From: Antedon mediterranea
Lineage: Eukaryota; Echinodermata; Crinoidea; Comatulida; Antedonidae
NCBI RefSeq assembly: GCF_964355755.1
Contig: NC_092675.1
Span: 22,024,912-22,088,911, forward strand
DNA: 64,000 nt
Direction: 5' to 3'
Shown: positions 1-64,000 of the stretch, one piece after another
Numbering within the stretch: position 1 is the first letter of the stretch
Layout: each line of letters begins with the position of its first letter
Translations under genes and position numbers: made by a program
The notes under the pieces: model-generated
What the model was told of the DNA's origin: nothing
The model's database searches: none
What the model saw: only the letters and a program-made list of their open reading frames with translations

Positions 1-3000
1 TTTTCTGAAGTACTTAGCTCTTACAAACCATTGAATACCCACCTAGTACTTTCAAGTTCTTTCAACCAACCCTTTCTGGCCTTTCACACCTGCTCTGACA
101 TAGCAAATAAAATCGCGTATCAATGTTTTATTTTCACAACGCGCCACACCAATCGTGTTACTCGATCGATAGTTGCTAATGCAATGCTCGCAATCTGACA
201 TGAATCTGAACTGGAGCCGGAGTTGTGACTGACCCTTTAATTGTTAGGTTTTTTTTTTATTTGTTGCTTGTCATAAGGTGGATTTCTTCTCCACCATCCC
301 TCTTCCCATTGCTTTAGTTTTCATACCTAGATATCGTTGATACAATCTTTGGTTGTACCATAGATGAACTCTGTACAGGCCTTAACTTCTGTTGTTTTTA
401 TTTTCAATACCATATTATCTTGTTACACAAGTACTTTTAAAAATCTTAACCCATAGTTAACTTTTTGATACTACTACCTTTACCCTAACTTTTGATTGCT
501 GTAGTAAAATTGTGTTTGTTGTTTCGAATACAGGTACATCACATGTTATCTTTGGTCTTTAGCAGGTGGTGTAAACGTGATATTGAGGAACATAGACACA
601 TATTCCTCTTGCTTTAATAAGGTATATCACAGACAGACAGATGTACTTGTAATGTGATTAAAGTGGCCGTGGTTACCCACCCCAAACCTCTTCCAATCAG
701 CCTAAAATTACCTACATTAACAACATCCTCTGGTTACTACTGTCCAGCGGTGTTTAGCTAGGCCTACATCTTCTGAAAAAAAATCCTGTTACTGACTGAG
801 AGTTTGAAAGCATTGATTGACAGTAAAACTATGGTTAATATTAAGAGTATTGGCAGATAGCCCACACATTGAGTGAATTTTGGCAAAGTAGCATAATTTA
901 TAATATATACATTTCCAGGAAAAGGGACATTTGTACAGGTTCATATATATCTAATTTTTCACACGGATGTCTACATTAAACTATAGTATAATAATTTTAA
1001 TAATATAGACAAATTAGTTTATACACATTACACAGCTAACTTTTTAAAAATGGAACTCCTCATACTAGACTTGCTGAAAACCACAAAACTATCAAAATCA
1101 ACTTTCTGGAAACAGAAATGTTGGGCCAGCCAAAGAGTTGTGAGAGACGACTACTTATTTTGTGGTTTATTAATACAGTATACAATAATAAACAAAATAT
1201 TACCATGGCCCTGTTGCATAATGTACAGTGTAGATTACTGACTGTATTTCTGCTAAGTTTGTGTTCCCAAATACAGACCATTTATATCAGTGGGTGTTGT
1301 CAACTTTTAATGGTCAAGATATAACCGGCAGTCAAAATGTTGTATTGTTGGAGCAGTTAAATGGTGTTATCGTTATATTTAGAATGAAATTCAATTTGTT
1401 CCATTTATGCTGCTAAGAAATTGGGATGGGGGTAATTTATTGACATGGGTATTAATCATAATCCGATTTTTATCATCTTATACCTGTTGGCATTTCTTGC
1501 TATCTTGTCACCATCTCCTGGCTAGCCTTGATAGTCTGTTCTTCCCAATTAACCATATGACATCAGCCATGCATTTCCAGTATGGTGTGATTTAAAAGCA
1601 CCACCCGATTACAAGACCAATGCAAGGCCTAATCAAGCACCTATTGATGGCCTATCAAGTTAGATAACATAATCAGAGAGTAAACTATTGATCTACTGCC
1701 CTCGACTTACCCCCTTATTTTAGATAAGAAAACAGTGTAATACTTCTCGTCATATTTACACAAACACTATCTGAGTTATAACTTGGTAAACATTGTATTA
1801 ATCAATAACTTTGATCTGAACTCAAATAAATTATTAATAAAATAATGATGGCGCTAGGAAATTCCCCTGAGAGAGAGTTAAAATTAATTGTCCAAAATAA
1901 CCTGTGATCCTTGCAGTTTTTTTTTCTATTCTACAGACTTCTAAGTTTAGCATGGTTGCTAGGGATTCTAGCAGATTTTCATACCTTTACACCATCTAAC
2001 CCTTATTTATTTAAGCTCATTCTCTATTTTTGTTTGCTTTTTTAGTATAGTATCAGTTTAAAATATCTCAAACCCCCTGACAAACTTCCAGCAGAAGTGA
2101 TGGTAAATAGGCCTCTAGTCTAGATCATGACAATGTTTCCTGTGTTACAATCCTAGTTATGGGGTTGACCCATGTTAAGAGTCACCTAACAACCCATGTA
2201 TAGCGAGTGAGTGGTGAGTAATCTTAACAGTACCCACCATGAACACTGTGGATACCTGGAGGTATCTCTTGGTCCCCACCCACTCACAACTTCTTAACAC
2301 ACACCACTAGACTTCTCTGCCATACAGAGCGTAATAAAATAAAACATGTTTTGTTTCAGATAGTTACACAATACTGTACTTTAAATACAAAAAATGTCAT
2401 CAACATAATACTGATGATTAATGCTGAAATACTGTATTTTATTGCATGGAGGATATGTATTGCCATGGAGTACCATGATATTAGGCCTACTGTACTGTCT
2501 GTACACGTCTGTCATAAGTTTAAATTGCTAAACGGTATACAAGGTTTATTTACAAAAAAGATGAATTAGACAAAACAGTAACACCTTCAATATTTGCAGT
2601 GAACCATAATGACTACAATTAAATTTGTTGAGGTCACGCTATCTAGAGTAATTAAAAGATCAGCAGAATAATGTCATGTCAATAAAACTGCTATTTGTTA
2701 ACAAATACCCATTATGCTGCCCTCTGCTTTTTTTCCTTTGCCCATAATCAATAACATGGTACCTGAAGTATGCCCTCTTAACCATGGAGGAATTAGTTAA
2801 AACCTTGATTAGGTGCCCCATGGGGGTTTAAAGATTAGCCTGCTTTGGGATTAGCATTTTCAAGGTTTTAAATGTTTCCTTTGCTATTTATAAGTAAATT
2901 TGTTTGTTTTTTTCAGTTTACCATTATGTTTTTTTTTTTATTTCATCATTATTTCTTCTATTCAAAATTCAAGTAACTGTTTTGTTATAAAAACTTGTTG

Positions 3001-3110
3001 TATTGTATTGTAGGCCAGATTCACTTTTTTTTAAATTTTTCCTCAATATCAAGCCTTTGCGTGTGGAATAAGAACAAACTACTTGTTGGAAAATACTTGA
3101 GCTCACATAC
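1..3110. other. No gene seen
   Basis: AT-rich sequence with only short chance frames, no splice-linked exons with protein-like composition and no clear repeat. It could be intron, 3' UTR or intergenic DNA of a gene lying to the left. Confidence 0.6.
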
Positions 3111-3118
3111 TGTGTACT

Positions 3119-3232
3119 GTAAGGCTGGAGAAGACTTGTTCTACCACCAGAACAATGGTCGCTGAGTCCCTTGAACCTGTGCCGATTGTATAGCTATAGT
3201 TTGCAGCGCTTTGCCTTAACCACTCATGTAGA
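3119..3232 (-). mobile_element. Degenerate SINE fragment
   Basis: GACTTGTTCTACCACCAGAA followed by a decayed head ending GCCTTAACCACTCATG matches the SINE at 47938-48297. Only the head part is recognisable. Confidence 0.5.
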
Positions 3233-3235
3233 TTT

Positions 3236-6200
3236 TCCCTTCTGTGGTTCATGGGTAGGCTCTTCTACCTCAACTTGACCTAACAGCATTCTGTACAAAA
3301 TATTTAGTATACCTGAAGTATGTTACCTTTTGTGGTTCATGGGTTCATCTTCTATCCACAATAGGATGCTATACACAGATGTGTTATTTGTATGTGATTG
3401 TTTTAAATTAAACTTTTTATGACCTTTCGAAACAATGTAAATGCAGCATACTTCCAGTGTATTGCACATGAAACAAGGGAAACAACACACTTATTGAATA
3501 CTGAGTGTATCCTGTGGTTTGGTCATGGAACAATACAATTTTAAATTTTGTAGGACAAAATGCAGACAACATGTAGACAACTAGTAACTCATGTATCGCT
3601 AAATCAGATTATATATGGACTAATAAGCAAAAATAATAGCAAAAAAATACAATGAAAGCAATATGCTAATTTAATTCACCATAATCAAAGTAAACAAAAA
3701 TCAAAGAATAATAGGATATACATTAGATTAAGAAGAATATTATAACAATCCATGATTTCTCTTAAACATTAGGAATCTAAGATTTGTTTTACCATTTACA
3801 TCATGCTAAATATTTGTACACTTATGTTCATTTTCACTCAATTTCTCAAAATAGTTTTGGTAGATTTTAAGTCTGACACAATGTAGGTAGATCATTGAGG
3901 CCTGACGTAGTAGATCCTACAGTAGGTTGTCAATATTCAAAGCTTGCTATAAGATCAGACCTTGGCCAAAGCTTGTCATTAATGGGTGCCTATTGAGTAG
4001 GGCATCACATCAGGCAGAATGTTTGTATAATATTAATAGCTATATGCCAAAGTTAACTTTGCACCCAACGTCTTCCTAAACCGTGCCATGTTTTTCTCAA
4101 ATTTAAAGGGTTTCTTTTAATCATATTTGGAAATTCCTAGTCATACAATCATTTCATGTATAATGTCATAATTCATACCTATGTATTGCTCATGCTTTTG
4201 ACAATTTAGACTCAAAATGTTTGTTTTGTTTGTAGAATTCATTCTGCTTAGAGTAATTGTGTTCTGAATTTTAACAATTATTTCAGCCCAATTTGTTCTT
4301 GTGTGTTCAATTTTGTTCTTATAAAAATGAAAGCTTTAGCATCCAGTATGTAAACCAGCTGAATTTTGTTTTGTTTTGGGTTGCTTCCAAAAATGAAAAG
4401 GTTTGCTGAACTGCATCTTGTGACACTCTACCACCTCTCCTTGTCTTGTTTCATTTTGTTACTTGCCAACATTGGTCAAGGATATTTACAGTTAAAAGGC
4501 CAAATTAAATTTTGTTTGTTAATTTCACATCTGGAGGTTCGAAAGACTTTTTGAAATTCTATTGTGACTTACTAAACACAAGGATGATAGTCTAGAAGTT
4601 GCACAATGAAACACTTTAAAAGAATTGCGTAATAGTCTCTGTGTTAACAAAATTCCTGGGCACAAATTTGACCATAAACCAATTGTTCTTTCAGCTGGAC
4701 ACTACAGGCACTTCCTTCAAATAATAACCACTAATAATATGTCCCAGAAACTTTAGAAGCTAATGATTAAATGATCTTCATTTAAACTGCAATTCATAGT
4801 GCATAATGATCTTCATATCATTGTAAAGTAGATTAACTAAAAGTTGACCTATATTATATCTTTTAAGTATGAATATTATTTATGTTTATCAAAGCGTGCA
4901 CATGATGTAAAAGCCAAGGAAACTGAAACTTAAAGCAATATATTTCAATCTACAGCTGGACCCTATGCAGGAAAACAGCTGTTTTTCTGGCAAGTTGCCA
5001 GAAACATTTCATAACAATCCCTCAGAGCATGAAGTTAACCTTGAAGGAAGCTCAAAACTCTGATTGGCTTCTTGGAAAGCGAACACGATCAAAACAACTT
5101 TGGACTGGGGTCAATGATCAGTATATGTCACAGTTTGTTTACAGTGTCTTTACAGGGGTTATTCCTTTATTAAAGAGGGTTATGCTGAATATAGGTTCAG
5201 TAAACATCTTAATATGTCATCTTTTTTAGTGTTTTAAAATGTACAAAATCTTAGAAAATGCACAGTACATACTGTACATAGATTTCCGTTTCACTTGAGG
5301 GAGATGGTGAATTAATGATGACATCACTAAAATTGGCAAGCTGGATATTGATTTTAAATAAAGCTGATTTCCTTATGGAAGAAAATGTGAAAGAAGATTA
5401 GAACAAAGAAAACAAAACATTTTCAAAATAAAATTTATTTATTTGCAAGTCAAAGTCAACATCTTAAAGAATTAGATACAAATATTACATCATGGTTAAA
5501 ATTACTATTTTTCTTAACTTAACCTTGGACTTTGTGGGTTGTACTGGACTTTAGCCAAAATGGCCAATCTTTGCTACTGTAAAAATAGCTTGGATAATGA
5601 CTTTACAAATGCCATCAGCAGAGTGTAAACTGATTTTATAATAATAGATAATAATTTAGAATCTAACTATGGGTACGTTTACAAAAATTGAATTTCTGTT
5701 TAGTTTAGTTTTTGTGAATGGCTGACTAGATTAGACGATGTTCTGGTTTTCTGTTGCCAGCAGCCTAATCGAGTGCTGAAAATTTCGTAAACTTATGACA
5801 ACTTATGATGCCTGCACATTTATGATTGCCTTTATACAATTATTAACTGCCCTTTAGGAAGGGTCGGAACCCTGGTATGGTTTAGGATTGAAAGCGTCCA
5901 TCTTTCTAGTCTTTTAGAAACATAATTTGATCAATTTTTATGAACTTACACTGTAATTTTATTAATTGTTGTTTCCTAACTTAAGGTATGTTTTCACTGT
6001 AGTCTCATTAGTTAGTAATATTTAGATTTGTTAGAATTCAAATTATTGTAGTTCATGCATTTTCGATCACCATTATAACATACTGTATGGTATCTGTTCT
6101 GCCCTCTTGAAACCAGAGTTCACCGAACATTTATATCGCTGTGCTCCACAATCACCATTCCTATTTAAATGAAAAAAGAAATAGATACAATTTTACACTT

Positions 6201-6737
6201 TTGCACCTAAATGAAAATCAGTCATAAGCCCATAGACCACTTTAATAAGTCCATCTTGAAATTTTATTTTCAAGAAAGGTGATTGCAAAGAGAGGTGCAT
6301 TGCAGAGTTTTACTGTACATTTTAGTACTTTTAATACTTAAAGTAAACATTAACTTCAATTTTGAATTTTGTTGTGGGTAAATGACAATGCACTCTCAAC
6401 ATACTTTAGATTTACCCACAAAAAGTATAAGTGCAGTTTGTAGCAGACATATTTGTGGCTTATAGAAAGTTAGGAAATCGGTTTAATTTGAACAGGTTAA
6501 ACCACTATTTATAATTGTCCACAGTTGAAGGCATGTATACATGTTGCAAACAAATTGTGGAACTTATTTCCATTTTGTATTCATGTTTATTCGTCTTCTG
6601 TTATTATTTTAAAAGAATTGCCTTGGAACCACTTAATTTTGTTAGTTTAGTCATTGGTTTTCAGATATGCTGGCCCTTTCAAGTACAAGGTCTTCCCCAG
6701 AGTCCTGATAAAGGCTTGACTGGTAAACAGTTCAAGA
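3236..6737. other. No gene seen
   Basis: AT-rich; frames here are under 80 codons and of low complexity. A TGTGGTTCATGGGT string is repeated at about 3241 and 3333 without wider homology. No exon could be supported. Confidence 0.6.
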
Positions 6738-6746
6738 GTTTCTAGT

Positions 6747-8787
6747 GAGTGTTGACAAAGTGCGAGGCAGCGAGGCATGCCAAATATTTGTGCGAGGCAT
6801 CATTTTATCATTTCCAAAAGTGCGAGGCATGCGCGGCATATAGTTTACAATTTCAAAAAGGTGCGAGGCATATCTTAACGTGCTATTATGATATATTATA
6901 GGCCTAATAATCAATCGATACAAGCGTATCTAAATAGATTCGTGTATACACTCATCATGTTGTTTATTTTTATGTAACGATTGTTTTTTCATTCAAGTCA
7001 TATCGTGTCAAATTTTACTTTTACAAAAGTGCCCAAACTACGGTTCAAAAATCTGAACGACAGTCTTCAACTTTCGATAAACAATAATTGTTATAGCGAC
7101 ACACTCATCAAATGACTGCAATGTTTGTTGGCATTTCGAGCGTGTTCACTCACATGTCTCTCGAACATAGCAGAGTGAAAATAATATTTTGTCACACCCC
7201 TGCGCCTAGATCCGGTAGACCCGAGAGATGGACAATCCCTCTTTACTATTTAGCAGGTAGTGGAATGATTCAGCCCTCAGCTCAGAGGATTGTGGTGCAT
7301 TCCCCTCCTATAGCACGTGGTTTCAGCAGCAACGCACAGACTTCTCTCTGAGCGGCGTGCCAAAGACATTTTTGACATTCCATTCTCTAGGAACAACACG
7401 TGTACCTCTCTCGCAAATAAGGTGAACAGCGATTGCCAGGACAAGTTCAATAACTGGCGGTGAATAAAAGGTAACTGATATGCCGATCCAATAACATGCC
7501 GCAAAGAAAAAAATTGCGACAGAATTCTGGAGCGCGTGTGAAAAAAGACTTACGTCCGACAATTGTAATACTAGGCCTAAAATTAAACTTTAGCTAATAT
7601 GCTTAGCCCTAACCTAGATAAGAGGCCTATGTAGAAAATAATTTAATCAATTTTGATAAAATAATAATTGGTGTAATATTTAATAATGATACACTATTCC
7701 TGTTTTAGTAAGCTAGGTATATTACGAACGATTTTTATTTATTGTTGTCCATGTTTGTACTAATAAACCTGGCGCTAGTTTCCTTCGCTTGTATTTTTAC
7801 TCCAAATTTGATAACTAACTTTATCGTGTGAATACCACACCTTAGAAGTATACCTCATGAGTACTTTAATGAAAGAATCACATAAAAAGTAACAAATAAA
7901 TCCTTAAATTAATGATTTTACAGGCGTGTTTCTCGCACACTGTTCGCGAATTTCACTTATTCAATGTTCAATATTTTTGTTTCTATGGAGCGCCAAAAGA
8001 GCAACGATAATAGAGGACTAAAACTCAGTGGAATGCGTCAATTTCTAATGCATTTATTGGTGAAAAACACGTTTTATTTCAATATATTTGTTAATTTGTC
8101 AATAAAAATGTTGTAATATGTTACTGCTGATACTGTTCTGTTTTCAAAGAATAATAATCGATCCTAAATCAACATCACTACCTAGTCTAGACCTAGGACA
8201 TCCTACTAAGGATATTATGATGAATTTTTCTATTTTATTCTTTAAAAGGTTAACGAAACCGTGTACATTATCAACAGTAACATTTTTCCTTACTGACAGT
8301 GACAAAATCTATTGAAATTGTACTTGATTTTCACCAAATAATGCGTTAAATATAAATGGATTCCACAGAGTTTTTAGCCCTCTAATTAATTTTGCTCTTT
8401 TGGCGTTCCATAGAAACCAAAATATTGAACATTGAGTGTGCGAAATGCGAGAAAAACAACGTCTGTAAAATCACCAATTTAATGGATTTATTGTTACTTT
8501 TATGTGATTTTTCTTCATTAAAGTAGGCCTACTAATTCTAAGCTGTGGTATTCAGGATAAAGCCTTGGTTAAATTACAAGGCAGGTGCAAAAGGAAACTA
8601 GCCTAGCGGGCCTAGGCCTAGGCTACTTCAATTTCGGTGATTTCCTGCCTTGCAATTTTGAGAAATGATAAAATGATGCCTCGCATTTTTTGATGATGGT
8701 AAAACGATGCCTCGCATAAATTTCTGACTTGCCTCGCATGCCTTCCCTGCCTCGCGTGCCTCGCTGCCTCGCACTTTGTTACTACCC
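6747..8787. mobile_element. ~2.04 kb foldback DNA transposon with 9-bp target duplication
   Basis: GTTTCTAGT occurs at 6738-6746 and again at 8788-8796. Between them the ends are inverted: left GAGTGTTGACAAAGTGCGAG, right (reverse complement) GGGTAGTAACAAAGTGCGAG. Sub-terminal copies of GCGAGGCAT repeat at both ends, several per side. A second, nested inverted repeat lies inside (7772-8040 against 8340-8612). No transposase frame is seen, so the element is non-autonomous. A 9-bp duplication and GAG/GGG ends suggest the Mutator-like group; an 8-bp reading would suggest hAT. Confidence 0.75.
7772..8612. repeat. Nested inverted repeat inside the 6.7-8.8 kb element
   Basis: The left arm begins CTAGTTTCCTT and includes GAATACCACA, TCACATAAA and TTCAATATTTT; the right arm holds their reverse complements in reverse order (AAAATATTGAA, TTTATGTGA, TGTGGTATTC, AAGGAAACTAG). 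Arms are roughly 260 bases with a ~300-base spacer. It may be a second transposon inserted into the first, or part of one long foldback. Confidence 0.7.
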
Positions 8788-8796
8788 GTTTCTAGT

Positions 8797-10784
8797 TTTG
8801 TTTTGCTCTTCATAAATTCAAAACAGGACAGTAATTGACATTGCAATGCAATAGATACATTTGCAGGTAGTGTATTTTTCAGTTACTGTATTATTATACA
8901 GATAACAATTCCTTGAACTAAAATATTAATCACATACAATTGACTTGTTTGTGTTTGAAAAGAATGGAATTAATTTAATGATCATGATTAAACTTAAACT
9001 CAATTTCTTTTGTCCTACGAGACATCATTGTTAAAAGAGAATACTATTAGGTCCTAATCTGTTCCTTCTTAATAGAGGCTCTATTGTATACGTGAAACAC
9101 TGATCATTACATGTTCCTTTATGGTACGACAAATATTAAAAACTACATTAAAATTTATAGTGGTATGTTTATGTACTTAGCATAAACTGTATATTTTTCT
9201 GTCATGGATTATAGAGTTCAAGTAGAACATCAGGGAGGGGAAGTTTGATTTGTCTATCACAGAATTTCCTTTTTATGAAAGTTAATCATTGTGTCTGAAC
9301 ATCTTCAACGTCATAGATTATTGTACACCTAGCATTAACATTACAAACCCCAACACTATGACTATGAGTCTGAACATTATTTTACTATTAATGAATCTGC
9401 ACTTTGTTGTGAGATTTGTTAGATCACAGATACTAGGTTGTTTCATTGCAACTTATTTACACATTCAAAAATAAACATACTGTAGTTTTCAATCTGCTGC
9501 ACTAAGCAAAAAAACATTTGCCTATCTATTACTGTAATTTGTTTAATAATGTAAATACTGATAACTTTATTTAACTCCTTTTATCAGCAATAAAAATTCA
9601 TTGTTTCGCATTGTGCATGTTCATTGCACAATCACGTTTTTCAGTGTTATTCTCTTCCTTCCAGCTGATTTGCTAGGGAATGAAACCAGATCAAAGCAGT
9701 CCACAGTTAGTCACACTTATTGGGTTATATAAAGATCATTGTCCTTTTGAAAAGTGAAAATAAAGCTAAGTTGAAAAAAAAAAATGTACAATGGATGAGA
9801 TTGGGATATCTATTGCCAGATTATTAACCTGAAAATCAAGGGAATGAAAAAAAATAAACAATTATTAGTCACCCAATGAAGCAAAACAAACCACAGAATT
9901 AATAGGTGTACTGTATAAACTGTGTTTACAAAATCTATGACCCTAATTTGAGTACAAAGGAAAATCTGGCTTTTTACTCTTTTTGTTTGGCATTTATCAG
10001 TAATTTTTCCCTGGATGTATGTATCACTTAGCACTATACTATTATGAGTCTAGAATTAGAAAAACTTAAAATTTATTAATTAGAAATATTTTTTTAAATA
10101 GATAATTTGTTTGTAACATATTAAATTTGAAACAACATTTTGACATTGCTTGCCAAAGATCTTTAAATTTAAAACGATAAATGTTCCATGGTGGTATATT
10201 TTAGGCAACCCATCTTAGAATAATGTTGACAATGGCCTGCTTACGAAGAATGGAGATTATAGAAGGTGCATACTGAGTCTTAAACAGATCAATGCACTAT
10301 TCCAAGAATCGTCAGAATTGTATAGAATGATTTGGAAATGACCTTATCTTCCCAATTACATCCCATCACAGAATACATAATTGTCATTTATACTATGTAA
10401 TTTAATAACAATTACTAAATACTAGTAATTCTATAATAACATTTTATTACTAATTAATGCAATTAATAATCATATCATTGATCAGCTGGTAGTCGACTGA
10501 TGCTTTTTGTATCAGCTGATACATGTCATACACCTACATTATTTTGAATTTAAATGGAAACTTGGAAGTTAAATGAAAAAACTGAAAACAAATTTGCTAT
10601 TGCAAACAGTAAAATGATAAAATGCCCTCATATATTTTTATTGCCAGAATTGTACAGCTTTCTTTTGAATTATGACTCCTGCCATAACATTATATTTTCA
10701 GTTGTTTACGTTTTGTTTTGTTTAATTTAAAAGGTTGCTAATGATGAGAAATACCCCTGGTTCATTTGTTTTGAGGCTCAAAAG
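8797..10784. other. No gene seen
   Basis: AT-rich intergenic DNA without recognisable exons or repeats. Confidence 0.6.
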
Positions 10785-11030
10785 GCTCATATAAGAAAGA
10801 AGTGATGTCAAATAATCCTTGGTCTGTTATTCTAGGACCATGTAGAACGTGGGGAATACTTTATTTGTTCATTTGAGAAGCCCTATGCAAGCATTTGGGG
10901 AATACTCTCCTTCCAATCATATCTTTAAGCCCATGCAAGCAGCGAATGATGGGGAATACAGTCTTACTTTATACTTTGAGAAGGCCCATGCAAGCAGCGA
11001 GTGATGGGAATACTTAAAAGGTAACTCTCA
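10785..11030. repeat. Short tandem repeat, ~60-bp unit, three to four copies
   Basis: Units share (T)TTGAGAAG(G)CCC.ATGCAAGC, then GGGGAATAC, seen near 10880, 10930 and 10985, with a partial GTGGGGAATACTT before them. No frame or promoter pattern was noticed. Confidence 0.7.
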
Positions 11031-11380
11031 CTGTTTAGCAAGGTCAGAGTGCTTTCTTTACTTCAAAAGCCTCATTAAAATTGCATAAACCAATCTAGGC
11101 ACCAAAGTTTCTACTAAGCAACAGGGCATCCTTGAATCCAATCAGCAGCACACGATTTACATACAATGTCACTATACTGCCCACAAGTTCAGTTTCCATA
11201 TATAATTGTTTATGCTATATCCAACAAGTAGCTTTCCACCCTCTGCAAATTTGTTCAACCAAAACAGTACAAATTGCATGTATTCTGTTACTAAATTGGT
11301 CTGTACTCAAGTTATATCAAAACATTGTATAATATCAATACAAATTGTTATTTAAAGTACGGTATTATATTATAGTATTT

Positions 11381-11685
11381 TATTTTTTATTTATTTTTTT
11401 TTTATACTGGGCAACCTCTTCAGTCAAAGACTGGTCTCCCAGAGGGCCCAGTTGGTGATCAGTGGCTGTGATGTACTAATACACCGGGGTAACCCCCTAC
11501 TCGTCTCGAAAGATGTACTAGGTTCTTTAAAGTGCACACGAGCTAGTTGTGTAAACTGGACCTACGGTTTATAGTTCTTATCCGAGATGACTACCACCAG
11601 AACCATGGAGTGAGCCTCGAACCCTTGCCGATGTTATGGCTACGTAATTACGGTTCCACTGTCTTAACCGCTCGGCCACTCACTC
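11381..11685 (-). mobile_element. tRNA-derived SINE, copy 1
   Basis: Read on the minus strand the head resembles a Ser/Leu-type tRNA: A box TGGCCGAGCGGTTAAG (11663-11679 region) and B box GGGTTCGAGGC (about 11613-11624). A central core follows and a tail of AAATAAA-type repeats ends near 11381. A close copy lies at 47938-48297. Confidence 0.75.
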
Positions 11686-13225
11686 AGTATCTACCTAACA
11701 TGCCAAATAAAACATAAATTTACAGTTATTTGTTGTGCTTAATTTCTGAGATAGGCAGACACAATGCAAAAAACATGTGGAAACAACCATTGTTGATGCA
11801 TAAACATAGCTATGATTGTTATAGTCTATGTACATATATTTGTTAATTAAAACTCCGGTATTGTTACATATTTGTCGCATATCACAACAAAAAAAAAAGG
11901 TTTTCACTCACAAACGGACTTTGTTGATAATATGTTCTTTTACATTTTACGTTTTGAAATTCATAGATATGCTTCATAGTAAATTCTGGATTGGCTGCAC
12001 AGTACTTCTGGATTCGCACACTCTCGCACCCTGCCAAGTAATAATGAATTAATTTGCAGATTTTAAACATGGTTACTATACAGTATTATGTTTATGTTTT
12101 TACTTCATACACTCACACTCACTCATTCCTTCATTCTCTTAATTTCTGATGACTCAAGTCATCATAATCAAAAAGTTTCTGAAAATTTAAACATGTGTAC
12201 ACTTAGTAGAGGTTAAGCGAGTCCACCGTTTAGTCAACTTTAAACTCATAACAAAACAATAAAATGCTTTTAGAAGAGATTATCCCAGTTATAACCAGTT
12301 TCACAACTATAAAGTATACAAAGAAATGAGGGTATTTAATTTACATACAATGCTTGCTAAGTAATACTAATAATACTAGGTTTTATGGTGAAAGGACAAT
12401 CAATTCACCTTCAAAATTGACCTGGCAAAATGAAGGTAAAATTCTGTAAACAAGTCTAATTAGGGTACAACTGAATAACTGGCTAAATAACAACTTTTTG
12501 TGGAACTTTATTAAACCTTAATAAAGCCTTTAATCTTGATTGACTTTTAACTTCCAACTGGCTAAGGGCCAGATTCTGCTATAAGCAAATAAACTGGTTA
12601 AAATTATATGTACCACCATTTTCTAACAAGCAATTTCAGGGCAAACCTCCTAAGTAAATTCAGATAATCGTGGGAGCTACCCAATATTTGGCTGATCTCT
12701 TGTCTTGCACTAAAGGTGCAATTCTCTTTGTTTTGGATATAACTTTCACTACAATTTAGACTTTGTTATAAGGTCCCTTTTGGTTAAAACTGAATGGGCC
12801 AAATGAGAATTGATTATCAATAATTGTCGTACATCATGCATGAAAAGATCCTGGCATTCCCGCTCTGTACTATGCTGATGCGCAATATCGTTTTAAATAG
12901 GACCCTCTATCTTTGGATGCATTGCAAAATTTAATATACTGTACGGTACCATAGAGATATTATAGTTCACTATAATATCTCTATGACTGTACATAATCAT
13001 GTCTTACTTTTTTTCTTTTTTTTTTGGAAAACGGTACTTTTACATTAGGCTCATGTGCAACAGAAACAAAGTGGGAAACAAGCAAACAACTCTAGGGTCT
13101 ATTTCTGATACATTTTCGTTCCTAAATAACCATTTTAATTCAGTGGGTGGCCATCGGCAGAAATCGTTAGCATTACCAAAAATGCAACGGGCTCTGGCAG
13201 TCAATCAAACTGTAGTGTAGTTGAC
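11686..13225. other. No gene seen
   Basis: Contains only the perfect hairpin at 12950-12985. No exon-like frame with matching splice sites was found. Confidence 0.6.
12950..12985. repeat. Perfect 16-bp hairpin with 4-base loop
   Basis: CATAGAGATATTATAG, loop TTCA, then its exact reverse complement. It has no poly-T tract or neighbouring gene, so it is more likely a repeat remnant than a terminator. Confidence 0.8.
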
Positions 13226-13229
13226 TTAA

Positions 13230-13825
13230 AGGCCAGGTGCGGGCAAAAAATTTCTATTGATCATACATTCGAATAATTATCGATCTATAGTTTCCCCTAT
13301 GTTTCATAATTTTTGGGATTTTATTTGTGTTACACGAGCTTGTTGAAAATAAGCACTTTCTTATCAGTGGGGGGGATAGTTGAAATTACACAGTAAAATC
13401 TCTATTCTTTTGTACACAAATTTTGTAAATAGAGAGGCATTTTAAAAAGCTACGAAAAATAAACAGTGTGGTAAAAAATGTTTTCAGATGACTAAGTATA
13501 GGTAATATAACTTGAATATTACATTTCTGGAATTTTTATTCAACTTCAAATTTTTATTTTCATGCTATAGCAAAAATTATCCACCGTATATCCACCATCT
13601 TTTTTCACCTTCTAGGGAGTCACAAGACATCTTATTACATTAGGTTAACTACCTAACTACTGAAAAAAGGTCTTCCTGGTTTTTATGGAAGAATTTTGCA
13701 AAATTTTGTATTTGGCCATATTAAGGAAAATTCATGTTTTTTTCGTCTTGATTTCTGTTACAAATATTTGATTTATGTACAATTAACCAAATATTATATT
13801 TAAAATTCATGCCTGTACCTGAGCT
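13230..13825. mobile_element. TTAA-flanked element, 596 bp
   Basis: TTAA at 13226-13229 and at 13826-13829 bracket imperfect inverted ends: left AGGCCAGGTGCGGGC, right (reverse complement) AGCTCAGGTACAGGC, 11 of 15 matching. Interior is AT-rich without a frame. TTAA duplication is typical of piggyBac or Kolobok groups. The weak ends keep this tentative. Confidence 0.4.
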
Positions 13826-13829
13826 TTAA

Positions 13830-15239
13830 GGTCAGCGCCTGTCAATCAAATAAATGTTGTTTTGCGTTGCAGCTGAAACTTGCACAGCAATATTAAATAG
13901 TTTAAAAGAGTTATTTTCAGGCTGCCATTTAAAATATTAATTTGTCCCGTTTCTGCTACCAAGAAATTGGGGTCAGTACAAGTGAAATACATTCACCAAA
14001 CATAGGCGAAGATGACATCATTTTTTTGGGGGGTAGGCAATTAACCACCAGCTAGCCACGGCATTCATAAAAAATCACTTTGAAATGCGGGGCTGCTGTC
14101 ATGCATGATGGTTAGTAACTAGATATAACAATGGGGATGGTAGACATTAGCCTGAAACTGAAAGGTAACATTTAAAATATTATTTTATAATTATATGTAA
14201 GAAATCAATGAACAATGTATTGTATAAATAAATGTAAATTTATCAAATTTATTAAAACAAAATTATTTATTTTATTATTATTTATAAAATAGAAATTTAA
14301 TTAATATAATTAATACCTAGGCCTAGGACTATCTGAAATCGTTCAAACTACTTTACATTGTGTACACTTTTACTGTAGGCCTACTGGGATACCGTGTAGG
14401 CCAAGGTATAGTCTCAATTGGTAGTAGCAGTGCCGGATAGGTCCTGTCTGATTCAGTATCCGAAACAGGAAGGTGGAGGAGTAGGCCTAGCTAGGTAGTT
14501 AAGGTCTGAAGTTTTAGACCAGGCATATGTCTTCAACCTACCTTTAATTAAATAATAATTCCAAATAGCGTTAGTCCATATACACACAATGCATAACTTC
14601 AAGTCGTTTTATATTATGTAGATACAATTAAAAATGTATTATATATGATGTATACGTGGATAGGGCACAACTTCCAAACAATAGCTTCTGTGTAATCCGC
14701 TACCGGTGCCAAAACGTTCAACCAATCACATTTTACTTTAGCCACGATCAAAAAGTGGTGTGATATTTGGTGACCGATAAAATTCGTTTGACCATGTCTC
14801 TATACTTTTGTTAGTTCTAGGCCTAGTAGTTTTGTTTAAAATTAACACAGATTAATTAATTAATAGAATATTAATCAGCATTCCACTGAACGCAAAGAAT
14901 GCAATCAAAATTAATTTTCAATCGACAGTCATAAAAGTCTGTTAAACCGGATGTGCGTATGCGTAACGTAATGCGCGCGTACACGTAACGTAAACATACG
15001 CGTTTCCGTTTCCAAGGCGCGTGAAACGTCGCTGAAACTACGCGCATCCGTTTTTTATCCTGATTTATCTTGCCGGTTTTTATGGATGAATATTTTAAAG
15101 TACCACTACCACACAATTTTTGTAGAAATATAATGTTTATATTAATTTAACCTTCGACGCATGTTGTAGATACTTTTTTCTTTTTTTTTCTGTACAGCCA
15201 TGGAGAAATGGTGCAAGCATACACGAGAACATGTCATAC
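13830..15239. other. No gene seen
   Basis: Mostly AT-rich with TAGGCCTA strings. A short CpG-rich stretch near 14940-15050 with repeated CGTAACG/ACGCGC is unusual for the region but bears no frame or promoter pattern that I can support. Confidence 0.55.
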
Positions 15240-15242
15240 TAA

Positions 15243-15428
15243 AGCTTGGTTCCGACTTCCCACTAGAACGTAACGCAAGAACGTAAACGCAACGCAAATG
15301 TTTTAACCAATGACAAGCGAAGTTATAGACAGTTAGCAATCACAAGCGAATAAGCCATCGCTTGTGATTTGTCAATTCACTTGCGTTGCGTTACGTCGTT
15401 GTGTTGCGTCGCTAGTGGGAACCACGCT
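15243..15428. mobile_element. Palindromic MITE (TAA target duplication), copy 1
   Basis: The element runs from AGCTTGGTTCC to GGGAACCACGCT, flanked by TAA at 15240-15242 and 15429-15431. It is almost one long hairpin built of (A)ACGCAACGCAAG-like strings around a centre GCGAATAAGCCATCGC. A small insertion (CGACTT) interrupts the left end. TAA duplication and 17-base ends suit the PIF/Harbinger group. Confidence 0.7.
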
Positions 15429-15431
15429 TAA

Positions 15432-16110
15432 ACAAACTGACCCACAGTGAGATCCTTGTTTGCAACAAAAAACAACTTTTTTGTGTCAATGTACTCTACT
15501 AATATAATCCTCGTGACTTTGTAATTATATTTAGCAATAGGCCTAGTACACCCAGCCACCCCACTGCCATTTTTCTCATTTTCTTCCATTTATGAACCGT
15601 CACATGTCATAGATTTATTTATACAGTATTTATATTCGAAAAAAAAACAAGAAAATTTACAAAAATAACGAGGAAATAAAAACAGTATACAAAACGCCAT
15701 TTTTCTTTTGTTACTTAAAAAACAGACATTAAAGGTTAAACAAATTAAAGTATTTAGATGTATACGGTTATTAATTAACTATTGTATAACGTTGTTCTTT
15801 ATGGATAATTGTTTGATTTTAAAGTTATTTTCGCGGCTGTCCACATGCAAATTGTTTATTGACTTCTACAATGTTTCCATCTCATTAGCCGCCTTTTGTT
15901 TGTTGCTTGTATATCCTCATTTTAATTTTCCAGTTAAAATTTTCCAATCCACATTATCACAAAACAAAGAAACAAAAAAGCTATTCCTATAACAATTTTT
16001 ATTGCGTTCTTAAGTCTGAAAAAAGCACCTTTATCTAGTATAGTATCATTTTATTTATAAGTTGCGAATCTCAAGCGTTTGACTACAGTGAAAGCTGGTA
16101 TCTACCTATA
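15432..16110. other. No gene seen
   Basis: One frame of 94 codons (15708-15992) is Leu/Ile/Phe-rich, as AT-rich DNA often gives by chance, with no related sequence nearby. Not accepted as a gene. Confidence 0.55.
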
Positions 16111-16115
16111 CGAAA

Positions 16116-16250
16116 AACTTGGTTGCAGCACGTAAGGTCAAAGCAACGCAAGTTAGTTGACAAACAAAATGCGACAGTTCGAAAAACCATCGCAAAGTGT
16201 GATTCGTCAAATTATTTGTGTTGCGCTTACGTCCTTGTGAGAACCAAGCT
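16116..16250. mobile_element. Palindromic MITE, degenerate copy
   Basis: The segment from AACTTGGTTGCAGCACGTAA to GAGAACCAAGCT has the same layout as the neighbouring intact copy at 16260-16430 but with many substitutions. The two lie 10 bases apart. Confidence 0.55.
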
Positions 16251-16259
16251 TTACGCTAA

Positions 16260-16430
16260 AGCTTGGTTCCCACTAGCGACGCAACACAACGACGTAACGC
16301 AACGCAAGTGAATTGACCAATCACAAGCGATGGCTTATTCGCTTGTGAACTGTAACTTCGCTTGTCATTGGTTAAAACGCTTGCGTTGCGTTTTACGTCC
16401 TTGCGTTATGTTCTAGTGGGAACCAAGCTT
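16260..16430. mobile_element. Palindromic MITE (TAA target duplication), copy 2
   Basis: AGCTTGGTTCCCACTAG at the left and its near-perfect reverse complement CTAGTGGGAACCAAGCTT at the right, flanked by TAA at 16257-16259 and 16431-16433. The interior repeats GCAACGCAAG and CAATCACAAGCGA as inverted arms. Confidence 0.72.
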
Positions 16431-16845
16431 TAAGTAAAGTTCAATATCTTATCGTTCAGAGGTTATAAATCATTTTAATTCATTTGTAACCTATTTGTTT
16501 CAGATCCGGTTTACTAATTTTGAAACCCTAAAAAATATAATGACTCTACTGTGTCAAAACAGATCGAAAAATATAGCCTGCTGAGAATCCCGTTTTTATA
16601 AAATATATTTCAATATTTTTTTCATTGAAAAAATAACAATGTTTATGCTATATCCCTATTCTGTATAGAGAAGTGCTCCTAAAGTATAAAAACACCCACT
16701 TAGGCCTACTGTATTCTATTAGAGTCGGAATTATAATATTTATTGATAATATCATTAATCACATACCTATTTAATTCATGATTATTTAAAACAAATTAGA
16801 ACAAATCTCACATAGACTAGCTTAATAAATGTATATAAATTATCT

Positions 16846-16890
16846 ATTATAAGCCTAAACTCTGTACTGTACAGAGTTTAGGCTTATAAT
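16846..16890. repeat. Perfect 45-base palindrome upstream of the LLTP promoter
   Basis: Arms of 22 bases (ATTATAAGCCTAAACTCTGT + AC) mirror perfectly around one T at 16868. It lies 178 bases before the TATA box. It could be a young snap-back repeat or a cruciform-forming site. Confidence 0.85.
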
Positions 16891-17067
16891 ACTGTTGATG
16901 TTAGGTCACGCACTAAAAATAGCAACTAATCGCTTTGTTGCTGTTTGCGCGAGCAGAGGGTGAAGCGAACACATGATAGAAGAGCTGTTTTCGTTTTGTC
17001 AGCATAAAGTAAATTGAGACCTGGTTGATGGAGAAACGACTTTTGAACCCCATTGTTTGGTGATGAG

Positions 17068-17074
17068 TATAAAA
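17068..17074 (+). promoter_or_regulatory. TATA box of the (+) LLTP gene
   Basis: TATAAAA followed by GG lies 91 bases before the start codon. A start of transcription about 30 bases downstream (near 17098, in a pyrimidine-rich stretch TTTCTTCATTTCTGC) would give a 5' UTR of roughly 65 bases. The same TATAAAAGG string stands before the LRR gene at 40016. Placement is by distance only; no transcript evidence is available. Confidence 0.7.
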
Positions 17075-17164
17075 GGTCCGGGACGAATCGTTTCTTCATT
17101 TCTGCAGTAGTTCCACAATTAATCAGTCAAGATTTCGTAAGAAGGCCTACGGCTCTGCTTCGAA

Positions 17165-19087
17165 ATGGGGCTGAAACTAGTATTTTGCGTTTTGGTTTTG
17201 GCAACCACCACACTTGCGTGTAAGTAAATACTAAGTTATTCATTTTGTTTTTTATACCACTTAGTTTTAAAGGATTTTTGTTGCATCTTCTAATTCTATC
17301 AGCGATCAAAAAGGAATTACAATTTCACAATTTTTTTGTTTTGGGAATTTAAAGAACCTCTGGATTTTAATGCGTTTAATAAACACATTTTCGTGGAATA
17401 CCTATTCAGTAGATTACTTTTCTTTTGAAACATCAACTACATCAACTTTTTTGTTGTTGGAGATAAGTAAGGTTTATAATTTTTTGTCGGACCAACCAAC
17501 CAAGCTCTCTGTTTGTTTTACATGAATTGTCTAGTTAATGAACTGGCTTTGTATAAATAATATATATTTCTTCATTACAATTTTGTTTTCAAATTGTTAA
17601 AATTAAAGTGGTAAGAAAACTGTAGTTAATCCTGTTCATAGCTTAGTATTCATTAAATTTTTCTTTTATTCGCTGTAGAAAATAATACAGTCGCTACTTC
17701 TTATCCAAACAAAGTACTTCAAAGATACTTTATCTGTTCTAATGAGGGCGGGCTGCAATTTTTTTTTTCGTACATAAGTTGGGGACCCCTCATGAAACGT
17801 CACAAAATAAACATGAATAATTCATCAGTTAAATTTGTTGTTCCGCGTGCACCCAAGCGCAGCGTATAGCAACAAGAAGTGATTACACGAACAACTGCAA
17901 TACGATTCTTTCTACAGTAGGCCTAGGATTCTAGGTCAATTCACGTGATTGCCTTCGCGCACTCTTCTTCACACACACACGCCACTATGCAAAATGTGTC
18001 CGAGGCTAATCGACAGCTAGGCAAGACATTAAACTAAGTAGTAATTGGACATAGCCCAAAGAAAGCTTAGACCCACAAGAATAAAAAATGTCTATAATTT
18101 GTGTACTGTAATTTTTTAATTCTGCTATTTTATTATCAAACAATATGCATGTACCCAAAGGAACTTTAAAAATGCGCGTATATGAACACGAGATGGGAAG
18201 ATTAGACCCACGAGAATAAAAAATATATTTTTGTGTAATGTTTATTGTTTAATTTTACTGACTTATTACTCGGACTGTGTCGTCATACCTAACACACATA
18301 CACACACCCACACATAGCTACTACTAGAATAGACATGGTTTTAGAGACTAATAATTAGGCCTAATAGTATTAATAGAAACTATAATTTTAACACGTAATT
18401 GTTTAGTAATAAATTATATTAAAAACACCATAAACTAAAGGCTGATTATTTCGACAATCCACACAAAACGCCGCTATTTTTTTATGAAATCCCACGCGGC
18501 AACCACACAGCGGAGATTAGACCTATACTAGAATCGTACCGCACTTGTGTAATCACTTCTTGTTGCTATACGCTTGGGTGCACACGGAACAAGAAAATTT
18601 AACTGATGAATTATTCATGTTTATTTTGTGACGTTTTCATGAGGGGGTCCCCAACTTATGTACGAAAAAAAAAATCGCGGGCGGGCTACCATTTCTGTAG
18701 AGACTCTTAAAAAGTTTTATTTATAGAGGGCGCACTATACGATATTATCAATTTCGAAAGCTTTTTTGTTGTAAACATATTTTTATAATATTGATATATT
18801 TTCAACTTTCTTTTAAAAAAATGTAGTTATGCTACAGTCTGAGTTGTATTTAGTATTAATTTTATTTAATTCTATTGTTTTTACATTTATTCTCAATTTT
18901 TTCTCAACTATTTTAAAAGTCTGACTGATTATTATATTATAACTAATTATTAATTTTCTTTTATATACCTGAAACATTTTATTTCATAGTATATTATTTA
19001 CTGAATATACCTGTTGTATAAACTAACTCTTTTTTCTTCCAGGGCCATGGCAAACCACAGAAGAACGCTGTGGAAAAACTTGTAAAA
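17165..19087 (+). CDS. LLTP exons 1-2: signal peptide and mature N-terminus
   Basis: Exon 1 is 17165-17219 and exon 2 is 19043-19087. The start is chosen because it opens a classic signal peptide: MGLK, then a hydrophobic core VFCVLVLATTT, then small residues before the predicted cut (LA/WPWQ). The first cysteines, in E-R-C-G-K-T-C, follow directly. Intron 1 (17220-19042) is the longest in the gene and contains a foldback repeat (see 17757-18690). Confidence 0.88.
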
Positions 19088-22000
19088 GTAAGATATTTTC
19101 TGTTTCCAAAACTGTTTCAACTAATACAAAATTTCAAAAAGAAGCTCATAGAATTATTTGAGTATATATAGACTAAATTTGTTGAAGGTCCTTATTAAAT
19201 ATTTTCAGATTTTATTAAAAAAAAAATTAATTGATCGTAGACTGACAAGGTAGTTTATAATTATGATACCGAAAGTAAATGAAAAACAGTGCTGAGTGTT
19301 ACACAAATCATCATTCTATACTACATTGTGAAGTTTAACCTATTCCGGATTAACTATAATATTATTTTGATTTTTGTTTGATATGTAATGTAATTTTGTG
19401 TAGATATGTCTGGTTATGAATTAAACAAGAAATACACATATGACTACAGTATAACTGTGTCATCACTTATCAATGGAACGTCGGATGAAGATTCTAGTGT
19501 TGTTGTAACGTGTAACGCAAACATTGAAGTTGTTGACAACTGTGAAATGGTTTTAACGGTACAGTTTTTCATTTATGGTCATTGTTTTTAACAGTACAAT
19601 ACTTGCTTGAAGCTCCCTATACCTTAAAAAAAATTTGAAGAATTGTGGCGCCTACAATTGTCAGGTTATCATTCTGAATTTGTCAGTATATAATCTTGCA
19701 GAACATGCCTATTGAAAAATAAGAAAATCGCAAATTCACAAATAAAAAAGGGTAACATTTGTATTCTTTTAACATAGGCCGAAATATCAACATGCACCCT
19801 CTGTGGCATATTTTGCCAAGTACTTCACTTAATTTATGAGTGCTTTCATTATATTAGTGTTAATATCTATACATAGCATACAAAGCAAGGGTGACTATGT
19901 TTTTGATATTATTATTCTGGGAAGATGGCATCATGTTTTATAATCTACTTCATATAGGTTTCTCAGGTTCAGATTCAAGAAAAGAATTCTGAAGGTTCAC
20001 TGACAATCTCAAAAAGCAATAACTTCCTTAGGTCAGAGTTGATGAGCAAAGAACTTCACTTCAGTTATGATGAAGGTCTTATTCAAACACTTTGTCCAGA
20101 AGATGAGGAAAAATCATGGGTACTCAACTTTAAACGTGGTGTATTGTCTGCATTCCAAGGAACCTCACTTCAGGTCTTGTCCATGGAACCAGAAGGCCAG
20201 ACAACATCAATGGAGGTAAGAAGATGTCTTAAATATGGCACTATCGAACAGCTCTCCATATTCAACAGTACCTTGATTTAACAATGCTCCATATCTTAAC
20301 AGCGCTTTTATTTACAACACTCCTATTTATCTAGAATTTTACTACGCCCAATGTTAGTGTTCTGTCTTACAGCTGTCCCTATTTAAAAGCGCACTAATTA
20401 TTTGCGATCTATTTAATAGTGTTTTTTATTTCAAAGCTATTCTATTTTACAATGCTCCATTTAACAATTTCAACTCAGTATTCCGGATGACTTATTGGAC
20501 CACTTGTAGAACGAGTTTTATTATTTATAACTTATAATATTTGATTTATTATTGTTTGTTTGATACCTAGACTGATGTAACTGGTATCTGCCCAGTTGAC
20601 CTTAAAAAGGTTGATGAGGGTGTAACTGTTAAGTCAAAGGACTTCATGGGATGTCAGAAACGTGGTGAGATTGATTCATCCGTCCAGGCAATACAACTTC
20701 TACCTCATGCAGTGAGTAACACACCTAGCGTTTAGTAACTTGTTAAAACAACAATATAGTAATTGCTGTGTAGGGCTAGTTGCTACACTATTAAAGCCCC
20801 TCATTGAACAACTAAAATATTGATAAATTAATTTAGAAAGAAACTAGATATTAAAACAACTATGTATTAAGGAATAAGTTAAATATATATATATATATCT
20901 TACTATATCTGAAGGCAAATTACTAAAAACAAAAATGATATCAGTTGGTTACTGTAGATCTCAATGAATAAAAATATAAAAGGACTTTTCTGAAACATCT
21001 ACCATTATTAAGTCACTTGAATATTACATTTAATTTAAAACAGCCCACAATGAGTGTATTGAACAGCACTCAGATCTGTGAGCAACAATGGACAAGTCAG
21101 AGACTACAAAGAACCTTGTGTCGTGAGAAACACCTTGTTAAACCTTTTTCCAAAGGAGAAAGTGGCGCTGTTACCACCGTTGTACAAATCATGGAAATTT
21201 CCAACATTGTGAATGTTCCACAAAGATCTGATTGTAAGTATACTAAGCTTCTGACTTGCGATTTATTTATTTATTTACAATCTCATTCAACAGCGGGAAA
21301 CCCGCCACTTACAGAATGGAAAAATGACATAGGAACAGGTTAGGTCATGTTAATGTGAGTGCATGCAAAGAAGTTGGAAATTCTTTCACGCTCTCCTTGT
21401 CAGTTTTTGTAGTTTCTAAGTCCAATCAATAACTGATGACTCATCAATGCATAGGTCATAGGTCATCTGTTGACTTACATTTTAATGATTTAATTATACC
21501 TGTTAAGAAGGCTAGTTGATTTTTTCCCAATATTTTCTTATAAACTATTACTTACATATTTATTTCAGCACAAATCAACAGAAAAACCGATCTGCTCTTT
21601 GAACACATTGTTAAGGAAGATTCAATTGATGCTCAAGAGCTTGAAGCAACTCTCCAAGAGGTCTGCGATAACATCGATTCAGATATTGGCGCAGATGCAG
21701 CTGAAAGGTTCGCAAAAGTTGCTTTCCAAATGCGCAAGCTTGAGAAGGCATCACTTGCAGGTGTTGTGTCCAAGGTGATGAACAATGAGATTTGCGGTGA
21801 CAGTGCTTCATTGAGGTAAGAAAGGTCATTTTTTTTCATTGACCTATGGCCTGTGACCTATAACATGTATTATCAGTTGATCGAAAATTAAACGATAGAA
21901 AAACATAATAATTTGATAGATGCACATTTAATATTACAGTGCGGCTTTTAAGTAATAGGTAATTTTTTTACATGTGACCTATGACATATTTCTTGCATCC

Positions 22001-25000
22001 GTGATTACTCTTACCGCATTAAAATGTATTAACTATTGCTTGATTTTAGGAGATTTGTCATCGATGCCCTTCCAGTATGTGAGAGCACAGCATGTGTTGG
22101 CGTAATGACTGATCTTATTCGTTCTGAAGCAGTTGAACAAAAATTAATCGATACTTGGATAATGTCATTTGCATTCTTGAGACATCCATCTGTTGACATG
22201 GTCAATGACCTTACCGTACGTAGTGGCAAATTAACTTCAATACCCTGTACCATTTTTTTATTTCAAAAATCTAATTTGTTTTTGGCATTTAATTTTATGG
22301 AATATGGTTGGTTAGATGGCCATAGATAATTGACTATTTTAATTCAATATTAATTGATTTGTTGAATCATCTATTGATTTACATTTGTTTATATTTATTG
22401 GATCATCAACGTTTTGTCACTTATTTATAATTGTATTGTATCTACAGAACCTGTTAAGAGATAGAGATGATGACAAAGCCCTGTACCTTTCACTTTCTGC
22501 ATTGATTCATCAATTCTGTAGTGAAAATGAAAACTGTCTGGATTACACACCAGTACCAACTGCTCTTGAGTTCTTTGAACAAACACTTGGATTTGATTGT
22601 AATGCAAACACCGACGAGAAAAAATTCAAAGTACGTAATGAAAAACAATTAGTCAAATGATATACTAGCAATTCCACAATGTTGGAGCTGATACAGCAAA
22701 GCTCTTTAACCATATTAAAATATAAAAAGAAGAGGGAAATGCTTATTCACAAAGTCTTCACAATTCCAAGAATGGAGGAATTCCATGCTTCTGTTTTAGA
22801 TTAAATCAACTTTCAAGTCACAGCTGTTCATCTTCTTTTTTTCAATTTTATCTATAAAACTTTCTAATAATTTCTTAACTATTTGTATTTAGGTCATGCT
22901 AGCACTGAAGGCTCTTGGCAACTCTGGACAAGCTGTATCCGTCATCCCAACACTTGACCGATGCTTTGAACAGAAGTTAAACCCAATTGGTGTACGCATT
23001 GCAGCCATGGAAGCTCTTCGCCGCATTCCATGTGAAAAAGGAAATGTAAGTTTACTACTGAGTTTGGTGGTTACATGCTTCAATGGTCCTCACTTCAAAT
23101 CTTGACTTTAGTTCAGGACCTAGATTTGTCTATCATTAGGCCTACTTATGCCTAAAGTTCGGCTTAATTGGAAAGTGTTGATTCACCAACTCATTCCAGT
23201 TTTAAGTTATCTGAGAATACTTGTTCTATCACCAAACTATGGCCTATGTTGAACCGATATTATGGCTGTGGTTTGTAGTCTTAACCGCATAGCCACTGCC
23301 CTAGATTGGAATGTACTTTCTGATAGAAAAGAATATATAATACCTATATAACTATAGCAATATATGCTGTATTTTGTATACTGTACTGTATATAAACACA
23401 TTTCTTTTCTTTTCTTTAGCGTGACATCATGCTCAATATGTATAAAGACAAGAAAGAAGATAGTGAGATTAGAATTGAAGCATTCCGTGGTGCCATGAAA
23501 TGTCTTGATGCCAACATGATTCAAAAAGTTATAGAGCAAATGGAAATTGAGAAATCTGATCAAGGTAATTCAATATAAAATATCATCTTTAACTGCAATA
23601 TTTGTCATTAATTGTTGAAATTATTGTGAAGGACAGATTTTTTACACACATTCTATCTCAGTAACTTTTACAACAGCTGATAACATCTCTGTTTCCACAC
23701 TTATTTTTACATATACTGCCAGTTATATATAAATGTTATCTAACTGAGACGATTTAAATATTTTCTTTTAGTTGGTTCTTATGTATGGAGTTTCTTGAAG
23801 AACCTGAACACAACCTCAGACCCATTGAAACAGGATCATCGTGCAATTGTCCAAGAAAGTGGTGCACTCAAACGATTCCGCATGGACCCAAGAAAATTCT
23901 CCCGCAATATGGAACTTTCATTTTTCAATGGTTAGTAAAACTAATATTAATATACACTTATATGATTTTATATATTAAGATTCATACCAAAGTAGGTCTA
24001 TGTTCAATAATATCAATCATTCATTAACACCATTTTCCCCTGGAGCCACTCTTAACTCTGTTAAAGATCATAGGCATCTCTTTATTGTGATTAATGAAAT
24101 ATTGCTGTACTGTATGTCATTTTAAATGTTTAATTATGTAACCATGTAATATATTGGGATTTACAGATACTACTGGTTTTGGAGCCACCTTAGAGAGTGA
24201 TGTCATCTTCTCCTCCCAGTCCTTCATTCCTCGTCAAGTGTCTGTAGATTCTAAGATTGATCTCTTTGGATTCTCCATTGACCTTCTGGAGATTGGTGGC
24301 CGTGTAGAAGGAATTCAATACTTCCTTGAATCAATGGCTGGACCTGATGGTTTGTTAAAAGAAAATGGAATTATGGATCTTCTGATGGCTCCAGAAAGAC
24401 GTCAAAAGCGTGCAACCATTAGAGATAGCACATTGAACAATCTACTTGATAACGTGAGTACTATTAAGCAAAGCTCTAACATTGGAAGAATATTGATTTC
24501 AAAGCAATATTGTACATATAAATACATTAAATCCACCACTGGCTCCTACGGTTTTTCTCATTTGCAAGGAAACTATGGTGTTAAAACTGTGTATTTTAAA
24601 TCAGTTTAAATATGCTGGTCGTGACTTAAGCAAATGAGTTAATAAATTTCAGGCCTCTAATAATCCTTTCCTTTATTTTTCAGCTTGACATCCAGGCTGA
24701 AGACAAACTTCAGGGGTCTGTTTACTGGAAGATATTTGGAAATGAGCTTGGCTTTGCTGATTTGGCTAAATTGAAAGACTTCAATTTACAAAACCCATCC
24801 ACTGCTATGCTTCAGGTTAGTGTGTTTCTAAATTACTCATTTGTTTACTCATAATTGTGATTATCTTAATTGTTACCTTTACCATGAATGTCAACATGGC
24901 AGAAAACATGATTTGATAATCATGAAAACTTACCCAACAAAATTATTTGGAACCTGAATCCTCTTGTTTACAGAGGTGAGTATCATGCCCTTAGATCCTT

Positions 25001-28000
25001 ATGTAAATTGGTATAGTTATACTTTTAAATAAGAAAATTGTATCTATTATTAAGAATTTATAGATAAACGATATATTTCTTATTTGATTAATAGTTTGTA
25101 ATGGAGCTTGCAAAAGAGAAAGTCATGGAATACAGCAAGAACATGATGTTGTTGGAGATTACTACTTTTGTTCCATCTTGTGCTGGTGTTCCAATCAAGA
25201 TCTCTGTCAACGGCAGTGCCTCAGTCCAACTTAAGACTTCTGGAAAGATGGATGTCCGCCAATTAATGGTTGCCCCAAGAAGTTTAGATATTACTGGCAA
25301 GATTGAACCAAGGTAAATTTGATTAACAATTATTTACAGATAAACTAAAATTGTGAAAACATAGCTTCTTACCAAGAACACAATGAAATACACATTATAA
25401 TAAATTATTTATTTGTTTATATTATATTTGAATATTTGAAATAAAATGTCCATATACAGTGTATGTTAGCTAATGCTAAATGGACAATTTGTGAAATTGA
25501 AAATTGCTAATTTCGTTAATTTTGAACTTAGTGCAACTGTGGAGGTCAGTACCATTATGGAAACCGATTTTTTCGTTGCTCGAACCGGAGTTAAACACGT
25601 AGCTCGTGCTTACACCTCTACATCACTTGAGGGCAGTGTTGTTTTGGCCAACGGCAAGGCATTCAACCTTAATCTTAAGGTTCCAGAAAGACGTCTTAAC
25701 ATTGCAGATGTAAAGTAAGTTTGCTTAGATTTTGAAGAAGAAATTGTATTCATGATATCTAACTGTAGTTCTAGATTTATTAAACATAATTGGCGTGTAA
25801 GTGATCTCAAGTTTCTAAGTTCACTCTTAGATTTGGTCTGTAGGCCTACCTGGACCTGTAACCATAATAAGACTTAATTTTGAAGTCATTCAGACTTAAC
25901 TTTGAAGTCATTCAAAAGTATGGCTTTAAAGATACAAATTAGGAAGACATAAATTGATTTTTAGATTGTCAAACCAAACGTATATTATTTTCATTATTGC
26001 TTCAGATCAAATCTGTACTTGATCCGCATGGAAGAAGAGATGGAAATCCAAGGCAATCCAGATACCCAGATGGATTTGAACTTGTGTACTGGTTCAGATA
26101 TAGAGCAATATTTTGGTGTTGCTCTTTGTGCTGAGGCTAATTTCCCAAGCAGTATCATGAAAGTAAGTGTTAAGTATGTCCACTTTTTAGTGATAGTTAA
26201 GGGGTTAAAATGATTTTTTTACTGTAGTTTGTTTTGTACGTATTAAATTGATATCTTCACTAATTTATTATGTTGAAAGCTTCATCGCCATTTAAAAAAA
26301 TGAGGTCATAAGGTGCTACAAGATTAGTTACCATAATAGTGCAATAAAATGGATTTCTTCATATCAAATCATTAACCCTTATTTAGATATTACATGGTTG
26401 AAGATTAGATTTCTCTAAATTTACTGTATATATGTATTCTTAACCCACAGCCAAATGGCCCACGTTTCCCATTGTCTGGAAATGTTGATGTTGAAATCTA
26501 CTTGGAGAAGCGTGATGTATCTCTTACCGAATACAGAATGGAGGCTTCATACAAAAAGAAACAGGTATGGCAATTTATGTTACAAGAAAAAGAGCATTTT
26601 TACTTCTTTGGCATCATTTTCCTAATTATTATTTTTTATTATCTAATAAATGAAAGTACTATAAAATGTATACAAAACATTTTGAATTTCATTACAGACT
26701 GCAATTAATGACGAGGTGTTTGTTACTGATATTGTACATTTTATGGTTGGTACACCCGGTACAACCATTCTACGTACCTACTCACTTGACATGACATTAA
26801 ATCGTGCAGACAAGAACCTCACCATTGATATGGTAACACCAACCAAAACTGCCTCTCTTTCTGGTAAGTTGATACAGTGGAATTTCTATTATACATACTC
26901 CAAAGAAGGTAGTTAATACTCATAAATACTAAGTCACAGTTTAAAAAAAGATGTTTTAGTTACATTTTAGTTCATCTTTAATGTTAAATGTTACAGTATA
27001 GTGTGTAACACACATATTTTCATTGTTATACCCACTGTATGCCTATGCCTATATTTGCCACTGCATAAGGTACCTGTACCATTTTTTATTTTCAACTTCT
27101 TGTCATCAATAAAACTGATGAATTTGTATTCCTAATTGATTTAATTTTCTACTTACTTTAGCTGACTTGGTCAAAGATGAATTGATGCAGCAATTGGAAG
27201 TCCTTTTCTTTATTGATGATGCTCAAGTGATGAAGACTTTCTACAGCTTGAATATTCAACCAGACAAAGAAAACCAAAGAGTTAAATTCTCACCAATTGT
27301 CACCTTTGAATACAACTGTCAACAAGAAACCAAATCTTTCAGCCTTTCTGGAAGCGTTACCAAAGATTTAGGACAGAAACGCACCGAGATTGACCTAGTA
27401 TTTAACAAACCTTCTGAGAACCTTATCACTCTGTCAGGTATTATCATCATCATTTTTTATTCAAGTGGAATTTTTTTTTCACTCTTGTTCTTGTGTTCTC
27501 CATTTCTTTTTTAGTAATTTTTTCTACCAAAAATTATCTTATTTCATCCAATTTATTTCCATATTATAGACACCTTCTTGTCTAGTCTTCAAAGCTCTGA
27601 TAAAAGTTTCTTCTATTTCAATTTACTCATAAAAACAACTAATTCTTTCCCTCCTTAATCCTGATTAAATTACCAGTGCTATTTAAACATTTTAAAAAGT
27701 TTTCTATTTTGTTTTCTTTCAACTCATTAGGCAATGTACAGAAAAATATTGGTGAGGAAAAAACCTCGTATGTAACAGACTTGAATCTTGGTGGTCGCTA
27801 CATCACTGCTAGAATTGATGGAGAAATCGTCAAAAAGGGCAATAAATTGACTTCATCAGCTACTATTGAATATGTACCACGTAACCAAGACAGTCGTACC
27901 ATGAACTTTGCAATGAAGTTAACAAATAAAACAAATGATGTAGGTTTTTTTTTTATAAATTTTCAATTCCAACATTAAATGTATTTTGACACATATAATT

Positions 28001-31000
28001 CGTCAAAATAATTGTATGGATTAAATAAATTTTTACCTTTTGTAATCTGATTAAGAATTCTGGTAATTAAGTAAATTCAAATTTTATATCTAAAATATAA
28101 AACATATTTCTGCCCTTTCTTTAAGGGAATGTCTTTTATTTACATGAACTTTCCATTTTATCTCCAGGAATTCAGAGAATATGAGTTTATGACCAGTATG
28201 AGCTTCTCTCAGAATCCCAAATTTGACTTCCGCATCGACTCTAACACTAAATTCAATGCAATGCAGTCTGAAAGTTCTCACCGTCTCTGCTACAGTAATA
28301 TCGATTGTCAAGGAGATAAGTTCATTGCACTGGAGCACAACTTTGAACTAGCCAAGTCGGAAAACAATATTCAGAATGATCTTCAGCTTAATCTACGCAT
28401 CCCAGCCTTGGAAAAGAATTTCCAAATCACACAGTCTCTGACAAGAAACTTTGATAAACCATTGGATATCGTAATTGATCTTGAAGAGATTGTTTCAACT
28501 ACACTTCTTTTCCATACCAAACTTAACCTAAACTCTGAGGGAACCGAAACTTTACCAAGAGGATCATTGGTATTTGAGCTTTCCTGTCCATTGAGAGAAG
28601 GCAAATTTACGCAAACTTGGCAGAGAGTGTCTGAGAACAAAGTAACTGCTACCACAACTTTAAAAACAGAGGCTGATAAAGTTTCTTCAATGGCTATTAC
28701 TTGGGAGAAGATTGTAAAGGAAGATGATGACACTTACAAAAAGCATAGCATCGACATCGGCATTACCACACCTGATGAAACCGAGGTTGATATTGAATAC
28801 TACATTGAATTGACCAATGGGGAGATGACAACAGAGTTAACCACAAGAAAGAACCAAGAAAGAATTGTTTTCACAAAGTTGGAATTAGATGACTTGAGTG
28901 ATAGTCAAAAACTGAAAAAGGAACTAACCTTTACTTGCAATATTCCTGTCCTTGAATCATTGAAAGATGTTACTTGGGCGTCAGAATTTGAATACAAAAA
29001 CCAGACCTTGTTCAGCTTTGAGTCAACACTAACAGTCCTTCAGAATAAGTTTATCTTTAGTACCAACCTTCGCAATAAGACGACTGATGACAAAAAGCAT
29101 GGAGAATTTTCCATACGATTTGAAACACCAGAAAACCAATTTGAAGTATTTAGTTCTGCTAAACAACGTGGAAAGCTCACTTCTTTTGAAACATCTGTTA
29201 CTTTCACACCAGGAAATGAAGATGGTAAAACATTTGCTGTCAAACTGGACCACACCAATAAAACCAATGAGATGACAAAGGAACATCAAGTAATCTTTGC
29301 CCTAGAAGCTCCAGATCAGCGTGTTTCAAGTGATTTTATGTTTAGCTGTGCTGAGGGTGCTCTAACATCTGTGTTGTCTGTCACTTATGCTCCAGAAAAA
29401 ACCATCAGAAACAGCTTGGTTTTGAATACCAGAAACACAGAAACCGAAAAAGTACTAGACTTTGAGATGACTACTACAACACCAGAACGATCATTTGGCC
29501 TTGTATTTAACAATAGTATTGCAAGAAATAGAGTCAACCCACATCTTGAGATCTCTCTTACCACAGGCAATGTCTTCACAACTGATCTGGTCTATGAAAC
29601 TAAAAAGAATGGTGCCATCAAAGACATTGTTTGGATGTTTGATCTTCCTGAAGAAGAGAATGATGTCAAGTTGAGGACAATCTTGAGCAAGACTCCATCT
29701 GGTGTTGGCTTTGAATTTACTGTTACACAGGCTGATGCTGAGACAATGCAATTGAACTTTGACATGGTTCCAATGATTACTGAATCAGACAAACAATTTG
29801 ACATTGCTCTGAATATTGCTAATACCTATATTACTGGTTATGATGTGAATTTTGATCTTGTTTTTGCTCGGTTGAACAGAGGAGCAAGCAATTTGTTTGG
29901 TGCCAACATTACTGTTGATGGAGACCGGAAGGTAAGTTGTAGTCATTCTACAATTAGTTTGCAAATGAACATTAAACCCAGTGGTTTTGAATGATTTCCA
30001 ATTTACTATACCAGAAGATCAAAACAGATTACTGTAAAAAAAAGCTATACTTTAACATTTTTTATCAATTAAATAATTTACAAGAAATATTTCATTCATT
30101 CATATTATTTATTTATTCATTTTATTACAGATTGAGTTTGAGACAAGTATGAAAACACTTTATGCCAATCAATATCGTAAAAAGGTTCAATACCTATTCA
30201 AGAACAGGTTGCCACAGGTCACAGAAGCTCCACTTAGAAACATGATCTTCAATTTTACTTATGAAACTGAAAATGAGGATATTTCTCAATATATAAGTTT
30301 CTTGTACGGTGATCTTAGTGAAGATTATAAAATCTGTATGGAACACACCAACACTGACCAATACCTCGGTAAAAACCACAACATTCATAACGTTGTCCAC
30401 CTAAGACATCCATTTGTTGTTCCAAATATTCCTCAAGACATGGCAATGGATATCAGATCTGTGATTAATGCTATTGAGACCACCTCAACGGTAAATATGT
30501 ACTTTTTATTAGTTTAATTTTGATTTTGGAATGTGAATATTGTTTAGCACTTTTTCTACACAAATTCAAATTTAAATTGTTTAAATTTGTCAATTGAAAC
30601 ATTGCAAAAACGCTACACATTTTAAAAAGACAATTGAAAACATTTCAGTCAAACAGTTGTGTATATATATATAGTTGTTAAATGCATTCATGTTTTTATG
30701 TCAGGGTTAGCAAAATTAACTCAATACATTTTTTTATTTAATGTATTACTTTTAAATCCATAGATTATGTTTGTCAGAAATGATTTGACAACAACCGTCA
30801 CTACCCGATACAGAAACAAAACAAATGACAATAAAATTCATCACATGTCTGAAATTATTATCTCAAGACCTGATAAACATGTAAGTACTTTAAAACATAA
30901 GTTGTACTGTAGGAGGAAAAACTTTATTAGAAAGAGAATACTTATTATATTTAGAAGCTGAATTCGATATTCAATTTCTAAGCAATATTACTCTTCTTTT

Positions 31001-34000
31001 AGGATATCACAATTAAAGGTGTTGGCAAACTGTTCGATGGTAACACTATGTTCAGCACTGATATTGATGTAACATACAGCAGTGACAAAACAAAGGCCAT
31101 CAGTTTCAGTTTTGATTTAACTAACAACACAAATGTTGAATATACCAGTGATTACACCATGGGAATGGAAGTATTGCATTTGTTTAGTAACGTTGATGTA
31201 ACTTTAGCATGCTCTTTCACTAACAACACTGAACGTGGCAGTTTTGGATTGGAATCGCAAATTGCTATCGACGACGACTACATTCCAATTGCTTTTGAGG
31301 GAGAGTTCAACAAACTTTCACAGAAGTATGAGATCCATGTAAGAATTTATATTTTACTGTATTTTGTTTGTATTTTCTCGTATTACAATCTTGTTTACTT
31401 TACACAATTCTGTCAATAAAGATTGAAACCATATGCAAGATTGAAACCATAGGCAAGGTTGAAACAGATTTTCCACTTTTTTCATATAGATATTGAGCCA
31501 AATGAAAAGATGTCTTAAATATCTATTACACTAAAATCTTAATTTGGCTTATTTGTTGAAAACACAATATTTACTATGCTAGAATGAAAATTATGTGGAA
31601 TTTTTTTAATTTGTTTATAGACCAATGGACCAGTAAGAGAAATGTGGTTCCGAGGTCAGATCATCACTATTTCCGATGGTCATTACCGTCTGGATATGAC
31701 CAATCAATATGACGATAAAGTTATACCTAGTTACTTTGAATTGGACATGATCAGCAGACAGATTGAGTACAAACTTATGTTTGAAGGTGAGTTTTATTTT
31801 ATTGAGAATGAGCAAAGATCATACACAATCAATACAATTTTGCATGTCACATGTTAACACCAAAGGTTATGGAGCATCAATACATTATTAAGAGATTTCT
31901 TGCAAAAAATGATTATACCTTCCTATAACATCCAATATTTTTATTATTTGATATAACTTTATCTACTATTACATACTGTTTGAATTTTCAGAGGAAGGTG
32001 ATGATTACTGGAAGATAGTCATGGGTTACTATAATGACACTGCTCTTGAAGCTGACCTCACCAGAATGATCCAGGGACAACTTACAAATGATGCTCATAT
32101 GCGTGTTGTGCTCACCAGTCCAAAGGTTCTGAGAAACGAGATCCATTGGCGTCCAGAATGGATTGAAGAAATTAACGTAAGTGCTCTAGTTAATTTTTAG
32201 AAAAATGTATTATTTGTTTTATAAACATACATACTAATTTTTTCTGTTAATCTGCTATTTCCATCTAGAATTGAAAAGGCGACTCAAAATGTTAATAAAA
32301 GCCTGAGCGTACAGTAGTCACACAATCATTAAAATAATACATGGCATGTGATATGAAGTCAACCAATCAAATAGGTGTCTCATTAACATTGTACATTTTT
32401 ATAATTTAACACAATTTTTGTTTGTATAGGCTACCATTTCAAACAAAATCGAGAGGATTAACCGCTCTTTAGCTGGTAGATCCAGCGACATGAAGTCACG
32501 TATGGATAAGTTCAGACGTCGCTTGTATGATAGTATGATGGACTTTGTTCAAGAAAATGATGAATACAAGCAAATGTTAAATGAAATTAAACGGGATCTT
32601 GCAACAAAATTGTTTGTGTTTAAGAGTAAAATGTCAAGTCGTATCATACAAATAAATGTAAGCATATGAATATAAATAACACTTTCATTTTTGTTTTTTT
32701 CCTCATTTTTAATATGTTTCACATACATGTATTCATAATAGCATTTTTAATGTTGCATACAATTTAGTTCACAACTACCACTTTTGATCTTCTAACATTT
32801 TTCAAATGTTTACAGGAAAATATTAAAACAATGAAAGAAGATATTGCTCTCCAAATTATGCCATCACTTATGAAAATAAACAGTACTCTTCGCGAACTGA
32901 AGTCTGAGATTCAAGAGCTAAAGGAAGATCTCAAAATGAAAATACAATTGTGGACACAGGTGAGAAATATACATTGTAGTAGTTGATATGAAATGTATAA
33001 TGTAAATGTATTGTTGCAGACATCTAGCTATACCTCTCTAAATTGTTATCCATTTCTGTATAGAATGCCTTAGTCTCTCTTGAAAGTTACAAGGCACAGT
33101 TTGATGGACGTATGATTGGCGAGTTCAAGGCTTTTGGTGAATCGTATAAAATGAAGATGGCTAGCGATGTAGAATTGATCAAACAAGAATTGACAAATGC
33201 TACCATTGAAATAATGATTAGAGAGAAGATCCATTTTGAAACGTTGAAACTCAATATTCAAGCCAAAAAAGAAATAATCAGAGAAATGTTTGAAAACTTC
33301 ATTGTAAATATTAAAGGTAGCGTATCTTGCTTATTTTTTCTTTCCTGTTTTAGCAACATCGTCAGATTTCTTAAAATACAACCTAATTATTTTGTAGCCC
33401 ACTACTACATTTAGGGATAGACCTAGCCTAAACACAAGAAGTTTAAAAACACAGACAATTCTTAAAACCTAACTTTGCCACTAATGATTTAGAATTACCA
33501 ACAATAAACAATAATTATAAATAATAATAAATAAATAACAAATTGCTTACATTGAGATAACTAACTAAACTGATTGAGTTCTTGCTTTTATATTTCATAA
33601 GTAATAAATTGATGTTTGTTTTGTCCAGGTGCATTTAGAGAACGATTTGATGAGATGAAGTTGAACTTTGAAGATTCCACTTTCTACAATGACTTGATGA
33701 TCTTCGTAGAAGGTGTAAAGAACAATGAATTGGCTTCTGACATAATGGAAAGTGTTGCACAGTCTATGAATGAGATACAGAACTCAGAGGACCTCTTTTT
33801 GCTGAAGAATCTTTTGACCGAGCTTAGAGAATATAGAAGAGCACAAGCAAACAATACCAAAGTAAATAATCATTCAATTCAATAAATTGGGATTTCACTA
33901 AGCCTGGGCAAGACAGGGGACAGACAGCAACAGGTCAAATTAAGTAACAAAACATAGTTTTTAATTGTTTTAAACTAGTGTAATTACAAACAAGATTTAA

Positions 34001-37000
34001 GATTGACACTGACCAGAGCCTAGTTAGATTCTTTTAAATCTAAAAAATTTTAATATGCTGTGTTTCTTCGTCTGTAGAATTGTATTGCTACCTCACTGAT
34101 GGAAAAAGTAAAAGGATTCATTATTTTGAGATATGAAGATCTGAAAGAACAAATGTATGCAAAAGCACAGGAGTACAACAGCAGCACATACTTGCTAGAG
34201 AAACTTGACATCGAGAATGGTGAAATCATCTTCCTTCTTTTCCTTGAAGAAGAATGGCAAACTTTGACTCAATGGCCAGAGGTATACACACAAGGAGAAA
34301 AAATGGACGAATATGAAGGATACCAGTCATCTGTATATCGACGTCTAGGAGGCTACAAGAACAACCTTTTAGCAAAGGCAGCAGCTCAAAGGGAAATGCT
34401 CTTCAGTGACACGTATCTGCAGAGTCTTAAGGAACAGTGGGGTTCAGATTCTCTGAATGAGTATGTTGATCAGTACATACAGCAGTCTACTGAAGTATGG
34501 AGTTGGTTCTACATGGTCAAGAGACTTATCCAACCAAAGAACCTTATTCCACCATATCAAGGTATGTGCTATTTATCAAGGCATGCTGTTAAAATATAAT
34601 TATGAATGAATTAGTATTTTATCCAGAAAATGCTTTTAAATTCATAATTAATATACAGAATATTCTATAAATAAAGTTTTGTTTTATTAATATTCTTTGT
34701 CATTTCTGATGTTTTTTAGCATATGCCATGATGATGGGAACAGAACACTTCACCACCTTTGATAAATCGTACTTTGACTTCTCCAACAAATGCTCTTACA
34801 TATTGGCTAGTGATTTCATTGATGGAAACTTCAGTGTCATTGTGGATTATGACAGAGCAGAAAACACTGATTCCAGATCTATTGTTGTCAAAGTCGATGA
34901 TCAGACCATTGAAATCACTTCAGATTGGCAGGTATGTGTCTTTCTAGAAATGTACCTTTAAATAGCATAACCTTTTGTTAAAAGTAATAATTGATATATT
35001 GTACAAAATACGTATACTAAATGTATAATTTGATGCATACACTACCCCTTTTAATTTGTGTTCTTTAGCTAGTAAATAACATTATATATTTATTTAATTT
35101 ATATATATATATTGTTTTCAGGTCAAGAAGAATGATCGTGTAATTGATCTACCAATCCAGTTCGAGAAGACCACCATTATTCGTGACAACGGCATCATCC
35201 GCGTTGACAACACCAATGGCGTGACCGTTCGTTGCAACTTGTACAGTGAATACTGTACTGTGAACGTAACTGGCTGGTATTTTGGCAAGACCCGTGGACT
35301 TTTCGGTACCTACAATTATGAGAAGAATGATGACATGACAAAATCTAATGGACGCGTCACCGACAATGTTCCCGAGTTTGCTCGTAGTTGGCAGGTCGGC
35401 CGAAAATGCAACGATCACGATAATGATGCTAAACGTTGCGATGCCAATCCAAAGTTGGAGAGCAACCAAAGGTGTGCTGAGCTTTTCTTAGACTTCAGAT
35501 CTGAGTTTAGTCGCTGCTTTACAGAGGTATGTTATTTTAATGTTAATTTAATGTTTCTATTTAAATATTTCTCATCTTATTCTTGAACATATAATAGTTT
35601 ATAATAGTGTAGATACAAGCTATTCAATAGCTTTATAATTACTCTTTGAAATATCTTGCACTTCTTCATTTTAAAGTTTTATCTTTCTCATTTCTGAAAT
35701 ACATTGTTTTTTAATATCATATTTCCACATTTTAACAAAAATAATAACTCTGAAACAATCATTTTATTAATATTTATTTTATTTCATTCAGGTGGATCAA
35801 AACATGTTTTACAAAATGTGCGTCAACCAGAAGTGTGGTTTGTCGCTCAGTCATGACATTGCATCAGCTATATGTAATGTTTCAAATGCCTACCGTGAGC
35901 AGTGCAGACAACAGGAAGTTATGTTGAAGCCTCTTAGGGAATGTGGTATGTGAATTATATTATTTTTTTCAAAGATTATTGATCTGGTGCTCAGATGAGA
36001 TGCACATGCATTCTTAATTAGAACTCAGAACTTATGTTATTTAACCAAAAGAAAGATTCAATTTAATATGTTTTTATGGTAAATGTTTATGTTTAAAAAC
36101 AATTTCTCTTCCACCTTAGTCATGTGCAAAGGTAGTGAAAACCAAGACTTTTATAAAAATGAAAGGGAACGTCTTGAAGAAGATGATGATAAACCACAGT
36201 CAGCTGATATCATCTTTGTTGTTGAAGAGAAACTATGTGCCCAAGAAGTTGTCAAGAGGCTACCAGATCTTGCAGATTCTTTGAACACTGAACTTAAAAA
36301 GAAAGGTAAGCGGTGAACTTATATGAGTCACACCAATTTCGTTCAGTGTAGATAACTAAGTCAAAGACACGTTGGATTAATGGTAGAAAATACAGATTCT
36401 AATCACATTCTGGATCTGGTGTAATAACCCAATACTGTTAGTTAAACATATAATGTAAACTTTCTATCAATGTTAATTGCTATTTTTTTTCCCACAGGTA
36501 TGAAGGAAAATCGCTTTGGTCTTGTTGGATTTGGTGGTCCAAATATCCATGATATACCTCACATGCACACAATTGATCATCAAATTTTCAACCATCAGCG
36601 CAAGCTACAGCTTGGAATTGACAGTTTGGAGTTTGGAGAAGGTGGTAACAATGACACATTTAAAGCACTTGAGAAGGCTGCTAACTATCCATTCCGTGCT
36701 GGTGTTGCCAAGAACATCATCCTAATCTCTTGTTCACAATGCAAGGACAGTAAGGTAATATTTGAGAATGTGTTAATATTTCTTTTTTTCTCTAAAAATA
36801 AAGATGTTTTTACTTGACCAACACACGTAAATTTAAACATTTGAGCTTATGATAATCAGTTGGAATTAGGTCTATGAGGTTATTAAAAAAATAAAAAAGT
36901 GTCGAACATCTCATCCACATTCTTTGTTCAAATGCACACCAGTTAACCATATCTACCAATTGTAGAAAAGGCCCTCTTGTATACAATTTATATGTCTGTT

Positions 37001-38347
37001 CTTAGTTTTAACTGTTCTTTCTTTAGTTCAATTTTTATTCTTCAGTAAATTTCTTGATGTTTTTTTTATAGATGACATACATGAGGATTAGCCGAACTAT
37101 TATTAAACGTGGTATTAACTTCAACATACTTATGAACTACAACTTCACTGGAAAGGCTGGTAAAGATGTCAGTGTATATGGTAAGTACATTATCATATGG
37201 ATGAAAGAGAGAAAGAGAGGGGTGGGGTGGGGTGGATTGGAAGTTGCAACTTTAAAATAAGGAGTTTTGGAGTTTCAGCTTAAAAAATAGAGGAGGTTCT
37301 TCTCCAGTTTTTTGAAAAATAAAAACAAATTACAATATTTCAGGTATTGATGAACGTTTTGCATTCACACGCAAGTCATCATCTGGACAATTGGGCGATG
37401 CTGATCTTCGTCGTCGCATCAAAGAACCAACTAGCAAGTGCGCCATCCTTGCTCTTGAATCAAACGGTACAATCTTTGACATGCAATCCATTAACGACAA
37501 AAAGTTCATTGATGTGTTTACGCAACGAATGCTACAGACAACCATGCCAATGGAATGTCAAGTTTGCAAGTGTGTAGCTGATAAAGAAGGAAGTGGCATC
37601 AGCATCTGTGAGAAGTGTTTCAATCCATTGATCAAGGTAAGCTGGCTACATCTCTCACAAACATAATAATATTAGGTTTTCACAATGAGTTTGTGCATAA
37701 ATCAATACATTTATAAACATTAAACATTAATTTCTTAAATATTTAAAACTCATTCCCAATACCGGACACCCTGAAAGTCAGAAAATATTTAAAAATCAGA
37801 CCCAAATCCTTATATTCCTAAAAGCACACTCTGAATGCCAGACTTTCAGATTATTCAGAAATTATTAGGTCAACCCAAAGGTATTGGGAGAGTTTACTGT
37901 TTACAATGTATGTTGGTGTTAATGGAATATGGGAATTGCCAGCCATCACTTTAGTACAGTACAGTTGGGTCTGGGTTGTGTTCACAAAATGTTGTTAAAT
38001 GATTCTCTTCAAACTGAACTATATAAGAATAAAATCTATCTATGTTTTATTGTAATATAAAGTATTAGATGTGGTCATCTAACACCACATGTCTGTTCTG
38101 CTTCACTGTTGTGTGAAAATTTGTGGAGTTACTAGTATTATGATGTTTTTGCAATTGCTTAGGTAAACTATACAATAGTTACAATCTAGAATTTAACTTA
38201 GTTCCGACTGAAGAGCAAAAATATTATTAAGTTTTACATTTATCTTTTCAGTCACCATACCGGCCAATTACTGATATGCAAGTATACATTTCCGAGAAAG
38301 TCAAGCCCCAGAAACCAAACAAGAAAGCAAATATAAGCAAGCAATAA
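17165..38347 (+). CDS. Large lipid transfer protein, apolipophorin/apoB-like, complete (40 exons, 3,206 aa)
   Basis: The product should be a secreted lipoprotein scaffold that loads lipid in the ER and circulates or is deposited in yolk. I spliced 40 exons by GT-AG sites, and codon phase is preserved at every junction from the ATG at 17165 to TAA at 38345-38347, giving 3,206 residues. Order seen: signal peptide (1-18), vitellogenin-type N-terminal lipid transfer domain (about 40-640), dibasic site R-R-Q-K-R (710-714), long beta-rich region (about 730-2190), helical region (2190-2636), VWD domain (2645-2842), Cys-rich module (2843-2895), degenerate vWA-like domain (2923-3110) and a C-x-C tail. 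Length and the processing-like site match insect apolipophorin better than vitellogenin, and no polyserine/phosvitin segment is present. A paralogue lies at 55-64 kb on the other strand. The family call is firm; apolipophorin versus apoB versus vitellogenin is inference. Confidence 0.93.
17757..18690. mobile_element. Foldback element in intron 1 of the (+) LLTP
   Basis: Left arm 17757-17912 (TTTTTCGTACATAAGTTGGG ... GAAGTGATTACAC) is matched inverted by 18531-18690 (GTGTAATCACTTC ... CCCAACTTATGTACG). The ~620-base centre contains two direct copies of TTAGACCCAC(A/G)AGAATAAAA at about 18068 and 18202. No frame is seen. Target duplication was not resolved. Confidence 0.65.
19404..24453 (+). 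CDS. LLTP exons 3-13: vitellogenin-type lipid transfer domain and furin-like site
   Basis: Exons: 19404-19558, 19958-20215, 20571-20711, 21044-21233, 21569-21815, 22050-22215, 22448-22630, 22893-23045, 23420-23564, 23772-23930, 24167-24453. Exon 4 carries the N-terminal sheet signature (ELHFSYDEG, then W-V-L-N-F-K-R-G-V-L-S-A-F-Q). Exons 7-12 encode the helical domain, rich in paired alpha-helices with conserved A-L-K-A-L-G-N-x-G and A-A-M-E-A-L-R-R-I-P. Exon 12 ends with K-F-S-R-N-M-E-L-S-F-F, a conserved LLTP segment. Exon 13 ends this part with R-R-Q-K-R/A (residues 710-714), the expected position of the apolipophorin II/I cleavage site. Confidence 0.92.
23195..23312 (-). mobile_element. 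Degenerate SINE fragment in intron 10 of the (+) LLTP
   Basis: The string from GAATACTTGTTCTATCACC to GTCTTAACCGCATAGCCACTG parallels the tRNA-like head of the SINE at 47938-48297 with many substitutions. It is a decayed copy of the same or a related family. Confidence 0.5.
24684..27939 (+). CDS. LLTP exons 14-21: beta-sheet region
   Basis: Exons: 24684-24815, 25095-25312, 25532-25714, 26006-26162, 26451-26564, 26698-26863, 27162-27437, 27731-27939. The protein is rich in alternating polar/apolar beta-strand pattern (for example K-I-S-V-N-G-S-A-S-V-Q-L) as expected of the lipid-facing sheets after the lipid transfer domain. A short motif L-x-V-P-E-R-R-L-N-I recurs in related forms. The last exon ends in the sequon-bearing T-N-K-T-N-D, first of a recurring series (see exon 22). 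Exact sheet boundaries cannot be set by eye. Confidence 0.88.
28168..29931 (+). CDS. LLTP exon 22: 1,764-base exon, amphipathic beta-strand repeats
   Basis: This exon encodes residues 1214-1801, whereas most neighbours are 110-480 bases. Both borders are clean (TCTCCAG before, GTAAGT after) and phase 0. The product alternates polar and hydrophobic residues, and units of about 60 residues seem to recur, each opening with N-K-T-(N/T)-(D/E) and followed by a strand and an E-x-P or T-x-P turn. Examples are near 29070, 29250 and 29430. Such strands are the presumed lipid-binding surface in apoB/apolipophorin. No stop or frameshift occurs. Confidence 0.92.
30131..32176 (+). CDS. LLTP exons 23-27: further beta-strand repeats
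   Basis: Exons: 30131-30490, 30764-30880, 31003-31338, 31621-31786, 31992-32176. The recurring sequon motif continues (R-N-K-T-N-D-N-K at about 30797-30825; T-N-N-T near 31120 and again near 31220). The exon borders are GT-AG and keep phase. Exon 27 contains W-K-I-V-M-G-Y and ends just before the helical segment. Confidence 0.87.
32430..34561 (+). CDS. LLTP exons 28-32: helical region
   Basis: Exons: 32430-32657, 32816-32959, 33064-33316, 33629-33861, 34078-34561, residues about 2190-2636. The product is highly charged and rich in K, E, M and L with helical periodicity (for example E-L-K-S-E-I-Q-E-L-K-E-D-L-K-M-K). It corresponds in position to the much longer helical region of the (-) strand paralogue but lacks the clear 11-residue repeats found there. 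It probably packs on lipid or forms helical bundles before the VWD domain. Confidence 0.88.
34720..35945 (+). CDS. LLTP exons 33-35: VWD domain and Cys-rich module
   Basis: Exons: 34720-34931, 35122-35526, 35792-35945. The VWD opens with T-F-D-K-S-Y-F-D-F and C-S-Y-I-L-A-S-D-F, continues to the typical G-W-Y-F-G-K-T-R-G-L-F-G-T-Y-N segment, and is followed by a six-plus-cysteine module (M-C-V-N-Q-K-C-G-L, then C-N-V, then E-Q-C-R). The same motifs occur in the same order in the (-) gene at 56621-57397. VWD domains occur at this C-terminal position in vitellogenins and apolipophorins. Confidence 0.93.
36120..38347 (+). CDS. LLTP exons 36-40: degenerate vWA-like domain and C-terminus
   Basis: Exons: 36120-36305, 36498-36754, 37072-37180, 37344-37636, 38252-38347. 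A Rossmann-type vWA pattern is visible: A-D-I-I-F-V-V as strand 1, F-G-L-V-G-F-G-G as strand 2, N-I-I-L-I-S-C-S later. The metal-binding D-x-S-x-S after strand 1 is replaced by E-E-K-L-C. The tail carries C-x2-C-x-C and later C-x2-C cysteines and a basic lysine-rich end before TAA. The vWA assignment is by pattern and by the parallel domain in the paralogue. Confidence 0.85.
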
Positions 38348-38446
38348 TTGATTAACATCGAGTTAATTTGAAATATTTTGAAACTATCCAATGAGAGAAT
38401 AAGATGTGTTAATTTAAACAATGAAAACTTTAAATTTTTTTATTTG

Positions 38447-38452
38447 AATAAA
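38447..38452 (+). terminator. Polyadenylation signal of the (+) LLTP gene
   Basis: AATAAA lies about 100 bases after the stop codon in an AT-rich trailer. It is the first canonical hexamer downstream of the TAA. A cleavage site 10-30 bases later is expected but cannot be placed. Confidence 0.65.
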
Positions 38453-39970
38453 AGAAAAAGATTCACATAAAGCAGACATTTTGATCATCAATATTTTCAG
38501 TGAACACTTTCATTTCTTAAGTGTATAGTAATTAGAGGGAAGCTACTAAGTAATAGAATGTCATGGAAGGTATTACAACACAGGTGGTTTAAGGATGCTC
38601 ACATCTTGGATATGCTCTGTTACTTTGTAGTCTTTACAGATATTGAATGCCGACACTACATGATACCGATTTTCCAGAATTAAGTTGTTGGTAATTAATA
38701 TCTGTTATGAACTTTGACATAATCCTTGATTTGTATTGTTTACTGAACCATAAAGCAATGAAAATAATGTCCTCCATAATTGAACAATGCAAGATTATGA
38801 AAACTATGCAAATGTTTTCGCGTGAAAGCAATAGTAGACACTGAACCATAATCTGTATTATGTAAAGTTAGTTTAAGAAAATGTTGTAATTTTTCTTTTT
38901 GTTTAGTTGAAAGGAAATACTAAAACATGTTTATTTGTAGTGGTGAGGATACTGGATATGGTCATTATTTTAGTAAACTTAGTGAGGTTTAATTTGTATG
39001 TAAATTGTAAAGTTTGGTATGATGAATATTTGTAATTTGTTTCTTTAAGTAGTTTGTAATACTTTATTAAGTGGAAAATAAAAGGTGATTTTAAAACTAT
39101 GAATGATATTCCATTTGATAATTTGTTGATTTTTTTAGACATCAAAATATTAAATTTTGTTAACAGAAAGATAATAACTGTACTATATTTTATGTTGAAG
39201 CAAAGTTGGTCCACAAAAGAGATAAAATCTAAAATCTAAATCACTTGAATAAATAGATAATAATTGTCTTTTAGAAACGGGTCCACATAAAAATAACTAA
39301 TTTTGACTACGGTTCAAAAAATCCAAATTGCTTGGTCTGAATTGTGTTTTAAAACAATTTTTATGTGGAGCAATTTTAGCTTCAGTTTTTGAAAATTATT
39401 ATTTAGAAATAGACTGATAGAGTGCTTAATACAAATGGTACAATGACTTATATCAATATCAGAAGAAAACAATTTCCAACAATCTGATCACCAGGATGGA
39501 TCAGAACTGACACAGGAGCATGAATAAAAAATAGTGAGGAAGATCTGTGCAATTGGAAAAACAGACTATCCTATGCTTCATATTTAGATATATTACTATC
39601 CCATCAGACTCTCGTAACGGTATGTTCAAACCTAATTGGATAGCAAATCACAATTGTAGACAGTTGGATAGCACTAGTTAATACACATTCAGATCCTTTG
39701 GCTTTTTCATGTAAGTTAAATTTTAATAGAAATGGAGAAACATTAAACCACTTCCAGCAATAAATTCTGAAATAAATAACAGTTACACATGTACAATAAC
39801 AAATGATTAATGATTTTGATTATTCAAAAAACAATTAATAACAAAATAATAAATCTACCATTATCTAATAATGTCAATAGATTTAACATAATACAGGTAG
39901 TTTAATACTGCAATGATTTTAAGTACTTGCTTACCTTATAATATTGTACGTCATCGCTGTAGCAGAAGCA
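38453..39970. other. Intergenic, no gene seen
   Basis: Sequence between the (+) LLTP trailer and the LRR gene promoter. It is AT-rich with no exon, repeat or RNA pattern that I can support. Confidence 0.6.
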
Positions 39971-39974
39971 TTTC

Positions 39975-40022
39975 ATTGGCTGAAATAGGTAATTACTCAA
40001 GCAGAACGAAAACTTTATAAAA
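39975..40022 (+). promoter_or_regulatory. Core promoter of the LRR gene: inverted CCAAT and TATA box
   Basis: ATTGG (CCAAT on the other strand) at 39975-39979 and TATAAAA at 40016-40022 precede the ATG at 40099 by 76-124 bases. Spacing is normal for an RNA polymerase II promoter with a short 5' UTR. The first coding exon is only 18 bases, so the start codon relies on splice phase and on the continuity of the LRR reading frame. Confidence 0.5.
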
Positions 40023-40098
40023 GGTCAATTAGGCTAAGTTCCCATACCAAGTTAAATTGAGTTAGCGCGTAGCAACCAAGGACGCTAACTTTTCCACA

Positions 40099-41852
40099 AT
40101 GCGGTTGTCTAAACAGGTTTGTTATTCAATATTTTGTCAATATGAATACCCGTCATTATATAATAGTCTACTATTAGGTCTAGAGTAAGCTAGTAGTAGG
40201 CTAGGCCTACCACAACACCCTAACCTAAGACCTACCAATTGATTGTGGCTAGCCTTCTTGTTGGCCTAGCTACCTACTAGTGGTAGGAGTGGAAGTAGGC
40301 CTAGCCTATCTAGGGCCTGGCACCTTCTGGGTAGTGAGAGGGCGGGCTAGAGACAGGCCTTGGGGCTGGAACCAATCAATTGACAAGTAAACATGTACAC
40401 TATTGCCACACAGATATGTTTGCTATTATATTAATTTATGCATGTATTTATTATTATTATTAATATATTAGCTTAGTTAGGGCCCAGGCTAGGCCCTATA
40501 TTATATAATATTAATTGTTTTTATTACATTTAATGATTTATTTTTCATAGATTCTCTTGTCTAAAGCCAAGAAAAAACTTAAATCAGTTGAATATATAGA
40601 TCTGTCAGATTTAGATATTGGTAAGACCGATTATTATTATTGTGAACATTTTTTTATATATAGGCATACGATTTAGGGCGGCACAATAAAAGAAGGTTTT
40701 GCTTAATTATATCATAATCTAGATACATATGTACCTTTAATTTATCGTGTTTTGTTTCCGTTTTTTTAACTATGACCAGAAAAGATGTAGGCCTATCCCT
40801 TCTAAGACTTAAATTTCTTTTAACTTAAATATCTGAACTTCCATACAACTATTGATTTATCTTTTTCATAATGATGTATTTATTGTTGTATGAAAAATAA
40901 ATGTTGTATTCATAAAATCTTCAATTAATCTCTCATGGAGAGTTTCGTGAGTTAAAAGCTTAAGATTCCAATTTATTTGCCACTAAAGATTATTATCTGA
41001 AAAATTCTTACTTATAGCGGTATCTTTTTACAGTTGCAATTGAATGGTTAAGCCTGTGCCCAAAACTACAAAGTTTAAACTTAAGAAATAATTATATAGA
41101 TATTGTTTGTAATCTAACATCTTGTAATCAGCTATGGAACATAGATCTTGCAAACAACAGGGTAAGTTTTTAATACTATAATATTTTTTAATAATAATTT
41201 AAAAATGAAAGAATCAGACTGCACTCCAAAAAAAATATAAATCTTCCCTCACTTTAGTCTCTCCAGCTCTGCAATACATAGTGAATTCTTTAATTGTTTT
41301 ATTTTATTCCACAGATTACAAATTTAGAGGGTCTTTCAAGGTTTGTTGCACTAGGTTGTTTAAATTTATCAAACAATAGCCTGACATGGACTGAACTGAG
41401 GAAAATTCAACATCTACAAATCTTGGATGTTTATTTGCATGGAAACGTAAAGTTGGAAAATGATCCTAACTGTAAGTATAAGTATACAAATTAATGCACA
41501 CAAGGACAACTAAGCAAATAATCTGATTTTTGATTTAGAATACAGCTAAAACCTGCACAAATTTTAAAGCAATCTTATTAATTAACAAATACTTAGATTT
41601 AACCATATACAGTAAGTCTATTGTATTTAAAACTGCACCAGCCCATTATACAGTAGTGAGAAAATGCCTTACTGAAAATGCCTTACTGTACATGCAATCA
41701 AACATATCTGATGAACATGAGCGTTAAATATATGTAAAATGTCATTGTAGACTATCTAATCTATTAATTGTTTTTGTCTGTTTTTGTAGATCGTATTCAT
41801 GTTATAGATGTATTGCCTAACATTTGGACATTGGATGGCAGAATGATCACAT
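40099..41852 (+). CDS. LRR gene exons 1-5: leucine-rich repeats and cap
   Basis: The repeats read L-Q-S-L-N-L-R-N-N, L-W-N-I-D-L-A-N-N-R-I-T, L-G-C-L-N-L-S-N-N-S-L and L-Q-I-L-D-V, spaced about 22 residues. They end in the LRR-cap motif D-V-L-P-N-I-W-T-L-D-G-R-M-I-T. Exon 5 ends in phase 1 at a GTAAGT donor (41853). Confidence 0.85.
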
Positions 41853-44800
41853 GTAAGTATATGTGTACAACACCATCAAGACTATGTATTTATTCTTTTA
41901 AACAAAATTGAGCTAAAAAATACACATAGTGACAAAACAAAATAATATATTTATTTACACTTTCTATGGCACACTTATGATATACATCAAGCAAAAGTGT
42001 TTGTAGTACCCTGGTGTTCTGGTATGTATCAGCCACTATTGTATACAAAAATGAATGACGCCATTTTCAGCTGAAACACTCAAAGGGATCCTTAGGGGGA
42101 AGTGAAAGCTGTTTTCCACAGCACCATTCAAATGTATATGTAATGCATTCTGGTCCTCAAGTTTAACTGGAAACTGAGGAAATTTGGATTAGGCCCTCCA
42201 CGGACCCACGGCAGCCAGTCTACCAGATCAGCACACCGGGAGACGATCCCTTACTCTTTTCGAATAGTGTACCAAGTTCATTAACGTGCACTGTTAAGTA
42301 CACGGGACCAACATCCCATCTGAAGAACGAGGCAATGAGAGTAAAGCATCTTGCCTAAGGATGCAATTAGTATGGTACAGATAACCTCGAACCCATGCGT
42401 ATCACATGCTAGTCTGATATTACCATTACACCATCACTCTCTGGTATACAGCACCCGCCGATATTTCTAGACGGTCTTCTATCCAGAAAGCCACCAGGCC
42501 CAACGTTGCTTAACTTCCTACATTTAATGTCCATCATAGAGTACATCTGTACGTTTGTGGAACATTGATTGTAAACGCAAGAAATTGTTTTTATAATTTG
42601 GCAATGTATTTGTTTTGTATAAATATAGCAACTGAAAGCATGAACATTTTTTTGAAGAGTCTTCACTTTCATCTCATCCAGTTGTGAGTTTCATTTTCAT
42701 AATTTATTGCATCCTTGCCTTTCATCTTGATTTATTTCATTATCATTGTCTTTCATATTGTGCAGAACCTTGTGTGAGTATAGTCGCAAATGGGTTGGTC
42801 ACATTTATGCACCAGCTGAGCTTAAATGTTGTGGTTCTGTTTCTGTTTATAACGCTGTTTCTTTGTCCTATGAATATTGAATACATAAAAGTTAACTTTT
42901 ACTTTTCTTGAAGAAGTGAATATATTATACATTATACAGAATCAATGTATATCCTATTTGTAATGTTTTTTGTTTTGCATTTTCAGCGACATAAGCACAC
43001 AAAGAAATGGTTTGTTCCAACTGCCATGAAAAATATTGACGTTGTAGGCACTTATGGAGAAAGGGTTAGTCATCTTGTTTGAGTCATTTCACATTTTTCT
43101 TTTTGCCACATTGTCTTGACTTCTAGTTCTTAGTTGCCACAAAATGGTATGATCCTATTTAGCATATTAACTCGGAAACACAACTGAATCATTAAACATT
43201 TTTGCTTTTTTGTTAAATGTTTTTTACTTTACTTCTTTTAGACAATGCATCTAATGGTGCGGTTCCCACGAATTGAATGTCTGAACGTTGATACAGATAA
43301 ACGCAGAATTAAGTATTTAGCATGTAACCTGCAACGAGACTTGTTACTTGAAGAAGCTTACAATGTATGGTAAGTATTATTAACAACAATATAGCTTTCA
43401 AAGCATTATGTTTGCAGTATGAAAACTTTTCATAAGTCTCTTTAGGTTTTTTTCTGGATGTCTATTCATACACCACTGAATTTCTTCTAAAACTTTCTAA
43501 AAAGCACATTTTATAATTGTTTTACCAACATTGATAACATTAGGTTTGATCAACCTTTTGAAATATATTTTCCAAGGACAAAATTTCATTACAGAAATAG
43601 GCCCTTGCTTAATTCTAACTAACAACCACATATTAAAAGTTGAATTGAATTGAATATATATTAATTGATCAGAACTTGGCTTATTAAAAACTACTTCAAT
43701 GGAGTTATTAATATCAATATCATCCACATTATATATTCATTTTTAATATTCTTATTTGTAAATTCATTTATCGTTTCTTGTCATTGCTTGATTTTATTTA
43801 TCTCTTGGTTCAAAGGTCAAATGATAATGCTTTACCAACCAATTTTCTTGAGAAGCTTATTTGGTGTAGAGCAAAAGATTGCCAACATTTCAATGTACTG
43901 CTACTTCTCTTGGTAGCTTCTCTTGAATATCCCCTTCCGACAGTACTAATGGAAAGTACTTTACAAGAGGCAAAGTTAGATAAATTAAGGTATGCTACAT
44001 TGATTAAGGTCCTTGACTATAATTTATCAGTGTTTTTTGTTTTTTTTTTGTTTAAGATAATTATAAAGCAGTGTTTAAGTGGAAAACTGACGCATTATTT
44101 ATCAATGCAGTTCTTTCTATTTTAAGGAATGGAATAAGGATTAACCTTGTACATGCTACACATAACCAACATAATATTATGATTATTTTAAGTTGGTTGT
44201 TTCCAAGTCGGTATATCCCAATGATTGTCATTTGCAAATGGAATCACACCTTCATTAAAACTCTGTCGACACTATCAAATTCTATGTGGCTATGAAATGT
44301 GCCCATACGATGACATCATATTACTACCATATTTGGATAGATAGAGCTTTACTGGCAATATGCATATAGGAAAACATGAACTTATGCTATAAAAATGAAC
44401 CCTGAAATTGTTGCCAGCCTTTTATATCATGATACCATATAATGCTTCTCTGTTCTTGAACAAATTTAGTGAAACCTTTTTACATCAACTTCATCATTTA
44501 CATTCAGTAATTAATTAATTGATATTGTTTTCCAAAACTTACAGTCAAATTTCTACTATTCATCTGTTTTTGTTGCCAAAGGACATAAGATGTCGTATAT
44601 GTTGTCTCTTGTTAAGTGCAGTTAAAGTTGATCGTGATGCTAAAAAGGTATTGATATTTTTGTTATTCAATGATTTGTCAAAGTCTAGACATGCTGAGTT
44701 TTGTGCAATATAGCATTGTAGGCAAGTCAAGAGAAAGAGTATTAAATTGGATGTCCAGTTTATCTGGCTCAAATACACTTAAAATAACCCAGTGCATCTG

Positions 44801-47800
44801 GCAGAAGAGTAGGAGGCAACTCCCTTGTTTTTCTGCCCTGTCGAAATGATGACCGAAGAAGATGACCTTTACAGCCAACATGAGGCAATGAGATAAAAAG
44901 ATGTGTCTGTTTAATATAATAGCTTATTTATATTACAGTACATACTTTATTACATGAAATTAATCAGTCTTTCAATGTTGTTGTACATAGGATGATAGCC
45001 TTCATGACAAGTTATATTTGTGCCTGCACTACACTGTCATGGACATTGCAAAGAGAATGCATGCTGTCAATGACAGACCACTCTATAATACTTCAAAACA
45101 GATGTGAGTATGCATACCCTTTTATACATGCGGGAACGCTATTCAATATTAGCTATACCTTTGTTAGGCAATATTTGTAAATAGTACGCTTGTATTTTGA
45201 TGAACTCAGCTTCAAGCTTCCTTAATACAAAAAGCATGGTGGCTCCCAAAGATGATTTCAATAAAACACTTGACAATGATGTGACCTAAGATTGTTTTTT
45301 TTTCTCATTTTATGATTTGTATGCTGTGGGTGTTTTTAATTCTGTAGGTATTGCGAGTATCGAAGCCTTTTAGCAGCAGAAGTAGTACAACTGCTTTGTA
45401 TAGTTCCAGTATTCTTTGAATTCATTCAAAATGACCCAGGTGTAAAGCACCTTGTGTCGGTAGCATCTGCTGATGATGATATGCAATATAAGGTTTCAAT
45501 GCTAATGTCAAAGGTCATTGCCAATGGAGTAGGTTTGATTTTCTTTTTAATATTCTACAAAAATTACTATGAATCTAACAAGTAAATTTATAAATTAGAA
45601 GCACACATTTTTGGTAAACTTCACAAGAGTGAACCATGGGGCTAATTAATGGCAATAAAAGATTAAATCTTCTTGATAAAAACATAATTTAATATTCATC
45701 ATTTTAGGGAAATACAAGCCAAGTAGTAGAAGAAGTAAGTGAACTGCTTTTGTCTGCTCTATATGAGAATACAAAGAATGTTATCAGTCACAAGATTCCA
45801 GCGAGGCATCCTGCTGCCAGATATGTTTTGTCAGTAAGTTACTGTATCATGGCATCTTAACATATATTTGGTATTACACTACTTTATAGGCTGATCCATT
45901 CAGTTGAGTGTTCATGAGGTACCCTTTGACACTTTGATTAACTAAAGTGATTCAAAATTTACAATAGTTAAATATGTACAATTCCGGTCATTTTGATATC
46001 CTATTATCTCCCCTCTTGGGATTCTTTTAGTGGTATGGAAGGCAAAATTCGTCAAAAAATAATTGTTTCAGTATTTTGGAATGCAACATTTTTCTAAAAA
46101 AATTATTGATTCAGTATTATTGAAGGCAAAATTTGTCAAAAAAGTAACACCTTTCAAACAAATATATGGATCTTTCCGGTTATCATACTTAATTCTATCC
46201 ATATTCCATCCACAGCTCTTTCATTATTTTAGTTCTTTGTAAATATCATTGTATTACTAAAGTTTTTTAATTGGTTGTTTACTCAGAAAAGCATTCAACG
46301 TCGTCGTCCTATGTCATCACCAGTGTACACAAGTCATCTACTTGCTGAAGGTGGTAGAGCCCAGTCAGCTAAATCAACACAAGTTATCGGCCTAAGCCCC
46401 AGGAAAGTTGCACCAAGAAAACCACCTGCATTGGGTGAAAAAGTTTTACTAGGCCCGCAAAATATTGGTTTCATCATAGCATTACCAGAGGCAGATATTG
46501 CGTTGATACAAACGGAGAACAGACAAAGTAAGATCAATAAATCTAACCACAATAGGATGTAATTCTTCTAATTTTAAAAAGTTCCAACAATTAATATTGT
46601 TATCTTTGTTTACTTTTTTGAATATGATTATATAAATTTGAAAAAAAAAAGTTATATACTGTAGATTTTGAAGTATGCTCTCCAGAATTTCGTTTTGATT
46701 GAATAAAAAATACTTTGGTTATTCCAGCAAATGGTGGTTCAACTCTTTATAAGTTGGAGAACAATGATGATTTCTACTCCTATGTTGATATGACAATAAT
46801 GTTCTTTGATAAGAAAATTGGTTGTTGGAAACCCAGAGGCACAGTTGGAGATAGGTAAACATCTTGAATTCATTCAAATGGTTTTTGTCTTTATTGTTCA
46901 AAATTGATAACTATAATACTGTTGATATAAAGTTTGCCGTACACCATGTATATTAGGAGGACGATCAAAGCATATTGATCGAAACGTCAAGAAATATATA
47001 ATAATATATAATATACGTGGTGTACCGCAAACTTTATATCAACATTTGATTTCGCCATGCAAACCTTCAAACAATATATAATACTGTTAAATAAAATACT
47101 ACTCCAATACTTACTTCCAACATGATTTGAACAGTAGGAACCAAAACCATTGCCAAATTTAGTGTGAATTGATCTTAACACTGCTGTTTATTTTCAGAGT
47201 TACTATGAAAGGTGCAGGTGATGAGATTATGCCATCAAATCCACCAAGTAGTCCTGAATCTGCCAGAACCCCAAAGGGGTCTCATGTGTGCTTAGTCGTT
47301 AACACAGAGACACAGGTATATTTAAATATTAACTTACATTACAGCATATTTATATACATTTTTATCTCTGTCTATCGGTCAAATGGTATTTTATCTTTTT
47401 CGTCATAGAGCAATAGAGCATGCATTGCACTTCTGTGCCCAGTTTTTTCCAAATGTTAATATGTTATCAAACAATTATCTCTTTTTTTGTCGTATTTTAT
47501 TTTGTTGCTGCCATTTTTCACCAGCAAAACACGACTTCAGACAACTTGACAAGTTCTTCTTGCACAAGTGAAATCTATTCAATGTATGAACCTGAGGAAA
47601 GTAGCAAGCAAGACAACCAGCAAGTTGCACTAAATGAAGAAGCTGATTATGCAAACAGTGCCCTTTATGACTGTGTCACAAATGCAGTTGCAACATTTAA
47701 TAAACCTAATGCTGAGGTAACAATCTGTAGTAACTACTATTACTCTCAATCAAGGGATGGTCACTTGTAATGCTCTATCTATACACTACCAAACCAGTTT

Positions 47801-50800
47801 AACAAAAAAATGTGATGTACCCAAATATGGTGATATGACATCATCATGTCCATATATAGGCACATCAAATGTTGTTGTCACATAAAGTTGTGTAGACAGA
47901 GCTTTAGATGGGAAAACTTTTAGATATTTGTTTAAGTATTTTTATTTATTTATTGTTTTATTCAACTTCTCACTAACTCAGTTAGTGAAGGAACTGGACC
48001 AACAGGTGGTAAACACCTCTAAAACGGCCCAGTCCCAATTTGCACAGTGGCTGTGTGTGACAGTGGCTGTGTTTGTGTGGACTAGTACACCGGGGTAACC
48101 CCCTACTCATCTCGAAAGATGTACTAGGTTCTTTAAAGTGCGCATGAGCTAGATGTGTACACTGGACCTACGGTTTATAGTCTTTATTCAAGAAGACTCG
48201 TTCTACCACCAGAACCATGGAGTGAGCCTCGAACCCTTGCTGATGTTATGGCTACGTGATTACGGTTCCACTGTCTTAACCGCTCGGCCACTCACTCACT
48301 GTTTTAGTGTTTCAGTAGCAATTCAAGTAAACAACCAATGTGCATACCATCCTCTGTTTCATTGATGTCATGATTTTCTCGACCTATCATGACATATTTT
48401 GTCCATTCTTAAAAATCAACACAACATCCCAGAAATATATACAAACTTAACCACTGAATAAATTTCTTTTTTTTTAAATGTACAATATGTTTGTATTGAA
48501 ACCACACACATTGTATTGCTTTTTGTAGAAAGATGATGTGTTTGAAGATACAAAAAGGTAAGAATACTTTTTATGGTACAATGTGGATCCTGTGTAGGTT
48601 GGTGGTGTTATGATATTTTTTTTTGCATTATGATTTCTTGTATGAAAATCTTAAAATATTTTATGTTTGAATAATGAGAAGTACAGTATTCTTCCATGCT
48701 TGTATAAAATCTTACACACTGATTCTTGGTTATAATTATACCCATCAACTAATTGTGTTTTCTCTTCAAGGATGGTGGAATCATACCTGACTATTATAAA
48801 TACTTCTAAGTTCAAAAGTTTCCTAACAAAAATGCTTTTCTACTTTTACTTTAAGAAACCTGTTTTTTTTGGACGAATGTCTGATTTCAGTAGAGTTAAT
48901 TGTATTTGTATTTCATAGTTCTTGCCTTATATTAATTAGAATTTACTGTATCTGATTATTTTGTTCTATTTATTTATTAAATTATTGGCATACATACCAT
49001 TATTTTGTTTACGTAGTTTACAGAATATTGGTTGTCGACAATGCATGTTGTCAAAATGTTTTGATTGTAAACCTGATGTAACAGTTTCTGAATGCAGGAC
49101 TCCTGACAACAGGTAGAAAAGCCATATTTCAGATTAATAGAACTGTTAATATTGAGTAAATTCTATTGGTCGAATAAGCTTTTTGTTCTCTAACCATAAC
49201 ACACACAAATTCAAATAAAAACACAAAACCGTTTGGTTCTGATGAACAAATGAATAAAGCAGTGACAATAACCATTACCACAGTTTTTTTTAATGTATGG
49301 TAGAAAGTTGAAAGCATGGCTCATGCTACAACAATACAGTAATTGCTTTTAAATCGAACTGTCCGGGTGTATAAATAATTAAATGGCTGACAAAAATGTG
49401 TTCAAGAATCAAAATTTAACCAAAACATTTTATTGAAAGATGACTTCAAGACCAATATGACCATAAAGAATGATTGTACTTGTACTGTATAAATGTAGAT
49501 ACAAAATTTTGTTCATCAGTTTGACAATTGTAATACTGTAGTTTTATTTCTTTCATACGGCCTCGTGGAAGAACACATTTTGTTGTGCACGAGCCTCCGT
49601 TTTAAAATAAAGATTTTATTATTATTATCAAGGAAACACTTATTTTTCAGTGAGAAGATGTTTTCAGGAGCTAATGCGCACTTGACTGTTGACCTTCAAC
49701 TTGATGGTGAGCATACTAAAACACAAGTAGAAAGAATTGAAATGTGGAACAGATCTGTTCAAAACTACAAACCAAAGAAACGTGCAAATAGTGCATGTGA
49801 GTAAACCATGGTTAATAGCAGCGTCAAAAAATATTGGAATAAGTAACAGGGTGCTATGAGCTTTTTATATAGTTCTGTATGACAAAACACTGTAATGTCC
49901 ACTGTGAATGAATACAGTGCGAATTGAGTTCCTGTGTTTGAACTTTGTGTCCAGTCCAAAGTAGGCTATTGCAGGTATAAACAAAACCTGAATCTTCTTT
50001 ATTGATATGCAGACATTCTACCATTAGACAACTGGAACTATCATGGCATGGTTCAAATTTGATTTGATAACTCTTAAACAACCTTGGCGTGACACGATAA
50101 TCAAATTCATACTGTATATACTTTTTTTTAGTTGCACGATGTTCATCAATGTCAAAATCTGCTAGCCCTGTGATGATTCAGATGGGGAATAGTTGGCTGG
50201 CTGGAGGTCGTGACCTACATTACATCACTAAAATGACAAATAGAATGAAGCTATCGAGTCATACACCAGGCTGGAAGCAAGGCTTACAAAATCGTCCTTC
50301 GTCTTCAAAATCTCTTGTTTATAGACCGCAAAGGTAGTTGTTATTTTATTCTGGAATAAATTATTACAACCATAATGATTACTGATAGTTTTTTTGTAGC
50401 AAACATAATTGAGCTATTGGTCACTTTGGAGATCCTGCCTTGTGAATTAATATACAATATAAGATGATTTATTTCATCTTTTTATTTTGTACAATTGAGA
50501 ACTATCACTGTTGCGCCATACCACGCTGTGTTGCTATCCTACCAGATTTGAACCAAACCATGAAAGCCCCATGGTCTAATTGTACAGTGTCTGCATATTA
50601 AGCAGAAGATTCTAGGTTTGAATCTCGGCATTTACTTTTCACTAATTTAATTTATCAATTTCTATTATATCACTTAGTCTGAAGATTTCCTGATGCGTGT
50701 CAAATGTGGATACACACTACTGTAGGCCTATATATTATATATGTATAATATTTTATGTATTATATTATATGATATATTACTTGCACTGATGAAGGCTAGT

Positions 50801-52009
50801 ATTGCCCAAAAGCTCTGCTAACTTTTCTGGCTGTTTTACTTTTATCGTTTTGATCGAGCTTTTCGCTTTTTTTTTTGTATCTCCATTGAGATCCAGCCAC
50901 TGATACCCACAGCATTGTCATTTTTTCAGTATTTTGCCGTTGGATTTATATATAATATAATATATTTATTCTCTAGTTTATATTTATTTATTTACAGAGT
51001 ACAAAACAAAGTCAGAAATGTCAGGTCTGCTTGTCCGCGACTGGAACAAGTTTCAAGTAAGATTTATACGAAAATATTAAAGACACAAGACCTACGTTTT
51101 TTCGACCTAATTTAAGCTCACATACTACATTTTATGTTAAAGTAAATACTATATGAACATATTGTGATAATTTTTGTCATCTCTAAACAGTTAAAAATAA
51201 AGCGATTCTAATAATTATAGCGGCTCACTATAAATCCCAACATGCATTGCACGCGGATTGATATTTTCATATTGTGATTTGATACACCCACTTTGATTGA
51301 TCACATGAAAGGTAAACAAATAAAATAACAAAATTATTAAATTAAAATAATAAAATAACCGTAAATTTTCAGCGACAATACCAAGTCTTCCCTAATATGT
51401 ATTTTGCCAAAAAGTGAAAGACAAATTTAGCAACAAGACAACGTCAGGCTAGGCCTACAGCTAGCGTACAATGTTTTTATGTTACCGCTATTTACCAGCT
51501 ATGCCTACAAAACTGAGTCTAGCTAAACTAGCCTAAGAGTGGACATTCTGGACGAGTGGACATTCTACGAGAGCCATATGTATAGTGCATTATTTCTCTC
51601 TTTTTATCATAATTTACCATAAAACGTACATTTAAGACAAGGAATGACCTGGTTTAAGCAGTATATATGCATTATTTTCACAAAACGTCAAAAATTGTAG
51701 GTCTAGTGTCTTTAATTTTCAGAAATATTGGAAATAACTAACGAATGGCATACAAACAATGAATATTTGTATGAGTTTATGAGACATTATCACTTCTGCC
51801 ATGAGTTCTAACTTTACAATCATTAACATACATGATTAAATTCAGTTTACTATCTTATTACAGGGCCATCGCCAGCCTCATCAGTAAAAGATGGAGAAGA
51901 GTCATTGCATTATATGTACCATCAGTTTAATACTCAACGAGCTATAACACCTCCATCATACCAAGGTCAGGCCTGCCCTCCATCTCCCCTTAATATGACA
52001 ATAAAATAA
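40099..52009 (+). CDS. Leucine-rich-repeat protein of unknown function (22 exons placed, one unplaced, about 900 aa)
   Basis: I spliced exons 40099-40116, 40551-40620, 41034-41161, 41315-41471, 41790-41852, then 42987-43064 to 51864-52009 in frame. Between 41852 and 42987 the phase does not fit (1 into 0), so one exon there is missing from my model. The N-terminus (about 20-145) has SDS22-type leucine-rich repeats; a helical middle follows, then a basic linker, a small beta-rich segment and a Ser/Pro-rich tail. There is no signal peptide or membrane segment, so the protein is probably intracellular. LRR proteins of this cap type often serve in cilia or centrosomes, but that is a weak inference. 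I do not recognise an orthologue. Confidence 0.82.
42190..42450 (-). mobile_element. Diverged SINE sharing the central core
   Basis: CACCGGGAGACGATCCCTTA, then TACCAAGTTCATTAACGTGCAC, parallels the core of the SINEs at 11.5 and 48.1 kb (CACCGGGGTAACCCCCTACT, TACTAGGTTCTTTAAAGTGC). The head, ending CCTCGAACCCATG and then GATATTACCATTACACCATC, differs. This suggests a second SINE family with a shared core. It lies in the intron where one LRR-gene exon is unplaced. Confidence 0.5.
42987..45833 (+). CDS. LRR gene middle exons: helical region
   Basis: Exons: 42987-43064, 43242-43369, 43816-43989, 44545-44647, 44991-45103, 45348-45528, 45708-45833. All junctions keep phase. The product is helical and leucine-rich (V-L-L-L-L-L-V-A-S-L; A-A-E-V-V-Q-L-L-C-I-V-P-V-F-F-E-F), resembling stacked helices of an armadillo-like fold rather than membrane spans, because charged residues interrupt each stretch. 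No catalytic motif was recognised. Confidence 0.78.
46287..52009 (+). CDS. LRR gene C-terminal exons: basic linker, beta module, Cys cluster, Ser/Pro tail
   Basis: Exons: 46287-46527, 46728-46854, 47198-47315, 47525-47716, 48529-48557, 49017-49112, 49651-49796, 50132-50333, 50998-51056, 51864-52009. The segment V-L-L-G-P-Q-N-I-G-F-I-I followed by W-K-P-R-G-T-V-G-D-R looks like a small barrel of the SH3/KOW kind. Exon 49017-49112 encodes C-x2-C-x4-C-x2-C, a possible metal site. The tail is basic and Ser/Pro-rich and ends M-T-I-K-stop; an AATAAA overlaps the stop (52000-52005). Confidence 0.78.
46918..47045. mobile_element. Short MITE-like inverted repeat in the LRR gene
   Basis: GTTGATATAAAGTTTGCCGT at the left end is matched by ACGGCAAACTTTATATCAAC-like sequence (one mismatch) at the right, arms of about 35 bases around a short centre with GATCGAAACGTC. 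It sits in the intron between exons 46728-46854 and 47198-47315. Confidence 0.6.
47938..48297 (-). mobile_element. tRNA-derived SINE, copy 2, in an intron of the LRR gene
   Basis: The head and core match the copy at 11381-11685 nearly base for base over the last ~210 bases. The body is longer, with a doubled CAGTGGCTGTG segment. The AAATAAATAAA tail is at the low-coordinate end. Imperfect flanks GTTTAAGTATTT and GTTTTAGTGTTT may be a target duplication (10 of 12 match). Confidence 0.75.
49561..49632 (+). mobile_element. Possible 3' end of a SINE/LINE
   Basis: A small hairpin (CCTCGTGGAAGAACACA ... TTGTGCACGAGCC) is followed by AATAAAGATTTTATTATTATTATC, a tail of ATT units like those ending some retroelements. 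Only this end was recognised. Confidence 0.35.
50566..50631 (+). tRNA. tRNA-like sequence, probably a pseudogene or SINE head
   Basis: CCCATGGTCTAATTGTACAG resembles a D-arm/A box; TCTGC-ATATTAA-GCAGA forms an anticodon stem and 7-base loop (anticodon would read ATT); GGTTTGAATCTC resembles the T-arm/B box. The acceptor stem does not pair convincingly, so a functional tRNA is unlikely. Confidence 0.35.
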
Positions 52010-52251
52010 TAATACAGGACAGAGGAAACCTATAAATATATATCGACTTTTTCTCATTCTCACAGATTTCCTCATCTTTATTGTTTTAAATTAATTAAAT
52101 TTCAGTATGTATTCTGTGCCTGTGGTGTTTATATAATAATAATAATAATAATTTAGGTATTTGTGTAGCATATATATATATATTACATAGCCTATGTAAA
52201 TACGCGAACGTTATTGGTTGAAACTGCATCACATGACTACCACTGCGAGGA

Positions 52252-52377
52252 TCGTAAATCATATATATCCTCGAGAACGATGATATTGACTGAGTATTTT
52301 TCGCGTAATTATCGTGTCCCCTGTCATTAATCATATAAATTCTCGAGTACGATGATATTGACTGTGTAAATTTTGTG
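52252..52377. repeat. Two diverged direct repeats
   Basis: ATCATATATATCCTCGAGAA and ATCATATAAATTCTCGAGTA each lead into CGATGATATTGACTG(A/T)GTA about 74 bases apart. Nothing else was recognised here. Confidence 0.6.
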
Positions 52378-52625
52378 TGGCAACACTCACGTTTGCCAAT
52401 AAATAAACAAAAGTCATCTACTGGGTCTTGAACTCGCGATGAAATTGTCACTCCATCACAAGACAACGCTTCATGCGCTGCATTAAACTATTTAAACTAT
52501 GCATACATAGTGCCCTCATTTATTTTTAGTCCTCCCTAAAGGAGGCCTAGCCTAGCTACCCGACCCAGCAGATATTCTACTTGTTGTTGGCTATGTAATA
52601 TAACAGATATCGCCTTTTATATCGG

Positions 52626-52738
52626 TAAAATATAAGATTAGACATCCCCTCGGGAATGATATTAAGTTCTTGGGAATTATATATTCCCTCGAACATAATA
52701 TCATTCCCTCGGGGATGTCAAATCTTATATTTAACCTC
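52626..52738. repeat. Hairpin-forming inverted repeat
   Basis: AAATATAAGATTAGACATCC at the left is matched by GGATGTCAAATCTTATATTT at the right, with CCCTCGGGAATGATATTA and its inverse inside. Near-complete pairing over about 110 bases. Confidence 0.75.
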
Positions 52739-52984
52739 TAAGCAGTCAATATCTGTATAATATATATATGTACTATAAAGAATTGGGGAAATATTTTTAA
52801 CACTAATGGCCAACCCCTATTCAGTGAGCACGCTATTAAAGGGACACTTTGTTGAATCTTATACTTATATATAATAAAGTTTCAATATGTTAAGGTTCAA
52901 AGCTGTGTACTTCAAAAAACCGTTGAAAGCTAGTGGCTAATTACAGCAGATAAAAGAAAATACTAAATTCACTACAGTAAAGTA

Positions 52985-53012
52985 TTGTAAGTAAGTAAGT
53001 ATAAGTAAGTAA
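52985..53012. repeat. TAAG microsatellite
   Basis: GTAAGTAAGTAAGTATAAGTAAGTAAA: short tetranucleotide array with one interruption. Confidence 0.8.
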
Positions 53013-53403
53013 AGATAAAAAAGTTTCCAAAGTGAGTTAACAAAGGGATGAAAGGATGCTTTAAATGCCACAGTAGGAGCAAATGGAATATTAAAGGTAT
53101 CTAAGTAATGAAAACAAGCAGATCAACATTTAGATTGAACTTAAATATCTGGAAGAATAAAATGAAAAACCAAGCCAAACTGAAAACAGTTACAATAACA
53201 GTTTTAAGTATGAGCGATATTCGTTTAATAAAGAGAATAAATTAGATTTCAGAGAGAGATATAAATTGTTTTCCATGATTTACAAATTTTGAAAATATAG
53301 GATGCCTAAATGCGTTGTTTTTTTCTTCCTGAAGTAAGGTAGAAATTATGAAAAGTGCATAGACATAATTGTTTTCTACAGTATGTTAAAAACCTGTTTA
53401 AAT

Positions 53404-54725
53404 AGTACAGAGATTTTTTGGCAAATTTACCCAAAATATGGACTTTTTAAAATGCAGTTATTATTCACTACCATTGCAATACATGTCCGTATATTGCCAT
53501 ATTACATCATATGGTGCCATAGAACCACTTTATGTTGAGAAATAAAATCATCCAAATTTGCCCATTTTTCAACAAATTCCCTGTACTATATTACTGGGAT
53601 TTTTGGCAAATTCACCCAAAATATGAACTTTTTAACTTAAATGCAGTTATTATGCACTAACATTTCAATACATGTCCATATATTGCCGTATTACATCATA
53701 TGGTGCCATAGAACCACTTTATATCGAGAAATAAAATCATCCAAATTTGCCTATTTTTCGACAAAATCCCTGTACTATAGTACAGGGATTTTTTTGCAAA
53801 TTCACCCAAAATATGAACTTTTTAAAATGCAGTTATTATTCACTAACATTGCAATACATGTCCATATATTGCCGTATTACATCATATGGTGCCATAGAAC
53901 CACTTTATGTTGAGAAATAAAATCATCCAAATTTACCTATTTTTCGACAAAATCCCTGTGCAGGGATTTTGTGTAAATTTACCCAAAATATGGACTTTTT
54001 AAAATGCAGTTATTATTCACTAACATTGCAATACATGTCCGTATATTGCCGTATTACATCATATGGTGCCATAGAATCACTTTATATTGAGAAATAAAAT
54101 CATTCAAATTTACGTATTTATTGACAAAATCCCTGTACTATAGTAAAGGGATTTTTTTGCAAATTCTCCCAAAATATGAATTTTTAAAATGCAGTTATTA
54201 TTCACTAATATTGCAATACATGTCCGTATATTGCCATATTACATCATATGGTGCCACAGAACCACTTTAAGTTGCGAAAGAAAATGGTACAATTTGCCCA
54301 TTTTGCCACAAAATTCCTGTACTATATAGTACTGGGATTTTTCTGCAAATTCAACAAAAAAAAGGAACTTTAAAATGCAGTTATTATGCACTAAAGCTTG
54401 GTTCCCACTAGAACGTAACGCAAGGACGTAAACGCAACGCAAGCGTTTTAACCAATCACAAGCGAATAAGCCATCGCTTGTGATTGGTCAATTCACTTGC
54501 GTTACGTCCTTGTGTTGCGTCGCTAGTGGGAACCACGCTTAACATTACAATACATGTCCGTATATTGCTGTATTACACCATTATGGTGCCATAGAACCAT
54601 TTTATGTTGAGAAATAAAATTATCCAAATTTGACCAATTTTCGATAAAATTCCTGTACTAATAGTACAGGAATTTTGTGCAAATTCACCCACTATATGGA
54701 ATTTTGTGCAAATTCACCCACAATA
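53404..54725. repeat. Tandem satellite, ~185-bp unit, six to seven copies
   Basis: ATGCAGTTATTAT(T/G)CACTA occurs at about 53452, 53642, 53827, 54005, 54188 and 54376, and each unit also has ATTACATCATATGGTGCCAT(A). Junctions carry a small palindrome, CCCTGTACTATAGTACAGGG or decayed forms. The sixth unit is split by a MITE; a broken seventh follows. No coding frame is kept. Confidence 0.85.
54395..54539. mobile_element. Palindromic MITE inserted into the 185-bp satellite
   Basis: The element starts AGCTTGGTTCCCACTAG and ends CTAGTGGGAACCACGCT, with TAA on both sides (54392-54394, 54540-54542). The other satellite units read ...CACTAACATT..., which is the empty site; here they read CACTAA-element-TAACATT. 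This confirms a 3-bp TAA duplication and exact element borders. Confidence 0.8.
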
Positions 54726-55302
54726 TGGAAAGAGGGATTTTGTGAAAAATAGCATTAAATAATATGTAGTCCTTTTCATCATCATCGTCATCATCATCTT
54801 TGTCGTCATGTGTGTTCATTTTCCAAATATTTCTGCGGTAATATTACAGAGGATTGAGGATAATAGGGTAAATGTAAACTGGTAAAATGATAAAGATAAT
54901 GCAAATTTAAGTCTATACATTAGTACCATCAAATAGAAGAAGTATAGGCTACTGTTAACTTTTATGTTGCAATATTTATTGGTCTAATCATAATATACAC
55001 ATTTTCAACCATACATATTATTGCTATTTTGCATTTTTTAGTGCATCAAATAACATTCAAATACAAGGAATAATATTGTTATGTAATACAATTAACTTTG
55101 CTTGATTGCATCTTTTTGTATTATAATACTGTACTGTAAAATATTTAATATAGTGTTCATAGAATTATTAGGTTTTTAGTGTGAATTGATTCTGCCGATT
55201 TAAAATCAAATTACTTTAGAAAATAACATTGTCTAATATCTTCTGTTATGTTGGGTTAGCTTTGGGTTTGTCGTGTAAATCATAATGCAGTGAGTTACAG
55301 AG
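54726..55302. other. Trailer of the (-) LLTP and intergenic DNA
   Basis: Begins with a (CAT/GTC)n-like microsatellite at about 54776-54810, then AT-rich sequence with two candidate polyadenylation signals for the (-) gene. No other feature seen. Confidence 0.55.
54975..54980 (-). terminator. Candidate polyadenylation signal of the (-) LLTP gene
   Basis: On the minus strand AATAAA lies 323 bases after the stop. A nearer variant ATTAAA is at 55144-55149. Which is used cannot be told from sequence. Confidence 0.35.
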
Positions 55303-56492
55303 TTATTCAGAAATGATTTCGCATTTAGATACAGCTCGGCCGTATACGTTTCTCTTGCACTCGCATTCTTTCATGTTTAAGTCGCTCTCTAGTGGTCTTT
55401 CAACTTGGTTACGGATACGCTTGGAACACAAGGTTATAACATCCTCGACTTCTCGTTGCAGTTGGTCAAGACTGAATACAGCGCCTATTATTAATACAAT
55501 TAACATATTAATTATACATATAAGCACATTGTAGAATTTGGATTATTGTTGTTGCAGTAAACAAAATCGTAAAGCTAAATTTCAAAACCTTTAATAGTAT
55601 TGTAAAAAGTGGTTTGTTATTTTAATTATTTTTTTTCTTTTAAACAACATTTTAGAAAAAGCAGTGGTATAAACTATGTTTATTGCATTAATTAATTAAA
55701 AGAGTATAATTACCTTTAGAGGCCTTGGCTACTTTAGAATAACTTCCTCTTGGCATATCTAACTTGGTTGAGATGTCTTTCTTACTCTTTGATGCCATGA
55801 TAGCCTTTCCATCCCAATTGATTCCAACGATGTTCTTGCTTGATTTCTCCTGCTTCAAGGTATCATAGGATGAGATTACATTCAGAGTGATGCCGTTGTC
55901 TGCCAGGAGTGATTGCATGGTCAACTGTTCTTCAATCTCAGCCTGAAAAGTATAATTTGTATAAGCCATAATTGTATAATTCTATTTCTTTTTTGGAATT
56001 TCTTGAATAAAACAATTTATCTTGAATAATAATAATAAAAATAAAAATAAATATGTAAATTTATTTGTAAACTTACATCAGTTTCACTGTCAGAAACCAG
56101 AACAAAGATCTTAGTAGCTTCTGCACGAAGTTCCAACTCTGTAGCGAATTCAATAGCTTTAAAACCATCAGTTTCATAATCACCAAAGAATTCTAGGCTT
56201 CGGGCTCCATTGATAAATTCGGAAGAGCTGGCAAAGACCTTTCCGTTGATTGTGTGCTGGTGTGGGCCTTCATGTATTTCTTCTCCTCCAAATGCAACAA
56301 GTGCATATCTGTTATCATTGATGTTGGCTTTACCTAAGGTTTTTTCAGTTGCCTCCACAAGTTGAGTCAACTCTTCAGCAATGTCATGGTCTTCTTCCAT
56401 TTTCTTGTTCTCCGAGACAATAAAGACAATATCAGCGGTGTTTTCGTTGGTGATCTCCCAGACTTCTCCGATGACCTTATCACCACATTTAT
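55303..56492 (-). CDS. (-) LLTP vWA-like domain and C-terminus
   Basis: Exons 56492-56077, 55942-55714 and 55484-55303. The vWA-like strands are A-D-I-V-F-I-V, Y-A-L-V-A-F-G-G and I-F-V-L-V-S-D. The D-x-S-x-S metal motif is replaced by S-E-N-K-K. The tail has C-E-C-K and a last cysteine ten residues on, then I-I-S-E-stop. The last exon was placed by phase: the acceptor at 55485-55486 leaves the frame G-A-V-F-S-L-D open to the TAA at 55303-55305. Confidence 0.87.
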
Positions 56493-59400
56493 CTACATAA
56501 AAAAGTAAATATATAATACAGCAACTAAAAAAATTACTGCTCAAGGTACAGTATAATGGATTGAGAAAAAAAAATTGCATCAACTTGATTAGAAAGCATA
56601 TATTAAAAAGGAAGACTCACTGCATTGCTGGACATGCTCAATTTGTTTTCCATGGCTTCTGCACATTTCAACATATGAGGTGGTTGCATTACAGATGGCT
56701 TTACTGCTTTCTGGGTAGCACTTAGTTTCTTCCTCACAGAGTGATTTAAATTCAGCAACGTTGATAGTGTTAAAGCATTCAGCCAGAGGTGAAGCAGGAT
56801 CGTTGAAATAGAATTCACAATCTGTACTTGGTTCTTCAGAGCAGTCTCTTGGTCCCCGATTAAATATTTCATCTTTGCCTGGTACAATCTTGCATTGTTT
56901 GTTTCCACTTATTTCAAATGCGTTGGCAAATTCAGTCAATGTCTGAGCAACAGAACCATCTGGTTTGCGCATGTCAAAGTGCTTTTCATCATTAAGGGTT
57001 CCAAGAAGTCCTAGGGTCTTGTTGTAGTACCATCGGCTGGCATTGAAGAGGCACATTTGGTATAACGAATCGCATTTGATATCAATACCATATGTAGTTG
57101 AAATCTGTACCCATTGTCCATTTCTAACGATTGTCACTTCTTTGCCAGATGACTGGTATGGAAGCTCCTGGATCTCTTCTCTGCCATTAATTTGAATCTT
57201 GTTCTCGCCATTGAGTTTGATGCTCATTTCCTGGAGTACAAGGGTAATGGAGTTTTGAGTGCTGATGATGGTGAAGTTTCGGTCAACGAAATCACTTGCC
57301 AATACGTATGAACACTCCTCTCCTTTGTATCCTGGGAACTCGTATCTCTTCTGGTCGAATGTGTATACATGAAGTGGTCCAAAAATCATAGCAGTGCCTA
57401 TGAAAACATAAATTTAATGCGACATGAAGAACAACCTAATATTAATTGTGTTTTAATACAGTAAACAATACAATTATTATTACTACAATATTATAAAAAT
57501 ATAATTTAAAAAATTAAACACTTACTTTGGAATTGGGGAATGAAGTCTCTAATTGTTGGGATCTTTGGCAATTGAGGCAGCTGAGGATACTCAAAATTGC
57601 CGATCATGTCTTCCAAGTATTTGATTGCTTTTTTAATGTACGCAATAATTTCTGGTAGGTTTTCTTTGATGTAATCAGGTGTAAGGTCTTTGATACGAGA
57701 TGCCAATTCTTCCAATCTTTCAGTGATTTCTGGAATTTTCTCCTTAATCTTTTCGATCAATTCAAGTGCCTTGACAATCATTTCATCGAACTTTTCATAC
57801 ATATTACTTATAAGCTTGTTAAGATGTTCTTTCCAGTTTGGAAGCTCAGCCTTGATTATATCAACTATTTTTTTGTAGTTTTCTTTTAAATCTTTCTGCC
57901 ATTTCTCAAGTTTGGTTTTGACAACTTTAATAATCTCATCAATCTTCTTCTCAACACGAGGCTTTAGCTCATAGTATTTGTCTTTAAGATCTTCATATAC
58001 GGCAACTGCATCTTCAGAAAGCTGACTACATTTTTCAACAACCTGTTCCTGAAGAATCTTCATTCCCTCAATGGTGATATTGTAAGCTCTCTTTATGTTT
58101 TGTCTTACATTAGGGGCTTCACGTAAAAAGATGGCGTATGCATCTTTACATTCTTGAACAGCTATGGGATAATACTCTTCAACTTTGACCTTCAATTCAT
58201 CATATTTCAGTTCAGCTTTCTTTTTAATCTCATCATATACTTCTTTGGTTTCAGCAATTACTTGTTCAACCTTTTCTTTCAACTCTTCATATTTGTTTTC
58301 TGCCTTTACCTTCCATATTTCATACTTGTCCATAGCTTGGTCACGTAGGATCTCAACCTGTTCACGTACTTGTGTGTATTTCTCACGGATGAATGGTTCT
58401 TGTTCTTTCACCCATTCAACAACAATTGGATAAGTCTCGTTGATGTATTCACGGGTTATAATGTAGTACTCGACAACCTGGTTAATGACTTCTTCAGTCT
58501 TGTTTTGTACCATATCAACCATTTCCCATTGTTTGTTGGTAAGTGTCGGTGGTTGATAGAAGCTGGTGTAGTTAAATGGATGAGAAATGTTCATGGCAAA
58601 GCTGCTTTCTCCTACTTGTCCAATACTATTGAGGCTATAGCCGACTGCAGAGCGTGACATGTTCAAACTGTAGTTGATTGCAGAACGTGTGAGGTTAAGT
58701 GTGAGTTGTGGAGTTAGACGGATCAGAACAGGAATCTGTTCCATCTTCATTTGAGCGGCATCAATGGCACTATCCCAAACACGACGTGGAATTTGATCAA
58801 TTTCATAGTATCTGTAGATCCATCCTAAAAAATAAAATATAAATTTAATTGATTAATAGAAGGATAGTTTAATTATTAGTTGCTAAATAATTTTTTTTTA
58901 AATGTATTACAAAATATATAATAGTAAAGCGTTAATACCTGGCATAGTGTTGTTGAGGTACTCAATGCATGCTTCTACAAACTCTCTAGTCATTCTGATA
59001 ACTTCCTGAGCAGATCTGATAGCTCTAGAATTTATAGCATATGTAGCATTTAAATATTCACGTGTCTTCTCCACAAACTTGCGGGTAAGTTCTAAAACTC
59101 TGTTATTTTCAAGAATTTCCCATGTCTTCTTTGATACCTCATCCTTCATTTCCTCAAGTCTGTTGACAAGTGGCTGGATTCTGTCTTGATTGAACTCTTC
59201 AAGTTTGTTGATGATTGGTTGTACTTTATCCTCAATGTATTGTCGGGCATCTTCTCTCAGTTTCATGATGTTTTCTTCGGTGAGGTTTTCTTCATAGAAT
59301 TCCTTAACCTTAGTTGTCAGCTCATCAACCTTGACCTTCAGTTTCTCAGCAACCTCTTCAACATATTCCATGGTTTCCCTGACAGATGTGTTGAGTGGTT

Positions 59401-62400
59401 GAGTTTTAAACTTCTCTATAAGATCAGTCAATTTTTCTTTCAGCTCAATAGTCTGGTTGCGTACATTGTCATAGTAGTTACGGACTTCTATCTTCAATTT
59501 TTCATACAATTCTGGAAGTTTGACTCGAAGTTCATCGTATTTCTCAATTGCCTTGACAGAATATTCATCATACAGCTCAACTGCCTTAATTTTGTACTCC
59601 TCATACTTCTCAATTGTCAATTCTCTGTATTCTACAAACTTTACCTTGGCATCATCATATAACTCCATTGCTTTTTCACGCACCTGTTCGACAAGTTTGG
59701 TAAAGTTTTTGATGGCTTCCTTCACAAGCTACAAAATAGATTAAAAAAATTTAACCTACATTGAAATATTACTTGAATATAAAAAATAAGTTTAAAAACA
59801 TATTATAAAATGTGAGATCGTGGGAAAGAAACTATATTTATTGTCAGACTACAGTACAATTAAAACCAACTTACTTCATTGGCATTGCGGCCAGTGTACT
59901 TCAAAGCATACTTGTTGATAACATGTGTCTCATTCAATGAGATGATGACGATCTCATCAATAATCTTGTCTAAAGCTTCATAAGCCTTGACCTTGTAGAT
60001 GTCAAGTTTCACCATAGCCTCAGCATATTTTTCTTTGTATATAGCTACAAGTTCTTCAACTATTGTGTAGACTGTGCGGTTTAGGTATTTCAGAGTGAGT
60101 TTGTTAATAGCGTTAGATTCGTTCTTGGACATTACAACAACCTGTTCGACCATATCATCATATTTCACCTTGGCTTCTTCCATGACAATTTCAAGTTTCT
60201 CCATTATTTTTTCGAGGATGGCTTCAACTTCAACTAGAGCAGAATCTGACAGATTTCGAAGTTCAGATGGTAGTTTGTCTACAAACACCCTGACATTTTC
60301 TACGAAGACCTCTCTGTCAAAATCGTTGTACATTTCAATTGCCTTATCCTTGTAATCAGCATAGTCAACTTTGGCTTGATTATAAACCTCAATGGATTTC
60401 TCAGTTATTTCTGTAATGAGTTTTACAAGCTTCTCCGTGACTTCGACGACAACCTAAAGACAGTGTAGAAAAATACATTTTTGAGAAAATTCCTATCATA
60501 AATTTCAAAAGTGAAACGTCATTTTAATCACACTAAATAATTTAAGATGACTGGAGACCAACAAAGATGTAACTAGTTTATCTAGTAAAAAAGGTATCTT
60601 TGAAAATTATTTAGGAAAAAAGATAAAATGCTCACAGTGTTGATGTTGCTGCCCATGTATTTGATTACAAATTTGTTGATAGCATTCTCGTCTTCAAGTG
60701 AAATACGGATTATTTCTTCAATAGCTTTTGCCATGAATATTTCTGCCTTTTCTCTGTATGCTTCAAGTTTCACCAGAAGTGCTTTGTATTGGATCTTGGA
60801 GATGCTGAGAATGTCTTGAGCGATTTCATAGATGGTGTTATTGAAAAGTCTGAGGGTAAACCTGTTGACAGTATTGGATTTGTCTTGGGACATCTTGGTA
60901 ATGCGATCAATTGCTTTCTCAAGAGCCTTGGTAACTTGTTTTTTTGTTTTCTCAGTAACATCTTTGACCAACTTTTTGACAAATTCAATTGCAACCTTTG
61001 TCTTCTCTATAACCTTTTCAGATAATTCTGTAAACTTAAGAGAAAGTTTTTCTGCAATCTCTCTGACAAATAATTCAAAGGCTTCTCGGTCTGACTCATC
61101 ATACATCCTCTTCAATTCGGCCATGGTTTCTTTCAGTTCAGCAAACTTCTCTTTCAATTGAACCTTGTAAACCTCAATCTTCTCTTCAACTTTAACTTTC
61201 AGGGAAGCTGTGAAGTCTGTGATCTTCTTTTTCAATACCTTCAGAGTTTTCTCTACCTTTGCCCATTTAAGTGCAGCCTTTTCCATGAATTTTTTAACAG
61301 AAACTTTTGAAATTTCAAGTATCTCATAAATGGATTTGTTAAAATACCTGAAAAACAAAATTAAAGTAATAACTATAAATAATATTGTTATTTAAAGAAA
61401 CAATATGTTATTATTACTTACGAATGGTTTTTGACATCCTAAGAATCTTTTTACTAAAGTACATTAATAATACAGTACTTCTTTATGAAATGTAATATAC
61501 ATCATAATAAACCATTGGCATTTTAATTTTTAGTACACATTCAATAAGAGCCCACTCTTTGAAACTACAGTCATTGACAAATCGATTTGTCAAGATATAC
61601 AGAGTATTCTGGTACTCTGATAGAGAAACTATAAAATAAATAATTGCTTACTTCATGGTAAGACGGTTGATTGGATGTTCTTTGTTCTTGATGATTTCTT
61701 CGATCTTTACAACTAGTTCATCAAACTTGATTTTAAGCTCATCATATTTTTCAATTGCTTTCACCTTCATGTCATTGTATCTTACTTTAAGCTCTTCATA
61801 TTTTGCTTTGAGGTCTGCCTTCAATTGGTTGTATTCCTCTACTGTTCTCAGCCACAGTGCATCATAGTCATATTCTTTAGCTTTCCTCCACTGCTCAACA
61901 GCATATTCCTTTGACTTGACAATAGCTTTTTCGATTTCTTCACGAATAAACTCCATATATTCAGCTGTAATAACATCTAGGTTTATGTAAGTGTCATTAA
62001 TCTTTCTTATTTGGTCATTCATGTAGATTCTTGTGACATTAACAACATGCTGAGTGTAGTTCCTGGTCTGGTTGACAGCTGTCATTGTGAGGTTGACAGT
62101 AGTGGCAATGAGTTTGTTGGTAAGGTTGAAAGCACCATCAATCAAAGCTGGGTTCCAGCTGAAGTTGCTGTAGATGACATTGCTCTCGTTCAACATCAGA
62201 AGCCATTGTAAGTCTGTTACATTCAATCTATCAGCCTAAGTATAATAAAATCAAATTATTAACATATATTAATAATGACTTTTTATTTGGCAATATTTAA
62301 TTCCATGTTAACATGTTATGTCTATTGATGATTATTTTACATAGAGGTTTCTCATAACCTGAAATAATAATTAGTACATAGATTTCCTAATTCTATAATA

Positions 62401-64000
62401 AAGTAGTAACACATTAAACCATGTGATATGCTACTTACAGCTGTCATGTGATACACAGACATGTTCATCAACTTTCCATCATCGCTGATCTTTCCAAGGA
62501 AGCACAATGATCCATGATTTGGTGATGCTACTTTGAAATGTACAGATTGGATGTCACTGGTTTGAAGAAGAGCAATTGAAGCAACAGGGCTGGAAATATT
62601 TGCTGACATTCTCTGTTGGTAGACAGTCCATTTTGTCATATGTACACTGCTGTTTGTGGTAATGTTGATCATTCTTGTGGCAACAGTAAAGTTGTGGCCA
62701 GTTTCAATTTGACTGAAGTTTCTCCAGGAACTGAAGTTGAAAAGATCCATCACAGTTTCTAGAGTACTGTTGACAACTGGAGTTGTGAAGTTGTATGACA
62801 TTTTTGCATTCACGTTTGAGAAATTGAAGAGAGAAGTGAAATTCTTCAAAGTGAAACCAGAACTGGTAGTCAGATTGGCCAATTTGCTTGTGACATTGTT
62901 TCTCATTGTACCATTGATCAGTCTGAATTTGAGAATGCTACCGTTGAAGTTATTGAAAGCCAATCCACTGAAATGGTCGAACCTTGCAATGTCAGAAGAC
63001 AAGTTGACGGTTGCATTGACATTGATAAGATCGAAGTTCAACAAGCCAGTAAAGTTGTTAAATTCTACAGCACTGATGAAGGAAGCGTTTGTGAATGGAG
63101 TTGCAATTCTGTAGTCCATGGTTGTATTAATTCTATTGAATTTGAACATACATAAAAAGTCATTCATTTCAATTCCGTCAGTCAAGTTGACTGTAACAAG
63201 TGGACTGGTCAGGTTGTATTGTCTGGTAAAGTTAATTCTTGAGAATTTAAAGAGTCGTGACATGTCTTGGATAGCAAATCTTTCTAGACTCGTAAGGTTG
63301 ACATATTTGTTGGTAAAGTTGAACTTGCTTGATGTGTTGAAACGCTCAAATTTCAAGAACTCAACAGATTTGGTCATTGTCAGGCCTATTTCTTGGTTGA
63401 CAGCAGCAAATGGAGTGGTAAGGTTGTTTTGGGTATCCATGCAAACACGATCAAACTTGAATGGCGCTCGGAAGTCATGGAGACCACCACGGGTAAGAGA
63501 AGTGAATGTTCCTAGTTTTGATGTTGTGTTGTAAAAAACTGAAGCATTAGCCTTGTTGAAATCAAAGAGTTTACGGAAGTCAAAAAGCATAAATTCTGCT
63601 CTACCGGTGCTGTTCATGAACGAACATTTATCCCAAACGATGCTGGAAACTCCATTGACCTTATCAAAGTTGAAAATGTTTCTGAAGTTGACAAAATCTG
63701 TTATAGCTTCAGTAGATACAACAAACACAGGAAGAGATACATTCATGGTCACAGTGGTATTCATGCGGTTGAATTTAAAGAAGCCTTCAGAGCCAGTTCT
63801 ACTCCAGCCAGCAAAGGTTGTTACATTGCCAAGACGAGAAGTAATGTTATTTGAGGTAGTTGCTCTGGCTTCTGGGAATGAACATAGTGATTTGAAATCT
63901 TTAAGAATAATTACACTTTCAGAGGATGTATTAATCAGTGGTGTGATGATTCTTTGTTTCATGGTTCCATTCACCTTTTTAAACTTGAAGATTTTTTCAA
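55303..64000 (-). CDS. Second large lipid transfer protein, 3' part (10 exons, about 2,375 aa in window, 5' end outside)
   Basis: Exons, 5' to 3' on the minus strand: >64000-62439, 62235-61652, 61347-60636, 60453-59875, 59728-58939, 58824-57526, 57397-56621, 56492-56077, 55942-55714, 55484-55303. Phases match at all nine junctions. Domain order is a 35-residue repeat array, a ~1,300-residue helical region with 11-residue repeats, VWD, Cys-rich module, vWA-like domain and C-x-C tail ending at TAA. The last three modules align with the (+) LLTP, so this is a paralogue, but its middle is very different. The lipid transfer domain and start must lie beyond 64000. It is probably a secreted lipoprotein-like protein; its specific role is unknown. 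Confidence 0.9.
56621..57397 (-). CDS. (-) LLTP VWD domain and Cys-rich module
   Basis: The exon opens with T-F-D-Q-K-R-Y-E-F and C-S-Y-V-L-A-S-D-F-V-D, then has W-Y-Y-N-K-T-L-G-L-L-G-T-L-N, the VWD core. It continues with C-x-E-E-x-x-K-C-Y and further cysteines, matching the (+) gene at 34720-35945. In the (+) gene this is split over three exons; here it is a single exon, so introns were lost or gained after duplication. Confidence 0.92.
57526..62235 (-). CDS. (-) LLTP helical exons: apolipoprotein-like 11-residue repeats, partly duplicated
   Basis: Exons 62235-61652, 61347-60636, 60453-59875, 59728-58939 and 58824-57526 encode about 1,320 residues rich in K and E. Units of 11 residues starting with Y follow one another (Y-E-E-Y-K-I-K-A-V-E-L, then Y-D-E-Y-S-V-K-A-I-E-K, then Y-D-E-L-R-V-K-L-P-E-L), with occasional 7- or 18-residue steps. 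The exon at 60453-59875 repeats the content of 61347-60636, including D-R-E-x-F and the motif N-x-(I/V)-N-(K/R)-x-x-L-(K/R). Such hendecads form lipid-surface helices in exchangeable apolipoproteins, perilipins and synucleins. Confidence 0.88.
62439..64000 (-). CDS. (-) LLTP first visible exon: tandem 35-residue sequon repeats
   Basis: The reading frame is open from the window edge to the GTAAGT donor at 62438. The protein consists of consecutive 35-residue units (two are 36), of the form (F/L)-x-F at positions 1-3, N-x-(T/S) at 7 and again at 13, then often P or K at 17. I count 13 units plus a degenerate last one. More than 30 N-glycosylation sequons are visible by eye. Beta-strand alternation suggests each unit is one or two strands. 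The array continues beyond the window. Confidence 0.9.

Follow-up and report, generated by a model that had tools for sequence, protein, structure and literature searches.

A 43-unit, sequon-rich array of 35-residue repeats in a candidate apoB/apolipophorin-family lipid transfer protein of the crinoid Antedon mediterranea

The 64,000-nucleotide stretch of Antedon mediterranea DNA analyzed here (the window) breaks off inside a giant exon whose translation carries tandem 35-residue units, 43 in the whole exon by HMM profile and 13 of them inside the window. We consider it probable (about 0.68) that the gene encodes a large lipid transfer protein (LLTP) of the apoB/apolipophorin family in which the β region following DUF1081 has turned into a regular array of approximately 43 β-hairpins, forming a sugar-coated belt. 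The family assignment, the array, the outward facing of its sequons, the preference of its charged residues for one antiparallel register and its age can be read from the analyses below; contact with lipid, occupancy of the glycan sites, secretion and the role of the protein would follow from that reading.

The gene model was assembled by chaining predicted exons by splice-site score, and its 5' end and possibly small exons are absent from it. Within the model, Vitellogenin_N, the open β-sheet and DUF1081 are followed by about 700 sequon-rich residues, the 43 units, amphipathic helices, VWD and a VWA-like region, which places the repeats between DUF1081 and the helical region. Vitellogenin_N (PF01347) was matched at 1.5e-28 on one exon and 3.9e-38 on joined exons, and DUF1081 reached 31.3 bits on joined exons against a cut-off of 25 bits, single exons remaining below it. 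The combination of Vitellogenin_N, DUF1081 and VWD is described as the APO architecture, with DUF1081 exclusive to APO (Avarre and others 2007, PMC1783640). All three marks are present, and by these domain matches the repeat gene is an apoB/apolipophorin-family LLTP, which bears out the lipid transfer identity proposed in the sequence-only reading. Its best solved relative is apoB-100 (9.3e-25 and 1e-19 against the PDB), which in a search with one exon scored above lipovitellin and MTP. A charged, helical-looking stretch (L003:497-871, minus strand) seemingly breaks the Pfam open β-sheet match. The features of the gene that lie in the window are as follows.

62439-64000, minus strand: portion of the giant repeat exon inside the window (C6:22087350-22092649, 5,300 bp in full), from splice sites and a single open frame.
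62622-63992, minus strand: 13 tandem units, two of them of 36 residues, from HMM matches and lag-35 autocorrelation.
62439-62621, minus strand: non-repeat tail of the repeat exon, reaching the GTAAGT donor, from splice site and HMM.
61652-62235, minus strand: predicted next exon, a sequon-rich linker and then charged helical sequence, from the gene model.
60636-61347, minus strand: predicted amphipathic helix exon, from the gene model; Apolipoprotein A1/A4/E 0.0011, below its cut-off.
59875-60453, minus strand: predicted helical exon with 63-residue periodicity, from the gene model and autocorrelation.
58939-59728, minus strand: predicted amphipathic helix exon, from the gene model; Apolipoprotein 1.4e-6, below its cut-off.
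57526-58824, minus strand: predicted amphipathic helix exon, from the gene model; Apolipoprotein 1.9e-7 and ApoLp-III 2.9e-6, both below cut-off.
56621-57397, minus strand: C-terminal VWD domain (PF00094, 3.8e-15) with a C8-like stretch (C8 0.00011, its 22.8 bits short of the 23.7-bit cut-off).
55688-56492, minus strand: VWA-like C-terminal region in two exons (56077-56492 and 55688-55942); VWA 0.003, below cut-off; gene end uncertain.

The helical exons between 57526 and 61347 (minus strand), one of which has the 63-residue periodicity, may make up another repeat system of this protein.

The repeat exon ends at 62439 with its GTAAGT donor immediately after, contains no stop, and runs approximately 3.7 kb past the window edge, the array itself extending about 3.1 kb beyond it. 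The sequence-only reading had counted at least 13 consecutive units of 35 residues, two of them of 36, and had predicted that the array continues; we find exactly 11 units of 35 and two of 36 inside the window and, over the whole exon, 39 of 42 unit spacings of exactly 35 residues and three of 36. Unit starts were placed by hand from matches to a profile seeded with 28 in-register ("clean") units, so that 15 of the 43 matched units lie outside the seed. Together the units span residues 211-1713 of the stop-to-stop frame, with a summed profile score of 1,045.9 bits, the 28 seed units matching by construction. The lowest-scoring units fall in the window part, where 6 of 13 score between 0.9 and 6.3 bits; the window thus holds the more divergent end of the array, and the register is nonetheless kept there. 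In autocorrelation of the window part alone, the self-comparison that had been named as a possible refutation, lag 35 was highest and none of 500 composition shuffles reached its value; across all 43 units the two highest lags were 70 and 35, and again none of 500 shuffles reached the top value. Shuffles of composition, of columns and in the autocorrelation rule out chance composition as the source of the repeat and sequon pattern.

Conservation in the clean units is concentrated in a few columns, namely F4 (27 of 28), N21 (25), S24 (23), S17 (20) and S35 (19); our numbering begins one residue before that of the sequence-only reading, whose positions 7, 13 and 17 correspond to 8, 14 and 18. 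The opening (F/L)-x-F and the frequent P/K that it described hold for the window, where they occur in 11 and 9 of 13 units (P/K at position 18), and are less general overall, at 33 and 19 of 43.

The array is old. Residue identity between units, compared over lags 1-8, is 0.35-0.36 at even lags and 0.22-0.24 at odd lags, which indicates descent from a 70-residue cassette of two units. Synonymous differences between units are saturated (0.73-0.76), nonsynonymous differences amount to 0.42-0.54, and the closest pair among the clean units has only 70% of bases in common, so that the array must be ancient; the first 27 spacings nevertheless show no length change at a synonymous difference of about 0.75, and the register has therefore been held since. 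The same figures speak against a pseudogene or an artefact of assembling tandem duplications. Assembly errors are common in tandem arrays and the gene model is itself a prediction from sequence, but a single open frame across 5,300 bp, nonsynonymous change below synonymous change and the low likeness of even the closest pair make this account very unlikely. Among the best-scoring candidates, a 70-residue query hit the genome 21 times, always within the repeat exon, and a full-array query returned only itself; the array was found at one locus among the candidates scored.

With E values up to 10 allowed, no sequence in the PDB matched the repeats, a profile search included, and apoB was not returned by that profile. 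When 14 cassettes were compared with Pfam, no family was matched by more than one member; five families appeared, the best being MxiM at 0.0041, and with one member each and scores below the cut-off where shown these were taken as chance. Weak matches of the repeat exon itself (DUF7246 at 0.0037, G3P_antiterm at 0.046), under the cut-off where one is given, were treated likewise.

The 43 units contain 114 sequons, a mean of 2.65 per unit. Position 21 is the commonest column (31), followed by 8 (23) and 14 (15), whereas in the 13 window units position 14 leads (9) and 8 and 21 are equal (7 each). The two fixed sites reported from the window sequence, at what are here positions 8 and 14, therefore describe between roughly one half and two thirds of its units, and the main site of the array, position 21, was missed. 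The exon as a whole has 126 sequons in 1,750 residues against 47.2 +/- 5.7 in shuffles of the same composition, and the clean units have 77 against 50.7 +/- 3.3 when residues are shuffled within columns (maximum 63 in 1,000). Along the gene, exons ahead of the DUF1081 exon have 0-2.5 sequons per 100 residues. Density is 2.3-7.4 over the stretch that begins with the DUF1081 exon and leads up to the repeat exon, which itself has 7.2; the exon after it has 4.6 and later exons 0-2.3. The partial model totals 208 sequons in 5,147 residues. Successive units carry a sequon at the same column more often than expected (34 versus 28.6, P 0.013).

Could these sequons be an unused by-product of outward strand positions rich in Asn, Ser and Thr? 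The composition of the exon (Asn 12.4%, Ser 12.9%, Thr 9.1%) speaks for it, and in the 28 clean units positions 3, 21 and 32 show no significant co-occurrence of Asn and Ser/Thr beyond column make-up; at position 21, Asn is near-fixed (25 of 28), as is the Ser/Thr that completes the sequon (23 of 28). We regard this explanation as improbable, since the two parts of the sequon co-occur in excess of column make-up at positions 8, 12, 14, 16 and 25, with P < 0.01 at each, as well as in the within-column total.

As for facing, with strands assumed at positions 7-17 and 20-30, and the inward and outward sets taken from hydropathy, 63 of 79 outward Asn in the clean units lie within sequons and 0 of 13 inward Asn do (Fisher P 3e-8), with 14 of 45 in the turn and bulge columns. 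Because the sets come from hydropathy, the low count of inward Asn is partly built into the test, but the fraction of them in sequons is not. The expectation that sequons keep a fixed phase and share one face of the strands is thus borne out for the predicted β structure.

In the arrangement that we propose, each 35-residue unit would form one hairpin of two strands of about 15 residues, at roughly positions 3-17 and 20-34, and neighboring strands would run antiparallel and unstaggered in a fixed register in which facing positions add up to 37, whether the two strands belong to one unit or to successive units. The hydrophobic face would lie on lipid as in the belt of apoB, and the other would carry the sequons in rows along the belt approximately 1 nm apart, as calculated from standard strand spacing. 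The belt would have grown long ago by duplication of the two-hairpin cassette, its length and register being kept since. A very regular sheet would be prone to aggregation, which dense glycans could counter, so that the putative sugar coat would keep a long, exposed amphipathic sheet of a presumably secreted protein soluble and unaggregated, whether as part of a lipoprotein or of a glycoprotein coat. Some details fit a lipid belt poorly: the inward columns 13, 17 and 24 are mostly Asn/His, Ser and Ser, respectively, which is odd for a lipid face, and the residues at positions 35-1 are un-turn-like.

A different fold could also account for the strict unit length. The array could be a parallel β-solenoid rod of about 43 coils and roughly 20 nm, with a hydrophobic core and with ladders of stacked Phe, Asn/His and Ser, inserted into the LLTP as a structural element rather than as a lipid belt, and the near-invariant F4, N21, S24, S17 and S35 columns have a ladder-like appearance. 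The structure prediction that the sequence-only reading had called for returned β strands but two topologies. AlphaFold was given window units only. Model 1 was built from four window units, 9-12, in a 3-row alignment completed by units 1-4 and 5-8 (pLDDT 82.6, pTM 0.70, range over the five models 82.6 to 37.5). Its strands are about 15 residues long and, as judged by its structural matches, of which BtuB was first at Z 12.7, form an antiparallel sheet. Matches to apoB-100 were found at Z 11.7 (9bde_A, 128 residues, rmsd 3.9) and Z 10.9 (9coo_A, 135 aligned, rmsd 4.7); in the latter, residues 2-140 of the model superpose on apoB 2831-2968 (138 residues), and the former spans a longer segment of 163 residues (3539-3701). 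Foldseek paired model 1 with apoB (9e9r, 9ea7) at probability 0.96 and E 0.15. Model 2 (units 7-12, with units 1-6 as second alignment row; 6 units, 2 rows; pLDDT 79.3, pTM 0.73, spread 79.3 to 51.7) is a β-solenoid, again as judged by its matches, with SufB/SufD first at Z 13.6 over 184/212 residues and pectate-lyase-type solenoids also present; apoB was absent among the 50 matches listed. Neither model had a Foldseek match in the PDB that reached E 0.001. A further alignment (A1), whose overlapping rows were largely the same units again, was set aside for folding. The two models thus disagree on the topology.

Covariation of charge between units favors the antiparallel sheet. A hairpin centered between positions 18 and 19 brings together positions that sum to 37, the only one of nine sums tried at which mean hydropathy is mirror-symmetric (r 0.62-0.64); sum 37 was used first in the covariation test, and the register scan was done afterwards. 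Over the 43 units its joint z was -4.41, the strongest of 13 joint registers, the other 12 ranging from -1.29 to 1.26; within units z was -2.17, and from one unit to the next -3.92, the strongest of 64 pairings. In the clean units the unit-to-next pairing was again the strongest (-2.90), and the joint z was -3.46, next to -1.84 for sum 34 and -1.91 for sum 41; other pairings approached -2. At sum 37 opposite charges met in 40 pairs (25.9 expected) and like charges in 23 (34.1 expected), the other odd sums tested giving a net z of -1.19 to 1.37; sum 35 was likewise enriched in opposite pairs (24 versus 17.7, P 0.03). These unit-permutation z values are inflated, as the units are kin by descent (same-type units two apart have a charge z of +2.94 over the 43 units). 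Random column matching keeps the relatedness of units and is the safer null; it reached the observed value with a printed P of 0.0000 (20,000 trials) in the full set of 43 units and of 0.0012 in the 28 clean ones. Since a control pairing of the same column three units apart gave a z of -1.93, close to the -1.94 of the within-unit register, we place weight on the joint scan and the column-matching null. No clear signal came from covariation in volume or in hydropathy (|z| never above 1.7), and a test of steric avoidance between neighboring sequons lent the hairpin register no support (6 versus 6.3 expected within units, 4 versus 4.7 to the next).

Stacked in parallel on the next unit, by contrast, the units show little charge complementarity (z 0.01 for 28 units, -1.13 for 43). 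A solenoid would not be expected to place position b beside 37-b of the next unit, and this pairing therefore favors the antiparallel belt, although most of its charged pairs fall in columns 3-6 and 31-34; in a solenoid, moreover, the recurrence of sequons at the same column would set glycans about 0.48 nm apart. We thus consider the parallel rod unlikely, though not negligible in view of model 2. A separate question is the role of the protein, whatever its fold. It could be an egg-coat or extracellular-matrix glycoprotein whose rows of sugars are recognized as ligands by lectins of the sperm or the matrix. The chief vitelline-coat protein by abundance in Ciona, an ascidian, is reported to be apoB-like and to bind a 70-kDa sperm protein (PMC9265791), and by that analogy the egg-coat reading would be a serious rival to a circulating lipoprotein. 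The VWD and weak VWA-like C-terminus would suit it, and lipid transport could be left to the conventional LLTP adjoining the gene. Against it stand the lipid-transfer N-terminus and DUF1081, which are still present, and the fact that ascidians are not echinoderms; on balance we hold this role possible but the less probable one.

The belt reading draws on what is known of apoB-100, which has Vitellogenin_N, the open β-sheet and DUF1081 in common with the repeat gene and in which an amphipathic β-sheet belt, lying after those domains, surrounds the lipid core according to a review (PMC12419007). The secretion of apoB is reported to depend in part on N-glycosylation (PMC3856013), and fly apolipophorin to be degraded upon abnormal glycosylation (PMC11749247). 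Human apoB, however, is described as having 19 potential N-sites, 16 of them occupied, in 4,536 residues (PMC3856013), against the 208 sequons of our partial model. Insect apolipophorin II/I and crustacean apolipocrustacein are likewise described with an LLT module, DUF1081 and a C-terminal VWD (PMC1783640), and no comparable repeat is mentioned in that description. The resemblance of model 1 to bacterial outer-membrane β-barrels (BtuB, TamA; Z up to 12.7) lies in a long antiparallel amphipathic meander and is one of arrangement only, with 4 to 11% identity among the matches listed.

To our knowledge, the sequence of the apoB β-belt is only loosely periodic. The earlier statement that apoB has no such strict repeat agrees with the profile search of PDB sequences, but hairpin length is paralleled in the apoB stretch aligned with model 1. 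Searches of the openly accessible literature on such a repeat or on a glycan-rich LLTP brought up no paper, among those listed, that names such a repeat, and within their reach the repeat form of an APO-family LLTP is undescribed.

The conventional LLTP gene next to the repeat gene (19415-36814 of the window, plus strand) is convergent with it and similar in its Vitellogenin_N, open β-sheet, VWD and weak VWA matches. It differs in that its long open frames are divided among several exons, and in sequon density, which is 0 to 1.4 per 100 residues in three exons tested; three exons tested show no significant periodicity, and in six pieces searched with the 35-residue profile nothing passed the inclusion threshold. 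Between the two genes lies a tandem array with a period of about 186 bp (53402-54394; 5.4 copies, 87% matches). Vitellogenin_N matches (12 in total) fall, when grouped manually, at no fewer than five loci, all on contig C6, at 1.49, 10.9, 16.23, 22.05 and 22.10 Mb; near another of these is a tandem YTHTKST-like open frame (C6:10895687-10896295), which is probably a simple-repeat tract. Other markers in the genome suit an echinoderm: a bindin-core match (2.3e-28, its matched frame containing one TAA), a single let-7 locus and, as a weak negative, no mir-2 match among the 60 candidates scored of 131,623, bindin not being known outside echinoderms nor mir-2 outside protostomes. Cellulose_synt gave no match where three control searches did, which argues against a tunicate, and a COX1 search aimed at the mitochondrial code was also empty.

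In its wider form, as a periodic echinoderm apoB-family belt of about 40 nm (86 strands) with a lipid face and a lattice of more than 100 N-glycans, in a lipoprotein or an egg coat, we would put the proposal at even odds. The β-belt of apoB is central to LDL, and its relative in this crinoid shows an explicit unit. With 43 natural repeats exposing length, register, inward and outward positions and sequon phase, the array may reveal the plan of lipid-holding sheets, and it offers a consensus unit from which a belt could be built or its structure solved. It could likewise provide a test of how glycans influence lipoprotein assembly, and may tie lipoprotein genes to the egg coats of deuterostomes.
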